Shown here one piece after another: positions 1 to 64,000 of a DNA stretch of 64,000 bases. The DNA is from Streptomyces sp. WZ-12 (lineage in GTDB: Bacteria > Actinomycetota > Actinomycetes > Streptomycetales > Streptomycetaceae), in contig NZ_CP118574.1 in assembly GCF_028898845.1 (NCBI RefSeq), positions 1,054,001 through 1,118,000 on the forward strand, given 5' to 3'. Position 1 is the stretch's first letter. The number at the start of each line of letters is the position of its first letter. The position numbers were made by a program, and so were the translations under genes. The notes beneath the pieces were generated by a model that saw nothing but the letters and a program-made list of their open reading frames with translations, did no database searches and had not been told where the DNA came from.

Positions 1-1217
1 TTGGAGAGTTCGCCGTACGGCTCGACGATGTCGGCGACCGGTGCGGTGACCCGCCCGCTGGAGATCGCGTCCCAGACCGGGGCGTGCAGCTTCTTGTACT
101 CCGGGCCCTTGTCCATCCAGCGGATCTGCGCGGCGAAGTCCTCGTCGGCGAGGTCCTGGACGACGCGGTACTCCTCGATGCCGCGGACGATCTCGGGGAT
201 GATCTCCTCGCCGTGGGCCTCGATGAGCGGGAAGACCAGCTTCTCCAGCGCCATCCGGCCGTGGTGTTGGTCGATGTGCACGTGCTCGGTGAAGTACCGC
301 ACGTCGGCCCGGCCGTCGAAGACGTCGGTGAGCAGGTCGGTCGCCCGGCGGCAGAAGTCCACCAGGGTGGCCTCGGTGTAGTACAGCGCTCCCACGTAGC
401 GGAAGAACAGTTCGTGGTTCTTCCCGAGGTAGTGGAAGTAGTTGTTCATCATCAGGCTGCTGACGAGGTAGTACTGCCAGTAGTGGTGGACGTCCGACGC
501 CAGTCCGGCGGACTCCAGGGTCCGTTCGAAGAGTTGGCTGTGCTTGGTGTCGTGCACGCCGTAGCCGTACTCATCGATGATGATCTTGAACCACTCCGAC
601 TGCGGTGCCCCGTAGTGGCCGAGGACGTTGCGGATCATCGGCGACGCCTCGGACAGGAAGTCCGGCGCGAACTGGATCAGCCACATGCGGGCCGCCCGTT
701 CGCGGTCGGACGAGTCCCGGATCGCCTGCTCCGACCGCGAGACCGGCCCGGCCGCCGTGGCGTCCAGGGACTCGACGTACTCCCGGAAGCTCTGAAGCGT
801 CCACCTGCCGGAGACCTCGACCTCCTGGTCCAGGAACCCGAACGCGAACCGCTCCAGCGCGGGGCGTATCGCCTCCCCGAGCGCCCGGTTGGTGGGGCTG
901 TAGAACTGGCGGAAGTCCTCCCACTGCCCCTTCAGGCCGCCCTTCGGCAGGAAGACCAAGTCGGCCTCGTAGACCGTGGTGAGCAGGCGCTGCGCGGCCA
1001 GGCTGCTGTACTCCAGGATGCGGTCGCGCCCCGGCACCCGGTCGAAATCGAGGTGCCGTAACACCTGTGGCCGCAATTGGCGTCGATAGGGGTTGTCGTC
1101 GTTCTCCCACTCCTCGTTGTCGAGGTAGAGAGGATTGCTCGCGTACCGCAGGATCGCGTTACGCAGTTCGTCACCATGCAGCTCGAACGGGGTGTACGGC
1201 GGGGGTGCGTAGCTCAT
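1..1217 (-). CDS. sznF-like: SznF-like diiron N-oxygenase/nitrosourea-forming enzyme, C-terminus cut by window edge
   Basis: The 405 visible residues match the layout of SznF, which N-hydroxylates Nω-methyl-L-arginine at a diiron heme-oxygenase-like (HDO) domain and rearranges the product to an N-nitrosourea in a C-terminal cupin. An N-terminal helical part (about 1-145) is followed by an HDO domain carrying E190, E216, H226, E282, H312, D316 and H319 (motifs DEYGYGVHDTKH and EHVHIDQHH). As I recall the SznF ligand numbering, these are the same residues shifted by one. The frame is still open at base 1, at PYGELS, where the cupin of the known protein would begin, so the cupin cannot be checked here. 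The ATG at 1217 follows AAGGTC. It lies 50 bp after the SznE-like gene on the same strand, presumably one operon. Assignment to the family is firm; the exact product is inferred. Confidence 0.88.
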   Translation of the reverse strand, partial: MSYAPPPYTPFELHGDELRNAILRYASNPLYLDNEEWENDDNPYRRQLRPQVLRHLDFDRVPGRDRILEYSSLAAQRLLTTVYEADLVFLPKGGLKGQWEDFRQFYSPTNRALGEAIRPALERFAFGFLDQEVEVSGRWTLQSFREYVESLDATAAGPVSRSEQAIRDSSDRERAARMWLIQFAPDFLSEASPMIRNVLGHYGAPQSEWFKIIIDEYGYGVHDTKHSQLFERTLESAGLASDVHHYWQYYLVSSLMMNNYFHYLGKNHELFFRYVGALYYTEATLVDFCRRATDLLTDVFDGRADVRYFTEHVHIDQHHGRMALEKLVFPLIEAHGEEIIPEIVRGIEEYRVVQDLADEDFAAQIRWMDKGPEYKKLHAPVWDAISSGRVTAPVADIVEPYGELS

Positions 1218-1267
1218 GTACCTGGTGACCTTTCTGACGAGGTTTCGGGCCGGCTCTCGATGTCTTC

Positions 1268-2359
1268 TCAGGACACGCTGAGGTGGAAGTCGCTCCAACC
1301 GAACTCGACACGGCAGGTTTCGCCCGCAACCACCGGGACGGGCTTTTCCAAGGGAATCATCGCCTGCATCCAGTGCGACCCGACATTCGCCGGGGCATTG
1401 CTGAGCACGATGCCGTCGCTCAGCTCCAACTCGAACCACGCCACGAGTCCGTGCGCCTCGCCGCTGTCGGTCGTCGGCACCGTCAGGGTGCGGGTGCCAG
1501 GGCCCAACTCGCCCGCATGCAGATCGAATGCGGCGAGCTCCACCGGATCGGAGAGCGTCCGGTGCGGCCAGGTTTCGAGTCGCACCGGGAAGTGCCCTTG
1601 CGTGGCGGCCTTGTTGATCAAAGACACATCGAATCCGCTGGCGTACTGGACATGGTTGAGATTGATCATCGCCTGACTGTTCACCAACTGCCCGCGCAGC
1701 CGGGCGGCGAACGGCATCATCACGCCGTCGGGGGCCAACAGGCGCTCCCGGGCGTGCCGTACGGACGGCAGCAGGCCCTCCCCGATCAGCCCGCAGTCGA
1801 CGATCTCGGAAACCAGGACGTCGACCCGGTGCGGCAGTTCCCGGCCCACCTCCAGCCCCGTCGACCAGGTGTTGAGCACGGTGACGCGGTCCGCCATGCC
1901 GTGTCCGGCGATGTTCTGCCGGGCCATCTCCGTCAGTAGCGGGTTCGCCTCGCAGGTGTAGACGTGCGAGGCGCCGGCCTTCACGGCACCCATCGCCAGC
2001 AGGCCGGTCCCGGTGCCGATGTCGAGCACCACCGCGCCGGGCGGTACGCATGCCTCAAGCGCCGCACTGAGCGCGGCGTTCCGCTCCTCGTCGTTGAGCA
2101 TCGCGAAGTGCCAACGGGGGATGGTGTTCCGGGCGACCTGCGCGAGCACAGTGGACTGCATTTCCGGCTCGAAGAGGGCCTGGGAATTCGACAGCGTGGC
2201 GACCGTCTCACCGAGGAGCCGGGTGATCTCCTGCGCCTGGGCGTGCAGGGCAGATATCGCCAGGCGCACGCCTGAGGCGGCGTCAGTCCCCGCCACCGTC
2301 GAGTCGCGCAAGGCGGCCAGATCGACCTTCTCCTGCGCATGTGCGATTCCGGTAGTCAT
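1268..2359 (-). CDS. sznE-like: SznE-like arginine N-methyltransferase (PRMT fold)
   Basis: A SAM-dependent enzyme of 363 residues with protein-arginine-methyltransferase architecture. PRWHFAML precedes the Rossmann part (about 81-88). SAM motif I is VLDIGTGTGL (111-120), and E136 is the likely ribose ligand. A double-E loop runs SEIVDCGLIGE (184-194). A C-terminal SHW takes the place of the PRMT THW loop. In streptozotocin biosynthesis SznE methylates the guanidine of free L-arginine to give the substrate of SznF. Direct adjacency to an SznF-like gene makes that role much more likely here than protein methylation. The start at 2359 has AGGAA about 6 bases upstream. A function as a general protein arginine methyltransferase is the main alternative. 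Confidence 0.85.
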   Translation of the reverse strand: MTTGIAHAQEKVDLAALRDSTVAGTDAASGVRLAISALHAQAQEITRLLGETVATLSNSQALFEPEMQSTVLAQVARNTIPRWHFAMLNDEERNAALSAALEACVPPGAVVLDIGTGTGLLAMGAVKAGASHVYTCEANPLLTEMARQNIAGHGMADRVTVLNTWSTGLEVGRELPHRVDVLVSEIVDCGLIGEGLLPSVRHARERLLAPDGVMMPFAARLRGQLVNSQAMINLNHVQYASGFDVSLINKAATQGHFPVRLETWPHRTLSDPVELAAFDLHAGELGPGTRTLTVPTTDSGEAHGLVAWFELELSDGIVLSNAPANVGSHWMQAMIPLEKPVPVVAGETCRVEFGWSDFHLSVS

Positions 2360-3136
2360 GGATTCCTGTACACCCTTTCGGCCGTTCCGGGGAATTCATG
2401 ATTCAGCGATACGACGCGATCGGGGTCACCGTTGCGCCGTCGCAGCAGGGGTGGACCTACGGATAGCTGGGGGAAACGGAACACCGGCAGGCGAGGCCCC
2501 CGCCGACATGCGCCTGAAACCGAAAATCAATACACCGCAGACCACACGCAGACCTCGTCAGCCTCCGCTACCGCATTGGTCTACCCCACGTGCGGCTCTG
2601 TGAAGCATGACAACCAATGGTGCTGCAGGCAAGTGCACTTCGGCATCGACCAGGCGAATTCGACGGGAAGGAGCCATCGCGAAATGCGACCGTGCAACCC
2701 GTCGGGCGGGGCCGGTGTTCGTACCACAGCAGCACGGGACCGGGAATCGATCAACGGCCCGTACCGGACCGGAGGATCTCTTCGGCCAACCGATTCGCTC
2801 ATGGCCGAGAATTGCTCCCGGTGGGCGCTGCGCGAAGAATGCGAGAAATACCGTCATTGGGGCCCGTGTTGAGAGCCTCGGGGGTCCGGCCCGCCGTGCG
2901 GCGCCACGCCCCGTGAGTCGGCCCGTCGATCGGATCGGCCACGATCTTGAGACCGTATACCCGCCAAGAGCGGCCACACGCCGACATGAGCGGAAGGCCA
3001 CACGGACGAGCGCCCCCGGTCCGTACGCGCCCGCCCCGCCCTCGCCCCCGCCCGAGTGATCGTCAACTCCAGTACCACAGCGCACTGTTCACCTCTCGGG
3101 ATGCGACAACCATCGGGAACTTGATGCACTGGCGGA
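2360..3136. other. Gene-free stretch upstream of the sznE-like operon
   Basis: Frames on both strands overlap without a convincing start, ribosome-binding site or recognisable protein. Several parts have lower GC than the flanking genes. It probably holds the promoter of the sznE/sznF-like operon, reading left, and that of the methyltransferase, reading right. I see no clear operator or transposon remnant. If the szn-like cluster lies to the left, this stretch may be its right boundary. Confidence 0.5.
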
Positions 3137-3799
3137 ATGACCGCACCAACGCACCGCATCCTCCGGGCGCTCGACCGGTTCAACGCCGCCCATCCCTGGG
3201 ACCACAACGCCCACTACCACCGGTGGATCCTGCGGCAGCTCCCCGCGCGCTGCGCCCGGGCGCTCGACGTCGGCTCGGGCAGCGGCGATCTGGCCAGACT
3301 GCTGGCCACCCGCGCCGAGGCGGTGCACGGAGTCGACGCCGATCCGGAGATCACCGCAAAGGCGCGCCACCTCACGCCAGACATCGGACACTTGGGCATC
3401 ACCTTCACCACCGCGGACGCCCTCACCGGCATCCCTGCCGCCTCCTACGACGTCATCACCTGCGTCGCCACCGTCCACCACCTGCCGTTCGCCGAAGCCC
3501 TCGCCGCCTTCCGCCGACGCCTGGCGCCCGGCGGGACCCTGGTGGTCGTCGGCCTGTACCGCGCGCGGACCGCCACCGACCACCTGCTCAACCTGGCCGC
3601 CGCCCCGCTCAACGCCGCCACCGGCTGGCTCAAGAACGGGGGCCGCCCGGCGCCCCGCCCGGTGTCGATGACGGCCCGGACCCACCCGGCGGAACTGAGC
3701 TTCGCCGACCTCGTCCGCGAGGCCCAACACGCCCTGCCCGGCGCGCGCTTGCGGCGCCGGCTGTTCTGGCGCTACACGCTCGTGTGGCAGCACGGCTGA
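3137..3799 (+). CDS. Class I SAM-dependent methyltransferase (UbiE/Methyltransf_11-like)
   Basis: A protein of 220 residues with a SAM motif I ALDVGSGSGDLA near residues 41-52, an acidic motif II in HGVDADPEI, and the post-I stretch DVITCVATVHHLPF typical of small-molecule methyltransferases. About 20 residues from the C-terminus it reads ARLRRRLFWRYTLVW, a basic end seen in many actinobacterial UbiE-like proteins. It stands alone, convergent with the DHA2 exporter that follows, so context does not give a substrate. A role in the neighbouring nitrosourea locus is possible but unsupported. The ribosome-binding site is weak (GGCGGA directly before ATG), so a slightly different start is possible. 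Confidence 0.8.
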   Translation: MTAPTHRILRALDRFNAAHPWDHNAHYHRWILRQLPARCARALDVGSGSGDLARLLATRAEAVHGVDADPEITAKARHLTPDIGHLGITFTTADALTGIPAASYDVITCVATVHHLPFAEALAAFRRRLAPGGTLVVVGLYRARTATDHLLNLAAAPLNAATGWLKNGGRPAPRPVSMTARTHPAELSFADLVREAQHALPGARLRRRLFWRYTLVWQHG

Positions 3800-3872
3800 G
3801 GGCGCGGCAACAGGCGGCGCAGTCAGGGGCGTTGAACGGGGGAAGGACCCTGAGCCGCACCGCGTGCGCGCG

Positions 3873-5495
3873 TCAGTGGGGCGTGACGCGGATGACGGGG
3901 TGGGTGGCGTCGTCGGGGAGCGGCCGGGCGTGGGGCGTGGGGTCGTCGGTGGTGCCGACCACCGTCGCGCCGCCCGCGGTGATGATCCAGACAGCGCGCG
4001 ACCGACGGCCGGAGCCGCGCCCGGGCGCGCTGCCGGACGCCGGGCGGGGACGGTCGCGCCGCTGCGACGGCACCAGGAGCGCCGCCAGGGCCAGGACGCC
4101 CGCGCCGCAGACGGTGATGATCCACCAGGCGGGACGGGCGGCCCGGAGGAACGTCGCCGTCGTGTCGGCGTGGGCGTCCACCGCGAGGACGGCACCGATG
4201 ACCGCGACGCCGAGGGCGTTGCCGACCTGACGGCTGGTGGCGGTGATCGCCGAGGCGACGCCGACCTGTGCGCGGGGCATGCCGGAGACCGCGGTGTCCG
4301 TGATCGGCGCGTTGATCAGGCCGAAGCCGATGCCGAAGAGGGCGTAGGCGGTGAGGAGGAGGACGCTGTGGTGAGGTGCGTCGAGGACCGTGCAGAGCAG
4401 TCCGCTCAGGGCGGTGGCGGCGCCGGAGGCGATCAGTGGCGGGCGTGGCCCGCGGGTGGCGGTGAGCCGGCCGGCGAGCGGCGGGCAGACGATCGTCATC
4501 ACCGCCATGGGGAGCAGCCGGACCCCGGCCTCCCAGGCGGCCAGATGCCGGATGTTCTGCCAGTACAGGGCGGCGAGGAAGAGGAAGCCGCCCATCGCGG
4601 CGAAGGCCAGGATCGCGCTGAGCACCGCGGCGGTGAACGCCGGTTGGCGGAAGAAGCGGAGCTCGATGAGGGGTTCGCGCCGGCTGCTCTCGACGCGGAG
4701 CAGCGCGGGCAGGGCCAGCAACACCGCGCCGGCACAGGCCACTACGGGCGCCGCGGTCCAGCCGCTGACCGGTGCCTGGATGATGACGTAGACCAGCGTG
4801 GCGAGGAGCACGATCACCAGCAACTGCCCGACGGGATCCGGCCGGCGCGGGTGCCCGGCGCGGGCCTCCGGCACCCGGCCGGTGAGGGCGAGCGCCAGCA
4901 CCCCGACCGGCACGTTGAGCAGGAAGATCCAGCGCCACCCGGCGGCGTCCGTGAGCAGCCCGCCGATCAGCGGGCCGACCGCCATCGTCACGCCCTGGAC
5001 GGTGCTCCACACCCCGATCGCCCGGGCCCGTTCGCGGCGCCCGGTGAACACGTTCGTCAGCAGCGCCATCGCCGCCGGGTTGAGCATCGAGCCGCCGACC
5101 GCCTGCATCGTCCGGAAGACGATCAGCCAACCGGCGTCCGGCGCCAGGGAGCAGAGCACGGAGGAGGCCGTGAACAGGGCCAGGCCGGTGCGGAAGACCC
5201 GGCGGTGCCCGAGGCGGTCGCCGAGCGCGCCGGAGAACAGCAACAGGGCGGCCAACACGATCAGATAGGCGTCGATCGTCCACTGGAGGCCGGTCACCGA
5301 CGTCCGCAGGTCGCGCTGCATCGCCGGCAGTGCCACGTTCAAGGCGGTGTTGTCCAGGCTGACCAGGAACAGGCTCGAACAGCAGACGGCCAGAACGAGC
5401 AACCGCCGGGCCCCGGTTGGCGACACCGCGGCAGCGGTTCCGGACCCGGGAGCGGGCTCAGCAGGGCAGGGGGACGGGACGGGGCTCGGGGACAC
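3873..5495 (-). CDS. MFS drug exporter, DHA2/EmrB-QacA family (14 TM)
   Basis: About 540 residues with the 14-helix pattern of DHA2 drug:H+ antiporters. Motif C-like and antiporter stretches are visible: LGDRLGHRRVF after TM2, and VGPLIGGLLTDAAGWRW with FLLNVPVG around TM5-6. The protein exports small hydrophobic or cationic compounds across the plasma membrane using the proton gradient. I place the start at the GTG at 5495 because GAGGA lies 7 bases upstream; 38 further in-frame codons continue to an ATG at 5609 but have no ribosome-binding site. It diverges from the LysR gene at 5643, the usual arrangement for a regulator controlling its neighbour. It may give self-resistance to a product of the cluster on the left, which is inference only. 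Confidence 0.88.
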   Translation of the reverse strand: MSPSPVPSPCPAEPAPGSGTAAAVSPTGARRLLVLAVCCSSLFLVSLDNTALNVALPAMQRDLRTSVTGLQWTIDAYLIVLAALLLFSGALGDRLGHRRVFRTGLALFTASSVLCSLAPDAGWLIVFRTMQAVGGSMLNPAAMALLTNVFTGRRERARAIGVWSTVQGVTMAVGPLIGGLLTDAAGWRWIFLLNVPVGVLALALTGRVPEARAGHPRRPDPVGQLLVIVLLATLVYVIIQAPVSGWTAAPVVACAGAVLLALPALLRVESSRREPLIELRFFRQPAFTAAVLSAILAFAAMGGFLFLAALYWQNIRHLAAWEAGVRLLPMAVMTIVCPPLAGRLTATRGPRPPLIASGAATALSGLLCTVLDAPHHSVLLLTAYALFGIGFGLINAPITDTAVSGMPRAQVGVASAITATSRQVGNALGVAVIGAVLAVDAHADTTATFLRAARPAWWIITVCGAGVLALAALLVPSQRRDRPRPASGSAPGRGSGRRSRAVWIITAGGATVVGTTDDPTPHARPLPDDATHPVIRVTPH

Positions 5496-5619
5496 GGGAT
5501 TCCTCGGGGTGGGGTCGCCTGGCCGGGTCGGGCACACCGACCGGCATCGCCCTCCACCTTGCGTGACATGGAGCGATAACGTCCAAGACCGATGACTCAT
5601 GATCGTCATTGACCCTGCT

Positions 5620-5634
5620 TATAGTGGCCCTATA
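5620..5634. promoter_or_regulatory. Inverted repeat TATAG-N5-CTATA, probable LysR operator
   Basis: TATAG (5620-5624) and CTATA (5630-5634) form a perfect AT-rich inverted repeat in an otherwise GC-rich divergent promoter region. It fits the T-N11-A rule for LysR binding sites and ends 8 bases before the LysR start codon. Binding there would block the regulator's own translation or transcription start and could control the divergent exporter. The assignment rests on position and symmetry only. Confidence 0.45.
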
Positions 5635-5642
5635 GTCGCCCC

Positions 5643-6533
5643 ATGGCCCTCGAACTCCGCCACCTGCGCTCCCTGCTCGCCATCGCCGAACACGGCAGCT
5701 TCACCCGCGCCGCGGAGGCCCTGCACCTCTCCCAGCCGGCCCTCTCCCAACAGATCAGGCAATTGGAGCGCGCCCTGGGCACCCGACTCCTGGACCGCTC
5801 CGGCCGCACCGTGCGGCCGACCGACACCGGCGCCCAGTACCTCCGCCACGCCCGCACCGCGCTCAAGGAGCTGGACGCCGGCGCACGCGCCGTAGGGGAC
5901 GTGCAGGACCTCGCGCACGGCAGCCTGCGGCTGGCCGTCACCCCCACGTTCACCACGTATCTGGTCGGGCCGTTGGTCCAGCACTTCCACGACCGCTGGC
6001 CGGGAGTCACCCTGGAGATAAGGGAGTTGACGCAGGAGGCGATGGAAGCGGGACTGCTCGCGGACGAACTCGACCTGGGCATCGCGTTCCGCTGCGACCA
6101 CCTGCCGGGCATCACCGGCGACCCCCTCTTCACCGAACGCCTCGGGCTGGTCGTCGGCACCGGCCATCCGCTGGCCGACCGCCCCCGACCGCTCCCCGTC
6201 CGGGCCCTCGACGGGCACCAACTCGCCCTGTTCACCGGGGGCTTCGCCACCCGCGCCCAGATCGACGACCACTTCGTCCAGCACGGTGCCCGACCGCCCC
6301 TCACGGTGGAGATCAACTCCATCGTCGGCCTCATCGACATCGTCCAACGCACCACCCTGGTCACCGTGTTGCCGGACCGCGTCACCCAGGAATACCCCGG
6401 CCTGCGCACCGTCCCGCTCACCCCCGCCCTCCCCACCCGCACCGCCACGCTGCTGCGCCGGGCGGCGGCCCACGAGACCAACGCCGCCCGGGCCTTCGGC
6501 AACCTGCTGAGGGAGCGCTACCGCATCCCGTAA
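5643..6533 (+). CDS. LysR-family transcriptional regulator (CynR-like)
   Basis: A protein of 296 residues. The N-terminal winged helix-turn-helix spans about 2-60 (ELRHLRSLLAIAEHGSFTRA and ALSQQIRQLE), and a LysR substrate-binding domain runs from about 90 to 290. The sequence groups with CynR-type regulators that sense small organic anions or amino acids. It diverges from the DHA2 exporter at 5495 and probably controls it. The ATG at 5643 gives the standard LysR N-terminus MALELRHL. The effector cannot be read from sequence. Confidence 0.9.
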   Translation: MALELRHLRSLLAIAEHGSFTRAAEALHLSQPALSQQIRQLERALGTRLLDRSGRTVRPTDTGAQYLRHARTALKELDAGARAVGDVQDLAHGSLRLAVTPTFTTYLVGPLVQHFHDRWPGVTLEIRELTQEAMEAGLLADELDLGIAFRCDHLPGITGDPLFTERLGLVVGTGHPLADRPRPLPVRALDGHQLALFTGGFATRAQIDDHFVQHGARPPLTVEINSIVGLIDIVQRTTLVTVLPDRVTQEYPGLRTVPLTPALPTRTATLLRRAAAHETNAARAFGNLLRERYRIP

Positions 6534-6694
6534 CCGGTCGGGGGCCCGTCATCACGGCGCACGAGATCGCCCCCGGTCGTGTGGTTTGCGCCCCGGATCC
6601 CTCCCAAACGCCCCTGTACAGCGGCTACTTGTACGTCACTGCCGGTGGCGCGAACGGCCCCGGCACCGCGCCGTGTTGCCGTGGGGAGACGCCC

Positions 6695-8194
6695 GTGTCC
6701 ACTGTCCTGCCCGACTCTCGTTCCCTGCTGCGCCGCACCCTCGGCGAGCGGCGCATCGCCCTGGTCGCCTGGCGGTTGCTGGTGCTCCAGAACTCCGATC
6801 CGGCCGTCGCCGCCGGCCTCGCGCACTTCTCGACCTACCGGGCCCATCCCTGGCGACGGGTGGAACACACCATGGACAGCGGCCAGCGGCTGTTCTTCTC
6901 GGACCGCGAGGGGCTGCAACGGGAAATCGCCCGCCTGGAGCGCACGCACCGCCGCATCCAAGGCACCGACGGCCAGGGCCGTGCGTTCACCGCGCTGGAT
7001 CCGGCGGTGCGGGTGTGGGTGCTGGTGACGCTGTACGAGTCGATGACGGCGATGTGCGAGCTGTCCGGCGCCCCGCTCAGCGCCGGCCAACGCGACCTGC
7101 TCTACGGCGAGTTCCGCACCGTGTGCGCCGCGTTCGACCTGCCGGGGGAGCTCTTTCCGGCGACCGCCGCGGACGTCCCCGCCTATATGGACCGCACCAT
7201 CCGCGAGCGCCTGGAGTACACCGAGGCCGCGCACGACCTGCTGTTCCAGATGCTGCGGCAGGCCCCGTCCCCGCGCCGCCTGGGCCGGCTCCGCCCGGCC
7301 TGGCCGCTCCTGCGCCCGGTCATCGCCCACCTGCTGACGGCCCTGACCGTCGCGGATCTTCCCCCGGCCTTCCGCGAGCGCTTCGACCTGCGCCGCAGCC
7401 GCGGCGCCGCCGCGCTGTCCTGGACCCTGCACCACGGCATGCGCCACGCCATGGCCCTCCTCCCCGACCACCTGCGCTACCGCTCCGGCGCCACGCCGCC
7501 GTCAGCCACGGAGCACCCCACCGCCACACCCAACGCCAACGCCAACGCCGGCAGCAACAGCGGCGGCAACGGTAACGGCGGCAACGGCAAGAGTCCCCTC
7601 GGCACCCTGCGGGCCCTTCGTCTGCCTCTGCCGCGGCCGCGCCGTTCTGGGCGTCGCAGTGCGCGCCAGGTACGCGTGGAGGCGTTCTTCCGGCAGGTGG
7701 TGGACCAGACCGGCGACGGATTCATCACCGCCGCCGACCTTCAGGCGATGGCCCACAACGTCTGCTGGCAGTTGGAACTCAGCGAGGAGCAGGAAGCCCG
7801 GGTGTATGCCGGCTTCGACACCTGGTGGCAGCACATCCGCGCCACCATGGACACCGACGGCGACGGCCGGGTCTCCCTCGCCGAGTTCACCACCGCCGTG
7901 CTCGCCGGCGTCGACCGCGACCCCGACTACCTCCGCAACGGCCTGCACGTCGCCCTGCGCGCGCTGTTCCGGGCCGCGGACACGGACGGCAGCGGGTATC
8001 TGACGGCCGATGAGTACCGCGTCCTCTTCGGCGGCTCCCGCGTCCATCCCGCCGAGCTCAACCACGGCTTCCGACAACTCGACGCCGACGGCGACGGCCA
8101 GATCACCGAGGACGAATTCCTCCGCGCCTTCACCGACTACTTCACCGCCCGCACCGACACCACGGCCGGCGCCCAACTCCTGGGCCGACCCTGA
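6695..8194 (+). CDS. Oxygenase-mpaB/DUF2236 domain fused to four EF-hands
   Basis: 499 residues in two parts. Residues about 1-265 form the DUF2236/MpaB-type helical domain, related to the rubber oxygenase Lcp fold: HPWRRVEHTM, a RTHRRIQGTDGQG segment and ALDPAVRVWVLVTLYES. A low-complexity Asn/Ala/Gly linker (about 275-302) follows. The C-terminal part is a calmodulin-like module with four EF-hand loops, DQTGDGFITAAD, DTDGDGRVSLAE, DTDGSGYLTADE and DADGDGQITEDE, all with Asp at positions 1 and 3 or 5. Ca2+ control of the oxygenase-like domain is a reasonable inference. The GTG at 6695 has GGGGAGA 8 bases upstream; an upstream in-frame ATG at 6581 lacks one. No neighbour indicates a substrate. 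Confidence 0.82.
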   Translation: MSTVLPDSRSLLRRTLGERRIALVAWRLLVLQNSDPAVAAGLAHFSTYRAHPWRRVEHTMDSGQRLFFSDREGLQREIARLERTHRRIQGTDGQGRAFTALDPAVRVWVLVTLYESMTAMCELSGAPLSAGQRDLLYGEFRTVCAAFDLPGELFPATAADVPAYMDRTIRERLEYTEAAHDLLFQMLRQAPSPRRLGRLRPAWPLLRPVIAHLLTALTVADLPPAFRERFDLRRSRGAAALSWTLHHGMRHAMALLPDHLRYRSGATPPSATEHPTATPNANANAGSNSGGNGNGGNGKSPLGTLRALRLPLPRPRRSGRRSARQVRVEAFFRQVVDQTGDGFITAADLQAMAHNVCWQLELSEEQEARVYAGFDTWWQHIRATMDTDGDGRVSLAEFTTAVLAGVDRDPDYLRNGLHVALRALFRAADTDGSGYLTADEYRVLFGGSRVHPAELNHGFRQLDADGDGQITEDEFLRAFTDYFTARTDTTAGAQLLGRP

Positions 8195-8285
8195 GCCGAC
8201 CGGTCCTGGGGCCAGTGAGCTGCCGACGAACGGGCACGGCCGGCGGCCGCCCCTTCCCGTCCTCGCCCGCCCCGCCCCGCCCCCG

Positions 8286-8879
8286 CTACCGCTCGTACAG
8301 CACGACGGTCGCCGAGTACGGCGCGAGCGACTCCGGCGCCCGGCTGGTACGGGCGGCTCGGGCGGGGTGCGCGACCGGGGCGGCCGCGTCGCCCCGGTGC
8401 CAGGTGAGGGTGCGGACGGCGTGGTAGCCGCGCGGCACCGTGAGGCGTATGTGCTCGGCGTGCCGCGGGTCCTTGTTCACCACCACGACGGCCAGTGTGC
8501 CGTCGGCCCGGCGGACCGCGTGGGCCGAGAGCGTGGCGCTGCCGGAAGTCGTGGTGGTCAGCAGGCTGCCGCCGCCCTTGAGTGCGGTGGTGAGCATCTG
8601 GAGGGTGTGGTAGAGGTCGCTGGCGCCGCCGGCGTTGAAGGAGAGGGTGCGGATGCCGGCCTTCCTGATGAGCGCGGGGGTGTCCGGCCGGGTCAAGAGG
8701 GGGTTCCAGAAAGGGGTGTTGGCACCGATGGCCGTGGGTGCCACGGTGTGGGCGACGGTGCTCCCGACCGCGACGTCCGTGCCGGTCGGTGCCGCCTGGG
8801 CGGCCGCCGCGCCCGGCGCCGTGGCCAGCCCGGTCAGGGCCACCGCGGCGACGGCCAGGGCGGTGACGCGCTTCACCAT
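8286..8879 (-). CDS. Secreted glycoside-hydrolase relative lacking its catalytic centre
   Basis: 197 residues starting with a clear signal peptide (VKRVTALAVAAVALTGLA then AQAAP). About 50 residues then read like the start of actinobacterial alpha-L-arabinofuranosidase/cellulose-binding proteins (AIGANTPFWNPLLTRPDTPA then GGASDLYH). These run directly into the C-terminal beta-sandwich of the same family (TLSAHAVRRADGTLAVVVVN and VRTLTWHRGD). The several hundred residues of the (beta/alpha)8 barrel that should lie between are missing without a frameshift, at about residues 88-92. The ATG at 8879 has GAGGAAGG 5-6 bases upstream. The gene can still be expressed, but glycosidase activity is not expected. 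It may be a decayed gene or a retained binding module. Confidence 0.6.
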   Translation of the reverse strand: MVKRVTALAVAAVALTGLATAPGAAAAQAAPTGTDVAVGSTVAHTVAPTAIGANTPFWNPLLTRPDTPALIRKAGIRTLSFNAGGASDLYHTLQMLTTALKGGGSLLTTTTSGSATLSAHAVRRADGTLAVVVVNKDPRHAEHIRLTVPRGYHAVRTLTWHRGDAAAPVAHPARAARTSRAPESLAPYSATVVLYER

Positions 8880-9026
8880 GGTGCCTTCCTCTCGCAGTTC
8901 GACGGTGCGCGCCCTATGACGCTGCAAGATCAGCGTCTCGCGGCGCGGGCGCCGGCGGCAGGGCCCGGCGTCACGAGTCCGTCATGACAGATGTCATACG
9001 CGGGGTGCGGGGAAGCCCCTGCCCTT

Positions 9027-9050
9027 GCCGTCTCGCCCGGGCGAGACGGC
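9027..9050. terminator. Perfect 12-bp palindrome after the Uma2 gene
   Basis: GCCGTCTCGCCC at 9027-9038 is followed directly by its reverse complement, 4 bases past the Uma2 stop codon on the minus strand. The RNA can form about 10 pairs with a 4-base loop. There is no T tract, as is common for Streptomyces terminators. Confidence 0.65.
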
Positions 9051-9053
9051 GGC

Positions 9054-9611
9054 TCAGAGGGCGCCGGTGTCGAGGGCGATGCCGAACGGCTCCGGGATGT
9101 GGAGGACGGCGCCGTAGGGGTGCGGGCCGTCGGCCCGCGTGTAGCCGAGCCGCCCCGGTCCCGAGTAGAGCGTCACGGCGCGCTCCTGTCGATCGATCAA
9201 GAGGTAGAGTGGCGCGCCGTATTGGGCGTACCGCTTCCGCTTCACCACCCGGTCGGTGTCCGCGTTCGACTCCGAGGTGACCTCGACGACGAGGAGGGTG
9301 TCGGACGGCAGCAGCGCCGCCGCGCCCTTCGCCACGTCGGCCGGGACGACGGCGAGGTCGGGGACGTACCAGTTCGGCGAGCCGGGGAGGTCGAGGTTGC
9401 CGGAGCCGATCACACAGCCCAATTCCCGTGCCCGGGCGCGGATCTGCTCGCGGAGGGCGTCGGCGGCGGCTTCGTGGTCCCAACTGGGCGGCACGGTCTC
9501 GATGACCCCTTCGATGATTTCCGCTCGGTCGTCCTTGAGGTACTGGATGGCGCGTTTCAGGGCGTGTTCGGAGGATATGCCGCGGTGGTCGGCGGCGGGG
9601 ACTTCACTCAC
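9054..9611 (-). CDS. Uma2-family putative PD-(D/E)XK nuclease (DUF820)
   Basis: 185 residues of the Uma2/DUF820 family, which has a restriction-endonuclease fold and is widespread in cyanobacteria and Streptomyces without a settled function. The core is visible as WYVPDLAVVP (metal-binding Asp) and LLVVEVTSES, followed by VVKRKRYAQYGAPLYLLID, with the Lys-Tyr pair typical of the family. The GTG at 9611 has AGGAGA 8 bases upstream. Transcription from further upstream would have to pass the tRNA-like element and hairpin at 9674-9788, so this gene either has its own promoter or is attenuated. Other solitary nuclease-fold proteins are the alternative. Confidence 0.85.
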   Translation of the reverse strand: MSEVPAADHRGISSEHALKRAIQYLKDDRAEIIEGVIETVPPSWDHEAAADALREQIRARARELGCVIGSGNLDLPGSPNWYVPDLAVVPADVAKGAAALLPSDTLLVVEVTSESNADTDRVVKRKRYAQYGAPLYLLIDRQERAVTLYSGPGRLGYTRADGPHPYGAVLHIPEPFGIALDTGAL

Positions 9612-9673
9612 CGGGATCGTCTCCTGGGGGCGGGGGCGGCACGGGCACCCGATCGCGTCGCCGGCCGGGACGA

Positions 9674-9707
9674 CGAAGGGCCCCACCCTGACGGATGGGG
9701 CCCTTCG
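9674..9707 (-). terminator. 12-bp perfect stem between tRNA-like element and Uma2
   Basis: CGAAGGGCCCCA (9674-9685) pairs exactly with TGGGGCCCTTCG (9696-9707) across a 10-base loop. It lies directly 3' of the tRNA-like segment on the minus strand and 63 bases before the Uma2 start. It looks like an intrinsic terminator ending a short transcript, or a leader attenuator for Uma2. No T tract is present. Confidence 0.7.
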
Positions 9708-9711
9708 TGTG

Positions 9712-9788
9712 GAGCGCCTGGCCGGCCTTGCACCTGCATCTCCCACCGGTTGGTGGACGTCTTGCCTTGGACCACAGACGCGCGACTC
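9712..9788 (-). ncRNA. tRNA-like 77-nt element (degenerate, no usable anticodon)
   Basis: Read on the minus strand, 77 bases carry tRNA-like landmarks. A D-arm GTCT...AGAC encloses a GG-containing loop (GTGGTCCAAGG). An anticodon-like stem CCACC/GGTGG has only a 4-base loop (AACC). A T-arm-like GCAGGTGCAAGGCCGGC is followed by a 3' GGCGCTC that pairs only partly with the 5' GAGTCGC. The pairing is too poor for a charged tRNA and the loop has no proper anticodon. A second small stem (ACTCC...GGAGT) precedes it, and a strong hairpin follows. A structured leader RNA for Uma2 is possible. A fossil tRNA, for instance from a mobile element, is the alternative. Confidence 0.4.
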
Positions 9789-9848
9789 CCGCCCGAAGAA
9801 CCGGAGTTGCACCAAGATCATAACCGATCCCCGCCGCGCCCCGCACCC

Positions 9849-10088
9849 TCAGCCCACGTAGGTGAGCTGGACGAGGGTGATTTCGGTGTCGCCGATGAGG
9901 ATGACCCCGGCGACGTGGCTGCGGGCGATGGTCCGCATCATCCGGTCGTCGGCGCCGTAGGGCTCGGAGTAGGCCAAGGGGTCGACCAGCGCGTCCAGCA
10001 TCAGCACTGATAAATCCCTACGGGCCTCATCGGGCAGGGACTTGTAGGTGGCGTGGAGGGCGGGGTCGAGGTGGAGCCGGTAGGTCAC
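9849..10088 (-). CDS. RelE-like small protein, second gene of a toxin-antitoxin-like pair
   Basis: 79 residues, mostly alpha/beta with a ParE/RelE-like outline. A helix with LHATYKSLPDEARRDL is followed by LSVLMLDALVDPLAYSEP, a strand MMRTIARSHVAGVILIG and a final strand ITLVQLTYVG. Its GTG start overlaps the stop of the preceding 103-residue gene by four bases (GTGA at 10085-10088), so the two are translated together. The arrangement suggests an interacting pair such as a toxin with its antitoxin, but no catalytic residue proves toxin activity. The call is therefore structural analogy only. Confidence 0.55.
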   Translation of the reverse strand: MTYRLHLDPALHATYKSLPDEARRDLSVLMLDALVDPLAYSEPYGADDRMMRTIARSHVAGVILIGDTEITLVQLTYVG

Positions 10089-10396
10089 GCGGCGCCTCGT
10101 CCCCGGGGGCCCGAATCGCCGGCGGCGGAGCGCAGTTCCTCGGTGGTGACATCGACCAGGCCGGCACGGTAGTTGGCCGGCAGGTTCCCGGCCCCGCTCA
10201 GGGTGGTGCGCAGCCCCTCGACCCGCTCGCGGTCGGCCTCGAAGGTCTCGATGAACCTCATCCAACGGTCCAGAATGGCCGGCAGCTCGCGGACATCGGT
10301 GAAGCTGACCTCCTGCATGAACGTCGCCCGGAGTTCCGAGTGTGGAAGGGCGTGCGCGATGCCGTCGACGGTCCACGGCCGACCGGAGCTGTTCAT
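10085..10396 (-). CDS. Small partner protein of the RelE-like gene (antitoxin-like)
   Basis: 103 residues, helical and mildly acidic, beginning MNSSGRPWTVDGIAHALPH, with an amphipathic core LRATFMQEVSFTDVRELPA and a basic C-terminus (SGPRGRGAA). It has no DNA-binding motif that I recognise. The ATG at 10396 follows GAGGAC. The gene overlaps the following RelE-like gene by GTGA, the usual order of antitoxin before toxin. It could instead be a stand-alone two-gene hypothetical module common in Streptomyces. Confidence 0.55.
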   Translation of the reverse strand: MNSSGRPWTVDGIAHALPHSELRATFMQEVSFTDVRELPAILDRWMRFIETFEADRERVEGLRTTLSGAGNLPANYRAGLVDVTTEELRSAAGDSGPRGRGAA

Positions 10397-10585
10397 CGGG
10401 TCCTCCTCACGACACTGCTGGCGCGGATGCGTGCTGCCACGGTAGCGAACCCCGAGCTCCCGCGCGGGCCCGCCCGTTCGGTTACCGATGGTGACGGCGT
10501 TGCCGAGTACGCCGGGGCACCCGTAGGCGGGCGGAGGACGCCCCTCGGAGCCGACCCGCCATCGTGCGAACGTCAGCACTAGGGT

Positions 10586-10613
10586 GGTAGGTGCACCACC
10601 TGCACCACCTACC
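10586..10613. promoter_or_regulatory. 8-bp inverted repeat ahead of a methyltransferase gene
   Basis: GGTAGGTG (10586-10593) and CACCTACC (10606-10613) are perfect inverted repeats, and CACC is repeated several times in the 12-base gap. The site lies 22 bases before the methyltransferase start at 10635 and within the region divergent from the antitoxin-like gene. It could be an operator for either gene or a leader hairpin. Confidence 0.35.
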
Positions 10614-10634
10614 GAACGAGCTGGGGAACGAGCC

Positions 10635-11300
10635 ATGACGGAGGGCGGACCGGAGCTGGCGTCCGAGCAGCGGCGGCACTGGCAGGAGACCTACTCCGTG
10701 CACCCCGGCATGTACGGCGACGAGCCGTCCGCGGCGGCCCGTTACGCGGCGGAGGCGTTCCGCGCCGCCGGTGCCGCGCGGGTGCTGGAGCTGGGCGCCG
10801 GCCACGGCCGCGACGCCCTGCACTTCGCCCGCGAGGGGTTCGCCGTCCACGCGACCGACTTCAGCCGCACCGCCCTGGACCAGCTCTCCGCCACCGCGCG
10901 GGCGCAGGGCCTCGGCGACCGCATCGCCACCACCGTGCACGACGTCCGTGAGCCGCTGCCGCTGGCGGACGGCTCGGCGGACGCGGTCTTCGCGCACATG
11001 GTGCTGTGCATGGCCCTGTCCACACAGGAGATCCGGTCCCTGGTCAACGAGGTCCGCCGGGTGCTGCGCCCCGGAGGCGTCTTCGTCTACACGGTCCGGC
11101 ACACCGGCGACGTCCACTACGGCGCCGGCACCGCCCACGGGGACGACATCTACGAACACGGCGGCTTCGCCGTCCACTTCTTCCCCCGGCACCTCGTCGA
11201 CGCACTCGCCGCGGGCTGGCGGCTCGCCGACGTCCACGCCTTCGAGGAGGGTGGCCTCCCCCGCCGGCTGTGGCGGATCACGCAGACGGTGCCCGACTGA
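10635..11300 (+). CDS. Class I SAM-dependent methyltransferase
   Basis: 221 residues with motif I RVLELGAGHGRDAL (about 50-63), an acidic residue in VHATDFSRTAL, motif II region LPLADGSADAVFAHMVLCM and post-motif VRRVLRPGGVFVYTVRHT. The extended HTGDVHYGAG and EHGGFAVHFF segments are typical of the thiopurine/SAM methyltransferase-like group seen near stress genes in Streptomyces. I chose the ATG at 10635, with GGGGAA 8-9 bases upstream, over an in-frame start at 10584 that would place the 10586-10613 repeat inside the protein. The substrate is unknown. Confidence 0.8.
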   Translation: MTEGGPELASEQRRHWQETYSVHPGMYGDEPSAAARYAAEAFRAAGAARVLELGAGHGRDALHFAREGFAVHATDFSRTALDQLSATARAQGLGDRIATTVHDVREPLPLADGSADAVFAHMVLCMALSTQEIRSLVNEVRRVLRPGGVFVYTVRHTGDVHYGAGTAHGDDIYEHGGFAVHFFPRHLVDALAAGWRLADVHAFEEGGLPRRLWRITQTVPD

Positions 11301-11356
11301 GCTGCTGACCTGCCGCTGAGGACGGTACAGAGGAATCGACGAAGTCGGAGGAACCG

Positions 11357-12784
11357 ATGGAACCGGTCGTGGCGACGTCCGCCGGCCAGGTCAGAGGGGT
11401 GGCCCGGGACGGGATCGCGGGTTTCCTCGGCATTCCCTACGCCGCCGCGCCCGAGGGGCCGTTGCGCTTCCGGCCGCCCGCGCCCGCGCCCGGCTGGGAC
11501 GGGGTCAGGGACGCCACCGCGTTCGGCTCGGCTCCCCCGCAGTTGGCGCCGGGGCCGGGAGCGCCGGCGGCCTGGCGGCCGGGCGACGGACTGGACTGCC
11601 TGACCGTGAACGTGTGGACCCCGCAGGCGGGCGCGGCGCGGTTGCCGGTCATGGTGTGGATCTACGGCGGCCTGTGGAAGTACGGCGCGGCGAGCATGCC
11701 CCACTACGACGGCGCCGCGCTGGCCGGCTCCGGGGTCGTGGTGGTGACCTTCAACTACCGTGTGGGGTTCGAGGGGTTCGGGCAGCTGCCCGGCGTCGAG
11801 GACAACCGCGGGCTGCGCGACCAGCTCGCCGCCCTGGAGTGGGTGCGGGAGAACATCGCCGGGTTCGGCGGCGACCCCGACCGGGTGACGGTCTTCGGCC
11901 AGTCCGCCGGTGCGGCCGCCACGGCCCTGCTCGCGACCGCGCCGGCCGCCGCGGGCCTGTTCCGGCGCGCGATCGCCCAGAGCATTCCCGCCGGCGCCCG
12001 CACCCCCGACGAGGCCGAGGCCGTCACGGCGGCGATCGCGGCGGCGGCCGAAGTGCCGCCGACCGCCGAGGCGTTGGCCGCCCTGCCGCCCGAGGCGCTG
12101 CTCGCCGTCCAGGACGCGCCGCTACGCACCATGGCCGGGCCCACCGCGTTCGCCCCCGTCATCGACGGTGACCTGGTGACCGGGCCGCCCTGGACGGCGT
12201 TCCGGGCGGGCGCGGGGCGCGGTGTCGACCTCGTTTGCGGGTTCACCCACGAGGAATACCGGGGCCAGGGCCCGCCGGCGCCGCCGGGGGTCGACGTGGC
12301 GGCCGTCGCTGAGGCGTTCGGACTGGACCGGGCCGCGGCTGCCGCCTATCGCCGCAGCCAACCGACCCTAGACGACGCGGAGTTGTGCACGGTGATGCTC
12401 TCCGACGCCGTCGTCCGGATGCCCACCACGTGGGTGGCCGAGGCGCATGCCGCTGCGGGCGGGCGGACGTGGCTCTACGACTTCGCCTGGCGCGGGCCCA
12501 CGTTGGGTGCCGCCCACGGCATCGACGTCCCCCTCGTCTTCGGCACCGCCACCACCCGCCCGGCCGCCCGTTTCCTCGGCTCCCCACCGCCGGCCGATGC
12601 CGCCGCGCTCTCCGCGGACCTGCGCGCGGCCTGGACCTCCTTCGCGGCAACCGGCGACCCGGGGTGGCCGCGCTTCCACCCCGACCGCCCCACCACCCGG
12701 ATCTGGGACACGCCCCCCACCGACGCCCCCTATCCACTGGACGCCTCCCGGCGCATCTGGCAACGCCACGCGGCCCGCAGTTGA
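11357..12784 (+). CDS. Type B carboxylesterase/lipase
   Basis: 475 residues of the carboxylesterase B family of alpha/beta hydrolases. Landmarks in order: GFLGIPYAAAPEGPLRF (about 22-38), DCLTVNVWTP (80-89), an oxyanion-hole region VMVWIYGGLW (99-107, with Tyr-Gly-Gly replacing the common His-Gly-Gly) and the nucleophile elbow VFGQSAGAA (179-187) with Ser183. A probable acid lies in FTHEEYRG and the catalytic His in AAHGIDVPLVFG. It has no signal peptide, so it acts in the cytosol on ester substrates that cannot be named. It follows the methyltransferase by 56 bp on the same strand. Confidence 0.9.
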   Translation: MEPVVATSAGQVRGVARDGIAGFLGIPYAAAPEGPLRFRPPAPAPGWDGVRDATAFGSAPPQLAPGPGAPAAWRPGDGLDCLTVNVWTPQAGAARLPVMVWIYGGLWKYGAASMPHYDGAALAGSGVVVVTFNYRVGFEGFGQLPGVEDNRGLRDQLAALEWVRENIAGFGGDPDRVTVFGQSAGAAATALLATAPAAAGLFRRAIAQSIPAGARTPDEAEAVTAAIAAAAEVPPTAEALAALPPEALLAVQDAPLRTMAGPTAFAPVIDGDLVTGPPWTAFRAGAGRGVDLVCGFTHEEYRGQGPPAPPGVDVAAVAEAFGLDRAAAAAYRRSQPTLDDAELCTVMLSDAVVRMPTTWVAEAHAAAGGRTWLYDFAWRGPTLGAAHGIDVPLVFGTATTRPAARFLGSPPPADAAALSADLRAAWTSFAATGDPGWPRFHPDRPTTRIWDTPPTDAPYPLDASRRIWQRHAARS

Positions 12785-12863
12785 CCGTTCGCGGTGGCAG
12801 GGCGGGAGCGGGAGGACGGGACGCTGACGGGAGCCCCCTCATCGCTCGGCGGTGGACGGTGGA

Positions 12864-14678
12864 TCACAGGACGGCGTCGAGCAGCTCCCGGGTGTAGGGG
12901 GCGCGGGGTGCGGCGAAGACGGCGTCACGGGTTCCGGTCTCGACGAGCTCGCCGTCCCTCAGTACGGCGATGCGGTCGCAGAAGTGCCGTACCACCGCCA
13001 GGTCGTGGGAGATGAACAGCAGCGACAGGCCCAGTTCCGCGCGCAGGTCCATCAGCAGGTTGAGGACCTGTGCCTGGACGGACACGTCGAGCGCGGACAC
13101 CGGCTCGTCGGCGATGATCAGGCGGGGGCGCAGGGCCAACGCACGGGCGATGCCGATCCGTTGGCGCTGCCCGCCGGAGAACTCATGCGGATAACCGGAC
13201 AGTTGGGAGGAGGACAGGCCGACCTGGTCGAGGAGTTCGACGGCCCGGAGCCGGCGGGCCCGGGCGTCCAGTGTGGTGTGGATGCGCAGGGGCGTGGTGA
13301 CGAGCTCCTCGACCGTGCGGCGCGGGTTGAGGGAGGCGTAGGGGTCCTGGAAGACCAGTTGCACCTCGCGGCTCAGCTCGCGGCGCAGCGGGGTGTCCCT
13401 CGCCGCGCGGGTGATGTCCCGCCCGTCGAACCGGACCGCCCCGGCGGTGGGTTGGCGCAGGCCGGCGAGGACCCTGGCGAGGGTGGACTTGCCCGAGCCG
13501 GACTCGCCGACCAGCCCCACCGTCTCGCCGCGCGCGACGTGCAGGGACACCCCGCGCACCGCGGCGACCGGCCGCCCGCGCCGCAGCAGTGACTCCCGTC
13601 GCGCGGGGAACTCCACCCGTACGTCGGCGAGTTCGGCGAGTGCGGGGCGGTGGGGCAGATCGGCGGGGCGCGGAGCCGGCACCGAGGCGGAGACAGGGTG
13701 CCGTACCCGATCCGGTGCCGGTTCCGGCTCGTCGACGGTGGGCAGTCGGGTTCCGGGAACGGTGTCCAGGGTGGGTGCGGCGCCGATGAGGGCGCGGGTG
13801 TAGGGGTGGTCGGGGGCGGTGCGGAGCCGTTCGGTAGGGCCCTGTTCGACGACCCGGCCGGCGCGCATGACCAGCATCCGGTCGCAGGTCGCGGCGACCA
13901 CGCCCACGTCGTGCGTGATGAGCAGCATCGCGGTGCCCGCCTCGGCCTGGAGGTCGCGCAGCAGGTCGAGGACCTGGCGCTGCACCTGGGAGTCGAGCGC
14001 GGTGGTCGGCTCGTCCGCGATCAGCACGTCCGGTTCGTTGATCAACGCCATCGCGATCACCACGCGTTGCCGCATCCCGCCCGACAGTTGGTGTGGATGG
14101 TCCCCGGCGCGCCGGGCGGGGATGCCCACCCGCTCCAACATGGCGGCGGCGCGTTCCCGTGCCTGGCGGCGACTGGCCCGGCGGTGGTGGATGCGGTACG
14201 CCTCGGCGAGTTGCGCGCCCACGGTGTGGTACGGGGAGAGGGCGTCGAGCGCGTCCTGGAAGACCATGGCGAGGCGGGCGCCGCGCAGGGTCTTGAGCCG
14301 GGCCTCGGGGGCACCCACCACCTCAACGCCGGCTTCCGGCGTGGTGCCTGGGCCTTGCCCACCGGCCGAACGCCCGCCCACGTCACGGGCCGAACCACTG
14401 CTACCGCCCCGGACGCCGCCGCCGATGCGCACGCTCCCGCCGATCCGGGTGCGGCCAGGATCGTGCAGCCCCATCGTGGCCAGCCCGATGCTGGACTTGC
14501 CCGAACCGGACTCGCCGACCAGTCCCAACGTCTCGCCGGGCGCCAGCTCGAAGGAGACGCCCGCGACCGCGGTAACGGGACCGCGCGGGCTCGCGAACGC
14601 CACGCTCAGATCGCGCACACTCAGCACGGCGCCCAGTTCCCGCTCGGTTTTCGGGTCCGCTTTCACGTCCGCTTTCAT
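12864..14678 (-). CDS. Fused DppD-DppF-type ABC transporter ATPase (two nucleotide-binding domains)
   Basis: 604 residues containing two complete ATP-binding domains that are separate proteins in many Opp/Dpp systems. The first has Walker A GESGSGKS (about 55-62), signature QLSGGMRQRV and Walker B VLIADEPTTALD. The second has GESGSGKSTLARVLAG, signature EFSGGQRQRIG and LIIADEPVSALD. Each ends with the HPYTRALI/APYTRELL motif of oligopeptide/dipeptide ATPases. A Gly/Ser-rich insert (about 77-120) interrupts the first domain. The ATG at 14678 overlaps the stop of the upstream permease (ATGA). It powers uptake by the permeases and binding protein encoded upstream. Confidence 0.92.
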   Translation of the reverse strand: MKADVKADPKTERELGAVLSVRDLSVAFASPRGPVTAVAGVSFELAPGETLGLVGESGSGKSSIGLATMGLHDPGRTRIGGSVRIGGGVRGGSSGSARDVGGRSAGGQGPGTTPEAGVEVVGAPEARLKTLRGARLAMVFQDALDALSPYHTVGAQLAEAYRIHHRRASRRQARERAAAMLERVGIPARRAGDHPHQLSGGMRQRVVIAMALINEPDVLIADEPTTALDSQVQRQVLDLLRDLQAEAGTAMLLITHDVGVVAATCDRMLVMRAGRVVEQGPTERLRTAPDHPYTRALIGAAPTLDTVPGTRLPTVDEPEPAPDRVRHPVSASVPAPRPADLPHRPALAELADVRVEFPARRESLLRRGRPVAAVRGVSLHVARGETVGLVGESGSGKSTLARVLAGLRQPTAGAVRFDGRDITRAARDTPLRRELSREVQLVFQDPYASLNPRRTVEELVTTPLRIHTTLDARARRLRAVELLDQVGLSSSQLSGYPHEFSGGQRQRIGIARALALRPRLIIADEPVSALDVSVQAQVLNLLMDLRAELGLSLLFISHDLAVVRHFCDRIAVLRDGELVETGTRDAVFAAPRAPYTRELLDAVL

Positions 14679-15667
14679 GTCAGCCTCACACGGGGATCGA
14701 GCCAGGCCACCACCAGGTCGGCGAGGGCCACGAAGACGACGACGAAGAAGGCGGCGAGCAGCACCGTGCCGACGACGGTGGGCAGGTCGTTGCCGGTGAC
14801 CGCGTCGACGGCCAGCTTGCCGACGCCGCCGAGCCCGAAGACGGTCTCGGTGATGAACGCGCCGCCGAACAACGCACCGATCTCCAGCCCGAGCAGTTGG
14901 ACCAGCGGCCCGGCCGCCCCGCGCGCGGTGTACTTCAGGTGCGCACGCAGGGCGCCAAGTCCTTTGGCCCGGGCGGTGCGTACGAACCCTTCGGGCATGG
15001 TCTCCAGCATTTGCGAGCGCGTCAGACGGGCGAAGACCGCGGCGTTGACGAAGCCGAGCACCAGCCAGGGCAGCAGCAGGCCCGCGGCCCATCGGCCGGG
15101 GTGGTCGGCCAGCGGGACGTACTGCGGCATGGGCAGCAGCCCGGTGCCGTAGACCAGGAGGAGTTGCAGCAGGTAGCCGAGGAAGTAGATCTGGACGCTG
15201 GCGCCGATCAGGTTGAAGCCCGACAGCAGCCGGTCGGTCGCGGTGCCGCGGCGCAGCGCGGCGACCAGGCCCGCGCCGACGCCGAGGACGAGGATCACCA
15301 CGAGGGCGCCGCCGGCGAGCGAGACGGTCACCGGCAGGCGGTCCCCGATGGCGTCGAGGACGGGTTGGTGGAGGGCGTAGGAGTAGCCCAGGCAGGGGGC
15401 GGGGCAGTGGAGGGGGGTGCCGTCGACGTCGGCGATGGTGCGGCCGGTGACGAGGCCGCCGAGGTAGTCCAGGAACTGGGCGACCAGGGGTTGGTCGAGT
15501 CCCATGCTGGTGCGGACGGCCTCGACCTGTGCGGTGTCGCACTTGGGGCCGCAGGCGATCAGGGCCGGGTCGGAGGGGGCGGCGTAGAAGAGCCCGAAGG
15601 CCGCGGCGGCGATCGCCAACAGCACGGCGGCGGCTTGCAGGGCGCGCCTGAGGAGGTAGCTGGTCAT
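14675..15667 (-). CDS. DppB-type ABC transporter permease
   Basis: 330 residues with the N-terminal signature MTSYLLRRALQAAAVLL, six predicted membrane helices and an EAA loop (FVRTARAKGLGALRAHLKYT) that contacts the ATPase. An extended extracytoplasmic segment (about 85-125) follows the first helices, as in DppB/OppB. The gene starts 9 bp after the binding-protein gene and overlaps the ATPase gene by four bases, so it is the third cistron of the operon. Confidence 0.92.
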   Translation of the reverse strand: MTSYLLRRALQAAAVLLAIAAAAFGLFYAAPSDPALIACGPKCDTAQVEAVRTSMGLDQPLVAQFLDYLGGLVTGRTIADVDGTPLHCPAPCLGYSYALHQPVLDAIGDRLPVTVSLAGGALVVILVLGVGAGLVAALRRGTATDRLLSGFNLIGASVQIYFLGYLLQLLLVYGTGLLPMPQYVPLADHPGRWAAGLLLPWLVLGFVNAAVFARLTRSQMLETMPEGFVRTARAKGLGALRAHLKYTARGAAGPLVQLLGLEIGALFGGAFITETVFGLGGVGKLAVDAVTGNDLPTVVGTVLLAAFFVVVFVALADLVVAWLDPRVRLT

Positions 15668-15676
15668 GGCCTTCGG

Positions 15677-17455
15677 TCAGGGTGTCTTGACGAACAGGTC
15701 CGCGGCGGCGATGGAGCCGTAGATCGGGTGGATGGCGGCCCCACCGACGCGTGCGCCGCGGAACTGGGAGACGCTGCTGTAGAGGAACGGCACGAGGGGG
15801 ACGTCCTTCATCACCACTTCCTCCAGGTCGATCAGTGCCTTGGCCTTCTGCTGGGCGTCGCCGATCGCGGCGATCCGCTCCAGTTCCCGGTCCACGGCGG
15901 GGTTGGCGTAGCGGATGGAGTTGGAGAGGCTGTCCAGTCGGCTGTCGAAGCTGTCCGGCAGCAGCGTCGAAGGGGTGGGCCAGTCAACGGAGTTGGTGGA
16001 CAGCCACAGGTCGTAGGGGGCCGGTCCGCGGAAGACCTCGCTGTGGAAGGCGGCCGGTTCCAGGCGCTTGACGACGAGCGTGATGCCGGCCTTGCCGAAG
16101 GCGTCGCTGAGTACCTGGGCGAGCCGGTCGTCCTGCGGACTGTCCGCCGCGTAGGCGTAGGTGAGGTGGGTGACCTTGGTCCTGGCCTTGGCGAGGTGTT
16201 CCCTGGCCTTGGCGAGGTCGCCGGTGGGCGCGACCGGGTACGGGTCGTACTTCCGCCAGCCGACGACGGCCGGCGAGGAGAGGGTGGTGGCGAAGTCGCC
16301 GACGTGGGAACCGCCGAGGACCTGGCGGGCCTGGGCCCGGGGGAAGAGGTAGTGGATGGCCTTGCGGACCTCGGGATCGGTGACCCGGCTGTTCTTGATG
16401 TAGAGGTCCTGGGTGTAGGCGCCGCGGCTGCCGGACACGATCAACTTCCGCTTGGCCGGGTCGCGTTCGGCCGTCGCGAGCAGTTCCGGCGGCACCTCGC
16501 CCTTGGTACTGACCGTGGTCGGGCCGTCGCCGCGCCCGTTGAACACCTCCTGGGCGGTGTTGAGGGCCTGCTTGCCGAAGGTGAACACGAAGCGGTCCGG
16601 GTACTGGTGGCGGATCGGGTCGGTCTCCGCCTTCCAGTGCGGGTTGCGCTCCAGCGTGAGGCGCTGGTTCTGCTTGTGCTCGACGATCCGGTACGGGCCG
16701 CTGGCGAACGGTGTGACGTCGTAACCGGTTCCGGTGTCCTTGTCCTTGCGGACCGGCGAGGAGGATGACTGGGCGGCCATGTACGGGACATCGGCCTGTG
16801 GCTCGGGGAAGTGGAAGACGAGGGTCTTGTCGTCCGGCGTCTCGATGGCGTCGAGGTCGCCGTCCGCGGGCCCCCGGTACTTCTTCACGGCCGCGCTGCG
16901 GTCCTTCGACCCGGTGAGCCACTCCGGCCAGTAGGTGGGGCCGGCCTCGAAGCCCGGGGCGAAGGTGCGCTCGATCCCGTACTTGACCTGCGCGGCGGTG
17001 ATCGGCTTGCCGTCTTCCCAGGCAATGCCGTCCTTGAGGTGGTAGGTCCAGGTGCGGCCGCCGTCGGCGGAGGTACCGGTGTCGGTGGCCAGGTCGCCCA
17101 CCAACGTCGGTTTGCCGTTGACGACTTGATACTGCGTCAACTGTCTGCCCCAGAGCAGTGAGGTGCTGTAGCTCTCTCCCGTGTAGATCTTCTGGGGGTC
17201 CAGGTGCGGGTAGTCGGTGGCGTTGGCGACGGTCACGGTGCCGCCCGTCCTGGCGCCGGGCACCGCGGGCGCCGGCCCCGCGCTGTCCTTCGCGGTCCCC
17301 AGGGACGCGGTCAGGCGCTTGCCGCTCTTCGCCGCCGTGCTCTCCTTCCCGTCCCGCGCGCCGGCTCCCGCGCCCGCGGAGCAGGAGCACAGCAACAGGG
17401 CGGTGACGGTGGCGAGGACGGGCAGGGCGGCGGCGCGCGGGGGAATTCCGGGCAT
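15677..17455 (-). CDS. Family 5 extracellular solute-binding lipoprotein (peptide/nickel type)
   Basis: 592 residues with a lipoprotein signal (ALPVLATVTALLLCSCSAG, acylated Cys near residue 25) and the SBP_bac_5 fold: YPHLDPQKIYTG, LVGDLATDTGTSADGGRTWT, YHLKDGIAWEDGKPITAAQV and a C-terminal lobe through SQFRGARVGGAAIHPIYGSI. It captures its ligand outside the membrane for the DppB/DppC permeases encoded on either side. The ligand could be an oligopeptide, nickel chelate or other compound. The ATG at 17455 is the only start that exposes the lipobox. Confidence 0.92.
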   Translation of the reverse strand: MPGIPPRAAALPVLATVTALLLCSCSAGAGAGARDGKESTAAKSGKRLTASLGTAKDSAGPAPAVPGARTGGTVTVANATDYPHLDPQKIYTGESYSTSLLWGRQLTQYQVVNGKPTLVGDLATDTGTSADGGRTWTYHLKDGIAWEDGKPITAAQVKYGIERTFAPGFEAGPTYWPEWLTGSKDRSAAVKKYRGPADGDLDAIETPDDKTLVFHFPEPQADVPYMAAQSSSSPVRKDKDTGTGYDVTPFASGPYRIVEHKQNQRLTLERNPHWKAETDPIRHQYPDRFVFTFGKQALNTAQEVFNGRGDGPTTVSTKGEVPPELLATAERDPAKRKLIVSGSRGAYTQDLYIKNSRVTDPEVRKAIHYLFPRAQARQVLGGSHVGDFATTLSSPAVVGWRKYDPYPVAPTGDLAKAREHLAKARTKVTHLTYAYAADSPQDDRLAQVLSDAFGKAGITLVVKRLEPAAFHSEVFRGPAPYDLWLSTNSVDWPTPSTLLPDSFDSRLDSLSNSIRYANPAVDRELERIAAIGDAQQKAKALIDLEEVVMKDVPLVPFLYSSVSQFRGARVGGAAIHPIYGSIAAADLFVKTP

Positions 17456-17514
17456 GGCGAACTCCAACGTGGATGGGGAGGGATGGGGAAGGGGGTGGAG
17501 AAGGGCGGGCCGGA

Positions 17515-18570
17515 TCAGCGGAGGTTGCGGAGGGCCCGGGGGTCGAGGGCGTCCCGCACCCCGTCGCCGAGGATGTTGAAGGCGAGGACGAAGAGGAGGA
17601 TCGCCACTCCGGGGAAGACCATGTAAGTGGGGTCGTCGTAGAAGACCTCGGCACCGCGGGAGATCATGCGGCCCCAGTCCGGAATCGGCTCGTTGATGCC
17701 GACGCCCAGGAACGAGAGCGCGGCCTCGGCGGTGACGAGGCCCGGCACGGCGAGGGTGAGGTGCACCAGGACCGGCGCCCAGACATTGGGCAGCAACTCC
17801 CGGAAGACGATGTGCGCTCGGCTCGCGCCCATCGCCCGCGCCGCCTCGACGAACTCCCGCTCCCGCAACGAACGGACGGCGGTGCGCAGCACCATGGCCA
17901 GCGGCACCCAACCGAAGGCCGAGAACACCAGGATGAGCACCGTGAACTGCATCCAGGCGGGCTCGTTCTGCCCCGACCCCACGAAGCGGGTCTGGATGAT
18001 CGGGCTCAGCGCCAGCAGCAACAGCAGCGTCGGGAAGGCCAGGAGGACGTTGCAGACGAAGGTGAAGGCCCGGTCGACGACGCCGCTGAGGTACCCGACG
18101 GTGACGCCGACCACCACTCCGACGACCGCGATCACGGCCGCCGACGCGCACGCGATCAGCAGCGACGTCCGCATGCCGGAGAGCAGTTGGGCCAGCACGT
18201 CCCGGCCGAGCCCGGGCTCGATGCCGAACCAGTGGTCGGCGGAGATCCCGCCGTTGGCCAGCACCGGCAGCCCTTCCGGGCTCAGCAGCCCGGGCGCGTT
18301 CTGCCCGTAGTGCTCGGTGGCGTTCTTCCCGTAGAGGGACGTGAGCACGGGCGCGGCCAGCGCCAGGAACACGTACAGGCAGACCACACCGAGCGCGACC
18401 AGGCTGATCCGGTCGCGGCACAGCGCCCGCAACGGCGCGGCGAGCGGGCCGCGATGCCGTGCGTCGTCCGACTCCGACGCGGGCTCCGGCTCCGGTACCG
18501 GTACCGACTCCAGCTCCGGCTCCGCAACGGGCTTCGGCCCCGGTGGTTCCACTGGCAAAGGTGCTGCCAT
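17515..18570 (-). CDS. DppC-type ABC transporter permease
   Basis: About 350 residues. A Pro/Glu-rich cytosolic tail (PEPELESVPVPEPEPASESD) precedes six membrane helices and the EAA loop FVEAARAMGASRAHIVFREL, with the typical end FNILGDGVRDALDPRALR. It is the first gene of a four-gene uptake operon running permease, binding protein, permease, fused ATPase. I place the start at the ATG at 18570, with GGGAG about 9 bases upstream; the frame remains open to 18651 with an alternative start. Confidence 0.9.
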   Translation of the reverse strand: MAAPLPVEPPGPKPVAEPELESVPVPEPEPASESDDARHRGPLAAPLRALCRDRISLVALGVVCLYVFLALAAPVLTSLYGKNATEHYGQNAPGLLSPEGLPVLANGGISADHWFGIEPGLGRDVLAQLLSGMRTSLLIACASAAVIAVVGVVVGVTVGYLSGVVDRAFTFVCNVLLAFPTLLLLLALSPIIQTRFVGSGQNEPAWMQFTVLILVFSAFGWVPLAMVLRTAVRSLREREFVEAARAMGASRAHIVFRELLPNVWAPVLVHLTLAVPGLVTAEAALSFLGVGINEPIPDWGRMISRGAEVFYDDPTYMVFPGVAILLFVLAFNILGDGVRDALDPRALRNLR

Positions 18571-18921
18571 TTCGCTCTGCTCCCAAGTCACTTCGGCCGC
18601 ACCCTCGATCGAGGAGCAGCAGCCCAGACCGCCCTGGGGCAGGATCGCCACCCCGGACGGAAGACATTAGATACAGAGATTCAATCCCCCGCAATGCCTA
18701 ATATTCGAAGGCTCACGGGCGCATACAGTCATGATTTCCACATTGTTGCCGCGTTCATACTCCCGCAACGCAAGGGCGGCACTTATGCGGTCAATTCGGT
18801 CACGCAGGGGATCGGTCCGTCACCTCAAACCCCACCGGAGAGGTAGATCACACCAGGCAGGCAAGGCTCGAACTGGGCCGGCGGCCGCGGAAACCGCCCG
18901 TATCGGGCATTCTTGGAGAGC
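18571..18921. other. Divergent promoter region of the ABC operon and a membrane protein
   Basis: About 350 bases with clearly lower GC than its surroundings (around 18660-18800). It should contain the promoters for the ABC operon, reading left, and for the membrane protein, reading right. I find no convincing small gene or strong palindrome. Confidence 0.5.
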
Positions 18922-19782
18922 GTGAGCGCCGCGAGAACCACAAGAGCTAAGAAGGCCACCAGATACGCCACCAACTGGGCATCGACCACGCTGCCCATCG
19001 GACTGGGCGCCATGGCGATGGTGGTGGGTGTCTGGCTCCTGGTGATCCCGTTCCCCAAGGCCATGGCCGCGGCCCGGGCGTACGACGCCGCGATCGGCTG
19101 CCCGCACCGGGCACCGTCCGGCGAGGCCGCATCGGACGAAGCCGGGCCGAGCGAAGCCGAGTTCACCGAAGCCGCGTCGGACGACTGCTTGCGCGGGGTC
19201 GACGCGACCGTGCAGCGCTCCTGGACCCGGGGTTCCAGACCCGTCCGCCATTACCTGGAGTTCCGGCGCGAGGACGGCACCCGCCAGGAGTTGCGGCTGG
19301 ACCGCGGCACGCACGCGGATGCGCCGCCCGCGGGAGCCCAAGTGCGACTGGTCAGTTGGCGCGGCGAGGTCAGGCACATCAACTACCCCGTCGCCGGGAC
19401 CCGCGACACCGGCGGCACCATCCGGACGCTCTTCACCGACGCCAACCCGCGCACCGCCCACGCGCTGCCGCTGGCCTGGGGACTGGGACTCGCCTTCGGC
19501 GGGCCGGCCCTGCTGTGGTTCGGGTGCCTGGCGCGCCGCTACGCCCCGGACAATCCCCCGCGCGACGTCCTGCTCCCCGGCACCCTCCCGCCGACGGTAC
19601 TGGTGCTCGTCGCGGTGAGCACCGGGGCGATCGCCATGCAGGGCGACCCGGTGGCCGACACGTTGCAGCAGGTCGGCATCGTCGTGCTCGGGGGCCTGCT
19701 GCTCGCCCCGCTGCTGACCTGGTACGCGGCGCCCCGCCGGCGCACGGCGGGGCGACGGAAGGGTCAACTGCTCAGTGGTTGA
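18922..19782 (+). CDS. Membrane protein of unknown function (DUF3592-like outline)
   Basis: About 286 residues. One helix lies near the N-terminus (LPIGLGAMAMVVGVWLLVI). A soluble domain of roughly 130 residues follows, including an acidic Ser/Glu-rich stretch (SGEAASDEAGPSEAEFTEAA) and HYLEFRREDGTRQELRL. Three C-terminal helices complete the protein. The order helix, beta-rich extracytoplasmic domain, helices resembles DUF3592 proteins, but I cannot name the family with certainty. The GTG at 18922 has GGAG nearby; a TTG nine bases earlier is also possible. Its end overlaps the convergent DUF4328 gene by 11 bp. Confidence 0.65.
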   Translation: MSAARTTRAKKATRYATNWASTTLPIGLGAMAMVVGVWLLVIPFPKAMAAARAYDAAIGCPHRAPSGEAASDEAGPSEAEFTEAASDDCLRGVDATVQRSWTRGSRPVRHYLEFRREDGTRQELRLDRGTHADAPPAGAQVRLVSWRGEVRHINYPVAGTRDTGGTIRTLFTDANPRTAHALPLAWGLGLAFGGPALLWFGCLARRYAPDNPPRDVLLPGTLPPTVLVLVAVSTGAIAMQGDPVADTLQQVGIVVLGGLLLAPLLTWYAAPRRRTAGRRKGQLLSG

Positions 19783-20428
19783 TGCGCCGTTGCTGCGCGT
19801 CGGTGAGGGCGCGGACGACGAAGATGCCGGCCACTGCGGCCGCCACGGTGGCCGCGTCGCCGGCGAGCAGCCACCTGGCGCCCGTGTAGGCGCGGTCGAT
19901 GGCGTCGTCCCGCGACCCGCTGACCGCCTGTCCGGCCCCGCACCAGAACGCGACGAGCCACAGGCCCCACCACCAGTTCACGGCGCGCGCCAGCCGCTCC
20001 CCCGGCGCGCTCGCGTGATGGACATCGGCGACGATGCCCCGGGGCATCCACAGGTTCACGATGGGGATGATCCACCCCAGGTAGACCCACGGCCAGGCAA
20101 GCTGCGGCGGCCGGCCGGAGAGGATCTGGGCGTTGTCCCGGACCCGGAACAACCACATCAGGAACGCGATCGCGCAGAGCACCACGCACGCGTCGCCGAG
20201 CGCGCTGACGATGTGGTACGAGTCTTCCAGTGCGGTCAACGGGCGGTGCTGGCCGTTGCCTTGGGCCGGTGGTCCCGAGGCCGGCATCCCGGCCACCGAG
20301 AGTCGGATTTCCCATATCGCCCGGACCACCCAGGCGATGCCTGCGAGAGCGAGCGTGACGATGGCGCAGCGGGCCGCGGTGCGGACCGGCTGCGGGGACG
20401 AAGTTGCTGTGGGGGTGAGCGCATTCAC
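19772..20428 (-). CDS. DUF4328 membrane protein
   Basis: 218 residues with five to six predicted helices. The DUF4328 core reads FLMWLFRVRDNAQILSG, then PWVYLGWIIPIVNLWMPRGI, VADVHHAS and WWWGLWLVAFW. The conserved Pro-x-x-Asn-Leu-x-x-Pro stretch makes the family call secure; its function is unknown. The GTG at 20428 is preceded by AGGATGG. Just upstream on the same strand is a fragment of a methyltransferase (20515-20654). Confidence 0.85.
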   Translation of the reverse strand: MNALTPTATSSPQPVRTAARCAIVTLALAGIAWVVRAIWEIRLSVAGMPASGPPAQGNGQHRPLTALEDSYHIVSALGDACVVLCAIAFLMWLFRVRDNAQILSGRPPQLAWPWVYLGWIIPIVNLWMPRGIVADVHHASAPGERLARAVNWWWGLWLVAFWCGAGQAVSGSRDDAIDRAYTGARWLLAGDAATVAAAVAGIFVVRALTDAQQRRINH

Positions 20429-20514
20429 CTCGCCATCCTGTCCGGTCACGGGCCACGGGCGCCAGTCGCGGTACCGCGCGGTCCCCAGGCCGTACCAGCC
20501 CCCACGTCGACGCC

Positions 20515-20654
20515 GCCCCGGTCCCGACGCCAACCTCCTTACGGACGTCGCCCAACTGGACGTCCACGACGGGCTGGTCGGCGGCGCGGGCCCGCGCCGC
20601 GTCGACCATGGCCGGATCGCGATCGACACCGATCACGGACCCTGCACCGGTCAA
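20515..20654 (-). pseudogene. Fragment of a class I SAM methyltransferase
   Basis: One frame reads LTGAGSVIGVDRDPAMVDAA followed by RARAADQPVVDVQLGDVR. This is the segment from SAM motif I to motif II of UbiE-type methyltransferases (GxVxGVDRDPxMVxxAR). No start, no complete motif I and no downstream domain can be found in any frame. About 45 codons remain between a TetR-family gene and the DUF4328 gene. It appears to be a truncated gene, so gene loss or a past rearrangement is likely at this point. Confidence 0.55.
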
Positions 20655-20700
20655 CCACCCGGGGCCCTGTTGGATGTTGGCCGACGAGCGGCCCGGCGGG

Positions 20701-21432
20701 TCAACCGGCCAGGCGGTGAACGACGGAGAGGACCGTGACCTGCTGCGATTGTCTGCGCTGCCGGGCCTCCCAGACCTGGCGTCCGCGATCGGGCCTGGTG
20801 TTCAGCAGGGGGATGATGCCGCTGATGGCGAGCGAGGGCAGCCAGGAGGCGTACATGTGCGCCGTCCATCGCTCCATGTTGGCGTGGCTCTCGTCGTCGG
20901 CGCGGCCGCCGTCGCGGGTGGCGCCTCCGTCCAGTGCCGGGCTGAGCGCCGCGATGCCGGCCCATGCCTGGGCGACCATTCTGCCGTAGTCCTCGATCTT
21001 GACGCCGGGGAGGAGTTCCTTCTGGGTGCGGGCGACGGCCAGTTGCCGGGTGGTGTGCTGGATCCAGGCCGGCCAGGGGGTCCTGAGGCTCTGCTGCACC
21101 ACGGGCTCCATGGAGAGGCGCAGCGCCGCACGCAGCAGCGTGTCACGGGGTAACCGGTAGGCGAGGACCATCCCGGTGTCGATCCACTCCTGCAGCTTCA
21201 ACTCCTGGGGCTCGACCGCCCCGGTAAGGCCCGGTTTGGTCGCATCGAGAACTCCTTGCACAAGTGCATCTTTGTTCTCGAAGTGGTAGTAGACGCCACC
21301 CTTGGTGAGTTGTGACTTGCTGACGACGTCGTCGATGGAGGCCGAGTAGCCGCGTTCGTCGAACGCGGCGGCGGCCGCTTCGAGGACCTGCTGACGGGTT
21401 TTTCGTGCACGGTCTTGCTTGAGCTGTGTCAT
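20701..21432 (-). CDS. TetR-family gamma-butyrolactone receptor-like regulator (ScbR/ArpA type) 1
   Basis: 243 residues. The N-terminal TetR helix-turn-helix (about 10-56: RKTRQQVLEAAAAAFDERGY, then LTKGGVYYHFENKDALVQG) is followed by KLQEWIDTGMVLAYRLPRD, LRAALRLSMEP and a C-terminal ligand-binding domain, the order of ScbR/ArpA/BarA receptors. These repress antibiotic or signal genes and are released by butyrolactone-like ligands. It has an unusual extra tail of about 35 residues (IPLLNTRPDRGRQVWEARQR to the end). The second receptor of this type lies 3 kb away. Whether it binds a ligand or is a pseudo-receptor cannot be decided from sequence. Confidence 0.82.
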   Translation of the reverse strand: MTQLKQDRARKTRQQVLEAAAAAFDERGYSASIDDVVSKSQLTKGGVYYHFENKDALVQGVLDATKPGLTGAVEPQELKLQEWIDTGMVLAYRLPRDTLLRAALRLSMEPVVQQSLRTPWPAWIQHTTRQLAVARTQKELLPGVKIEDYGRMVAQAWAGIAALSPALDGGATRDGGRADDESHANMERWTAHMYASWLPSLAISGIIPLLNTRPDRGRQVWEARQRRQSQQVTVLSVVHRLAG

Positions 21433-22351
21433 CCGGTGTGGCTTCCTTCTTGCTCGTCAGCAGTTCCACGTTGGCGGTGCCCTGCGGGCTGCGACGGCCC
21501 GAATCAGAGCAGTTGAATGATGAATTTACCGAACGCGGGCGAGTTCCCCGTGACGTTAGAGCGAAAGGGGACAAGAACCCGCCCATTTCCGACAGCGGGG
21601 CGAAGCGTGTCGGGAGGGGCGCTGCGGCTGCGCCTCGCCCGCTTCGCCGGGCAGGTGGCACATGCCCACCCGAACGCCCTTCTGCCAGGCACACGTTGAG
21701 ATCCATGGGGGACCGACGGAACTCCCCGCCCGACATATGGTGCAGGACTCGCCGCCGGCCGCGAATTCGGACGTCTCTCACAAGTCGCCCCGTCACATAT
21801 CCATCTGTCACATGCCACTCCGCCACACGCCACTCCCTCACGCATCGCTCCAGCGAATCTTCCACGGGCATCGGGGCAACGACACGCCTCGCCGTTTCGT
21901 CGTTTCCCTCTCCGTTTCACCGTTTTGCCGTTTCCGAAGGCGGCATCCTCACGGCACCGCGCGCGGCTGACACAACCATGAAGGAGATCAGTATGTTCCC
22001 GGTTGCTCCTTGCCCTGCTCGAATGTTCCTTTTCGCTCTCGGGGTTGTCGCCAGTCGGAGCGGGCGCGGATTGGCCGAAAGACCGCTGACCGGGTGCCAC
22101 AAAAGGGGAGGGCAACACCCGGCCAGCCGCGCGGCACGCCGTTGTACCCCGCTCGAACCCGGGCTCCGACCGCACGCTTCCGACCCGGCCCGGGTAGGCG
22201 CTCCGCTCGGGGTGCGTCGCACCGTCGACGGAAGTGCAGCCCAAGAGCGCGCCCGAGGCAACCTCGAACCGGCCCGGGGACCAGGCGGATTGCACAGCGT
22301 GGAATGACGGTCCCGGGCGTTTCGCAGGGTGGAATGCGCGCGCCGTCCGCT
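21433..22351. other. 919-bp stretch without a convincing gene
   Basis: The stretch lies upstream of the first receptor gene and past the end of the MmyB-like gene. GC content dips locally and several short degenerate repeats are visible, notably five CGTTT copies within 21893-21938 and CAC-rich repeats around 21780-21850. Frames on both strands are low-complexity and unlike known proteins. The only signal for translation is an AAGGAG before an ATG at 21993, listed separately. It may contain the receptor's promoter and a decayed gene. Confidence 0.45.
21993..22307 (+). CDS. Doubtful small ORF with a strong ribosome-binding site
   Basis: 104 codons from an ATG preceded by AAGGAG at 6 bases. 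The peptide begins MFPVAPCPARMFLFALGVVA, a possible membrane or signal segment, then becomes Arg/Gly-rich with no recognisable domain. The strong ribosome-binding site in a gene-poor stretch is the only reason to keep it. It could be a small secreted peptide or a non-coding coincidence. An in-frame ATG lies at 21978. Confidence 0.22.
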   Translation: MFPVAPCPARMFLFALGVVASRSGRGLAERPLTGCHKRGGQHPASRAARRCTPLEPGLRPHASDPARVGAPLGVRRTVDGSAAQERARGNLEPARGPGGLHSVE

Positions 22352-23161
22352 TCAACGGGAGGCGGCGTCACCGGAGCGGAGGAACGCGACCCGCCGGACA
22401 CCGGGGTGGAGGGTGGCGACCAGGATTCTGCTGTTCTGGTCCGGAAATGTGTAGGCGGCGGAGCCGCGGTAGAGGGGGCCGACGGTCGGGTTCCGCAGCG
22501 CGTCCGCGTGCAGTTGCCGGAGGTCGGGATCGTTCGCGTGCAGGGCGACGGCCTCGATGAGTTCCGCGGCCAGGGGAGCGTGCCACGCCTCCTTTGAGCG
22601 ATGGGCAGTTGGCGCGGATGCGTCGAGTAGCAGCAGTCGCATCACGTTCGTACGGGACGACTGATCGACCGTCAACGGGCCTAGCATCGTGGCGAATTCC
22701 GCATTGTGGTCGAGGAGGTTGAACGCGGCGTCGGTGAGGCACGCGGCGTGCGGTTTCAGCATCTTCGTCCACCAGGCGTTCGTGCGCGGCGAGTTGGGGG
22801 ACGCCGGACCGGCAACGGGGTGCGGGTCGCACCCCAAGGCCCGTCGGAAGAGGGCCACGCGGGCCCGCCAGGTCATTCCGAGCCGATCTGCGATGCGGTC
22901 AAGTTCGCCTATGGTGAAGGGTTTTACCCCGTTCTCGCGCTGCCGATACCACAGGCTCTCCCGGCCGAAGAGTCGCGCCATGGTCCCCTGATCGATTCCG
23001 GTGACGGGTCTCCCTCTCCCGTCTCTGCGCTCCTGCGGCCGCCAGCCGAATTCCGTGCGGTCCCCGAGCGCGCGATGAGCCCGAAGTAGGGCCTTGAGCA
23101 ACGACTTTCGGTCTATGCACTCCGTCCGGTCCATGCGGTCAATCCGGTCTATGTGGTCCAT
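22352..23161 (-). CDS. XRE-family regulator with MmyB-like ligand-binding domain
   Basis: 269 residues. An N-terminal helix-turn-helix (about 55-115: FGRESLWYRQRENGVKPFTI, GELDRIADRLGMTW) is followed by the MmyB/MLTR ligand-binding fold with the usual landmarks: DAAFNLLDHNAEFATMLGPL, NVMRLLLLDA and the ending NSRILVATLHPG. The first 18 codons are a degenerate repeat reading HIDRIDRMDRTECIDR. The ATG at 23161 has GGAAGG 9 bases upstream. It diverges from the IclR gene; the motif AAATACCGGTTGG (23232-23244) lies between them. MmyB-like proteins control specialised metabolism in several Streptomyces; the ligand is unknown. Confidence 0.8.
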   Translation of the reverse strand: MDHIDRIDRMDRTECIDRKSLLKALLRAHRALGDRTEFGWRPQERRDGRGRPVTGIDQGTMARLFGRESLWYRQRENGVKPFTIGELDRIADRLGMTWRARVALFRRALGCDPHPVAGPASPNSPRTNAWWTKMLKPHAACLTDAAFNLLDHNAEFATMLGPLTVDQSSRTNVMRLLLLDASAPTAHRSKEAWHAPLAAELIEAVALHANDPDLRQLHADALRNPTVGPLYRGSAAYTFPDQNSRILVATLHPGVRRVAFLRSGDAASR

Positions 23162-23231
23162 GGCGAACGGCCTTCCCTGTGGGCTGGGCGACTGGCCGCG
23201 GATGAATGTAGGCGATGCGTTTCGCATCCCC

Positions 23232-23244
23232 AAATACCGGTTGG
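23232..23244. promoter_or_regulatory. Shared motif AAATACCGGTTGG, candidate receptor operator
   Basis: This 13-bp motif sits between the divergent MmyB-like and IclR genes, 71 bases and 104 bases from their starts. The same motif with one C/T difference occurs at 24914-24926 upstream of the second ScbR-like receptor gene. It resembles a half of the AT-flanked ACC/GGT palindromes (autoregulatory elements) bound by butyrolactone receptors. Binding is inferred, not shown. Confidence 0.45.
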
Positions 23245-23347
23245 GAAATTTTTCTGCATGGTCATCGTCCGACCTTCGCACGAGAATCGGAGCTCGGACG
23301 CGCAGCGCTGCGGGAGCGCCCGTCCGGCAACCTCAAGGGGGATCCAC

Positions 23348-24112
23348 GTGCTCGACAACGGTCCTGACGTAGCGTCGGACAAAAGCGGCAAGGTCGTGCG
23401 TCGCGTCGTCGACGTGCTGCGGGCGTTGGAGCGGTTGCAGGGCGAGTTGGGGCGCCCGGTGTACCTGCGGGAGGTCGCCGCGGAGACCGGCCTGGCCAGT
23501 GCCACCGCCTGCCGCTATCTACAGTCCCTGGAGAAGACCGGCATCGTGGGCCGGCCGTCGGACGGTCCGCGCGGCACCTACTGGCTGGACCGACCGCCCA
23601 CACCGACGGACCGCCGGCCGGCCGTCCCCTCGCCGTGGGTCCGGGCGCGCCTGGTCCGGCTCGGCAGCCGCACCGGGCAGATCGCGCTCCTCTACGCGCC
23701 CTACCACCTCGGCGAAACCCCGCAGCGCATCTGCACGGACCAGGTCTGGGGCGTCCACGACCCCCTCCACGAGGCCCTGGACCCCGCCCCGCTCGGCGCC
23801 GACGGCCCGGGGTTGGTGATCGCCGCGGCGCTGCACGACCGCCTGGCGGGCGACCCTCGGGCGGGCGAGCTGCGGCGCGTCCGTGAGCTCGGATACGCCG
23901 TCGGTCCCGCCGCGTTCGGCGGGGACCGGTACGACACGATCGCCGCCCCGGTCTGGCGCGGGCCGGCGGTGGCCGGCGCGGTGGCGCTGATGCCACTGCG
24001 CACCCAGATGCGGTCGCCGCGCGAGCGCGCGCGCTTCGTGAGCGCGGTCATGGAGACCGCCGGCGCCATGAGCAACCACCTCACGCGCCGGGCCCTCACC
24101 CGGGTCGCCTGA
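23348..24112 (+). CDS. IclR-family transcriptional regulator
   Basis: 254 residues with an IclR winged helix (about 15-75: VVRRVVDVLRALERLQGELG, LREVAAETGLASATACRYLQ) and a shortened effector domain of about 165 residues (IALLYAPYHLGETPQRICTD, ELRRVRELGYAVGP, TIAAPVWRGPAVAGAVAL). The GTG at 23348 has AGGGGGA 5-6 bases upstream. The gene diverges from the MmyB-like regulator and converges on the second receptor gene. The effector is unknown. Confidence 0.83.
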   Translation: MLDNGPDVASDKSGKVVRRVVDVLRALERLQGELGRPVYLREVAAETGLASATACRYLQSLEKTGIVGRPSDGPRGTYWLDRPPTPTDRRPAVPSPWVRARLVRLGSRTGQIALLYAPYHLGETPQRICTDQVWGVHDPLHEALDPAPLGADGPGLVIAAALHDRLAGDPRAGELRRVRELGYAVGPAAFGGDRYDTIAAPVWRGPAVAGAVALMPLRTQMRSPRERARFVSAVMETAGAMSNHLTRRALTRVA

Positions 24113-24177
24113 CCGCGGACGCGCGCCCCCCTCAACGGCCGCTGCGGGGCATCGCGCCCCTCACTCGCCCCCCTGGC

Positions 24178-24804
24178 TCAGCCGCCGATCTGGCGGCGGA
24201 GGTGCGGGAGGACGTGCGGGGCCGCGATGGTCGGCAGCGTGTGCTCGAAGAAGACCGTCAACTGGTGCTGCAAGCCCGCCCGGTTGTGACCCTCCGAGGT
24301 GACATCGGCGAGCAACTGGATGCCGGCGAACGCGCCGACGTACATCTCGGCGACCTTGCGGATGCGCTCGGGGTTGTTGACCGACGCCAGCAGCTCGTGC
24401 CGTCGGCCGGCCTCGACCAGCAGCGCCTCGACGTACTCGGCCCACAGGGACATCGCCTGCTTGCGGTCGAGTTGGTTGGAGCCCTCCTCCAGCGTGAGGC
24501 GGGCCGCCGCGCGCTGCACCGCGTCGCGCTGCAACCCCTCGACCAGTCGCTGACCCTTCACGACGAGTTCGAGGAGCTTGACGTCCTGGGGCTCGACGGC
24601 GATGTCGCCGACGTGTTGTTGGAGCAGGGCGTCGGCGATCTCCTGCTTGGACCTGTAGTGGTGGTACAACGCGCCCTTGGTGACGCCGGCCGCCGTCAGG
24701 ATCTGCTCGATCTTCGCCCCGTCGTAGCCGTGCTCGAAGAAGACTTGGGCGGCCGCTTCAATGATCTTGTACTTGGTCCGCTTCGCCCGTTCCTGTTCCC
24801 CCAC
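24178..24804 (-). CDS. TetR-family gamma-butyrolactone receptor-like regulator (ScbR/ArpA type) 2
   Basis: 208 residues, closest in outline to ScbR/ArpA receptors. The helix-turn-helix reads RTKYKIIEAAAQVFFEHGYD and VTKGALYHHYRSKQEIADAL (about 9-57). The ligand domain includes VKGQRLVEGLQRDAVQRAA, RLTLEEGSN and YVGAFAGIQLLADV, the last a hallmark of this subfamily. The length is normal. A copy of the AAATACCGGYTGG motif lies 110 bases upstream, consistent with autoregulation. With receptor 1, MmyB, IclR, P450 and FabG nearby it probably belongs to one signalling locus. No AfsA-type signal synthase is in the window. Confidence 0.87.
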   Translation of the reverse strand: MGEQERAKRTKYKIIEAAAQVFFEHGYDGAKIEQILTAAGVTKGALYHHYRSKQEIADALLQQHVGDIAVEPQDVKLLELVVKGQRLVEGLQRDAVQRAAARLTLEEGSNQLDRKQAMSLWAEYVEALLVEAGRRHELLASVNNPERIRKVAEMYVGAFAGIQLLADVTSEGHNRAGLQHQLTVFFEHTLPTIAAPHVLPHLRRQIGG

Positions 24805-24913
24805 AGCCGACCTCCCTTCCCTACCGATCGTCGCGCTACGTGAGCCGACAGAGACAAACAGTCACCACGCGCGCTCACCGCGCATACCGAGCCCGTATCG
24901 AACGAATCCGAAA

Positions 24914-24926
24914 AAATACCGGCTGG
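24914..24926. promoter_or_regulatory. Shared motif AAATACCGGCTGG upstream of receptor 2
   Basis: AAATACCGGCTGG is followed by TTTG, giving an imperfect palindrome AATACC-GG-CTGGTTT with an A run on its left. Its position 110 bases before the receptor 2 start suits autoregulation. It repeats the element at 23232-23244 with a single transition. Confidence 0.5.
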
Positions 24927-25084
24927 TTTGAATCGTATCCAGGTCGAGCCGCCGGTGATGAACGGGGCTGCGGTGAGCTGGTGCTACGGATGGGACGATC
25001 CCGGTCATCGGCAGGGCGTCCCGGCCTGCGGCAGCCGGCCGCATCCGCCCAAGACAGCCGCGCCGTCCGCGCCCCTACGGTCGT

Positions 25085-26302
25085 TCAACGGCCGAGCACG
25101 ACGGGCAACTCACGCTTGGAATTCGAGACGAGGGACGGGTTGGGCCGCAGCGCCGACTCCGGCACGGCCAGCGCCAGGCGCGGGTAACGGCAAAACAGCG
25201 CGGGCAGCGCAACGGATGCCTGTAGACGAGCCAGCGCGGCCCCCGGACAGACATGCGGCCCCGCCCCGAAGGACCGATGGGGCGTCGTGCGCCCGATGTC
25301 GAACCGCCCGGCGTCGGGACCGTGCGTGGACGGGCAACGGCCCAGGGCGGTGTAGGGGACGATGATGGCGTCGCCGGCGGGGACGGTGGTGCCCGCGATC
25401 ACCAGGTCGGTGCGGGCGTAGCGCGCCAGGAACTTCGCGACCGGCGAGTCCCACCGCAGCGTCTCCTCCACCACCGCCCGCCAGGTCGCCGCGTCGCCGC
25501 CGACCGCGAGCGCGCGTTGGGCGTCGTGCGTGAGCAGCGCCCCGACCGCGTTGACGAGCAGGCCGCAGGTGGTCTCGAAGCCCGCGGTGAGCAGCAGCCA
25601 CAGGGTGTGCCGCAGCTCGTCCTCGGTGAGCTCCCCGCACCGGTGGCGGTGGATCAGGGCGGTGGTGAGGTCTTCGCCGGGGTGCGCGCGCCGGTGTGCC
25701 ACCAGGGCCCCCATCAGCGGACCTATGGCGTCCTGGGTGGCCCGCACCTCGTCGGGCGTCGCCGTGTGGTCGAAGATGCTGCCGGTCATCTCCGTCAACC
25801 GGCCGCGCAACTCCTCGGGCGCGCCGACCAGTTCACAGATCACCCGGAGCGGCAGCGGGCCGGCGAGGTGCGCCCGAAGATCGACCGTGCCGGCGGAGTC
25901 CGCGTGCGCGGGCAGCTCGTCCAACAACGCGCCGACGATCGCTTCGATGCGCGGCCGCATCCGCAGCACGCGCCCCGGCGTGAGGAAGCGCGTGACTGGG
26001 CGGCGCAGGCGCTGATGCTCCGGGCCGTCCGCCGTCACCATGTTGGTGACCTCCACCATGCCCCGCAGCGGCCAGCCTTCGGGGAGTTCGACCCGCCAGT
26101 CCGCCGGGTCCTTGCTGAGCTGTTGGGCCTGGTTGACCAGGAGGTCGGTGACGAGGCCCTGGTGAGTGACGACCCAGCCGACGACACCGTCGGGGAGTTG
26201 GACCCGGACGACGGGCCCGGCGGCCCGCAGTCTGGCGTCCTCCCCGTGGTGGTCCGCCCCGGTGGGATCGAGTGCGAAGGCCGGCCGGTGCACACCAGTC
26301 AT
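25085..26302 (-). CDS. Cytochrome P450
   Basis: 405 residues with the actinobacterial P450 landmarks: I-helix AGFETT (240-245), K-helix EETLR (ExxR, E280/R283), and heme loop FGAGPHVCPG (345-354) with axial Cys352. It hydroxylates or oxidises a small molecule using electrons from a ferredoxin encoded elsewhere; no ferredoxin gene is adjacent. The ATG at 26302 has GGAGGAG 7 bases upstream, so I reject 18 further upstream codons made of a CCGTC/CCATC repeat. Its position beside two butyrolactone-type receptors and a FabG-like reductase recalls P450/reductase pairs of butenolide and avenolide signal synthesis (SrrO, Cyp17), which is inference. Confidence 0.92.
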   Translation of the reverse strand: MTGVHRPAFALDPTGADHHGEDARLRAAGPVVRVQLPDGVVGWVVTHQGLVTDLLVNQAQQLSKDPADWRVELPEGWPLRGMVEVTNMVTADGPEHQRLRRPVTRFLTPGRVLRMRPRIEAIVGALLDELPAHADSAGTVDLRAHLAGPLPLRVICELVGAPEELRGRLTEMTGSIFDHTATPDEVRATQDAIGPLMGALVAHRRAHPGEDLTTALIHRHRCGELTEDELRHTLWLLLTAGFETTCGLLVNAVGALLTHDAQRALAVGGDAATWRAVVEETLRWDSPVAKFLARYARTDLVIAGTTVPAGDAIIVPYTALGRCPSTHGPDAGRFDIGRTTPHRSFGAGPHVCPGAALARLQASVALPALFCRYPRLALAVPESALRPNPSLVSNSKRELPVVLGR

Positions 26303-26888
26303 CTGTCGCTCCTCCACATCCGTGCACTCCGTCCGTCCATCCGTCGGCCCGCCCATCCATCCGTCCGCGCTGTCCGTCCGGCGGCTTCACGGCTCGCGCC
26401 TTGGGAGAGGTCGGGGGTCGTCCGGGTCGCTGGACGCCCGCGCGCAGGAGGGGGATGAAGGGGCATGACGCATCCCCACGCCGCGCCCGCGCCACCCCGT
26501 GACACGCGCTGGTCGATGGCCGAGGACCAGGCACGGCCGGGGAAAACCGGCCAGCCAACCTCTCGTTGCCCCGCTCCCCTCGGCTCAGTGCCCCATCCAG
26601 GGCCCCACCCCTCACACGCTCGCCTTCCTCATTCTTTCCCCCGCTCCTCCCCCGCATCCGGGGAACAACCAGCCCCGCGACGCATCCGCCATAGTTGGCC
26701 TGAAAGTATCTACCGTGACCGCCGCCGATGGGCCGCCGTCCGCACCCTCACGCTGCCGCAACGGCGGGGACCCGCGGGGCAGTCGGCAGTCATGGGCTCG
26801 CGTCACCACGAGCGGCCGCGCCGCCAGGCAACCGGCGACGCACGTCGGCCGCACCACAACCGAGACATCCACACCAAGGAGCGCACCC
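26303..26888. other. Divergent control region of the P450 and FabG-like genes
   Basis: 586 bases between divergent starts. The P450-proximal part holds a degenerate CCGTC/CCATC repeat (26329-26388). The remainder is Pro/Ser-coding in every frame with no recognisable protein, and the FabG-proximal part has normal GC. It should contain both promoters. No strong palindrome was found. Confidence 0.45.
26329..26388. repeat. Degenerate CCGTC/CCATC short tandem repeat
   Basis: The stretch consists largely of 4-5-base units CCGTC, CCATC and CCGTCC in one strand, just upstream of the P450 ribosome-binding site. Similar degenerate repeats begin the MmyB-like gene (23105-23160) and occur at 21893-21938. 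Confidence 0.6.
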
Positions 26889-27599
26889 ATGTCCCGAACC
26901 GTTCTGGTGACCGGGGGAAACCGAGGCATCGGCAGAGCCATAGCCGAACGCCTGATGAAGGAGGGCGACCGCGTCGCGATCACCTTCCGCAAGGACGACC
27001 CGGAGATACCCGGCGCCTACGCCGTGCGGTGCGATGTGACGGACAGTCACCAGGTCGACGCGGCCTTCGACGAGGTGGAGCGGGAGCTCGGCCCGGTCGA
27101 GGTCCTGATCGCCAACGCCGGTACGACCAGTGACAACCTGCTGCTGGACATGACCGACGATCAGTTCCGCCAGGTCATGGACACCAACGTCTTCGGCGCC
27201 TTCGCGGCGGCGCGCCGGGCCCGCCGGACCATGCCCAACGACGGTTCCATCATCGTGATCTCCTCGGCCATCGCCCCCTTCGGCGCCTACGGCCAGGCCA
27301 ACTACGCGGCCTCCAAGGGCGCGCTGGTCTCCCTCACCAGGTCGCTGATGCGGGAGTTCGCCGACCGCGGCATCCGCGCCAACGCCGTGATGCCCGGCCC
27401 GATCCACACCGACATGTTCTACGAGCTGAGCGAGGAACAGCGCGCGGCCGTGGTCTCGAAGGTGCCGCTCGGTCGCACCGGAACCCCCGAGGAGATCGCC
27501 GGCGCGGTCGCCTTCCTCCGCTCGTCGGACGCCAGCTTCGTCAACGGCACGGTCCTCACGGTCGACGGCGGCGCCTTGGGGGGCATCGCGGCACCCTGA
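26889..27599 (+). CDS. FabG-like short-chain dehydrogenase/reductase
   Basis: 236 residues of the classical SDR family. Cofactor motif VTGGNRGIG (7-15), NAG in LIANAGTT (73-80), catalytic Ser in VISSAIAPFG (Ser125/126), and YAASK with Tyr139 and Lys143. The ending EEIAGAVAFLRSSDASFVNG, then TVLTVDGGAL, is characteristic of FabG (3-oxoacyl reductase). The ATG at 26889 has AAGGAG 8 bases upstream. It diverges from the P450. A reductase of this type makes signal butyrolactones or tailors polyketide-like products; housekeeping fatty-acid synthesis is less likely in this setting. Confidence 0.88.
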   Translation: MSRTVLVTGGNRGIGRAIAERLMKEGDRVAITFRKDDPEIPGAYAVRCDVTDSHQVDAAFDEVERELGPVEVLIANAGTTSDNLLLDMTDDQFRQVMDTNVFGAFAAARRARRTMPNDGSIIVISSAIAPFGAYGQANYAASKGALVSLTRSLMREFADRGIRANAVMPGPIHTDMFYELSEEQRAAVVSKVPLGRTGTPEEIAGAVAFLRSSDASFVNGTVLTVDGGALGGIAAP

Positions 27600-27814
27600 C
27601 GTGCGGATGCCGGCGTGCGGTCGCTGACGGACGGTCGCTGACGGACGGGGGACCGGGGGACTCACCGGCTTCGGTCGGGCCGGCGAGCGCCCGGTATGCG
27701 GCACTGCCGATGTCGTTGACGACCCGGCGCGAGGGGACGGGACGGGCGATCGCCAACGTTCCGCGCCTGGCGGTGACTTAACCCCTCGTCATCTCGCAGA
27801 CCGCTACCAATGCC

Positions 27815-28528
27815 CTACGCACCGTCATCTGCCCGGAAGCCCCGCTCCACGAGCCGGCGAGCGCTCTCGACGTGGCCCAGTCGCCGGAGCTCCCAGACCA
27901 CCCAGTCCCGGCAGGGTGCCCGCAGCCCCGCCTCGACCGTGCTCAGCGCGCGCACCAGCTCCTCGGCTCCGGCCCCCAAGGGCACCGCGGAGAAGGCCGA
28001 CGCCAGACAGCGCGCGGTGAGTCGGCCCGTGTGCGGATTGGCGTCCGCGGCGGGGTCGCCCCCCAGCAGGGCGCTGACCGCGCGCAGCGCGGCGGCCTGC
28101 AACGCGGGTACCGCGTCGGGCGATCCGCCCCCTCCCCCGTCGGCGAGAGCGAGGGCACGCAGCTCGTCCGGGAGGCGCAGGCCGACCAGGTCCGAGGCGC
28201 GCGGAAAGGGACGCCCCAGGCTGACCTTCCACAACCGGTCCAGGGTGGCGGCATCGCGAATGCCGCATATTCGTCCGAACGCGAGCAACAACTCCACCGA
28301 CGGCGCCTTCAGGCCCCGTTCGACCCCTTCGTAAGTGCCGCTCGAAACGCCGAGCAGATACGCCATGTCGGACTGGCTCAGCGACTTCTTGGCGTACAGG
28401 AAGTCCGTCCAGAGGCCGTCCCTCAGCTCGTGCCGTCGAGCGCCGAGCTGCGAGACGTCAACGGACTTCCGCAGCGCCGAAAAGAGGGACCGGCACGCCT
28501 CCTGGCGGTCCATTTCAGCCGAACTCAT
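27815..28528 (-). CDS. Helix-turn-helix (XRE-like) regulator
   Basis: About 237 residues. A helix-turn-helix occupies roughly 35-95: FLYAKKSLSQSDMAYLLGVS then GTYEGVERGLKAPSVELLLA. The C-terminal 140 residues are helical and Ala/Leu-rich (LQAAALRAVSALLGGDP, LVRALSTVEAGLRAPC), with no family that I recognise. It diverges from the tandem MmyB-like gene at 28681 with about 150 bases between, so it may regulate that gene or itself. The start is uncertain: a GTG at 28534 and an ATG at 28513 are also in frame. Confidence 0.65.
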   Translation of the reverse strand: MSSAEMDRQEACRSLFSALRKSVDVSQLGARRHELRDGLWTDFLYAKKSLSQSDMAYLLGVSSGTYEGVERGLKAPSVELLLAFGRICGIRDAATLDRLWKVSLGRPFPRASDLVGLRLPDELRALALADGGGGGSPDAVPALQAAALRAVSALLGGDPAADANPHTGRLTARCLASAFSAVPLGAGAEELVRALSTVEAGLRAPCRDWVVWELRRLGHVESARRLVERGFRADDGA

Positions 28529-28680
28529 CGGCACCCACGCTCACTTCGCTCGACGACTCGAACATCATGGTAACGACCGCTCAGCATTCTCCCGACGAGG
28601 CAAAATGCCGCAATTCCCTTCTCCCCGAGCAGCCCGGGCATTTCACGGTCCGCCAGTCCTGACAGAAAGCGGAGGAGCCC

Positions 28681-30621
28681 ATGACCGCACCCCATGACGC
28701 GGCACGTCGCAGTGGTACGGCGCCGATCACGACGTCCGACCTGTTGCGTCACCACCGTGAACTCCTCGGCTACACCCAGGAGGTGTTCGCCCTCCAACAC
28801 GGCTTCTCGATCCGCGCGTACAACGAAATGGAGAACGGCGGGAAGGTCAGCCTGAGCCATATGCGTGCGCTTCGGGACGCCCTCCGGATGGGGCCGCAGG
28901 CGCGGGCGCAGTTCTTTCGATTGGTGACCGGCGACGCACCGTCCCTCAAGGGCCTGAACGTCTCATCGGGCGTGGACCCCACCACCGCGAACTGGTGCGA
29001 TTCCCACCTCGCCGTCCAGGACGCTCCCGCGGTATTGCTGGACGGCGGCTGGAACGCCGTCCGTTTCAACGACGCGTGGGCGGAGCTCTTCAGCGAAGCG
29101 GATGAGATGGGCGAGCGGGCAGCGCATCACCTCGATCACCCGCTCAACAACCCCATGAGATTCTGCCTCTTTCACCCGGCGGCCTCCCGCATGCTCCTCG
29201 ACTACGAGGAGAGCTGGCTGGTCACGGCGATGTGCCAATTCGTGCACCATTTCCAGTTATATCCGCAGAACCAACAACTGCTGGAGATCCGACGGCGGAT
29301 CGCCGCCGATCCCTACCTCAGCGAGGTCTATCGGAACCGCGTGCGCGAGGAGTTCACCGAGCGCGGGGTGGGCTGCGTCATCGAGCGGGACGTGGAGGAA
29401 CGGGCGTTGCGCGTCGGCGGCCGCCGGCAGACCGTTCTGTTCACGATCGTCGTTCCCTGGCACGGCCGTGAGTACGGGTATCAGATGTTGACCCTGACCC
29501 CGGTGCGTAACGACGCCTTACGGCAACGGCATTCGCATCCGCATCCGCATCCGCATCCGCATCCGCATCCGGAAGTACGCCACAGACCCTCCGGGGATCG
29601 CAACACCGTCGGCACGACCCCACCGACGCAGACGCTCGGCGCCACCGGTCCGGCGACCGCCATCGAGGAAGCCATCCAACCAGCGGCGGAACGCGTCCAA
29701 ACCGTCGGCGATTTACTGTTCCGCTACCGGTCCCGCCTCGGTATGTCCCAGGAGGTCCTCTCGCGCCGGCCGTCCTTTCCGGTATCGCCGCGCACCTACC
29801 GCGATTGGGAGACCGGGCGGAGTCTTCCGCGCAAGAAATACCTCCCGGCCCTGGCGGCCGCGCTGCACATGCCCGATGCGGTGAAGGGGCTCCTGCATTT
29901 CCTCATCACCAAGGGCGATCCACCGACTTCCGGCATTCGAGGCGGTCCGGCGATCGCCGCCCGTTCCCGGCGATGGGCGCGGGAACACGTCGACGATCGC
30001 CGGCAGCCGTCGCCCATCGCCCTCATGGACGGCGCCTGGGACGTCATCGCCTGCAACAACGCCTATCGACGGCTCTTCGGCCATCTCCCGGAACCCGACC
30101 CCAACCACCCGGCCACCAACGGGTTCCGCTACGTCATGTTCCATCCGGACGCCAGGGAAACCCTCGCCGGCTGGTACGAGGAGTGGATGATCCCGTGGAT
30201 GGTCGAATTCGGGGCCACGCTGCTGCGCCACCACGATCGGCTGCACGCCGAGCACGCCGCCCTCCTGGAAGAGGTCGAGGCATATCCGGAGTTGTGGGAC
30301 GCCTATACGGGACCGGTCCGTCGCGAACTCCAGGGCAGGGGCCGGGCGATCCGTTTCGAGGGCGACGGCGACGGCCGGGGCCTCTGGCTCCCGGGACCCG
30401 ACGGTGACCCCGCGCACCGGGTGTACCAAGCCATCCGCCTGACCTCCGGAATACCGCTGCACGGCCTGTCGTACGGATACAACTTCGCCTGCCTGCGACC
30501 GTACGGCGACCCGACCCCGGGACCCGGTAGACCGCACGCTGAGGCCGGCCGGCGCACGCCGGATGCGACGCACGACGGTGGTCCGACACCGTTCCGCGGG
30601 GCGCGGCCGGGGAAATGCTGA
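28681..30621 (+). CDS. Tandem-duplicated MmyB-like regulator (two HTH plus two ligand domains)
   Basis: 646 residues made of two complete units. Unit 1 has a helix-turn-helix at about 18-75 (LLRHHRELLGYTQEVFALQH) and an MmyB-like ligand domain at about 95-285 (VLLDGGWNAVRFNDAWAELF). After a His-Pro repeat linker, unit 2 repeats the order at about 345-400 (LLFRYRSRLGMSQEVLSRRP) and 430-625 (ALMDGAWDVIACNNAYRRLF). Normal family members are about 270-300 residues and act as dimers, so this looks like a covalent dimer. The copies are strongly diverged, so the fusion is old. The linker hexanucleotide repeat can change length without breaking the frame. The downstream MHS transporter begins beside its stop and may be co-transcribed. 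Confidence 0.8.
   Translation: MTAPHDAARRSGTAPITTSDLLRHHRELLGYTQEVFALQHGFSIRAYNEMENGGKVSLSHMRALRDALRMGPQARAQFFRLVTGDAPSLKGLNVSSGVDPTTANWCDSHLAVQDAPAVLLDGGWNAVRFNDAWAELFSEADEMGERAAHHLDHPLNNPMRFCLFHPAASRMLLDYEESWLVTAMCQFVHHFQLYPQNQQLLEIRRRIAADPYLSEVYRNRVREEFTERGVGCVIERDVEERALRVGGRRQTVLFTIVVPWHGREYGYQMLTLTPVRNDALRQRHSHPHPHPHPHPHPEVRHRPSGDRNTVGTTPPTQTLGATGPATAIEEAIQPAAERVQTVGDLLFRYRSRLGMSQEVLSRRPSFPVSPRTYRDWETGRSLPRKKYLPALAAALHMPDAVKGLLHFLITKGDPPTSGIRGGPAIAARSRRWAREHVDDRRQPSPIALMDGAWDVIACNNAYRRLFGHLPEPDPNHPATNGFRYVMFHPDARETLAGWYEEWMIPWMVEFGATLLRHHDRLHAEHAALLEEVEAYPELWDAYTGPVRRELQGRGRAIRFEGDGDGRGLWLPGPDGDPAHRVYQAIRLTSGIPLHGLSYGYNFACLRPYGDPTPGPGRPHAEAGRRTPDATHDGGPTPFRGARPGKC
29529..29570 (+). repeat. 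Hexanucleotide tandem repeat GCATCC, seven units
   Basis: Six perfect copies of GCATCC follow one imperfect copy (GCATTC). They encode alternating His-Pro in the linker between the two halves of the MmyB-like protein. The period is a multiple of three, so slippage would change linker length in frame. Confidence 0.9.
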
Positions 30622-30626
30622 GTGGC

Positions 30627-32066
30627 ATGACGACCTCCACTGACGCCTCGCGCCAGGCCGCGCGCCGACGCCTTTCGGTGCCCCGGGCCGTGGCCGCGGG
30701 CGCGATCGGCAACTTCATCGAGTGGTACGAGTTCGGCGTCTACGCCTACTTCGCCACCGTCATCGCGGCCGACTTCTTCACTCCGCACGGCGGCAGCACC
30801 GCGGAGGCGCTGGTCAAGACGTATGCGTCGTTCGCGTTGGCGTTCTTCTTCCGGCCCGTCGGCGCGTTCCTCCTCGGCCGGGCGGGCGACCGCTTCGGGC
30901 GGCGGCCGGTGTTGTTGGCCGCGGTGACGACGATGAGTTGCGCGACGGCACTGATCGGTGTGCTACCGACGTACGCCATGGTGGGTGCCGCGGCACCGTG
31001 GCTGCTCACGGCACTGCGGATCGTGCAGGGCCTGTCCGCCGGCGGGGAGTTCGGCGGTGCGGTCGCCTTGATGACGGAGAGCGCGCCGCCCGGCAAGCGG
31101 GGACGGTACGGCGCCTGGCAGTCCCTCACCGTGGCCTTCGGACTGCTCGCCGGTGCCGCGGCGGCAACTCTGGTGACGACCCTACTGACGACACCTCAAG
31201 TCGCCTCATGGGGCTGGCGGTTGCCCTTCCTGGCCGCGCTGCCCATGGGCGCGGTCGCCCTGTGGCTGCGCCTGCGCCTGGAGGAGTCCCCGGCGTTCCG
31301 CCGCGCACAGGAGTCACGGGGACAGGAGCCCTTCGCCCCAGGCAAGGACACTGCATCGCCCCCGCCGACGACCAGGCAGGCGCAGACACCAACGCGGACG
31401 CAGACACAGACGCAGACACCGTGGGCCGTCATCGTCGGGTGCGGACGGCTGATGGCCTGGGCGGCGGCCGGCTACACCTTCCTCGTGGTCCTGCCGTCCT
31501 ACCTCCAGAACACGGTGGGTGCCAGCCCGCAACAGGCACTGCTGGCCACGGTCATCGCCAACCTGGGCTTCGCCGCCACCATCCTCCCGGCCGGCGCGCT
31601 CAGCGACCGGCTGGGCCGGCGGACGGTGACGGTCGCTGGGGCGGCGCTGATCGCGGTGTCGGCGCTGCCCCTGCTCCACGTGGTGCAGGACCGGCACTCC
31701 CCGGCGTGGTTGGCGTACGGCGCGGTGGCGCTCGCGGGCGCCCTGGTGGGCCTGTTGGCCGGCCCGGGGCCGGCGATGCTGGCCGAGATGTTCCCCACGG
31801 CGGTGCGCCACACCGGCCTGGGCGTGGCCTACGCGCTGGCGAACGCGGTCTTCTCCGGCTGCGCGGGCCTGCTCATCACGGAGTTGATCCGCCGCACCGG
31901 CGACCCGGATGTCCCCGCCTACTACGTCATGGTCACCTGCGGCCTGGGCGCCCTGGCCCTGACGACCGTGCGGGCCGACGCCCACCACAGAACGCTGCAC
32001 GAAGAGTCCAGCCAACCCCCGCCACCGGCCCCACTCCCCCTCGCACAACCACCCAACACGCCGTAA
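30627..32066 (+). CDS. MFS transporter, metabolite:H+ symporter (MHS) family
   Basis: About 479 residues with 12 predicted helices and the MHS signature: GNFIEWYEFGVYAYFATVIA at the start, FRPVGAFLLGRAGDRFGRRP after TM2, and RIVQGLSAGGEFGGAVAL. Members such as ProP, KgtP and shikimate transporters import small organic acids or osmolytes with protons. The central cytosolic loop carries a repeat rich in Gln-Thr (TPTRTQTQTQTP, bases 31381-31420). The gene begins within a few bases of the regulator's stop. An ATG at 30615 overlapping that stop is an alternative start. Confidence 0.88.
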   Translation: MTTSTDASRQAARRRLSVPRAVAAGAIGNFIEWYEFGVYAYFATVIAADFFTPHGGSTAEALVKTYASFALAFFFRPVGAFLLGRAGDRFGRRPVLLAAVTTMSCATALIGVLPTYAMVGAAAPWLLTALRIVQGLSAGGEFGGAVALMTESAPPGKRGRYGAWQSLTVAFGLLAGAAAATLVTTLLTTPQVASWGWRLPFLAALPMGAVALWLRLRLEESPAFRRAQESRGQEPFAPGKDTASPPPTTRQAQTPTRTQTQTQTPWAVIVGCGRLMAWAAAGYTFLVVLPSYLQNTVGASPQQALLATVIANLGFAATILPAGALSDRLGRRTVTVAGAALIAVSALPLLHVVQDRHSPAWLAYGAVALAGALVGLLAGPGPAMLAEMFPTAVRHTGLGVAYALANAVFSGCAGLLITELIRRTGDPDVPAYYVMVTCGLGALALTTVRADAHHRTLHEESSQPPPPAPLPLAQPPNTP

Positions 32067-32107
32067 TTCCAAGGACGTTGGCGCCCACAGCATGCCACAC
32101 TCCCCCC

Positions 32108-33136
32108 ATGTCGATCCGCTATCCGCAACCCCTGCGTCCGGGTGACCGCGTGGCCGTCACGTCCCCTTCGAGCGGCGTCGACCCGGAGATGCGGGCGCGT
32201 CTGGAAGTGGCGATCGAGTCGGTACGGGCCCGTGGCTACGAGGTGGTGGTCGGTCGCTGCATGGACGGGACGGGACACCTCAGCGCCCCCGCGGCGGAGC
32301 GCGCGGCCGAGCTGACCGCGATGCTGACGGACCCCGCCGTCAAGGCGATCGTGCCGCCGTGGGGCGGGGAGACCGCCATCGACCTGCTGCCGCTGCTCGA
32401 CTGGGACCGGCTCCGCACCGCCGAACCAACCTGGCTGGTGGGGTACTCCGACATCTCCACGCTCCTCACCCCGCTCACCCTCCTGACGGGCCTCGCGACC
32501 CTGCACGGCTCCAACCTGATGGACACGCCCTACCAGGTGCCCGAGGGCCTGTTGTCGTGGCTGGACGTGGTGGGCGTGCCGGAGGGGGGCCGCATCGCCC
32601 AGACCCCGCCGGGCCGCCATCGGGCCGGCGGCTGGGCCGACTTCCGCGCCTTCCCGGACGTCACCACCTACGAGTTGGACGGCGTCGGCACCTGGACCCG
32701 CCTGGATGCCGACGGCGACGTGGACGTCGAGGGGCGCCTGATCGGCGGCTGCATCGAAACGCTCTGCAACGTGGCGGGAACGCCCTACGGCGACGTCGCC
32801 ACGTTCGCCCGCGCGCATGCCCCCGAGGGACTGCTCGTCTACGTGGAGGCGTGCGAGGACAACGCGTTCACCATCTGCCGCAATCTGCACGGGATGCGCC
32901 TGGCCGGCTTCTTCGACGCCGCCAACGCCGTGCTCATCGGCCGCACCACGGCGCCCGACCGAGACTCCCTGACGCAGCACGAGGCCGTGCTCGACGCCCT
33001 CGGCCCCCTCGGCATCCCCCTCCTCGCCGACGTCGAATGCGGCCACGTCCCACCCCACCTCCCCCTGGTCAACGGCGCCCGCGCACGGGTCCTCCACAGC
33101 GCGGAACGGCAGGAGGTGGTGCAGTGGTTGGACTGA
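32108..33136 (+). CDS. S66-family serine peptidase (LD-carboxypeptidase/MccF-like)
   Basis: 342 residues with the S66 layout. N-terminal GDRVAVTSPSSGVD, nucleophile in VGYSDIS (Ser114), probable catalytic Glu in VYVEACEDN, and His in DVECGHVPPHLPLV near the end. Family members recycle murein tetrapeptides in the cytosol or, as in MccF, cleave acyl-sulfamoyl-adenylate antibiotics to give immunity. Sequence length and the PPWGGE stretch look closer to the MccF group, but this is not decisive. It follows the MHS transporter after 42 bp on the same strand. Confidence 0.85.
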   Translation: MSIRYPQPLRPGDRVAVTSPSSGVDPEMRARLEVAIESVRARGYEVVVGRCMDGTGHLSAPAAERAAELTAMLTDPAVKAIVPPWGGETAIDLLPLLDWDRLRTAEPTWLVGYSDISTLLTPLTLLTGLATLHGSNLMDTPYQVPEGLLSWLDVVGVPEGGRIAQTPPGRHRAGGWADFRAFPDVTTYELDGVGTWTRLDADGDVDVEGRLIGGCIETLCNVAGTPYGDVATFARAHAPEGLLVYVEACEDNAFTICRNLHGMRLAGFFDAANAVLIGRTTAPDRDSLTQHEAVLDALGPLGIPLLADVECGHVPPHLPLVNGARARVLHSAERQEVVQWLD

Positions 33137-33210
33137 TGGACGGCGGTGCGCAGGCATCGGGCGCGGGGGGCTCGTCGCGCGTGTTCGTCGGCGGATGGGG
33201 ACCCGTCGGG

Positions 33211-33558
33211 CTATTCGACGGGGAGGGAGTCGCGGAGGGTGCGGGCGGTGGTGTTGGGGTCGTAGGCGTCGGGGACGCCGGCGACCAGGATGATGTCGCC
33301 GTCGATGTGGCGCGAGCGCAGCGGGGCGATCTGCTGGTACTCGGGTGAGTCCCACCAGGTCCGTGCCTGGGTGATGGTGGGGAAGCCGATCACCACGACG
33401 TTCCCGGGCCAACTGCCCTCCTTCACCTCGTGTTGCGTGGCGTGGACGAGGAAGCGGCCACCGTAGGGCTCGAAGGTGCCGGTGATGCGCTCGATGTACT
33501 CGGCGATCTCCGGGTGCGGGGCGGCATCCCGGAGATGGGCCATGGCGTAGGCGGGCAT
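33211..33558 (-). CDS. DUF1330 family protein
   Basis: 115 residues with the ferredoxin-like alpha/beta barrel of DUF1330: YAMAHLRDAAPHPEIAEYIE at the start, then GGRFLVHATQHEVKEGSW, VVVIGFPTITQARTWWDSPE and YQQIAPLRSRHIDGDIILV. The family is related to dimeric monooxygenase-like proteins, with unknown substrates. The ATG at 33558 has GGAAGG 7-9 bases upstream. It is a single gene convergent with the S66 peptidase. Confidence 0.88.
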   Translation of the reverse strand: MPAYAMAHLRDAAPHPEIAEYIERITGTFEPYGGRFLVHATQHEVKEGSWPGNVVVIGFPTITQARTWWDSPEYQQIAPLRSRHIDGDIILVAGVPDAYDPNTTARTLRDSLPVE

Positions 33559-33682
33559 GGCGCGTCCTTCCGGTCGATCGGGTTTGGGGAAGTTCCCCGT
33601 ACGCCTGTGATCCTGACAGGCGGGGATGTGGGAGGCGATTACCTGCCGGGTAAGGGGATGAGAGGGCGGCGAACTCCGTTCG

Positions 33683-34201
33683 TCAATGGGGGAGTTGTGT
33701 CGTTGCCTTGCTGCCGTCCGTGGCTGCCCGGCGCTTCATGGCGAATTCCAGTCTGCTTTCGCCCTCACGTACGGGTTGCACGCGTCCGGTGCGGTGGAAA
33801 CCGTGTCGGGCGTAGAGGCGCTCCGCGCGGTCGTTGCCCTGGGTGACCCACAGTTCCACGCAGGCGATGCCGCCGGCGTCCGCCGCTCGCAGGGCCTCCC
33901 CCACCAGCAGGTCCGCGGCCCCGCGGCCGCGGGCGGCGGGGGCGACCCACATGGACACCAGGTCGGCGGTGCGGGGTCCGGTGGGGACGATGCCGATCAG
34001 TCCGCATGCCTGGCCGCTGTCCTCGGCGAGGAACTGGTCACGCCCGGCCAGGCGTTCTCGCCACCTCTCCTCCGTGAAGGCTTGCTCCCGCTCCAGCGTG
34101 GAACCGAACGCGTCGGGCGCATCGGCCAGGGCCGCCAGACGAACGGCACGGTAGAGGGCCCAGTCACCGACTTCGAAGGGCCGCACAGAGAGCATTCCCA
34201 T
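33683..34201 (-). CDS. GNAT-family N-acetyltransferase
   Basis: 172 residues with the GNAT fold. Strand-helix N-terminus SVRPFEVGDWALYRAVRL, acetyl-CoA pyrophosphate loop VAPAARGRGAADLLVGEA, and the C-terminal VELWVTQGNDRAERLYARHGF typical of RimI/PhnO-like enzymes. The substrate is unknown. Two in-frame ATGs (34201, 34195) are possible starts, each with a weak ribosome-binding site. It diverges from the MerR regulator at 34357. Confidence 0.85.
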   Translation of the reverse strand: MGMLSVRPFEVGDWALYRAVRLAALADAPDAFGSTLEREQAFTEERWRERLAGRDQFLAEDSGQACGLIGIVPTGPRTADLVSMWVAPAARGRGAADLLVGEALRAADAGGIACVELWVTQGNDRAERLYARHGFHRTGRVQPVREGESRLEFAMKRRAATDGSKATTQLPH

Positions 34202-34356
34202 GGGTCCAGACCTTGGCCCGGCCAGCACACCGCGCGCAAGGAGATTAGGGGATGGCTGGGGCCGCTGGATAACGGCATCCCGCGCGGATCGGCCGGCGCG
34301 CGGCCAGTGTCAGGCGGACTTGCACCTCACGCGGCGTCAGGAGGCATCGTGAGGGC

Positions 34357-35121
34357 ATGAGCTTCGAACAGACCTGGAAGATCGGGGCGCTCGCCTCGGC
34401 GAGCGGGGTGACCGTCCGCACCCTGCACCATTGGGACCGGATCGGACTGTTGAGCCCGTCCCGCCGTACGGTCTCCGGGCACCGCGAGTACACCGAGCAG
34501 GACGTGGTCCGCCTCTACCAGGTGCTCGCCCTGCGCCGCCTGGGGTTGGGGTTGGGGACTATCGCCACGTGTCTGGACGTCGGCGTGGATCCGGTGCGGT
34601 TGGTGGCCGAGCAACTGTCCGACGTCGAGGCCGCCCTCGCTTCCCTGGAGGCGCTGCGGCAGCGGTTGACTCATATCCACGGGGAACTCACCGCGGCCCG
34701 GCCGCCGGAGGCCGCCACGTTGATCGGTGCGCTCCAGGCAATGCGGGGCACCGGCCCGGCCGCCGACCAGGCTCTGCGCCGCCATGTCGACGAGGACCAC
34801 ATCCGGGTCCTGGAGGACCGGGCACGGGCCCTCGGGCCCGCCGCCCCCTACCTGTTGGAGATCGAGTGGCCGGAGCTGTACCGCCGGGCGGAGGCGCTCC
34901 GCGCGGCCGGGACGGATCCGGGCGCGCCGCAGGTGCAGCGGATCGTGGCCCGCATGGACGAGCTCGGCGCACTGTTCAGCGGCGGCGAGGAGACGCTCTC
35001 GACCGCGGTCAAGGGTGCCTGGCAGCGGGAGCCGGCCGCGATGTCCGGCGACCCGGCCGCGCCGGCCGATGCCTGGCAGCATCTGACCGCCTACCTCGAT
35101 CGCGCCCGCGCCGCCTCCTGA
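34357..35121 (+). CDS. MerR-family regulator with TipA-like C-terminal domain
   Basis: 254 residues. The MerR winged helix (about 6-75) reads KIGALASASGVTVRTLHHWD, RIGLLSPSRRTVSGHREY, VRLYQVLALRRLGLGLGTI. A coiled-coil follows (LSDVEAALASLEALRQRLTH). The C-terminal part (about 140-250) has the helical TipAS-like pattern with LEIEWPELYRRAEALRAAG and AWQHLTAYLDRAR. TipA proteins bind thiopeptides and other compounds and activate their own genes. It is followed by a small membrane protein that may be its target. Confidence 0.85.
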   Translation: MSFEQTWKIGALASASGVTVRTLHHWDRIGLLSPSRRTVSGHREYTEQDVVRLYQVLALRRLGLGLGTIATCLDVGVDPVRLVAEQLSDVEAALASLEALRQRLTHIHGELTAARPPEAATLIGALQAMRGTGPAADQALRRHVDEDHIRVLEDRARALGPAAPYLLEIEWPELYRRAEALRAAGTDPGAPQVQRIVARMDELGALFSGGEETLSTAVKGAWQREPAAMSGDPAAPADAWQHLTAYLDRARAAS

Positions 35122-35185
35122 CCAACTCCCCCACCCGTCCCGCCGTTTCCCACCGTTCCCCTCCGAGCCTTCCCGAGGACCAGTC

Positions 35186-35431
35186 ATGCCCCGCGCCGTC
35201 CGACTCCGCATCGCCCGGTCAGCCGCCCTGCCCACCCTCGTACCGGCCCTGGTCATCCTCTCCGCGTTGGCGATCGCCGGCCTGGTGACCTGGACGGTCG
35301 TCCCCTCGGTGGTGGTCGCGCTGGCCGTCCATGCGCTCATCACGTTCGTCCGCCTCGGCCGCATCCCGGCGGGCACCATGGCCATCACCGGCGGCTCCGG
35401 CGACACCGTCGGCCTTGGGGGCCGGAGTTGA
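35186..35431 (+). CDS. Small membrane protein of unknown function
   Basis: 81 residues with two predicted helices (AALPTLVPALVILSALAIAG and VVPSVVVALAVHALITFV) and a short polar tail. The ATG at 35186 has GAGGA 7 bases upstream and lies 64 bases after the MerR stop. Co-transcription with the TipA-like regulator is likely. I do not recognise a family. Confidence 0.55.
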   Translation: MPRAVRLRIARSAALPTLVPALVILSALAIAGLVTWTVVPSVVVALAVHALITFVRLGRIPAGTMAITGGSGDTVGLGGRS

Positions 35432-35552
35432 CGGATACCGCGCGCCGGGCGGTGCCGATGAGGGGGCGCGATCGGCGTGGCGGGAGAGCCCCGCTCTCCC
35501 CCGAATCCGATCCGGTACCTGTACCCGTCACCTCCGGGGGCCGCGGGCCGGA

Positions 35553-36278
35553 TCAGGGGCTGGCTTCCGCGGTCCCGTGCTGCCCCCCGTCCGCGCGGCG
35601 ACGGCGCAGGGTGACCACGAAGACATGACTGCTGACGGCCAACATCCAGAGCGGGAAGACGAGTTCGAGATGGCTCGTGGAGCCGACCGCGAACAGCAGC
35701 ACCAGTCCCACCAGATAGCCTAGCCAGGCCAGCCAGCGCGGGAAGACACCCAGTCGGTGCCCGATGGTGGTGGTCGACACCACGAACACCGCGGCCATCC
35801 GCGTGGCGTAGTTGGTCAGCAGCTCCAGGACCAGATGGCGGCCGAACTGCCAGAGCCCCCGCTGTCCCGCGGAGGCGGCGGCGGACACGTCCGTAACGGA
35901 CAGCAGGCTGCCGGCCGTTGCCGCCAGGACGAACAGCATCGCCACGAAGAGCACCCCGCTGCCGAGGAAGAGCGTGGCGAAGAACCGGTCCTCGACCGTG
36001 CCGACGTAGTCCCGGACGGCGCCCATGAACCACAGGAAGAAGATCCCGGCGAACGGCAACAGGGCCAGCGCCGCGTGCAGCGCGTCGCGCTGGGAGGTCT
36101 GCCGGGTCCAGTCGGCGGCGTCCTGGGGGTGCTCGGGTACCGCGAGGTGCACCAGCAGGAAGGCGGCGCCCAGCAGCAGTGCGGAGATGACGCCGGCCGC
36201 CGCCGCGGCGCGCGGCATCCGCACCGTCCGGTCCGCGGGCCGGTCGACCGGGCGCCTCACGCGCCACCGTCCGCGCAC
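35553..36278 (-). CDS. Multi-pass membrane protein of unknown function
   Basis: About 241 residues with six predicted helices: VISALLLGAAFLLVHLAV, LALLPFAGIFFLWFMGAV, FATLFLGSGVLFVAMLFVL, LLTNYATRMAAVFVV, LAWLGYLVGLVLLFAVG, and LVFPLWMLAVSSHVFVV. The conserved-looking FFLWFMGAVRDYVG after helix 2 suggests an actinobacterial family of unknown role. The start is uncertain between GTG codons at 36278 and 36260. It stands alone. Confidence 0.6.
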   Translation of the reverse strand: MRGRWRVRRPVDRPADRTVRMPRAAAAAGVISALLLGAAFLLVHLAVPEHPQDAADWTRQTSQRDALHAALALLPFAGIFFLWFMGAVRDYVGTVEDRFFATLFLGSGVLFVAMLFVLAATAGSLLSVTDVSAAASAGQRGLWQFGRHLVLELLTNYATRMAAVFVVSTTTIGHRLGVFPRWLAWLGYLVGLVLLFAVGSTSHLELVFPLWMLAVSSHVFVVTLRRRRADGGQHGTAEASP

Positions 36279-36792
36279 CGGGCGGGCGGTGCGGAGCGGA
36301 GCGGAGTCCGGTGTGGCTGCGCTGACGACAGTGACGGCGGTGACGGCGGTGCGCTCCGGCCGTCGACGGATACGTTGGGTGACATAGCGTCAGTTCTACG
36401 GCGTGCGGTTCACCGCCGGAGGGATTGGCCGCGGTCAGTCGGGTGAACCGGGGGGGTGCAGGTGGGGCAAGCGTCGTGGGCGTCGGGGCCGGTACCTGGT
36501 TGGTGGCCCGTGGCCGACTGCCACTCGGAGAGCAACTCATGCCCCTGTGCGGGGGGTTGGTGGCCGTGGCCGCCCACAGTCCCTCCGCGCCGGCGCTCCC
36601 GCCGAAACGGGCGCCCCCCATCCCACGCGGGGCGGCGCACCCCCACACCCATCACCCCCGTTGCGCGCGCCGGTGGCGTTCCGTGCGTCGGGGGCGCGTC
36701 CACAGGCCGTCGTCGCCGCTCGTCGCCCATGGGATCATGTCCTGACCAGGCGATTTCACCGCAAGGCAAGACACCGAAGGAGACGAGTCCGG
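36279..36792. other. Gene-free stretch between a membrane protein and an antitoxin-like gene
   Basis: 514 bases. Several frames are open but read as Arg/Pro/Gly-rich sequence without a ribosome-binding site or domain. It should hold the promoters of the two divergent neighbours. I see nothing else in it. Confidence 0.45.
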
Positions 36793-36990
36793 ATGTTTGA
36801 CGCCCTGAAGAACCTCAAGGAGAAGGCCGAGGAGATCGCCGAGGCACACGGCGACAAGATCTCCGACGGGCTGGAGAAGGTCGGCGGGTTCATCGACGAC
36901 CGGACCGAGCACAAGCACAGCGACAAGATCGACACCGCCGTCGACAAGGCCCAGGGCTTCGTCGAGAAGCTGGGCGACAAGAAGTCCTGA
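36793..36990 (+). CDS. MT0933/Rv0909-like antitoxin family small protein
   Basis: 65 residues, highly charged and helical: MFDALKNLKEKAEEIAEAHG, ISDGLEKVGGFIDDRT and KIDTAVDKAQGFVEKLGDKK. This matches the MT0933_antitox family, named after Rv0909, the partner of a polyketide-cyclase-like toxin (Rv0910). Here no toxin gene is adjacent, so it is an orphan member, as is common in Streptomyces. GGAG lies 12 bases before the ATG. Confidence 0.85.
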   Translation: MFDALKNLKEKAEEIAEAHGDKISDGLEKVGGFIDDRTEHKHSDKIDTAVDKAQGFVEKLGDKKS

Positions 36991-37128
36991 ACGCGCGGAC
37001 GGGCGAGCGGTCCGGGCACCGCAGTGCGTCGGGGTCCGGATCGCGGGCGGGTGCGCGCCGGAGGGCGGGCGAGTGGTCCATCGCGCCGCGGGCGCGCTGG
37101 ACAGCGGCATGGTCGACCGCGTCGCGAA

Positions 37129-37156
37129 TTGGTCTAGTCCTGACTTGGTCCAGTCC
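37129..37156 (+). promoter_or_regulatory. Direct repeats TTGGTCTAGTCC / TTGGTCCAGTCC (chitinase operator)
   Basis: Two 12-bp copies (37129-37140 and 37145-37156) differ at one base and are separated by four bases. They lie directly before the -35 box. Paired 12-bp direct repeats of this type (TGGTCCAGACCT-like) are the known chitin-response elements of Streptomyces chitinase promoters. The first copy is identical to the minus-strand sequence at 44059-44070. Confidence 0.85.
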
Positions 37157-37157
37157 A

Positions 37158-37186
37158 TTGACATGCTCCTGACGTCAGGGTTATCC
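37158..37186 (+). promoter_or_regulatory. Promoter of the chitinase gene
   Basis: TTGACA (37158-37163) is a consensus -35 box, followed after 17 bases by TTATCC (37181-37186) as the -10 region. It starts two bases after the second direct repeat, so a repressor bound there would cover the -35 box. Confidence 0.65.
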
Positions 37187-37248
37187 CAGAGTCAATACCG
37201 CTGCGTACAAGGGGAATTGGCGGCCCACCTCCGACATCTGGGACTGAC

Positions 37249-38316
37249 ATGAGACGCAGGCGCTCCCTCCGCACCGCCCTCACCGCTACCGTCACCGCCG
37301 TCGCCACGGCCGGCCTGACCGCCCTGGGCGGTGGCGCCGCCCACGCGGCGACCCCGCTCCCGACCCATGTGTTCGCGCCGTACTTCGAGTCGTGGACGGG
37401 CGAGAGCCCCGCCGCGCTCTCCGCCCAGTCCGGTGCCAAGCACCTGACGATGGCGTTCCTCCAGACCGAGTCCAAGGGCTCCTGCACGCCCTATTGGAAC
37501 GGGAGTACCGAGACGCCGGTCTCCGCGTCCTCCTTCGGTGACGACATCAAGACCATCCAGGGCAAGGGGGGCGATGTCATCCCCTCCTTCGGCGGCTACA
37601 CCGCGGACACCACCGGCACCGAGATCGCGGACAGTTGTACCGACGTCCAGAAGATCGCCGCCGCGTACGAGAAGGTGATCACGACCTACGACGTGTCGCG
37701 GCTCGACATGGACATCGAGGCCGACTCGCTGGACGACTCGGCCGCGGTCGACCGGCGGAACAAGGCCATCAAGCTGGTCGAGGACTGGGCGGCGACCAAC
37801 GGGCGGAAGGTGGAGATCTCCTACACCCTCCCGACGACGACCCAGGGCCCGGCCGACAGCGGAACCGCCCTGTTGCAGAACGCGGTCAGCAACGGCGCGC
37901 GGGTGGACGTCGTCAACATCATGACGTTCGACTACTACGACAACGCCACCCACAACATGGCCAACGACACCCAGACCGCGGCCCAGGGCCTGTACGACCA
38001 GCTCAATCAGCTCTACCCGGACAAGGCGCCGGCCCAGTTGTGGGCGATGGTCGGCATCATCGAGATGCCCGGCGTCGACGACTTCGGGCCGGCCGAGACG
38101 TTCAGCCTCGACAACGCCAACCAGGTCTACAAGTGGGCGGTGGACAAGGGCATCAACACCCTGTCGTTCTGGGCCCTCCAGCGGGACAACGGGAGCTGTC
38201 CCGGCGGCGCGTCGGCCGACAACTGCTCCAGCATCCCGCAGCAGACCTGGGACTTCACCCATGTCTTCGCGCCGTTCACCGGCGGCGGGACCGCGGGGCC
38301 GACGGCCTCCCGGTGA
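37249..38316 (+). CDS. Secreted GH18 chitinase
   Basis: 355 residues. A Sec or Tat-like signal peptide (MRRRRSLRTALTATVTAVAT, cleavage near AHAA-TP) leads to a single GH18 barrel with no carbohydrate-binding module. The catalytic motif DxxDxDxE appears as SRLDMDIEAD, with D153, D155 and acid/base E157. YFESWTGESP and FDYYDNATHNMAND fit the small actinobacterial chitinases such as ChiC/endo-type relatives. It hydrolyses chitin outside the cell and is probably induced through the direct repeats at its promoter. The ribosome-binding site is weak (GGGA). Confidence 0.9.
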   Translation: MRRRRSLRTALTATVTAVATAGLTALGGGAAHAATPLPTHVFAPYFESWTGESPAALSAQSGAKHLTMAFLQTESKGSCTPYWNGSTETPVSASSFGDDIKTIQGKGGDVIPSFGGYTADTTGTEIADSCTDVQKIAAAYEKVITTYDVSRLDMDIEADSLDDSAAVDRRNKAIKLVEDWAATNGRKVEISYTLPTTTQGPADSGTALLQNAVSNGARVDVVNIMTFDYYDNATHNMANDTQTAAQGLYDQLNQLYPDKAPAQLWAMVGIIEMPGVDDFGPAETFSLDNANQVYKWAVDKGINTLSFWALQRDNGSCPGGASADNCSSIPQQTWDFTHVFAPFTGGGTAGPTASR

Positions 38317-38370
38317 CCGCCGCGGCCGCACGCCCGCAGGTGTGCAGCCGCGCGGTGGCGCCGGCGGTCC

Positions 38371-39588
38371 CTATGGCGCGGTCCGGGCCCCGTCGTGCGC
38401 CGGTTGGTCGGCGTCGGCCGGGGCCGCCGGTGGTGTCCAGCGGATGCGTGTGCCGCACAGCGAGACCACCAGCGCGGAGGCGGCGACGGCGGCCATGCCC
38501 CAGACCAGTCCGGCGGCGTTGGCGATGAAGCCGATGACGGGCGGACCGGCGAGCAGGCCGGTGGTGCCCATGGCGGCGACCAGCGTGAGTGCCTGGGGAC
38601 CCTGTCCGGCCGCGGCCACGTAGACGCAGGGGGTGACGGCCGCGATGCCCAGACCGACGCAGGCGAAGCCGATCAGGGCCGGCAGCACGCCGCCGCTCAA
38701 CAGGGCGAGCGCCAGGCCGACTCCGGCCAGTGCGCTGCCGACGCGGACGATCCTCCCGTCGCCCCAGCGGCTCCGCCAACCATCGGCGAACAGGCGGGAC
38801 AGCACCATCACGCCGGAGACGACGGCGATGCCCATGGGCGCCAGTTCCGCGGACGCCCTGGCGACGTCCTTGAGGTAGAGGGCCGACCAGTCGTTCATGG
38901 CGCCCTCGGTCACCGTGCCGAACGCCATGGCGCAGCACATCCACAGCGTCAGGCGGGAGGGCAACGCCCAGCGACGGCCGGCGTGTTGCCGTTCCCGGCC
39001 CGCCGCGGGCCGCTCGTCGGTGAGCAGCCCGGGCCGGGCGCAGCCGAGCAACAGCAGGAGCACCGCGGCGGCCGCCGCGAAGTGCACGACGACGGTCGCG
39101 GTCAGCGCGGTCACGCCGGAGGCCAGTACGGCCGCGGCCAACGACCCGGCGCTGAACGTTGCGTGCAGCTTGGACATGGCGTTGCGCCCGTGTCTGGATT
39201 CCAGGGCGGCGCCCTGGGCGTTCATGGCGACGTTCAGGCAGCCCACGAGCAGGCCGTCGCCGCACATCACCACCAGCGCGGTCGGGTAGTTGGGCGCCGC
39301 GGCCAGCGCGAACAGCAACAGGGTCAGGCAGAGCGCCGACCACAGCGCCAGGCGCCTGGCGCCCAGCCGGTTCATCAACAGCGTCACCAGGGGGAACGAG
39401 GCCGCCGCGCCGACGCCGGCGGCCATCAGCAGCACGCCAACTTCCGCCGCGGACAAGCCGAGTTGGGCCTTGATGGCGGGGATCCGGGAGGCCCAGGTGG
39501 CGTACTGGAACCCCAGGGTGAAGAACAGGGCCGCGATCGCCAACAGCGTCCGGAGGAACGGATCGGATATGCGGAACGCCGGCATCAT
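38371..39588 (-). CDS. MFS exporter, last gene of the five-gene operon
   Basis: About 405 residues with 12 predicted helices. FFTLGFQYATWASRIPAIKA near the start and NVAMNAQGAALESRHGRNAM are typical of the YbjJ-like MFS exporters. The ATG at 39588 overlaps the GNAT stop by four bases (ATGA). As the last gene of an overlapping biosynthetic operon it probably exports the product or gives self-resistance. The product is unknown. Confidence 0.87.
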   Translation of the reverse strand: MMPAFRISDPFLRTLLAIAALFFTLGFQYATWASRIPAIKAQLGLSAAEVGVLLMAAGVGAAASFPLVTLLMNRLGARRLALWSALCLTLLLFALAAAPNYPTALVVMCGDGLLVGCLNVAMNAQGAALESRHGRNAMSKLHATFSAGSLAAAVLASGVTALTATVVVHFAAAAAVLLLLLGCARPGLLTDERPAAGRERQHAGRRWALPSRLTLWMCCAMAFGTVTEGAMNDWSALYLKDVARASAELAPMGIAVVSGVMVLSRLFADGWRSRWGDGRIVRVGSALAGVGLALALLSGGVLPALIGFACVGLGIAAVTPCVYVAAAGQGPQALTLVAAMGTTGLLAGPPVIGFIANAAGLVWGMAAVAASALVVSLCGTRIRWTPPAAPADADQPAHDGARTAP

Positions 39589-40196
39589 GCCCCTTCTCGG
39601 AGGTTGGCCTTGTGGCCGGATCTGTTGTCGTCGCATGCGTTGACGCGTTGGTGGTGTGGTGCCGCCGGTGTCGGCAGCGGCCGGGACATGTAGACGGCGT
39701 GCGGGCCGTACTCGTCCGGGGAGACCACTCCGGGGTGGGAGTGGAATCCGTTGGCCGCCCAGAAGGGTTCGCTGCCGGCGACGGCGATCAGGGAGATCTG
39801 CTGGTAGCCGTCGCGCGTCGCCGTGGTCGTGAGGTGGTGCAGGAGGTGCCTGGCCAGTCCCCGGCGGCGGAGCGGTTCGGCGATGACCAGGTCGTGCAGG
39901 TGGAGGTTGCGGGAGGGGGGCGAGGGGCGTTCCGGGCGGGTCAGGTCCGGGTAGTGGAACGCCGGGTAGGGCAGGGCCAACAGGTAGCCCGCCAGCCGCC
40001 GGTGGAGGTCGAGGGCGAAGCAGGTGTCCGGTGAGGCGTGGGCGCGGGAGGCGAGGGCGGCGGGCTCCTCGGACAGTCCGAGGGCGGCGTAGGCGCGGGA
40101 CTCCAGGGCGGTGATGGCGTCCCAGTCGTCCGTCGTGAGGGGGCGGATGCGGGGGCTGGTGTCGCGGGCGTTGGTGGTGTCGCGGTTCATCGGCAT
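39585..40196 (-). CDS. GNAT-family N-acetyltransferase in the operon
   Basis: About 203 residues. GNAT landmarks are IRPLTTDDWDAITALESRAY at the start, an acetyl-CoA loop VIAEPLRRRGLARHLLHHL, and IAVAGSEPFWAANGFHSHPG. It probably acetylates an amine of the operon's product or precursor, perhaps the amine made by the neighbouring decarboxylase; self-protection is the other common role. Starts at 40205 (GTG), 40196 and 40190 are all in frame. GGAGG 10 bases before 40196 favours that one, which overlaps the decarboxylase gene by 10 bases. Confidence 0.82.
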   Translation of the reverse strand: MPMNRDTTNARDTSPRIRPLTTDDWDAITALESRAYAALGLSEEPAALASRAHASPDTCFALDLHRRLAGYLLALPYPAFHYPDLTRPERPSPPSRNLHLHDLVIAEPLRRRGLARHLLHHLTTTATRDGYQQISLIAVAGSEPFWAANGFHSHPGVVSPDEYGPHAVYMSRPLPTPAAPHHQRVNACDDNRSGHKANLREGA

Positions 40197-41431
40197 CCGC
40201 AGCACACCTCCGCGACCGGTTGTGCCTGTGGGCGGTGCGGTGGGGCGTGGTGTCTGGTGCCCGTGCCGTGGATCCAGGTGTACGGGGGCGGGTGGAAGCC
40301 GTTGAAGCCCCGGGTCAGATAGGAGAGGGCGTAGGCGCCGCAGGAGAGCAGCCAGACCGGGTCGCCGGAGGCGAGGCCCGCGGGCACCTGGACGGGGCCG
40401 CGTTCGGGCGCGAAGGCGTCGTCGCTGTCGCAGGTGGGGCCGGCCACGAAGGCGGGGAGGGTCGGGCCGGCGGGGTGCGTGGGGAAGGCCATCCGGTACG
40501 TCAACTGGTCCATTTCATACAGGCCGTTGAACTTGCCGACGCTGAGGTACAGCCAGCGCTGCCGCTCGCCGTTGGGCTGTCGGCGGGTGGTGAGGCGGGT
40601 CACGTGGGCCCGGATGGCTCCGTGGTCCGCGACGAGGTAACGGCCCGGTTCGATACGGAAGTCGAGGGGGTGTCCGCAGGTGTCGGTGAGGCGCGCCATG
40701 CCCTCCCGGATGACGGTGAAGATCTTGTCCACGGGCGGGGCGAGGGGTCCGCCGCGTACGTCGGCGTAGCCGAGGGCCGGCAGGCCGCCGCCGAGGTTGA
40801 CGTGGTCCACGCGGATGCCGCGCCGGTGCAGGGCGGTCAGGGTCCCCGCGGCGAGGTCGAGGGCGCGGCGCCAGGCGTCGGCCGTCATCTGTTGGGAACC
40901 GACGTGGAAGGAGAGCCCGGACGGGGTCAGTCCGGCGTCCTGGGCCGCGGCCAGGACGCGGACCGCGTCGGCGGAGGAGCAGCCGTGCTTGTGGGTCAGT
41001 CCCCACAGCGCGCCGTCGCCGTCGGTGGCCAGGCGGCAGAACACCCGGGCGCCGGGGGCGTGGGCGGCGAGGGCCGCGACGTCCTCCAGGCTGTCCGTGG
41101 CGAAGTCCCGCACGCCGAGCCGGTGCGCCTCGGCGATGTCCCGGTCGGACTTGACGGTGTTGCCGTAGTGGATCCGGTCGAGCGGGATACCGGCGCGGAG
41201 TGCCTGGGCGATCTCGCGGGGACTGGCCGCGTCGGCGCCCGCGCCCCGGCGCGCCAGGCAGGCGAGGACGGCGTCCATCGGGCAGGACTTCATGGCGAAG
41301 CGGACGGCGGCGCCGGGCAGTTCGCGTTGCAGGGTGGCGTGGCTCTCGGCGATGCCGGCCAGGTCGTAGACGATCTGGTCGTGGTCCGCGGCCGCCAGGG
41401 CGGCGCGCAGGGCGGGGTTGTCGGTGATCAT
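40187..41431 (-). CDS. Fold-III PLP decarboxylase (ornithine/diaminopimelate decarboxylase-like)
   Basis: 414 residues with the ODC-fold order. PLP lysine in RFAMKSCP (K48), HVGSQ (176-180), phosphate-binding GGG (214-216), EPGRYLVA (261-268), CDSDD (334-338) with the catalytic Cys, and GAYALSY...FNGF (365-379). The CDSDD box and short length resemble ornithine decarboxylases rather than LysA. It should decarboxylate a basic or modified amino acid, giving an amine for the operon's product. An unusual Cys-rich tail ends VCCGCR. Its ATG overlaps the DUF6271 stop (41428-41431), so translation is coupled. Confidence 0.88.
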   Translation of the reverse strand: MITDNPALRAALAAADHDQIVYDLAGIAESHATLQRELPGAAVRFAMKSCPMDAVLACLARRGAGADAASPREIAQALRAGIPLDRIHYGNTVKSDRDIAEAHRLGVRDFATDSLEDVAALAAHAPGARVFCRLATDGDGALWGLTHKHGCSSADAVRVLAAAQDAGLTPSGLSFHVGSQQMTADAWRRALDLAAGTLTALHRRGIRVDHVNLGGGLPALGYADVRGGPLAPPVDKIFTVIREGMARLTDTCGHPLDFRIEPGRYLVADHGAIRAHVTRLTTRRQPNGERQRWLYLSVGKFNGLYEMDQLTYRMAFPTHPAGPTLPAFVAGPTCDSDDAFAPERGPVQVPAGLASGDPVWLLSCGAYALSYLTRGFNGFHPPPYTWIHGTGTRHHAPPHRPQAQPVAEVCCGCR

Positions 41432-42759
41432 CGGCGGTCCCGGTCCGGCTGGTGGGGGAACGGGTGCGGGCCGGTGGCGCGGCTCGCGTCGATCAGCGCC
41501 GCCCATGCCTCGATGAGCAGGGCGAAGTCCGCCATGTCCTGCCCGGCCTCATGGAGCAGGCGTTCCCGGCGCGGGGCGAGGGTGTCGGCGAACGCCGCGT
41601 ATTTTCCGCCCAGTTGACGGTAGGAGGCGTCGAGGACGTCCAGTCGTCGGACGTTCTCGGTGCGGTCCAGTGCGGTGCTCTCGCGGACCAGCGCGGCGAT
41701 CGCGGGGGCGCGTACCTGGTGTTGGTCGTCGAGGAGCGCGTCGCCCGCGGCGGCCATCCGGTCGTAGAGGAAGTTGAGGTAGAGCATGGAGAGGAAGAAC
41801 TTGGCGAACCGGGTCTGGTAGGCGGGGAATCCGGGGCCGGTGCGGCGTTCGCCGGTGTAGAAGTTCACGATGTTGCGGTTGTGGAGGACGCCCGGCAGGC
41901 CGGCGTCGTGCACCAGGTGGATGAGGAAGTAGTCGCTGCCGATGGTGTTGGTGGCGGGCGGCAGCGGGACGCGTTCGTGCACGCGGTGGAAGCTGATGTT
42001 GCACATGTCCACCCGCATGGGGTCGATCAGGCCCAGGACGGAGTGGTCGCGGGTGAACGGGGCCGTGCCGCCGCCCCGGAACGACTCGGCGGCGAGCTCC
42101 CGCTTGGCCTGCTCCGACCAGTGCCCTGGCGCCCACAGGCCGACCACGTCGGCGTAGACGTTCGGGTCCAGGCGGTGGATCTCGGCGATGTCCACGGAGA
42201 GTTCGCCGATGAAGGAACTGCCCACCATCGTCACGGGCTTGGGCGCGTGCCGCGGGTCCAGGGTGGTCGCGTAGACGTGGCGCGCCGCGTCGCCGGCGGG
42301 CCGTCCGAGGGCGCGGAGCTCGTGGTGGATCGGGAAGACCGGGGTGCCGTTGCTGGTCTGGTAGCGGCTGTCCGAGTCCCGGCGGTGGACGGACTGGCAG
42401 CCGAGGGCGGCGGCGATCAGGAACGCCCGGTTGGTGCAGGCGCCGTAGGAGGGCTCCGTCGGGAGCATGAGGTCCAGCATCAGGTCGGGCTTGGCGACGC
42501 CGGAGTCCCGGATCACCCGCCGCAGGAAGCCGCGTTGGGCGCGTTCGCCGAGGTGGTGTGCGATGACGTTCGGCGGGCGGGGGGTCTCCCGCACGGCCCG
42601 GGCGTGTGCGGCTAACGCCTCGCCGTCGCAGGAGTCCAGGACCAGCAGGTGGACCGCGACGTCGAAGTGTTCGGCGGCGTAGGCGGCCTCCTCGCCGAGG
42701 GCCCTGATCGCCGGGGCGCAGGGCCGGTTGGTGGGCAGGGTCAGGCAGATTGTGCGCAT
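41428..42759 (-). CDS. DUF6271 glycosyltransferase-like protein
   Basis: 443 residues. The N-terminus MRTICLTLPTNRPCAPAIRA starts like a GT-A nucleotide-sugar fold. A DxD-type motif occurs in VHRRDSDSRYQ (about 125-135), followed by TMVGSSFIGELSVDIAEI and SDYFLIHLVHDAGLPGVLHN, resembling the acceptor side of family-2-like glycosyltransferases. The family is DUF6271 as I recall it, with no established function. The gene overlaps the dioxygenase gene by 19 bases and the decarboxylase gene by four, so the three are translated as a unit. GGGAG lies 7 bases before the ATG at 42759. Confidence 0.75.
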   Translation of the reverse strand: MRTICLTLPTNRPCAPAIRALGEEAAYAAEHFDVAVHLLVLDSCDGEALAAHARAVRETPRPPNVIAHHLGERAQRGFLRRVIRDSGVAKPDLMLDLMLPTEPSYGACTNRAFLIAAALGCQSVHRRDSDSRYQTSNGTPVFPIHHELRALGRPAGDAARHVYATTLDPRHAPKPVTMVGSSFIGELSVDIAEIHRLDPNVYADVVGLWAPGHWSEQAKRELAAESFRGGGTAPFTRDHSVLGLIDPMRVDMCNISFHRVHERVPLPPATNTIGSDYFLIHLVHDAGLPGVLHNRNIVNFYTGERRTGPGFPAYQTRFAKFFLSMLYLNFLYDRMAAAGDALLDDQHQVRAPAIAALVRESTALDRTENVRRLDVLDASYRQLGGKYAAFADTLAPRRERLLHEAGQDMADFALLIEAWAALIDASRATGPHPFPHQPDRDRR

Positions 42760-43805
42760 GCGCCCGCTCCCGTGGGTTCGGCGGCGTCCTGCCCGGTCCA
42801 GGAGTCGAGGCCGAGGAGCCTGGCGCCCAGTTCGTCGAGCACCGCCGGGCCGTAGCGGAGGGATTCGTGGCGCCGGGCGTCGCCGACCAGGGTGGCGTTC
42901 CAGTCCGGCGTCCGCCGGTGCCGCCAGGAGTCGACCCGGGAGGCGCGCAGGGCGCGGTGTTCTTCGAGGGCCGGCATCATGGAGAGGTACTGGACGGCGC
43001 GGACGTCGTCCCGGGAGGTGTTGGCGGCGACGCCGTGCGCCAGCAGGCCGTTCCAGATCAGTAGGTCGCCGGCGGCCAACTCGGGCCGGATGACGGGGAG
43101 TTCGTTGGGGTCGAAGGCGGGACGGAGCGGGTCCCGGTCGGCCGGTTGGCGCGCCTTCCACTGGTCGAACCGGCGGAACAGTTCGGGCGCGCACTGGAAT
43201 CCGCCGCAGTCCGGCCGGGTGTCGTCCAGCGCGATGATGCCCTGGACGCGCTGCGGCAGCACCCCGAGGGTGGTGTCGATGTCCCAGTGGAGTTCGATGT
43301 CGAAGCCGCGCTCGGTCGGCGCGATGAGCGCGCGGTCGCGGTTGTTGATGTTGGGCGGGTTGAGGTTGAGCCGGTCCAGGGTGACCCACAGTTCCGGGCA
43401 GTCCCAGACATCGACGAACGCGTCGTAGACCCGTTGCGTCTGGCGGCTGTCCCAGAGGTACTGGTGGTGGTACGCCTCGACGAATCCGTAGATGTGCAGT
43501 TCCCGGTCGAGGTCCGAGCGGAACGGCCGGTCCTGGTACCAGGTGTCGGGGCGGGCCGGGTCGAGTCCCTGGAAGTCCCAGGCGAAGTCCAGCAGGCGCC
43601 TGGCGGCGGAGGGCGGGATGGCCTCCTTGACCACGACGAAGCCGTAGGTCTGCCAGAAGGCGAAGTCCGCCTCGGACAGCACCCGCAGCTCGTGCGTCTT
43701 GCGCAGTTCGTGCAGCGCGGTGCGGGCCAGGTAGGTCTCGCCGTCCGCGCTGAAGTAGGGGATGTCGGAGGCGGCTCGGTACAGGTATGCGTCGGTCGCC
43801 GGCAT
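42741..43805 (-). CDS. Phytanoyl-CoA dioxygenase-family Fe(II)/2-oxoglutarate oxygenase
   Basis: 354 residues. The iron site is visible as ELHWDID (H173, D175) and LLAHGVA (H257), with the 2-oxoglutarate arginine probably R265 or R269 (TSRDDVRAVQY). RGFDIELHWDIDTTLGVLPQ and CGGFQCAPELF fit PhyH proteins that hydroxylate amino acids or small metabolites in natural-product pathways. It is the first gene of the operon. The ATG at 43805 has GGAG 7 bases upstream; the open frame continues to 44027 without another good start. Substrate unknown. Confidence 0.87.
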   Translation of the reverse strand: MPATDAYLYRAASDIPYFSADGETYLARTALHELRKTHELRVLSEADFAFWQTYGFVVVKEAIPPSAARRLLDFAWDFQGLDPARPDTWYQDRPFRSDLDRELHIYGFVEAYHHQYLWDSRQTQRVYDAFVDVWDCPELWVTLDRLNLNPPNINNRDRALIAPTERGFDIELHWDIDTTLGVLPQRVQGIIALDDTRPDCGGFQCAPELFRRFDQWKARQPADRDPLRPAFDPNELPVIRPELAAGDLLIWNGLLAHGVAANTSRDDVRAVQYLSMMPALEEHRALRASRVDSWRHRRTPDWNATLVGDARRHESLRYGPAVLDELGARLLGLDSWTGQDAAEPTGAGACAQSA

Positions 43806-44055
43806 GCAGCGCTCCAAGGTTTCGATGGATTGCGGGCCGTGCGGATCCCTCTCGGGCGGGGCACCGGGCCACGGGGGCGCGCCGTTGGGCCGTCGGGCTG
43901 CTCGGGACGTCGCGGGGAGGGCGATCCGCTCGGCGGTGTTTGCCGAAGGTGAGCGGGGTGTGCAGCAGGGGCCGGCGGGCTCGCTCGTCCGCCGGGGGCG
44001 ATCAGACCCGCCCCGTACGCAACTCACGCCCCTTGCTTCACTCGCTCACCAACAA

Positions 44056-44072
44056 AGTGGACTAGACCAACT
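44056..44072 (-). promoter_or_regulatory. DasR-type dre palindrome upstream of the PhyH operon
   Basis: On the minus strand the site reads AGTTGGTCTAGTCCACT, close to the DasR consensus (A/G)TGGTCTAGACCA. Bases 44059-44070 are identical, on the minus strand, to the first chitinase direct repeat TTGGTCTAGTCC. It lies 251 bases before the dioxygenase start and 184 before the promoter-proximal GH3 sites. Control by DasR and therefore by glucosamine-6-phosphate is inferred. Confidence 0.7.
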
Positions 44073-44229
44073 CGTGCTGTCAAGAGCGGAGTTGGGAGAA
44101 GGGTGCGGTTGCGGCGATCGCGAGAGGGGGTGAGGCCGGCCGCCGAGCACCCCTCGCCCACCCCCGTCGATGCCCTCCGCGTCAACTGGGGCTCATGGCC
44201 GGGGAGTCGGGGGGCGATTGCCCGATCCC

Positions 44230-44259
44230 TTGACAGTGCGGATTGGACTAGGCCAATAT
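44230..44259 (+). promoter_or_regulatory. GH3 promoter overlapped by dre palindrome TTGGACTAGGCCAA
   Basis: TTGACA at 44230-44235 and CAATAT at 44254-44259 form a promoter with an 18-base spacer. The palindrome TTGGACTAGGCCAA (44243-44256) occupies the spacer and the -10 region, so a bound repressor would block RNA polymerase. Confidence 0.7.
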
Positions 44260-44262
44260 CCG

Positions 44263-44277
44263 CTGGTCTGTACCAAC
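44263..44277 (+). promoter_or_regulatory. Second dre-like site CTGGTCTGTACCAAC
   Basis: TGGT-CTGT-ACCA (44264-44275) is a palindrome just downstream of the -10 box of the GH3 promoter. Together with the overlapping site at 44243-44256 it makes a double operator. Confidence 0.6.
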
Positions 44278-44320
44278 AACCTCTGATCGATGCCTCGCCC
44301 CACAACGGAAGGCCCCGTCG

Positions 44321-45859
44321 ATGTCCTCCACCACGCACAGCAAGGAGTTGCGACGACTCGCTCTCTCCGTCCTCCAGCCGGGCTTCGTGGGCACCGAGGC
44401 GCCGGACTGGGTCCTGCGCGCCATCGGTGACGGACTGTCATCCGTCGTGCTCTTCGCCCGGAACATCGCCTCGGCCGAGCAGGTCGCCCGACTGGCCGCT
44501 CAACTCCGCGCCGAGAACCCGGCATTGATCATCGCGATCGACGAGGAGGCCGGGGACGTCACCCGGCTGGAATCCGCGACCGGCGCCACCCGGCCCGGCA
44601 ACCTCGCCCTCGGCACCGTGGACGACCCGGAGCTGACCGAGGCCGTCGCCCGCGACCTGGGGCACCAACTGCGCGCCGCCGGCGTGAGCCTGGACTACGC
44701 GCCCAGCGTGGACGTCAACTCCAACCCCGACAACCCCATCATCGGCGTCCGCTCGTTCGGCGCCGATCCCGCGCGGGTCTCCCGCCACGCCACGGCCTGG
44801 ATCCGGGGCCTACAGTCGGCCGGCGTGGCCGCCTGCGCCAAGCACTTCCCCGGGCACGGGGACGTCGCCGTCGACTCCCACCACGGCCTGCCCCGTTACG
44901 ACGCGAGCCCGGACGAGATCGCCGCGCAGGCGCTGCCGCCCTTCCGGGCGGCGGTGGCGGCGGGCGTGGGCGCGGTGATGAGCGGCCACCTCCTGGTGCC
45001 CGCCCACGACGCCGACCTCCCGGCCACCCTGAGCCCCCGACTCCTCAACGACCTGCTCCGCAAGGAACTCGGCTTCGAGGGGCTGATCGTCACCGACGCC
45101 ATCGAGATGGGCGCCGTCGCGGACCGCTACGGCATCGGAGGCGCCGCGGTCCGGGCCGTCGCCGCCGGCGCGGATGCGGTCTGCGTCGGCGGGGAGAACG
45201 CCGACGAGGCCACCGTGGCCCGCCTGGTCGAGGCGCTCACCACCGCCTCGTCCGGCGGCGAACGCGCCGCGGAGCGCCTCGAAGAGGCCGCCGAACGGGT
45301 CCGGGCGTTCGCCGCGTGGTCCCGGGCGCTGGGTCGCAGCGCCCCGGTGGACCCCGTCAACCGGGACATCGGCTTCGTCGCCGCCCGCCGCGCCATCCGG
45401 CTGCGCGGCGCCGCGGCCGCCGCCCTCCCCCTGGCCGCTCCCCCGCACGTGGTGGAGCTGGTGCCCTCGACCAACCTCGCCATCGGCAAGGAGACGCCGT
45501 GGGGCGTCGGCGCACCGCTGCGGGAACGGCTGCCCGGCACCACCTTCGTCCGGGTCCCGCATCAGCAACTCGCCGACCGGCCGGCGGTGTTGGCCGACCA
45601 CGCGCTGGCCCCCGCCGCCGGGCGCCCGCTGGTCGTCGTCGTCCGGGACGCCGCCCGGCACGCGTGGATGGGCCGCGCGCTGGTCGAGCTCACCGCGGCC
45701 CGCCCGGATGCCGTCGTGGTCGAGATGGGCCTGCCGGGCGGCTCGCTTCCCGGAGCCGTGCAGGTCCTCACGCACGGCGCGACGGCCGCCTCCGGCGTCG
45801 CCGCGGCGGAGGTGCTGGCGGGCGGCCGCCCGGGACGGGCCGCGGCGGTCTCCGGCTAG
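44321..45859 (+). CDS. GH3 beta-N-acetylglucosaminidase (NagZ-like)
   Basis: 512 residues of glycoside hydrolase family 3. The NagZ-type motif KHFPGHGDVAVDSHHGLPRY (174 onwards) carries the His that replaces the usual acid/base, and VTDAIEM gives nucleophile D259. The C-terminal 180 residues form a second alpha/beta domain, as in longer actinobacterial members. No signal peptide is present, so it probably cleaves imported chito-oligosaccharides or muropeptides in the cytosol. DasR-type operators at its promoter link it to GlcNAc metabolism. Confidence 0.9.
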   Translation: MSSTTHSKELRRLALSVLQPGFVGTEAPDWVLRAIGDGLSSVVLFARNIASAEQVARLAAQLRAENPALIIAIDEEAGDVTRLESATGATRPGNLALGTVDDPELTEAVARDLGHQLRAAGVSLDYAPSVDVNSNPDNPIIGVRSFGADPARVSRHATAWIRGLQSAGVAACAKHFPGHGDVAVDSHHGLPRYDASPDEIAAQALPPFRAAVAAGVGAVMSGHLLVPAHDADLPATLSPRLLNDLLRKELGFEGLIVTDAIEMGAVADRYGIGGAAVRAVAAGADAVCVGGENADEATVARLVEALTTASSGGERAAERLEEAAERVRAFAAWSRALGRSAPVDPVNRDIGFVAARRAIRLRGAAAAALPLAAPPHVVELVPSTNLAIGKETPWGVGAPLRERLPGTTFVRVPHQQLADRPAVLADHALAPAAGRPLVVVVRDAARHAWMGRALVELTAARPDAVVVEMGLPGGSLPGAVQVLTHGATAASGVAAAEVLAGGRPGRAAAVSG

Positions 45860-45949
45860 GGCGCACCGGCACCGTCGTCGTGGGCGGCGCCCGACGGCCT
45901 CGGCGCGCAAAGCGCCCAACCGGCCGCCGCCCGGGGCCCGTTCGCCGGT

Positions 45950-46483
45950 TCAGGCGTCGCGCCGTTGGGCGGCCTCGGTGAGGGTCCTGAGGACGGCCGG
46001 GGGCAGGCCCAGGTGGTGACCGACCCAGGCGGGGTCGCGGCCGTGATCCAACAGGATCCAGGCGGTGTGCAGTTGCTCCAGGTCGGGGGCGCCGGGGGCG
46101 GCGAGCAGGGGGCGGAGTTCCTGGAGCGGGAAGCCCTCCAGGGCTTTGGCGTCGAACCAGCCCTCGGGCCCCGCCCTTGGGGGCGCGGGGTGGTGGACCT
46201 CGTGGCTAGGGGCGTGCCGCAGCTTCCAGATCGCCCGGAACAGCACGAGCACCACGACCACGACGGCGACGAGCGCGCCGCTGAGGGCCGGTTGCACATG
46301 GGGCGGCGCCACGCGCAGCACGGTGACCACGGCCGCACCCCCGGCGATGACGACCAGCACCGCGGTGAGCTCGGGGCTCCAACGACGCGGCGCCTCCCGC
46401 TGGTTCGGCGCGGTGCGCGCGGGGTGGTGTCCCTCGGCGTTGCCGGGGCGGTGGCGGAGGCGGGGTGCGGGCATGTCGCTCAT
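45950..46483 (-). CDS. Small membrane partner of Nramp 1
   Basis: 177 residues with two adjacent helices (about 38-58 TAVLVVIAGGAAVVTVL and 66-86 ALSGALVAVVVVVLVLFRAI), a short His-rich segment (SHEVHHP) and a soluble C-terminal domain. Residues 139-177 (LHTAWILLDHGRDPAWVGHH then LGLPPAVLRTLTEAA) resemble the end of the small protein next to the second Nramp gene. Its ATG overlaps the Nramp stop (46480-46483), so the two are translated together. A regulatory or structural subunit of the transporter is a reasonable guess; the function is unknown. Confidence 0.7.
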   Translation of the reverse strand: MSDMPAPRLRHRPGNAEGHHPARTAPNQREAPRRWSPELTAVLVVIAGGAAVVTVLRVAPPHVQPALSGALVAVVVVVLVLFRAIWKLRHAPSHEVHHPAPPRAGPEGWFDAKALEGFPLQELRPLLAAPGAPDLEQLHTAWILLDHGRDPAWVGHHLGLPPAVLRTLTEAAQRRDA

Positions 46484-48324
46484 CCGATCTGAATGGCCTT
46501 GACCAAGAGCAGCAGGGCGGCGATCACCAGATAGCCGCGGAGCAGTCCCATGCCCAGCTTCAGGCCCGGCGACCAGACGACGGGTTCGAGGAGGGCGAGC
46601 GGCGGCATCCGCCAACTCTCGCGGTCGGCGCGGGAGACCACGGCGGTGGGCGGCCGCCCCCGGCGGGCGAGGCGGAGCCAGGCGGTGGCGCCGAGGAGCC
46701 CGACGCCGAGGGCGCCGGCCGCCCACAGGCCGACCTTCAGGGCGTTCAGGGACGGGAAGAGGGTGGTGGCGACGAGGATGCCGGAGAGCGCCAGCAGAAC
46801 CACGATGATCAGGGCGGCCACCGCGTTGAGCCAGCGCGGGTTGGTCCACGGGCCCAGCACGGCGCGGTCGTTGCAGAGCAGCAGCAGGAAGGTGCTGGCC
46901 GAGGGCAGCAGCAGTCCGGCCAGGGCCTGGACGGCGGTGGTGATCAGGCCCAGGGGCGCGCCGGGCAGCAGCACGACGGCGGCGGCGACCAGCACCATGC
47001 CGGTGTAGCTGGCGTAGAACCCCTTGGCCTCGCGGAAGCTGCGGTGCAGGGAGTGGCTGCGGTTGAAGACGTCGCCGAAGGCGTAGCTGGTGGCCAGCGT
47101 GACGGCGGCCGCGCCGATGATCGAGGCGTCCAGCAGCACGATGGCGAACAACGCGCCCAGGACGCGGCTGTGCGCGCCCAGGGCGTCGGCGACGCCGAGC
47201 GCGTCGGTGAAGTGGCCGGCCGCGCCGGTCCCGCGGACCGCGTAGTCGGCGACGATGACGATGGCGATGGCACCGCCGACCACGAAGAGGGAACCGAGGA
47301 CCGTGTCGGCGCGCTCGTGGCCGATGAACCGCGGCGTGATGCGCTTGTCGATGATGTTGGACTGCTGGAAGAACAGTTGCCAGGGGGCCACCGTGGTGCC
47401 GACGATCGCGATGATCAACAGGACCGCGAGCGGGGTGAAGCCGCCCTGGACGCCGGGCACCACCAGGTGGTAGGCGGCGTCCCCGAAGCGCGGGTGGGAC
47501 AGCAGGGCCAGCGGCACCAGCAGCAGGCTGACGGTGATGAAGGCCAGCATCGCCCGTTCCCAGCGGCGGAAGCTGCCGGTCGCGGTGATCCCCACCAGGA
47601 GGCAGGCGGAGACCGGCACCGCGACGTACTTGCTGATGCCGAAGTAGCCGAGGGCCAGGGAGACTCCGATGAACTCGGTGACGATGGTGAGGACGTTCAG
47701 CACGAACAGGTCGACGACGCTGAACCAGCCCCAGAACCTGCCGAACCGCTCCAGGATCAGCCGCGCGTGACCGACCCCGGTGACGGCGCCGAGCCGCACC
47801 ACCATCTCCTGGTTGACGATCAGCACGGGGACGAGCAGCAGCAGGACCCACAGCAGGCTGTACCCGTGGTTCTGGCCGGCCTGGGCGTAAGTGGCGACGC
47901 CGCCCGCGTCGTTGTCGCCGACCATCACCACCAGTCCGGGGCCGACGATCGCCAGGAAGGTGAGCAGGCGGCGCTTGAGGCTGCGCCCGAGGTCGGCGTC
48001 GTCGGCGCGGATGCGACCGAGGGCGCCTTCGATGTCGTCGTCGCGGGTGGTGCGCGGAGCGCGCGCGGGGCCGGTGGGCGAGCGCGGCCGTCGGGACGCG
48101 TCGGCCCTGGTCCGCGTCGGCGGTGGGCGGGCCCCGGGCGCCGGAGTGGGGCGGCCGGGGTGCGGGCCCGCGGGCGGGGTGGCGGGGCCGGCGCCGCGTT
48201 CGGGCGGTGGGGCCTGCGGGTTGGGGGGCGGGGGTGGTTCGGGCGTTCGGCGCGGTCCGGGCCGTGGGGCCGGTCCCGTGGGGCGCGGTGGCCGCTCAGG
48301 CCGCCGCGGTGCTCCGCCCGTCAC
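46480..48324 (-). CDS. Nramp-fold divalent metal transporter 1 with non-canonical metal motifs
   Basis: 614 residues. A Pro/Arg-rich cytosolic tail of about 95 residues is followed by a short segment DDDIEGALGRIRADDADLGR and 11-12 helices of the Nramp (MntH) fold. The helix-1 metal motif DPGN is replaced by DNDAG (137-141), and the helix-6 MPHN motif by APWQ (313-316, in GTTVAPWQLFFQQS). Loss of the methionine that favours transition metals is typical of Nramp-related magnesium transporters. The GTG start overlaps the stop of the MgtE-N/CBS gene (48321-48324), which also points to Mg2+. It overlaps the small membrane partner downstream. Confidence 0.85.
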   Translation of the reverse strand: MTGGAPRRPERPPRPTGPAPRPGPRRTPEPPPPPNPQAPPPERGAGPATPPAGPHPGRPTPAPGARPPPTRTRADASRRPRSPTGPARAPRTTRDDDIEGALGRIRADDADLGRSLKRRLLTFLAIVGPGLVVMVGDNDAGGVATYAQAGQNHGYSLLWVLLLLVPVLIVNQEMVVRLGAVTGVGHARLILERFGRFWGWFSVVDLFVLNVLTIVTEFIGVSLALGYFGISKYVAVPVSACLLVGITATGSFRRWERAMLAFITVSLLLVPLALLSHPRFGDAAYHLVVPGVQGGFTPLAVLLIIAIVGTTVAPWQLFFQQSNIIDKRITPRFIGHERADTVLGSLFVVGGAIAIVIVADYAVRGTGAAGHFTDALGVADALGAHSRVLGALFAIVLLDASIIGAAAVTLATSYAFGDVFNRSHSLHRSFREAKGFYASYTGMVLVAAAVVLLPGAPLGLITTAVQALAGLLLPSASTFLLLLCNDRAVLGPWTNPRWLNAVAALIIVVLLALSGILVATTLFPSLNALKVGLWAAGALGVGLLGATAWLRLARRGRPPTAVVSRADRESWRMPPLALLEPVVWSPGLKLGMGLLRGYLVIAALLLLVKAIQIG

Positions 48325-49652
48325 GGCCGTTCCCGCTGCTGGGGCGCGATCGCGGTGCGGTGCACGGCCGGTGCCGGCGCCGGCTCCCGACGCCGCCAGT
48401 CCTCCGGCAGCATCGCTTCCAGCACGTCGTCGACGGTGATCAGGCCCAGCAGGACCTCGCTCTCGTCCACGACGGGCAGGGTGGTCAGGTTGTAGTCGGC
48501 CATCAGCAGCGCGACGTCCACCAGGTCGGTGTCGGGCCGCACCCGGACCGGGTCCGGCTCGCTCACCTCGCCCAACGTCGCCTGCGGATCGGCCTGGAGC
48601 AGCTCCACCAGGCGCACCGCGGCGACCAGCCGTCCCTCGTCGTCCGTCGCGTAGGCACTGGTCAGGGCCTCGGGTTGGAGGTGGCGGGAGTGGTGCAGCG
48701 CGGTGACGGCCGCGGCGATGCGGGTCCCGGCGGGCAGCGCCAGGAAGTCCATCGCCATCAGCCCGCCCGCGGTGTCGGGGTTGAAGCCGAGCAGGGTCTT
48801 GACCTTGCTGCGCTGGGCCGGCGGCAGCAGGTCCAACACGCGGCGCCGGCGGGGCTGCGGCAGGTCCTCCAGCGCATCGGCGGCGTCGTCGGCCCGCATC
48901 CGGCCGAGCACCGCGGCGATCTCCTGGTCGCTGCGGGTGCCGAGGAGCCGGGTGGCCCGCTCCTCCTCCAACTCCTCGAAGACGTCCGCCTCCAGCTCCG
49001 GGTCCTGGTGGACGCGGCCGAGGATCTCGCGCTCCTCGTCCTTGGAGGCGTCTTCGAGCAGATCGGCGATCTCCGCGGGACGCAGGCCGCGCATCCGCGT
49101 CGTCGGGCGGCGGGCAAGGACGCTGCCGCGGTGTCCGATCAGCGGCTCGAAGCCCTTCCAGTCCCGGCAGCGGTTCTCGCGGCGGTGGCCGGCCAGGCGC
49201 CGCAACGGGCCGCGGGGGCGGCGGGTGTCGAGCCCGGAGAGCAGCCAGCGGCCGTTGCGGCGGGCCAGTTCGACGTCGGAGGCGCGCACCAGCCGGGCCT
49301 TGGCCACGTCGATCAGCCGGTGGCCGAGCACATCGGCGCGCAACAACACCTCCCCCTCGCGGCGGCGGAACGGCCGCAGGTCCAACTTGGCGCTCTCCAG
49401 CCGGACCTGGCCGCCCCCGTCGAACGACGTCAACTGCTCGACGGGGACGAACAGCTCGCGGCGGCCGACCCGGACCACCAGCCCGGTCACCTCCGGGTAG
49501 TCCGTGCCGCGCAGCCGCACGATGACATCGGCCAGCCGCCCGAGCGTCCGCCCCCGGCGGTCGGCGACGGGGCGCCGAACCAGCGCGGAGAGACGCAGCG
49601 GCGCCGGCCGTTGCTCGGCGGGCGGCCCGGAGGAAAGGGGGCTGACGGCCAT
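48321..49652 (-). CDS. PRC-barrel / MgtE-N / CBS protein without a channel domain
   Basis: 443 residues. One or two PRC-barrel-like domains occupy about 18-145 (TLGRLADVIVRLRGTDYPEV). An MgtE N-terminal superhelix follows (about 186-285: LRPAEIADLLEDASKDEERE, ALEDLPQPRRRRVLDLLPP). A pair of CBS domains completes it (about 295-415: TAGGLMAMDFLALPAGT, TTLPVVDESEVLLGLITVDD). In MgtE these are the Mg2+-sensing cytosolic domains in front of a five-helix pore; here the pore is absent and the next gene, overlapping by GTGA, is an Nramp-fold transporter. The two proteins may work as a split sensor and transporter. The start lies in a leader with a strong hairpin. Confidence 0.85.
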   Translation of the reverse strand: MAVSPLSSGPPAEQRPAPLRLSALVRRPVADRRGRTLGRLADVIVRLRGTDYPEVTGLVVRVGRRELFVPVEQLTSFDGGGQVRLESAKLDLRPFRRREGEVLLRADVLGHRLIDVAKARLVRASDVELARRNGRWLLSGLDTRRPRGPLRRLAGHRRENRCRDWKGFEPLIGHRGSVLARRPTTRMRGLRPAEIADLLEDASKDEEREILGRVHQDPELEADVFEELEEERATRLLGTRSDQEIAAVLGRMRADDAADALEDLPQPRRRRVLDLLPPAQRSKVKTLLGFNPDTAGGLMAMDFLALPAGTRIAAAVTALHHSRHLQPEALTSAYATDDEGRLVAAVRLVELLQADPQATLGEVSEPDPVRVRPDTDLVDVALLMADYNLTTLPVVDESEVLLGLITVDDVLEAMLPEDWRRREPAPAPAVHRTAIAPQQRERP

Positions 49653-49850
49653 GGCTCTGCCCTGCCCTGGGGTGCGGTCGGGGCGGCGTCGCCGCCGTCG
49701 CGTCAACGGCACACCACGACGCCTCCCCCTCCATCTTGCGAGGTGTCCGGGCCCGGCGCGAGACCTCTCGGCGCCGGGCCGCTGCGGCGTGCACGGAGCG
49801 GCGTGCGACGGTGACTCCCCGCTGGTTTCCCGGTAACTCCCTGCGTTTAT
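49653..49850 (-). promoter_or_regulatory. Structured 5' leader of the MgtE-N/Nramp operon
   Basis: About 200 bases of leader with no upstream gene. GGCCCGGCGC (49750-49759) pairs exactly with GCGCCGGGCC (49771-49780) across an 11-base loop, a strong terminator-like hairpin about 100 bases before the start codon. Upstream of it, the minus strand reads GGGAGTTACCGGG and GCGGGGAGTCACC. Attenuation by a metal-responsive RNA is possible, but I could not match a known M-box or yybP-ykoY consensus. Confidence 0.35.
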
Positions 49851-49866
49851 TTGCATACGAATGCAA
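49851..49866. promoter_or_regulatory. Inverted repeat TTGCAT-ACGA-ATGCAA
   Basis: Perfect 6-bp arms around a 4-base centre, AT-rich, about 200 bases before the MgtE-N/CBS start and 240 before the divergent ABC transporter. The TTGC...GCAA form is similar to Nur and other Fur-family boxes of Streptomyces (tTGCaa-N5-ttGCAA), though the spacing is one base shorter. A related TTGC-N8-GCAA occurs at 57485-57500. Confidence 0.5.
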
Positions 49867-50106
49867 CAAGCGGCAGACTTTGCGCGGTATTTCCGCGGCA
49901 CGCACACGAGGAAGGGAGGCGGCCGTGAGCGGCGAACCTCATAGTCCCGGCTGTCTTCCGGGCAGCGCCTGACCTCCCTGTCCCCTTCCCCAACTCTTCG
50001 TCCTCGTTGCCGGCGCCGACGTTCTCGCGCGCGCCGGTGACCGTTCTGTCGTGGTCCGGCTGTGCCATCGTCGGTCCGCAGACCGTCGTGCACCGGGGGG
50101 TGTCCC

Positions 50107-51864
50107 GTGACGTTTCCGTCGTTGTCCGCCGTGTCCCGCGCCTCGTTGCCCGCCCGGGTGGCCGGGCGGCTGGCCCGCATGCCGTGGATGGACGTGGCGG
50201 TGGCCGCGGCGGTGCTGGTGGGGATGTATCTGTTGCTGCGGGCCGGCGGCACGGGGACGCCGGTGTCGTTCGACCCGTCCCATGTCGTCGCGGTGGACAC
50301 CGATCCCGCGAAGCTGCCGTACTACGCGGCGCGGAGCCTGCTGCGGATGTTCGCCGCGCTGGCGGCCGCGGTCACCTTCGCCGTGGGGTACGCCTATGCC
50401 GCGGCGCGCAGCCGGCGGCTGGAGCGGGTGTTGATCCCGGCGTTGGACATCCTCCAGTCCATACCGGTGCTCGGCTTCCTGACGGTGGCGGTGGCCGGAT
50501 TCGTCTCGCTCTTCCCCGGCTCGACCCTCGGCCTGGAGTGCGCCTCGGTCTTCGCGATCTTCACGTCGCAGGCGTGGAACATGGCCTTCGGCTTCTACCA
50601 CGCACTGATCACGCTGCCGCGCGAGTTGGACGAGGTCTCCCGCTCGCTCCGCTTCACCCGCTGGATGCGGTTCTGGCGGATCGAGCTGCCGGCCGGCGCG
50701 ATCGGCCTGGTGTGGAACGGCATGATGAGCTTCGGTGGCGGCTGGTTCTTCCTGGTCGCCTCCGAGGGCATCAGCGTCGCCGGCCACAGCTACCCGCTGC
50801 CCGGCGTGGGCTCGTTCGCCGGCACCGCCATCGCCGACGGGGACCTGGGCAAGGTCGGCTGGGCGGTGGCCACCATGGCGGTCATGGTGACGGCGGTGAA
50901 CCTCGTCTTCTGGCGCCCGCTGACCGCCTGGGCGGAGCGGTTCAAGAACGAGCAGTCCGAGGCCACCGACGTGCACCGCTCGCTGGTGCTGAACCTGCTG
51001 CGCCGCTCGCCCTGGCCGCGCCGGTGGGGCCGACTGCTGCGCCCGTTGGGCGAGTTGCTGGGCCGGGCGGGGCGCATCCTGGGCACCGACGATCCGCCGC
51101 TGGCGGGCCGCCGGGCCCAACGGCGCACCGGCGACCTGGTCTTCGCGGTGGCGGCCGGTGGGCTGATCGTCTGGGGGCTGGCCGATCTGCTGGGCTACCT
51201 CCACCACCGCACCGGCCTCGGCGTCTTCGTCGAGCCGCTGCTGCTGGGGCTGGCCACGCTGGCCCGCGTGGTGCTGCTGGTCGCGGTGGCCACGGTGGTG
51301 TGGGTACCGATCGGCGTGAAGATCGGCTTCTCGCCGCGACTGGCCCGGATCGCCCAACCGCTGGTCCAACTGCTGGCCAGCTTCCCCGCCAACTTCCTCT
51401 TCCCGCTGGCGACCTGGTTCTTCCTGCGGACCGGGCTGTCCCTGAACGTCGGCGGGGTGCTGCTGATGGCGCTGGGCGCCCAGTGGTACATCCTCTTCAA
51501 CACCATCGCGGGCGCCGCCGCCATCCCCGCCGACCTCCGCGAGGCCATGGACGACCTCGGCGTCCGCGGCTGGCAGCGCTGGCGCCGCCTGATCATCCCG
51601 GGCATCTTCCCCTCGTACGTCACCGGCGCGCTCACCGCCTCCGGCGGCGCCTGGAACGCCTCGATCGTCTCCGAGGTCGTCACCTTCGGCGGCACCTCGC
51701 TCTCCGCCACCGGCCTGGGCGCCTACGTCTTCCGGGCCACCGCCGAGGGCAACTACCCGCATCTGCTCGCCGGCGTCGCGGTGATGGCCGCCTATGTCGT
51801 CGCCCTCAACCGGCTGCTGTGGCGCAGGCTCTACCGCCTCGCCGAGGCCCGCTACGCGCTCTGA
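50107..51864 (+). CDS. ABC transporter permease with two fused BPD domains
   Basis: 585 residues with two tandem binding-protein-dependent permease domains: about 70-270 (EAA-type loop LPRELDEVSRSLRFTRWMRF) and about 355-575 (IPADLREAMDDLGVRGWQRW, then RRLIIPGIFPSY). Sequence and layout are of the nitrate/sulfonate/taurine group (SsuC/TauC). Single-domain permeases normally dimerise; this protein supplies both halves. The GTG at 50107 has GGGGG about 6 bases upstream. The ATPase gene follows after 43 bases. No binding-protein gene is near, so the substrate is open. Confidence 0.88.
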   Translation: MTFPSLSAVSRASLPARVAGRLARMPWMDVAVAAAVLVGMYLLLRAGGTGTPVSFDPSHVVAVDTDPAKLPYYAARSLLRMFAALAAAVTFAVGYAYAAARSRRLERVLIPALDILQSIPVLGFLTVAVAGFVSLFPGSTLGLECASVFAIFTSQAWNMAFGFYHALITLPRELDEVSRSLRFTRWMRFWRIELPAGAIGLVWNGMMSFGGGWFFLVASEGISVAGHSYPLPGVGSFAGTAIADGDLGKVGWAVATMAVMVTAVNLVFWRPLTAWAERFKNEQSEATDVHRSLVLNLLRRSPWPRRWGRLLRPLGELLGRAGRILGTDDPPLAGRRAQRRTGDLVFAVAAGGLIVWGLADLLGYLHHRTGLGVFVEPLLLGLATLARVVLLVAVATVVWVPIGVKIGFSPRLARIAQPLVQLLASFPANFLFPLATWFFLRTGLSLNVGGVLLMALGAQWYILFNTIAGAAAIPADLREAMDDLGVRGWQRWRRLIIPGIFPSYVTGALTASGGAWNASIVSEVVTFGGTSLSATGLGAYVFRATAEGNYPHLLAGVAVMAAYVVALNRLLWRRLYRLAEARYAL

Positions 51865-51907
51865 CCCCCGCCCGACGAGACACCCGCCCGACGAAAGGAG
51901 CCGCGCC

Positions 51908-53299
51908 GTGGACCCCAGCGCCCTCCGGGACGCACCCGTCCGCCCGACCGACGACGAGGTCCTCCTCGCCGCCCGCGCCCTCACCAAGTCCTACGCCGGT
52001 GCCGGCGGCGAACTCCCCGTCCTGGCCGGCATCGACCTGGAGATCCGCACCGGCGAGATCGTCGCGCTGCTCGGCCGCTCCGGCTCCGGCAAGTCGACCC
52101 TGCTGCGCTGCCTGGCCGGCCTGATCCCACCCAGCTCCGGCAGCGTGGTCTACCGGGGCGAACCGCTGGCCGGCGCCAACCCGGGCAGCGCCATGGTCTT
52201 CCAGACGTTCGCCCTGCTGCCGTGGCTGACGGTGCAACAGAACGTCGAACTCGGCCTGGAGGCAAGGGGGTTGCGGCGCGCCGAACGGACCGCAGCGGCC
52301 CTCCAGGCGATCGACCTGATCGGGCTGGACGGCTTCGCGTCCGCCTACCCCAAGGAGCTGTCCGGCGGGATGCGGCAGCGCGTCGGCTTCGCCCGTGCGC
52401 TGGTCGTCGAGCCCGATGTGCTGATGATGGACGAGCCGTTCTCCGCCCTCGACGTGCTCACCGCCGAGAACCTCCGCGGCGAGCTGCTGGAGCTGTGGGA
52501 GTCGGGCCAGTTCCCCACCCGCGCCGTCGTCCTGGTCACCCACAACATCGAGGAGGCGGTGTTGATGGCCGACCGCGTGGTCGTCCTCGACACCCGGCCC
52601 GGCACCCTCAAGGCCGCCTTCGACATACCGCTGGCGCGCCCCCGCGACCGCGGCGCCCCCGAGTTCGACGCCCTGGTCGACCGGCTGTACCGGGTGATGA
52701 CCGGCCGCGACAAGGAACCGGGGCCCGCCCGGCTCGGCCGCCCCGAGACGTGCGACCCCGGGCGCCGCACCCCGGCCAACACCCCGCTGCCGCAAGCCAG
52801 CGTCGACGGAATGGCCGGCCTCGCCGAGATCCTGGCCCGGCGCGGCGACCGCTGCGATCTGGCCGACCTCGCCGACGAACTCGGGCTGGAGGTCGACGAC
52901 TTGCTGCCCATGGTCGACGCCCTGGACCTCCTCGGCTTCGCCGTCGTCCACGGCGGGGAGCTCCAACTCACCGGCGAGGGCAGCGGGTTCGCCGGCGCGG
53001 ACGTCCAGGACTCCAAGAAGATCTTCGCCCGCGCGGTGCTCGACTCGGCGCCCCTGGTCCGCCTGATCGTCACCAGTCTCCAGCGCCGGGACGGCACCCT
53101 GCGCGCCGGGTTCTTCCGCGACCTGCTCGCCCACCACTTCACCGGCGAGCAGATCGCCCGACAGTTGGAGACCGCCACCGACTGGGGCCGCTACGCCGCG
53201 CTGTTCGGCTACGACGCCGGCCCGGAGCAGTACACCCTCGACGAGGGCGGCACCGGCCTCGACGTCCGACGGCCCGGCGCGTACCCGCCCACCGGCTGA
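51908..53299 (+). CDS. ABC ATPase with C-terminal AAA-associated domain
   Basis: 463 residues. The SsuB/TauB-type ATPase (about 20-265) has Walker A GRSGSGKST, signature ELSGGMRQRVG, Walker B VLMMDEPFSALD and switch His in LVTHNIEEA. It is followed by the AAA_assoc_C domain (about 305-440: LAEILARRGDRCDLADLADE, KKIFARAVLDSAPLVRLIV), a winged-helix-like domain found in ABC ATPases whose permease is double. The GTG at 51908 has AAGGAG 7 bases upstream. It works with the fused permease; the pair is often found beside metal-transport genes in bacteria, in line with the Nramp and MgtE-N neighbours. Confidence 0.88.
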   Translation: MDPSALRDAPVRPTDDEVLLAARALTKSYAGAGGELPVLAGIDLEIRTGEIVALLGRSGSGKSTLLRCLAGLIPPSSGSVVYRGEPLAGANPGSAMVFQTFALLPWLTVQQNVELGLEARGLRRAERTAAALQAIDLIGLDGFASAYPKELSGGMRQRVGFARALVVEPDVLMMDEPFSALDVLTAENLRGELLELWESGQFPTRAVVLVTHNIEEAVLMADRVVVLDTRPGTLKAAFDIPLARPRDRGAPEFDALVDRLYRVMTGRDKEPGPARLGRPETCDPGRRTPANTPLPQASVDGMAGLAEILARRGDRCDLADLADELGLEVDDLLPMVDALDLLGFAVVHGGELQLTGEGSGFAGADVQDSKKIFARAVLDSAPLVRLIVTSLQRRDGTLRAGFFRDLLAHHFTGEQIARQLETATDWGRYAALFGYDAGPEQYTLDEGGTGLDVRRPGAYPPTG

Positions 53300-53308
53300 C
53301 CGGCCCGC

Positions 53309-53728
53309 TCAGGCTCCCGGCGCCGGCCGCGCGCGGAGCCGGCCGCGCGCCGCGCCGCGCGCCACCGCCGCCTCGCCGGCCGCCGCGGCAGCCGTCGCCG
53401 GAGCCTGGTCCGTCGCGCCAGCCGGCGGTGCCTGGGACGCCACCACGGCGCCCTCCAGCAGCGTGCGCACATGGTCGCCCGCGACGCGGTAGAAGATCCT
53501 GGTGCCCTCCCGGCGCGACACCACCAGTCCCGCCGCCCGCAGCCGCGCCAGATGCTGCGACACCGCCGCGACGTGCGCGCCGACCAGCTCGGCCAACTGC
53601 CCCACGGCGTGCTCGCGTTGCGTCAGCGCCCAGAGCACCTGGAAACGCGTGGTGTCGGCCACTGCCTTCAACACGGCAACGGCCTGCTCGAATCTCGGGT
53701 CGGCATCGGGTGGGGCTTGCGCATCCAT
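53309..53728 (-). CDS. ArsR/SmtB-family regulator
   Basis: 139 residues. A winged helix (about 20-95) reads LKAVADTTRFQVLWALTQRE, VGAHVAAVSQHLARLRAAGL and VVSRREGTRIFYRVAGDHVR. ArsR proteins repress metal-handling genes and release DNA when metal binds. None of the classical Cys boxes is present; His residues in GAHVAAVSQH and GDHVR could contribute a site. The tail is Ala/Pro/Arg-rich. It converges on the ABC ATPase gene with 9 bases between stops and is a candidate regulator of this transport island. Confidence 0.85.
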   Translation of the reverse strand: MDAQAPPDADPRFEQAVAVLKAVADTTRFQVLWALTQREHAVGQLAELVGAHVAAVSQHLARLRAAGLVVSRREGTRIFYRVAGDHVRTLLEGAVVASQAPPAGATDQAPATAAAAAGEAAVARGAARGRLRARPAPGA

Positions 53729-53898
53729 GAAGGGAGTCTAACGACTGGCGCCGCCGGACGGCACGAACCGAATGCGCCCCGCACCGGCCGGAGCGGGCCG
53801 CGCAACTCCGCCGGGCCACCGGGGCGTTCCGGGACGGGGAGCCCGGCCCGACGCCGGCCAGGGCCGGGGCGCGGGCACCTGGCCACGGGGCAGCAGCC

Positions 53899-54372
53899 TC
53901 ATGCCGCGCCGCCCGGGCCGAGCACGTCACTGCGGGTGGCGGGGACCGCCGTCGGGTCGAGGGCGTAGCCGACCTGCCGCACGGTCCTGATGATCGCCTG
54001 GTAGCCGGGCCCCAGCTTGCGCCGCAACCGGGCCACGTGGACGTCGACGGTGCGGGTGCCGCTGACCGCCGTGTGCCCCCACAGCGTCGTCAGCAGGTGA
54101 CGCCGGGAGTGCACCCGCCGGGGGTGCGCGACGAGATGGGCCAGCAGCTCGAACTCCATGAAGGTCAGGACGAGATCGCGCCCGCCCGCGCGGGCGGTGC
54201 GCTGTTCGGTGTCCACCATCAGGCCGGCCACCCGGTGGCGCGGCCCGCTGGGGGCGGGGCCCGCGCCGGCGGCGACGGACCCGCGGTCCGGGGCCTGCGG
54301 GGGTCCGGCGTCCGGTATCCCGAACCTGCAGTTCCCGTGGGCATGGTGGAGGCGTGCGTAACGCAGGCACAT
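53899..54372 (-). CDS. Winged-helix DNA-binding protein (OmpR/PhoB effector domain only)
   Basis: 157 residues. Residues about 60-150 are a Trans_reg_C winged helix: LVLTFMEFELLAHLVAHPRR, VHSRRHLLTTLWGHTAVSGT and VDVHVARLRRKLGPGYQ, then TVRQVGYAL. No receiver domain precedes it; the first 55 residues (MCLRYARLHHAHGNCRFGIP) are His/Cys-containing and unlike a phosphorylation domain. Single-domain regulators of this kind are frequent in Streptomyces. Target and signal are unknown, but the His/Cys-rich start between metal transport genes is suggestive. A small gene precedes it on the same strand. Confidence 0.78.
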   Translation of the reverse strand: MCLRYARLHHAHGNCRFGIPDAGPPQAPDRGSVAAGAGPAPSGPRHRVAGLMVDTEQRTARAGGRDLVLTFMEFELLAHLVAHPRRVHSRRHLLTTLWGHTAVSGTRTVDVHVARLRRKLGPGYQAIIRTVRQVGYALDPTAVPATRSDVLGPGGAA

Positions 54373-54428
54373 GGCGGTTTCTGACCTTCCGGGCGACGGT
54401 TGGGGAGGGGGTGTCTGGTGGGTCGCGG

Positions 54429-54704
54429 TCACGCCTCGGGCCGCCAGTGGGCTTCCAGTCGACGACGGCCATCGGGGTCGGCGACGGAGCGCCAGTGGGC
54501 GCGCGGGCGCCGGCGGGTGCGGTCCGCCGACGGCCGCCGAGTGGCCGGCGGCTCCAACACGTGCAGGACGGGGCTGTCGACGGCACCTCGGGCGAGCCGC
54601 TCGACGACACCGCGCAGGACGGTCCTGACGGCGTGGGCGGACGGGGCGGTCGGGGCCGCGGGCGAGCGCAGCGGACGGATGTGGATCACGGACAGAACGG
54701 ACAT
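54429..54704 (-). CDS. Small Arg-rich hypothetical protein
   Basis: 91 residues beginning MSVLSVIHIRPLRSPAAPTA, with a short helical segment (VRTVLRGVVERLARGAV) and a basic tail. No domain is recognised. GGAGGCGAG lies 9 bases before the ATG at 54704, and the gene ends 56 bases before the winged-helix gene on the same strand, so they may share a transcript. Confidence 0.42.
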   Translation of the reverse strand: MSVLSVIHIRPLRSPAAPTAPSAHAVRTVLRGVVERLARGAVDSPVLHVLEPPATRRPSADRTRRRPRAHWRSVADPDGRRRLEAHWRPEA

Positions 54705-54857
54705 GGCGCACTCGCCTCCGTGCGGATGGCGGAAAAGGGGAAGGGAAAGGAGGGAAGAGGAGAGGGGCAAGTTGCTTAAGCCGTAAGGGAGTTGTCTGGA
54801 TCCGCGAGCCGGGCCCCTGGGGGCCGGCTCAGGGACCGGCCCCGTGCTCCCGCAACG

Positions 54858-55196
54858 TCAGGCGCGACCCCGCGGCGTGGCCGCCGCCTCGGTGAGGCGA
54901 TCGGCCGCGGGGAGCGGAAGATCGGCGAAGTCGGCCAACCAGTGGGCATCGTGGCCCTGCCGGGCGAGGAGGTAGGCCAGGTGGACCCGCGGCTCGTAGG
55001 ACGTCTGCGGGCCCGGGCAGAGCGTGCAGTTGTCCGGCGTTTCCAACAGGTAGGTGCGCTCGGCCCCGTCGTGCAGGGCCAGTCGGACCCGCGGGCAGCG
55101 GTGGTCGGGGACGGCCTGCCGATCGCGGCGCCGATCGGAACCGGTACGGGGACGCGGGAGTCGGTCCAGTTGGTTCAGTTGGTTCAGGAGGCGCAT
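54858..55196 (-). CDS. Small soluble partner of Nramp 2
   Basis: 112 residues starting with a Leu-Asn-Gln repeat (LLNQLNQLDRL). A Cys pair in NCTLCPGPQ (57-60) is a possible metal or redox site. The C-terminal residues 71-105 (VHLAYLLARQGHDAHWLADF, then ADLPLPAADRLTEAA) resemble the end of the small membrane protein next to Nramp 1. It follows Nramp 2 by 128 bases on the same strand. Unlike its counterpart it has no membrane helix. GGGAGGG lies about 10 bases before the ATG. Function unknown. Confidence 0.62.
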   Translation of the reverse strand: MRLLNQLNQLDRLPRPRTGSDRRRDRQAVPDHRCPRVRLALHDGAERTYLLETPDNCTLCPGPQTSYEPRVHLAYLLARQGHDAHWLADFADLPLPAADRLTEAAATPRGRA

Positions 55197-55324
55197 GACT
55201 GCTGCCCTCCCCTCTCTGTTCGGTGCGGTGTGGGCTTGCCGGCCGGCAGGAGTGCGGGTGACTGGCCGGCCCCGGGACGGTGAAACGGCGGACACGCCAT
55301 CCCGGACTACGCGCGTGACAACGC

Positions 55325-56974
55325 TCAGTGCCCCAGGGCGAGTTGCACGATGCGGACGGCGACCAGGACCATCGCGGCCAGCAGATAGGCCCGCAGGGCG
55401 GTGAGGCCCACCTTGCGGCCGGTGGAGATGATCGGCGTGGGCAGGTGGTCGAGCGGCGGCATCCGCCACTCCTCCTTGCCCGTGCGGTCCACGCGCGCGG
55501 CCAGTGCCCAGCCCTTGCGGCGCCGGCGAGCCTCGGCGTAGCCGAGGGCGAGGATGCCGGCGACGCCGCAGACGCCCATGATGTCGAGGATCGCGTCCGA
55601 GCTGATGTGCGGGAACAGCACGGCGGCGGTCAGGATGATGGAGAGGGCGACCAGGACGGCGACGACGAAGGACGTGAAGACGTTCATCGCCCGCCCGTTG
55701 ACCCACGGTCCGAGCACGGCCTTGTCGTTGCAGAGCAGCAGCAGGAAGACCGAGGCGGAGGGCAGCAGCACCCCGGCGAGGGTCTGCACGCCCTCGGTGA
55801 GCAGCCCGAGCGGGGAGCCGGGGATGACCACGATGACCGCGGCGGCCAGGATGAGCCCGGCGAAGACCGCGTAGAAGCCCTTGGCGCTGCGCACGCCGCG
55901 GTGCAGCGAGTGCTTCAGGCCCAGCACGTCGCCGATGGCGTAGGCGGTGGAGAGCGAGACGGCCGAGGCGCCGATGATGGAGGCGTCCAGCAGGGCGATG
56001 GCGAACAGCACGCCGGCGGTCCGGCCGGCGTACTTCGTCAGGCCGGCGGCCACGTCCTCGGCGTCGGTGAAGTTGCCGAACTCGCCGTGCCCGGCGAACG
56101 CGGCCGCGCAGAACCCCATCATCGCGGCGGCGCCGACGACCACGACGGCGATGCCGATCCACAGGTCGGCCTTCTCGTAGCGCATGAAGCGCGGGGTGAT
56201 GCGCTTGTCGATGACGTAGGACTGCTGGAAGAAGAGCTGCCAGGGGGCGACGGTGGTCCCCACGATGGCGATGATCAGCAGCATCACGTCCGACAGTTGG
56301 GAGTGGTGCGGCAGGCCCGGGACGACGAAGTCGTGCGCCATCTGCGCCGCCGGCGGGTGCACGATGAAGTAGATCGGCACCAGCAGCAGCGACCCCGCGC
56401 ACAGGGCTATCGCGGTGCGCTCGAACCGGCGGAACGAGCCGGTCGACGCGGCCATCACCACGATCGCCGCCGCCACCAGCACGCTCGGCACCTTCGGCAG
56501 CCCGAGGTAGCCGACCGCGAGGGTGATGCCGATGAACTCGGTGACGAGGGTGAGGGCGTTGAGCAGGAAGAGGTCGATGACCGAGAACGCGCCCCAGAAC
56601 TTCCCGAACCGCTCCAGGATGAGCCGGGCGTGCCCGACCCCGGTGACGGCGCCGAGCCGGAGCACCATCTCCTGGTTGACGTAGAGCACGGGGACGAGCA
56701 GCAGCAGGGTCCACAGCAGGCTGGTGCCGTAGTTCTGGCCGGCCTGTGTGTAGGTGCCGAAGGCGCCGGCGTCGTTGTCGCCGACCATCACGATCAGGCC
56801 CGGGCCGACGATCGCCAACAGGGTCTTGAGCTTGGCGGACAGGCCCCGGCGCGGGGCGGTGTCGCCCTGCCGGATGGTGCCGAGCGCGCCCCGGATGTCG
56901 CCGGTGTGCGCGTCGTCGAGGACCGCGGAGGACGGCGTCGGGGTGGGCGGTGCGGTGGTGGACAGTTCGGTCAT
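55325..56974 (-). CDS. Nramp-fold divalent metal transporter 2
   Basis: 549 residues, clearly paralogous to Nramp 1 over the membrane part, with the same replaced motifs: DNDAG (66-70) in helix 1 and APWQ (243-246) in helix 6. The short N-terminal tail shares the segment IRGALGTIRQGDTAPRRGL with the equivalent position in Nramp 1 but lacks its 95-residue Pro-rich extension. Transport of Mg2+ or another hard divalent ion is more likely than Mn2+/Fe2+. The ATG at 56974 has GGGAGG 6 bases upstream. No MgtE-N/CBS protein precedes this copy. Confidence 0.85.
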   Translation of the reverse strand: MTELSTTAPPTPTPSSAVLDDAHTGDIRGALGTIRQGDTAPRRGLSAKLKTLLAIVGPGLIVMVGDNDAGAFGTYTQAGQNYGTSLLWTLLLLVPVLYVNQEMVLRLGAVTGVGHARLILERFGKFWGAFSVIDLFLLNALTLVTEFIGITLAVGYLGLPKVPSVLVAAAIVVMAASTGSFRRFERTAIALCAGSLLLVPIYFIVHPPAAQMAHDFVVPGLPHHSQLSDVMLLIIAIVGTTVAPWQLFFQQSYVIDKRITPRFMRYEKADLWIGIAVVVVGAAAMMGFCAAAFAGHGEFGNFTDAEDVAAGLTKYAGRTAGVLFAIALLDASIIGASAVSLSTAYAIGDVLGLKHSLHRGVRSAKGFYAVFAGLILAAAVIVVIPGSPLGLLTEGVQTLAGVLLPSASVFLLLLCNDKAVLGPWVNGRAMNVFTSFVVAVLVALSIILTAAVLFPHISSDAILDIMGVCGVAGILALGYAEARRRRKGWALAARVDRTGKEEWRMPPLDHLPTPIISTGRKVGLTALRAYLLAAMVLVAVRIVQLALGH

Positions 56975-57855
56975 GACGGCCTCCCGGTCCCCCGTCCGGG
57001 GGAGGTTCGGGGGCACGCGGCGGCACCGTTCCGCGAGTGGGCAGCCCGGGTGCCGGGACGGCGGGGAGCCGTGCCGGTGGGGCCGCGGACGGGCGGAAGC
57101 GGGCGTGGAGAGGAGGGGTGTTACCGCGTGCCGGAGGTCAACGAGGACATACGGGTGCGGGGCCAACTGTGGCCCGGACTACTGCAATGGCCGTCCATGT
57201 CCCTCGCCTCCTCCCGGCCGGGGCGCCCGGGGCGCCATCACGGGCACGGCAAGGAGCGGACCGGCGCACGGGCCGGCTCACCCCTACTCGTCAGAGCTTT
57301 GGCACTCCACGGCGTAATCCCCTTGCCGGGGCAGCCACTTGGGGTCACCCCTTAACCCGGGGAGACCTGTCCTGAACCTGGGCGTCTCTCGACGTCGTGG
57401 GGTCAGTGGCCTGTGTCCGTGCAGACGCCTCACCGAACGAGGTGCCTTCGATTTCCTCGAATGCCCAGCAGCATACCGGTCTACTTGCACATGGACGCAA
57501 CTACTTGACCGAACCTTGACGGCGGACGCGTCGGCGAACCCGGCACGGCCACCCAGCGGTTGGGGTGACGAACAGGGCAACTGCGCGCCGCTCGGGCCGA
57601 GTTGGACGGCGCCGCGGACTCCGCGAACGGGAAGCCCCAGACGGTGCCCGCGGCTGCGCCCACCAGACACCATCCACCGGTCCCTCCCGCTACTCCCACC
57701 CATCAGGCCCGACCGCCCGGACCCGCGCTCCTCGGTCGAGACGCCATCCCGCACCAACGCCGGGGAGTGCGCAAGCCGCCCCCTCGATCACGTTCCGTAA
57801 CGGATCGCCGCGCATCCATGGGCAGCCCTGCCCCGGGAGTGTTAGAAATAGCAGC
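56975..57855. other. 881-bp divergent region of Nramp 2 and the sensor phosphatase
   Basis: No convincing gene on either strand. On the minus strand, a leader 355-380 bases before Nramp 2 can fold (GGTCTCCCC with GGGGTGACC, one mismatch). TTGC-N8-GCAA at 57485-57500 resembles the inverted repeat in front of the MgtE-N/Nramp 1 operon. The phosphatase-proximal part is poor in signals. Confidence 0.45.
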
Positions 57856-60618
57856 ATGGCCGCAGGGTCCGGCCGATATCGGCGCGCAACGGTACGGTCA
57901 CTGACCGAACGACGCCCGCAGAGCGTCGCGGGGCAGGTCTTCCTGCTCCAACTCGTCGTCGGTCTCCTGGTGGTCCTGGGCGTACTGGGGGCGCTGCTGC
58001 TGACCTCCCGGCACGACGCCGAGCAGGAGGCGCGCAACCGCTCGGTGGCCGTCGCGGAGACCTTCGCGCACTCCCCCGGGCTGCCGGCCGCGCTCCGTTC
58101 CCCCGACCCGACGAAGACGCTGCAACCCCTCACCGAGGCCGCCCGGAACCGCGCGCGGGTCGACTTCATCGTCGTGATGAACACCCACGGCATCCGCTAC
58201 ACCCACCCCGAGCCCGCGGAGATCGGCAAGCGCTTCGTCGGCGACATCAAGCCCTCGCTGGCCGGCAAGGTGGCGGTGGAGAGCGTGAACGGCCCGCTCG
58301 GACACGAGGTGCAGGCCGTGGTCCCGGTCACCGACGCCCACGGCTCGGTGGTGGGCCTGGTGTCCGCGGGGATGAAGGTGGCGAGCGTCAGCCGCGCCAT
58401 CGCCGCCCACCTCCCGGCGATCTTCGGCATCAGCGCCGCGGCGCTGGTGCTCGCCACCGCCGCCACCTGGGTGATCACCACCAGGCTGCGACGTCAGACC
58501 CGCGGGCTGGGGTCCGTCGAGATGGGCCGCATGTACGAGCACCACGAGGCGGTACTGCACGCCGTCCGGGAGGGCGTGGTCATCGTCAGCGGCGACGGGC
58601 GGCTGCTGCTGGCCAACGACGAGGCCAGACGGCTGCTGGCACTGCCCGAGGACGCCGAGGGACAGGAGGTGGCCCGGCTGCCGGACCTCGCCCCGGGGCT
58701 GGCCGAGCTGCTGTCCTCCGGCCGCGCGGCCACCGACGAGATCCACCAGGCCGGCGGCCGGCTCCTGGCGGTGAACCAGCGGCCCACCGACCGCTACGCC
58801 GCCGGCACGGGGACGGTCGCCACCATCCGCGACTCCACGGAGCTGCGGCTGCTCTCGGGCCGGGCCGAGGTCGCCCACGAACGGCTGCGGCTGCTGTACG
58901 AGGCCGGGGTGAGCGTCGGCACCACCCTGGACGTCGCGCGCACCGCCGAGGAGCTGGCGGAGGTCGCGGTGCCGGGCTTCGCCGACTTCGTGACCGTCGA
59001 CCTGGCGGCACCCGTCCTGCACGGCGACGAGCCGGCCGCCGGCGGCGCCTACCAGATGCTGCGCACCGCGACGCACGGCATCCGCGCCGACCACCCCTTC
59101 CGCCCCTCCGGCACCTCGATCACGTTGGTGGGCGGCACTCCGCAGGCGCGCGGCATGGTCGGCGGACACTCCGAGGTCGTGCCCGATCTGTCGACGACCC
59201 GCGACTGGCATTTGCAGGACCCGGAGCAGGGCGACCGCATCGTGGCGTACGGCGTCCACTCGCTGATCGCCACGTCGCTCAAGGCCCGCGGCAACATCCT
59301 GGGCGTGGCCAGCTTCTGGCGCTCGGAACGGCCGGAGCCGTTCGACGACGAGGACCGGTCGCTGGCCGAGGAACTGGTCGCGAGGGCCGCGCTGAGCATC
59401 GACAACGCCCGGCGGTACACCCGGGAGCACGCGCTGGCGGTGACCCTGCAACGCAGTCTGCTGCCGCGCACCCTGCCCGAACAGAGCGCGATGGAGGTGG
59501 CGCACCGCTACCTGCCCGCCCAGTCGGGGGTGAGCGGTGACTGGTTCGATCTGATCCCGCTGTCCGGGAGCCGGGTGGCGCTGGTGGTCGGCGATGTCGT
59601 CGGCCACGGGTTGCACGCCGCGGCCACCATGGGCCGGCTGCGCACGGCGGTGCACACCTTCTCCACCCTCGACCTCACCCCCGACGAGCTGCTGGGCCAC
59701 GTCAACGACCTCGTCGAGCAGATCGACCAGGAGGAGGCGGACACCGGCAGCGGCACCGGGATCACCGGCGCCACCTGCCTGTACGCGATCTACGATCCGG
59801 TCACCCGGCGCTGCGACATGGCCCGGGCCGGGCACCCGCCGCCGGCGCTCGTCCACCCAGACGGCACCGTGGAGTTCCCCAACCTGCCGGCCTGCCCGCC
59901 CCTGGGACTGGGCGGCGTGCCCTTCGAGACCGCGGAGCTGCGGCTGCCCGAGGGCACCCAGATCGTGCTCTACACCGACGGGCTGGTCGAGGAGCGCAGC
60001 CGGGACTTCGACGAGGGCATGGAGCTGCTGCGCGGGGCACTGTCCCATCCGGGCCGGTCCCCGGAGGAGAACTGCCGGGCGGTGCTGGCCCGTCTGCTCC
60101 CGAACCGCCCGCGGGACGACGTGGCGCTGCTGATCGCCCGCACCCGGGTGCTCGGCCCGGACCGGGTCGCCGCGTGGGAGGTGCCGTTCGACCCCGCGGC
60201 GGTCGCGGAGATGCGCTCCCACATCTCCGACAAGCTGACCGAGTGGGACCTCGCCGAGGCCGTCTTCGCCATGGAGTTGGTGGTCAGCGAACTGATCACC
60301 AACGCGATCCGCTACGGCTCGCCGCCGGTGACGGCGCGGCTGCTGCGGGACCGCAGCCTGGTCTGCGAGGTGGCCGACGGCAGCAACACCTCGCCGCACC
60401 TGCGGTACGCGGCGATCACCGACGAGGGCGGCCGCGGCCTGTTCCTGGTGGCCCAGCTCACCGAGCGCTGGGGCACCCGCTACACCCCCCAGGGCAAGGT
60501 CATCTGGGCCGAACAGCCGCTGCCGCCGGCGACCGAGACGTCCGACGCGGCTGACGCGGCTGACGCGGCTGACGCGGCCGACGACGAGGGTGCCGGTGCG
60601 GCACCGGACAGGCCCTGA
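57856..60618 (+). CDS. Membrane sensor PP2C phosphatase with anti-sigma kinase domain (Cache-PAS-GAF-SpoIIE-HATPase)
   Basis: 920 residues. Helix 1 (about 30-52) and helix 2 (about 192-212) bracket an extracytoplasmic Cache-type sensor (IVVMNTHGIRYTHPEPAEIG), the CitA/DcuS form. A PAS domain (about 230-330, HAVREGVVIVSGDGRLLLAN), a GAF domain (about 345-520), a SpoIIE/PP2C phosphatase (about 545-760: GVSGDWFDLIPLSG, VVGDVVGHGLHAA, LYTDGLVE) and an RsbW-like ATPase (about 780-890: VVSELITNAIRYG, DEGGRGLFLVAQL) follow. It should convert an external signal into phosphorylation state of an anti-anti-sigma factor. A repeated Ala-Ala-Asp motif ends the protein. No convincing ribosome-binding site precedes the ATG, so the start is provisional. 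Confidence 0.88.
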   Translation: MAAGSGRYRRATVRSLTERRPQSVAGQVFLLQLVVGLLVVLGVLGALLLTSRHDAEQEARNRSVAVAETFAHSPGLPAALRSPDPTKTLQPLTEAARNRARVDFIVVMNTHGIRYTHPEPAEIGKRFVGDIKPSLAGKVAVESVNGPLGHEVQAVVPVTDAHGSVVGLVSAGMKVASVSRAIAAHLPAIFGISAAALVLATAATWVITTRLRRQTRGLGSVEMGRMYEHHEAVLHAVREGVVIVSGDGRLLLANDEARRLLALPEDAEGQEVARLPDLAPGLAELLSSGRAATDEIHQAGGRLLAVNQRPTDRYAAGTGTVATIRDSTELRLLSGRAEVAHERLRLLYEAGVSVGTTLDVARTAEELAEVAVPGFADFVTVDLAAPVLHGDEPAAGGAYQMLRTATHGIRADHPFRPSGTSITLVGGTPQARGMVGGHSEVVPDLSTTRDWHLQDPEQGDRIVAYGVHSLIATSLKARGNILGVASFWRSERPEPFDDEDRSLAEELVARAALSIDNARRYTREHALAVTLQRSLLPRTLPEQSAMEVAHRYLPAQSGVSGDWFDLIPLSGSRVALVVGDVVGHGLHAAATMGRLRTAVHTFSTLDLTPDELLGHVNDLVEQIDQEEADTGSGTGITGATCLYAIYDPVTRRCDMARAGHPPPALVHPDGTVEFPNLPACPPLGLGGVPFETAELRLPEGTQIVLYTDGLVEERSRDFDEGMELLRGALSHPGRSPEENCRAVLARLLPNRPRDDVALLIARTRVLGPDRVAAWEVPFDPAAVAEMRSHISDKLTEWDLAEAVFAMELVVSELITNAIRYGSPPVTARLLRDRSLVCEVADGSNTSPHLRYAAITDEGGRGLFLVAQLTERWGTRYTPQGKVIWAEQPLPPATETSDAADAADAADAADDEGAGAAPDRP

Positions 60619-60678
60619 CGCGCGGCGTGCGGCACGCCATCCCGCAGCCATCCGTACCGGACGTCGGAGCGTCGGCGC

Positions 60679-61860
60679 TCACCGGCACAAGGCGGTGTCC
60701 AGGAGTGCCTGGGCGTGGTCGGGGGCGTCCTTGGTGGGTGTGGGGTCGGCGGTGACGGCGACGGTGAGGGCACGGCCGTCGTCGGTGACGCCCGAGCGGG
60801 TGCGGTAGCCGGGGATGTCGCCGCCGTGGCCCCACATCCGGCCGCCGCAGCTCAGCGGCGTGCTGATCACGCCGAGTCCGTACCGGGCGCCGGGCCACAG
60901 GCCGGAGGCGGCCGGGACCGTGGTGCGCATCTGGGCGAGCTGCGCGGGGGCCAGCAGTTCACCGCCGAACAGCGCGCGGAAGAACCGGTTCAAGTCGCCC
61001 GGGGTGGACACGAGTTGACCCGCGGCCCACGCCCAGCCGGGGTCCAGCTCCGTGACGTCCGTCAACGACCCGCCGGGCCGGACCGGGAAGTAGCCCTCGG
61101 GATGGGGCGCGCGGAGCCGCTCGTCTCCGACGCCCGGGAAGTAGGTGTGGCGCAGCCCGATGCGGTCGATGACCCGGCGGGTGATCTGCTCGGCCAGCGG
61201 GCGGCCGGTGACCTTCTCGACGAGCAGGCCGGCCAGCACGTAGTTGGTGTTGCTGTACGACCAGTTGGTCCCGGGGGCGAAGAGCGGCTGGTGCGCCAGC
61301 GCCAGGTCGAGCAGCGTGCGGGGTTGGACATAGCGGTGCCGGTGGGCGGGGATGTCGCCCAGGAACTCCGTGTAGTTGGGCAGTCCGCTGGTGTGTTGGA
61401 GCAACTGGCGCACGGTGATGCGGCGCCCGTCGTTGCCCTTGCCCCGTACCAGTCCCGGCAGATAGCGCTCGACGGGCGCGTCCAGTGCGATCTTGCCCTC
61501 GCCGACGAGTTGGAGCACGACCGTGGCGGTGAACGGCTTGGTGTTGCTGCCCGCCCGCACCTGCCCGTCGAGGGGCACCCTCGCCCCGGTCCGCAGGTCG
61601 GCGACGCCGGCGGCGTAGTGGTGGGTGCGCCCGTCCCGGTCCGTGGTGGCGGCCAGCGCGGCGGGGAACCGGTCGTCGTGCACCAGGTGTTGGAGCCCCT
61701 GCCGCACGGTGTCACCGGTGCCGTGCTCCTGCACCGCGGTCGCGGGCCGCACGGCGCTCACGGCCAGGGAGGCGGCCAGCACCGCGACCATCACCCCCAG
61801 CCGACACCCCGTCGTGGGCGCAACTCCACGGCGCACGGCTCGATGAGAACGCTCGGTCAT
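60679..61860 (-). CDS. Secreted serine hydrolase (class C beta-lactamase/DD-peptidase fold)
   Basis: 393 residues. A signal peptide (about 20-42, LGVMVAVLAASLAVSAVRPA) is followed by the beta-lactamase-related fold: SNTK (S105/K108), YSNTN (Y202), and a third box GHGGDIPGY in place of KTG. The HTSGLPNYTEF stretch is typical of D-alanyl-D-alanine carboxypeptidase-like and esterase-like Streptomyces proteins (R61 type). The ATG at 61860 has GGAGGG 7 bases upstream. It acts outside the membrane, on peptidoglycan peptides or an ester substrate. Confidence 0.88.
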   Translation of the reverse strand: MTERSHRAVRRGVAPTTGCRLGVMVAVLAASLAVSAVRPATAVQEHGTGDTVRQGLQHLVHDDRFPAALAATTDRDGRTHHYAAGVADLRTGARVPLDGQVRAGSNTKPFTATVVLQLVGEGKIALDAPVERYLPGLVRGKGNDGRRITVRQLLQHTSGLPNYTEFLGDIPAHRHRYVQPRTLLDLALAHQPLFAPGTNWSYSNTNYVLAGLLVEKVTGRPLAEQITRRVIDRIGLRHTYFPGVGDERLRAPHPEGYFPVRPGGSLTDVTELDPGWAWAAGQLVSTPGDLNRFFRALFGGELLAPAQLAQMRTTVPAASGLWPGARYGLGVISTPLSCGGRMWGHGGDIPGYRTRSGVTDDGRALTVAVTADPTPTKDAPDHAQALLDTALCR

Positions 61861-62389
61861 GGCAAACCCTCCTGGCGCGCTCGGCAACCACGGCAGACAT
61901 CCGGACCCTCCCAGACTGCGCGCTACGGCCCCGCCGCCCCATCCGGGCAGCCGGCACATCCGAGGTGGGGCTAACCACACCCCGCGACCGCGAACCGACT
62001 CCCCCGCCCCCAAGGCCGCCCCGCCCGGTCATCCCTCCCGCACACGCGTGTGCGTCCCCTCCCCTCGCCGGTCCGTCCGCGTTGACCCACCCAACGGGAC
62101 CGTCGGGGAACCGTGGAGGAGCCCCGGCTCCTCCGTGGGGCGCACGACCACGGTTCCCTCGTGAGTCCATGCGCCCCGTTTAGGCCCGCTGTCGCGGCGG
62201 GTACGTTTCGTTACGCACGGCAACTCACGGGGTCGCAGGAGTTCCGCCTCGGGAGCCCGGTTCAGGAGTTCGCCCCGGGAGGGCGGCGGATCCGTGCGCG
62301 CGAGCTGCGACCGGGTCTCGACACGGGGCGCTGGGCGGACCGCGGCGACCAACTGTGCTTTCTCTACGGGGAGATGAGGGGAGATCACC
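61861..62389. other. 529-bp divergent region with a nested foldback
   Basis: No gene is convincing on either strand. The main structure is the foldback at 62106-62158. The rest is unremarkable high-GC sequence that should contain promoters for the serine hydrolase and the SDR gene. Confidence 0.5.
62106..62158. repeat. Nested inverted repeats (11-bp outer, 9-bp inner)
   Basis: GGGAACCGTGG (62106-62116) is the exact reverse complement of CCACGGTTCCC (62148-62158). Inside, GGAGGAGCC (62115-62123) pairs with GGCTCCTCC (62126-62134). The two stems share two bases on the left, so they are alternative or stacked hairpins. The site is about 230 bases upstream of the SDR start. A protein-binding site or structured leader is possible. 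Confidence 0.6.
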
Positions 62390-63181
62390 TTGGCTGACCG
62401 ACCCTATCCGTACCGCACCGCGCTGATCACCGGCGCCTCCAGCGGCATCGGCGCGGCCCTGGCCCGGCGCCTGGCGGCCCAGGGCGTCTCCCTGGTGCTC
62501 GTCGCCCGGCGGGCGGCGCGCCTGCGGGAGCTCGCGGAGGAGCTGCACCGCGCGCACGGCGTCGAAGTGGAGGCGCTGCCCGCGGACCTGACCGACCCCG
62601 AGCAGCTCCGACGGGTGGAGGCCCGCCTCACCGACCCGGACAAGCCGATCGAACTCCTGGTCAACAACGCCGGTTCCGGCGCGGCCGGGGTCTTCGCCCA
62701 CCTCCCGGTGGACGGCGAGGAGGCCACGGTGCGGCTCAACAGCCAGGCTCCGGTGCGGCTCACCCGGGCCGTCCTGCCGCGCCTGCGCATGGCGGGCCGC
62801 GGCGGCATCCTCAACGTCTCGTCCATGAGCGGCCAGTTGCCCTCGCCCTCGCTCGCCACCTCCGCCGCGACCGAGGCGTTCCTCACCCACTTCTCGCAGA
62901 ACCTCGCCATCGAGAACCGCGGCTCGGGGGTCCATGTCACCGCGCTGGTGCCGGGCCTGACCAAGACCGACTACTTCGCCGCGAACGACTTCGGGCCCGC
63001 GCCGATGCCGAAATTCCTGTGGTTGGGCGCGGACCAGGTGGCCGCCGCCGGTTTGAAGGCGGTCGCGGCCGGCAGTCGGCGCTGCGTGCCCGGGTTCCCC
63101 TACAAGCTCGCGAGCGTGCTGCTCTCCTTCACCCCGCCGCCGCTCAAGCGGGCTCTCGGGCGGTACGTGTGGCGTCGGTGA
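62390..63181 (+). CDS. SDR-family protein with degenerate active site
   Basis: 263 residues of the classical SDR family. The cofactor motif ITGASSGIG (13-21), LVARRAARL and NNAGSG (92-97) are intact. At the active site the usual Ser is present (VSSMSGQ, Ser144/145), but the Tyr-x-x-x-Lys is replaced: the segment reads LATSAATEAFL, with Ser158 at the Tyr position and Glu162 at the Lys position (relatives read ATYAATKAF). Reduction or oxidation by the normal mechanism is therefore unlikely. The TTG start at 62390 has GGGGAG 7 bases upstream. It may bind a nucleotide in a non-catalytic role. Confidence 0.85.
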   Translation: MADRPYPYRTALITGASSGIGAALARRLAAQGVSLVLVARRAARLRELAEELHRAHGVEVEALPADLTDPEQLRRVEARLTDPDKPIELLVNNAGSGAAGVFAHLPVDGEEATVRLNSQAPVRLTRAVLPRLRMAGRGGILNVSSMSGQLPSPSLATSAATEAFLTHFSQNLAIENRGSGVHVTALVPGLTKTDYFAANDFGPAPMPKFLWLGADQVAAAGLKAVAAGSRRCVPGFPYKLASVLLSFTPPPLKRALGRYVWRR

Positions 63182-63239
63182 CGGTGCGGGCGGTGGGCGC
63201 CCGATATCCCACCGGGGACCAGGCACCTGAACCGCCGTC

Positions 63240-64000
63240 CTACGCCTCGGCGTTGATGCCGGCCAGCAGCCTGTCGACGTAGGCGGTGAGGGCGGGCAGC
63301 ACCGTGGTCATGCGGGGGCGCCAGCCGGGGACGGCGTTGACCTCGCAGAGGGTGTGGCCACCGTCGGCGGTGAAGAGCAGGTCGACCCCGGCGATGCTCA
63401 GGCCGAGCGCCGCGGCGGCGCGGACCGCCAGGGCCTCCGCCTCCGGGTAGCGGCCCAGGCAGAGTTCCGCGGTGGCACCCCGGGCGAGGTTGGAGGCCAG
63501 GGAGCCGTCGCGCGAGCTGCGGATCTGGGCCGCGACCGGCTCGCCGTCCACGATGAACACCCGTAGGTCCCGCCCGTGGGAGGGGGCGACGTATTCCTGG
63601 AGGATCAGCGGCACCTCCTCGGCCAGGCTGCCCGCCACCGCCCGCAGCAGGTCGGTGTTCGGGGCCAGGAACACCCCTCTTCCGTTGCGCCCGTTGACCG
63701 ACTTCACCACGCACGGGGCCACCACCTCGGGGCTGCGCACCACGCCGGCGAACGGCGCCGTGGCGTACGACAGGGAGTCGGGCACCGGCAGTCCGGCCGC
63801 GGCCAGTTCCTGCAACTGCCACATCTTGTTGCCGCACCGCTGGTGGGAGTCGGCCGAGTTGACCAGTACCGCGCCCATCCGTTCCAAGTGCCGGAGCAGG
63901 GTGAACTCGCGGTGCTGCGTCATGGTGCCTGGTGTCTGTCGCACCAGGACGACCTTGGGCGGCGGGACGTCCAGGCCCCCGAGGGTCTGGAGCACCAAGC
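63240..64000 (-). CDS. RimK-like ATP-grasp ligase, N-terminus cut by window edge
   Basis: About 253 visible residues of an ATP-grasp ligase. CVVKSVNGRNGRGVFLA (ATP-binding Lys and Gly-rich loop), LILQEYVAPSHGRDLRVFIV, and metal-binding GVDLLFTADGGHTLCEVNAV with the Glu and Asn that bind Mg2+. RimK/LysX/CapF-type enzymes form amide bonds by an acyl-phosphate. The frame remains open to base 64000 and roughly 40-50 N-terminal residues are missing. The gene converges on the SDR gene. Substrates are unknown. Confidence 0.85.
   Translation of the reverse strand, partial: LVLQTLGGLDVPPPKVVLVRQTPGTMTQHREFTLLRHLERMGAVLVNSADSHQRCGNKMWQLQELAAAGLPVPDSLSYATAPFAGVVRSPEVVAPCVVKSVNGRNGRGVFLAPNTDLLRAVAGSLAEEVPLILQEYVAPSHGRDLRVFIVDGEPVAAQIRSSRDGSLASNLARGATAELCLGRYPEAEALAVRAAAALGLSIAGVDLLFTADGGHTLCEVNAVPGWRPRMTTVLPALTAYVDRLLAGINAEA

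What the first reader, a model, noticed from the sequence alone, without database searches (positions are those of the whole stretch)
38371..43805. Five-gene overlapping biosynthetic operon with no known product (PhyH, DUF6271, ODC-fold decarboxylase, GNAT, MFS)
All five genes overlap or touch (19, 4, about 10 and 4 bp), which implies one pathway. The set provides a hydroxylation (Fe/2OG), a DxD glycosyl transfer-like step, an amino-acid decarboxylation, an acetylation and export. That is a complete mini-pathway to a hydroxylated, decarboxylated and possibly glycosylated amine. I do not recognise it from any described natural-product class. No NRPS, PKS or RiPP gene is involved, so standard cluster predictors may miss it.
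Basis: partly seen in the sequence, partly recalled or inferred. Interest (0 to 1): 0.88.

Follow-up and report, generated by a model that had tools for sequence, protein, structure and literature searches.

The report
GlcNAc-linked Streptomyces operon, product unknown
A tightly packed five-gene operon found in many Streptomyces, sitting behind a switch site of the type that senses chitin sugar, looks like an undescribed pathway for making and exporting a small molecule, and it has a sister version in which the later genes are swapped for peptide-building parts.

Summary
In detail: five co-directional genes (PhyH oxygenase, DUF6271, ODC-fold decarboxylase, GNAT, MFS) overlap by 19, 4, about 10 and 4 bp. 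DUF6271 occurs in 65 of 199 genomes of the home genus; 111 of 114 distinct loci of this type keep all five genes in order, one with only a decarboxylase remnant. Two things go beyond the finding. First, a DasR-type (chitin/GlcNAc) operator lies within 700 bp upstream of PhyH in 95 of 130 loci; 59 control palindromes average 0.15 hits. A GH3 hexosaminidase gene is often attached. Second, in 16 of 58 genus loci, and in S. clavuligerus, PhyH-DUF6271 is kept but the tail is replaced by an amino acid:[carrier protein] ligase, a probable carrier protein, a phosphopantetheinyl transferase, a condensation-domain protein and another MFS. So PhyH-DUF6271 looks like a core with interchangeable tails. The chemistry is inferred: the decarboxylase resembles lysine/ornithine enzymes; DUF6271 has a weak but above-control profile match to GT2 glycosyltransferases. 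No structure could be predicted (server never free), ten paper searches found nothing on the operon, and the product is unknown.

The parts
42741..43805 (-). PhyH-family Fe(II)/2-oxoglutarate oxygenase (354 aa), first gene of the operon; relatives are also named DUF1479 or YbiU family
   Evidence: Pfam PhyH 1.4e-8; Gig2-like 2.4e-5, below that family's cut-off; names of relatives among the best 120 of 3755; H173, D175, H257, R269 conserved
41428..42759 (-). DUF6271 protein (443 aa), uncharacterised; HRRDSD motif; possibly a GT-A-like transferase
   Evidence: Pfam PF19787 6.2e-232; invariant residues across 73 members; profile score to GT2 above 199 column-shuffled controls
40187..41431 (-). 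Fold-III PLP decarboxylase, closest solved relatives are lysine/ornithine decarboxylases
   Evidence: 5gjm E 3.1e-34, 2plj E 4.2e-32; E306, D308 and C334-D335 conserved
39585..40205 (-). GNAT acetyltransferase (start ATG 40196 or GTG 40205)
   Evidence: Acetyltransf_1 1.9e-9
38371..39636 (-). MFS transporter (start ATG 39588 or 39636)
   Evidence: MFS_1 3.9e-22
44056..44071 (-). DasR-type operator (dre) GTTGGTCTAGTCCACT upstream of PhyH, in the intergenic region shared with the GH3 gene
   Evidence: conserved upstream of PhyH in relatives
44242..44257 (-). second, weaker dre-like site ATTGGCCTAGTCCAAT
   Evidence: two mismatches in the 12-base core, so not counted
44321..45859 (+). divergent GH3 family gene (beta-N-acetylhexosaminidase-like by context), a second copy beside the one in the genome's das locus
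   Evidence: Glyco_hydro_3 4.6e-73; other copy in L188; GH3 lies within 4 kb of PhyH in 78 of 114 A loci and 0 of 16 B loci
37249..38316 (+). GH18 (chitinase family) gene beyond the MFS end; not part of the conserved unit
   Evidence: Glyco_hydro_18 9.2e-17; not in any gene family shared by 4 or more of the 61 stretches compared

Best explanation
This is one member of a widespread, apparently undescribed biosynthetic operon family of Streptomyces and relatives that belongs to the chitin/GlcNAc (DasR) regulon. SHOWN by sequence: a PhyH-DUF6271 core with a conserved overlap; two alternative tails (A: decarboxylase, GNAT, MFS; B: amino acid:[carrier protein] ligase, probable carrier protein, PPTase, condensation domain, another MFS); a DasR-type operator upstream of PhyH in most A loci and in the 16 B loci examined. 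INFERRED: amino-sugar phosphates from chitin relieve DasR repression (recalled mechanism) and switch the operon on; PhyH hydroxylates a basic amino acid or an amino-sugar intermediate; DUF6271, a GT-A-like metal-dependent transferase, adds a (possibly GlcNAc-derived) group to make a shared building block; in A the decarboxylase removes the carboxylate of an ornithine- or lysine-like unit, the GNAT caps an amine with acetyl and the MFS exports the product; in B the amine is instead aminoacylated through the carrier protein and condensation domain.
For: Five-gene order in 111 of 114 A loci and overlaps. 65 of 199 genomes of the home genus have DUF6271; PhyH precedes it in 58 of 58 close-family loci examined. 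A and B (42 and 16 loci) split cleanly in both the PhyH and the DUF6271 tree, support 1.0 for the B clade. dre core: 124 hits in 90 kb upstream of PhyH against 56 in 2.5 Mb elsewhere; 59 palindromes of the same composition average 0.15 and reach at most 6. Typical sites resemble dre sequences listed for S. coelicolor dasR (cttggtctagtccata) and ptsH (agttgtctagaccagt). GH3 beside the operon in 78 of 114 A loci, a DasR-like gene in 22; the 13 genus-sample genomes with that gene all carry a canonical DasR as well. One B ligase matches amino acid--[acyl-carrier-protein] ligase 1 at 6.6e-25; condensation domain and PPTase pass their Pfam cut-offs. Decarboxylase nearest to lysine/ornithine decarboxylases. 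DUF6271 profile against GT2: score 29.3, best of 199 shuffles 18.2.
Against: No product, expression or binding data. DUF6271 has no confident relative and its fold could not be predicted; hhalign probability to GT2 is only 7-20%. The PhyH substrate is not constrained: no solved relative and no NCBIfam model. The Streptomyces carrier protein is weak: no Pfam hit for one, below cut-off for another. The PPTase and carrier families were found in 13 and 12 of 16 B loci. MFS direction is unknown. 35 of 130 loci lack a dre core within 700 bp, 14 of 114 A loci even within 6 kb, some because the contig ends; the lone S. clavuligerus pair has none in 19 kb. In the home genome alone exact cores are no commoner than the reversed control (3 against 2). 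Known dre sites lie mainly at catabolic and transport genes.
Confidence: 0.55

Rival explanations
1. A catabolic or salvage operon of the DasR regulon: the MFS imports, and the enzymes degrade or detoxify, a chitin- or cell-wall-associated amine or glycoside (the GH3 enzyme removing GlcNAc).
For: Predicted DasR targets are primarily primary metabolism, sugar transport and polysaccharide hydrolysis genes, besides antibiotic genes (passage of PMC4398421); das-like ABC transporter and GH3 genes attached in many loci; MFS also hits sugar transporter models (MFS_2 just above, LacY_symp below cut-off).
Against: Sister architecture B, built on the same PhyH-DUF6271 core and the same kind of operator, carries a PPTase, aminoacyl ligase, condensation domain and probable carrier protein, which are biosynthetic. 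That acetylation fits synthesis or self-protection better than breakdown is my inference.
Confidence: 0.2
2. DUF6271 is not a sugar transferase but a transferase or ligase acting on amino acids, in some clusters carrier-bound ones; the product is a modified dipeptide or acyl-amino acid without a sugar.
For: DUF6271 relatives sit beside amino acid:[carrier protein] ligase-like and carrier-protein genes both in Streptomyces B loci and on an Apilactobacillus kunkeei plasmid that also has two ATP-grasp ligases, aminotransferase, methyltransferase and MFS; on a S. microflavus plasmid beside asparagine synthase-related and GNAT genes.
Against: Architecture A as mapped has no carrier protein gene in the operon. 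The one profile match that exceeds controls is to GT2, though only GT2 and five other families were compared. The S. microflavus cluster also has an annotated glycosyltransferase, so sugar chemistry is around.
Confidence: 0.3
3. A siderophore-like or hydroxyectoine-like pathway (decarboxylase, oxygenase, acyltransferase) of a known type.
For: Same reaction types as desferrioxamine (decarboxylation, oxygenation, GNAT-type acylation) or hydroxyectoine (GNAT, PhyH); recalled comparison.
Against: No NCBIfam model hits the PhyH (that an EctD model is in that library is recalled), and no solved structure does. The decarboxylase is fold III, not the DesA type (recalled). None of the five is a siderophore synthetase; the neighbouring families that I scanned are not either, but several recurring neighbours (F15-F30) were not identified.
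Confidence: 0.04
4. Unrelated neighbours that merely overlap, with no common pathway.
For: Tight packing is common in Streptomyces (recalled).
Against: Order kept in 111 of 114 loci with overlaps while most other neighbours are not shared.
Confidence: 0.01

Closest known systems
DasR / N-acetylglucosamine regulon of Streptomyces (dasR-dasABC, nag, chi genes)
   Same: Operator core TGGTCTAGWCCA-like upstream; attached GH3 and, in a subset, a DasR paralogue and das-type ABC transporter
   Different: Encodes oxygenase, DUF6271, decarboxylase, GNAT and MFS rather than sugar uptake and catabolism enzymes; binding by DasR is not shown
Lysine/ornithine decarboxylases of PLP fold III (5gjm, 2plj; source organisms Selenomonas ruminantium and Vibrio vulnificus recalled)
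   Same: Domain order and catalytic motifs
   Different: Specificity-helix region reads GKFNGLYEMD instead of the ODC-type sequence; lies in a conserved five-gene operon
Amino acid--[acyl-carrier-protein] ligase 1 (Bll0957, 3mey; Bradyrhizobium recalled)
   Same: B-type clusters and the Apilactobacillus plasmid carry relatives next to a carrier-protein-like gene
   Different: Not part of this window's architecture A
Hydroxyectoine genes (EctA GNAT, EctD PhyH; recalled)
   Same: A GNAT plus a PhyH enzyme
   Different: The operon lacks EctB/EctC-type genes; the PhyH hits no solved structure and no NCBIfam model
Desferrioxamine genes (desABCD; recalled)
   Same: Decarboxylase, oxygenase, acyltransferase logic; DasR is reported to touch siderophore biosynthesis (passage)
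   Different: Different decarboxylase fold and oxygenase type (recalled); no siderophore synthetase among the five genes

Membership tests
DasR regulon | dre operator A(G/C)TGGTCTAGACCA(G/C)T upstream | tested here: met
   Window core has one mismatch; enriched in relatives against 59 control palindromes, though 35 of 130 loci lack it within 700 bp
DasR regulon | DasR binds and GlcNAc or GlcN-6P derepresses | not testable with these tools
   needs EMSA or ChIP and RT-qPCR
GT-A (GT2-like) glycosyltransferases, for DUF6271 | detectable profile similarity with DxD in register | tested here: inconclusive
   full-length hhalign aligns DSD with the GT2 DxD, probability 7.1%; the N-terminal part alone gives 19.9% but aligns only the region before DSD; score above 199 shuffles and six other controls; hmmscan of 73 members finds no GT family among the 25 families shown
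GT-A (GT2-like) glycosyltransferases, for DUF6271 | GT-A fold in a structure | not tested
   prediction server was busy at each of 24 attempts
Ornithine/lysine decarboxylases (PLP fold III) | PLP lysine, GGG loop, EPGR, CD motif, Y near C-terminus (roles recalled) | tested here: met
   K48, G214-216, E261-R264, C334-D335, Y367 at least 97% conserved in 121 sequences
Ornithine/lysine decarboxylases (PLP fold III) | acidic residue in the specificity helix for a terminal amine (recalled) | tested here: inconclusive
   E306 and D308 conserved but the segment is one residue longer than in ODC by my reading of the alignment
PhyH Fe/2OG oxygenases | HxD...H facial triad and 2OG arginine | tested here: met
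   H173-x-D175, H257, R269 at least 97% conserved in 138 sequences; Pfam PhyH above cut-off
Ectoine hydroxylase EctD | EctD model or structure match | tested here: not met
   no NCBIfam hit and no PDB sequence hit; that both libraries hold EctD is recalled
NRPS-type assembly (architecture B only) | activating ligase, PPTase, condensation domain | tested here: met
   for B loci, not for this window
NRPS-type assembly (architecture B only) | carrier protein | tested here: inconclusive
   no Pfam hit for the L065 protein; PP-binding 0.002, below cut-off, for S. clavuligerus; the Apilactobacillus one passes (1e-5)

The most novel reading that the evidence does not exclude
PhyH-DUF6271 is a previously unrecognised biosynthetic core that makes one conserved building block, and evolution has fitted it with interchangeable finishing modules (decarboxylate and acetylate, or aminoacylate through a stand-alone carrier protein), giving a whole class of chitin-cued small molecules in some 30% of Streptomyces species, with DUF6271 as a new enzyme family also used by bee lactobacilli.
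Probability: 0.45. Interest if true: 0.78.

Novelty: new variant of a known kind. Interest (0 to 1): 0.64.

Why it matters
Streptomyces are mined heavily for natural products, yet close DUF6271 relatives are in 62 of 199 genomes of the genus sampled, PhyH being adjacent in all 58 loci examined, while no paper in the library names DUF6271. It gives a ready-made experiment: the inducer is predicted (GlcNAc or chitin through DasR), S. clavuligerus and Streptantibioticus cattleyicolor carry B- and A-type copies on large plasmids, and two natural versions of the pathway can be compared to assign each step.

Tried and rejected
TGA 'stops inside' DUF6271 were reported for 6 genomes; the 4 with a fetched locus (L027, L029, L030, L031) were checked and the TGA is the ordinary C-terminal stop. 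A transketolase link (split transketolase beside DUF6271 in S. clavuligerus and in Apilactobacillus) was considered; neither pair finds a relative in the other 141 stretches, so it is probably not general. Homology of DUF6271 to NTP transferase, PhyH, decarboxylase, GNAT and MFS profiles was used as control and is absent. The number of exact dre cores in the home genome alone (3, against 2 for the reversed-pattern control) is not above chance; the argument rests on conservation of position. Mutual exclusion of A and B (none of the 58 genomes examined was seen to hold both; P 0.019 if independent among 199) is suggestive only and post hoc: 4 of the 62 genomes with close DUF6271 (G056, G073, G102, G138) were not examined in full. 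In the DUF6271 tree the A/B split carries support 1.0 on the B side and 0.33 on the A side of the midpoint root. Counts come from 138 PhyH-bearing loci, 8 of them dropped as identical over 400 bases; the 80 named loci are the best of 322 matches to an alignment led by this window's protein, so they favour architecture A; several stretches end soon upstream of PhyH, so some missing dre or GH3 are contig ends. Gene calls in the stretches are from my own simple caller. Of the home genome's 23 GT2 and 16 NTP-transferase matches, 16 and 13 were used as profiles. Structure prediction never ran.
Full report
OBSERVATION. The five genes are where the finding puts them, on the minus strand, with overlaps of 19, 4, about 10 and 4 bp. 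Pfam supports all five families. NCBIfam has no model for the oxygenase or DUF6271 and only sub-threshold relatives for the other three. The window is position 1054001-1118000 of contig 1 of a 9.55 Mb genome whose only DUF6271 match is this one.

BREADTH AND ORDER. DUF6271 was found in 65 of 199 genomes of the home genus; in 3 of these (G037, G156, G127) only distant forms, leaving 62 with the close form. In a sample of 396 genomes over the phylum all 5 hits were in the home genus, 1 of 236 genera. I fetched up to 19.5 kb around 60 hits: 57 close and 3 distant. With the window, 42 of 58 close loci have this architecture (A) and 16 have another (B). A scan of named species genomes found 322 relatives and kept the best 80, all of type A: mostly Streptomyces, with Actinacidiphila, Kitasatospora, Streptacidiphilus, Streptantibioticus, Embleya, Streptoalloteichus, Actinokineospora and one record labelled Rhodococcus rhodnii. 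After removing 8 identical copies, 114 A and 16 B loci remain; 111 of 114 A loci hold all five genes in order on one strand. One of the 111, L069, has only a decarboxylase remnant. The exceptions are L109 (MFS inverted) and two contig ends. With my own gene caller, PhyH-DUF6271 overlap or touch in 52 of 54 pairs, DUF6271-decarboxylase in 29 of 39, decarboxylase-GNAT in 25 of 35, GNAT-MFS in 26 of 35. In A loci the commonest shared neighbours are the GH3 and das genes; most other flanking genes are shared by fewer than four stretches.

SISTER ARCHITECTURE. In B, PhyH and DUF6271 are followed by a condensation-domain protein (fused to DUF6271 in L061, L066 and L074) and another MFS; encoded on the other strand are a short class II tRNA-synthetase-like protein, a small acidic protein and a PPTase. 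By clustering, the synthetase-like, condensation and MFS families are in 16 of 16 B loci, the PPTase in 13 and the small protein in 12. The synthetase-like protein of L075 matches amino acid--[acyl-carrier-protein] ligase 1 at 6.6e-25. The small protein is a carrier protein by size and context only: no Pfam hit in one case, below cut-off in another. The same set lies on a 0.7 Mb Streptomyces clavuligerus plasmid. In both trees all 16 B sequences form one clade with support 1.0, so each tail has stayed with its own version of the core. None of the 58 genomes examined was seen to hold both (chance 0.019; suggestive only).

REGULON. The window has GTTGGTCTAGTCCACT at 44056-44071 between the operon and a divergent GH3 gene, and a weaker site at 44242-44257. 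The DasR operator is given as A(G/C)TGGTCTAGACCA(G/C)T, and S. coelicolor sites listed include cttggtctagtccata (dasR) and agttgtctagaccagt (ptsH) (PMC4398421, passages seen); many A sites look like the former and most B sites like the latter. Over 130 loci the 12-base core with at most one mismatch occurs 124 times in the 700 bp before PhyH (95 loci) and 56 times in the other 2.5 Mb; 59 palindromes of the same composition average 0.15 and reach at most 6. Within 700 bp it is in 79 of 114 A and 16 of 16 B loci; within 6 kb, in 100 of 114 A. The misses count against universality, though some stretches end early. S. clavuligerus (B) and Streptantibioticus cattleyicolor (A) each have one core in about 19 kb, just before PhyH; the second S. 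clavuligerus PhyH-DUF6271 pair has none. In 22 of 114 A loci a DasR-like gene is present; of 13 such loci in the genus sample, 10 also have the DasABC-like set. All 13 of these genomes also have a canonical DasR at 89-92% to the home one, while the cluster copy is at 63-74%. The home genome has a das locus elsewhere with DasR, DasABC, GH3 and a glucosamine-6-phosphate isomerase family gene; its next-best hit to the cluster DasR is only 42%. In the home genome alone exact cores are no commoner than chance.

MECHANISM. Presumed catalytic residues of the oxygenase and decarboxylase are at least 97% conserved. The decarboxylase is nearest to lysine/ornithine decarboxylases, and two acidic residues stay in the specificity segment, which suggests a substrate with a terminal amine; this is inference. 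DUF6271 keeps PTNR, G107/N111, HRRDSD, D277, H294 and W420 invariant or nearly so over 73 members. A profile comparison to 16 GT2 domains of the home genome puts DSD on the GT2 DxD at 7% probability; the N-terminal part alone gives 20% but aligns only the stretch before DSD. In both the score 29.3 exceeds 199 shuffles (best 18.2) and six other controls. Plain profile scans find nothing convincing. So a GT-A transferase is my preferred but unproved reading. Since A and B share PhyH and DUF6271 but not the tail, these two should make the common unit and the tails finish it: decarboxylation and acetylation in A, aminoacylation in B.

WIDER FAMILY. Distant DUF6271 proteins occur in Paenibacillus, Clostridium and metagenomes; in a Streptomyces microflavus plasmid cluster with GNAT, DegT aminotransferases, LOG protein, glycosyltransferase and asparagine synthase-related genes (L090 and L091 look alike by eye, not scanned); and on Apilactobacillus kunkeei plasmids (6 records, one examined) with an aminoacyl:carrier ligase-like gene, carrier protein, two ATP-grasp enzymes, methyltransferase, aminotransferase, split transketolase and MFS. 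The paper on those plasmids names pLPX for a surface protein; the passages I saw do not mention this cluster (PMC9648514).

LITERATURE. No paper in the library names DUF6271. Searches combining PhyH, decarboxylase, DasR, carrier protein ligase and S. clavuligerus pSCL4 terms listed nothing on the operon by title and abstract start. Passages of two other papers (PMC6520443, PMC6335953) showed different clusters.

VERDICT. A real, conserved, apparently undescribed pathway family with a credible inducer and an informative sister version; product and the DUF6271 reaction unknown.

Noticed in passing
L229 (S. clavuligerus plasmid pF1D18A) 4869-13787 and L231 (S. clavuligerus plasmid pF1D10B) 7937-10332: S. 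clavuligerus carries a B-type cluster on one plasmid and, on another plasmid from a different strain, a PhyH-DUF6271 pair closest to A types but without decarboxylase, GNAT or MFS relatives and without a dre core.
   Followed up: partly
L232 (Apilactobacillus kunkeei plasmid, locus tags PLPX) 8453-17941: An apparent biosynthetic cluster: two ATP-grasp ligases, amino acid:[ACP] ligase-like protein, carrier protein, MFS, methyltransferase, aminotransferase, DUF6271, split transketolase. The ligase-like, carrier, MFS and DUF6271 genes are annotated as hypothetical.
   Followed up: partly
L090, L091 and L233 (S. microflavus plasmid): A separate cluster with distant DUF6271, glycosyltransferase, LOG protein, DegT aminotransferases, GNAT, histidine phosphatase-family and asparagine synthase-related proteins; product unknown.
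   Followed up: no
L056-L059, L062, L064, L068, L076, L078, L079: A second, paralogous dasR-dasABC-GH3 set linked to the operon in these genomes, which also carry a canonical DasR elsewhere.
   Followed up: partly
L069 (G088): The decarboxylase is reduced to a remnant of about 53 aligned residues while relatives of the other four genes remain, a natural hint on whether the step is dispensable.
   Followed up: no
window 36793-36990: Small MT0933-like antitoxin protein (Pfam PF14013) upstream of the GH18 gene.
   Followed up: no
L161: A complete A-type operon in a record labelled Rhodococcus rhodnii NRRL B-16535; could be real transfer or a mislabelled strain.
   Followed up: no
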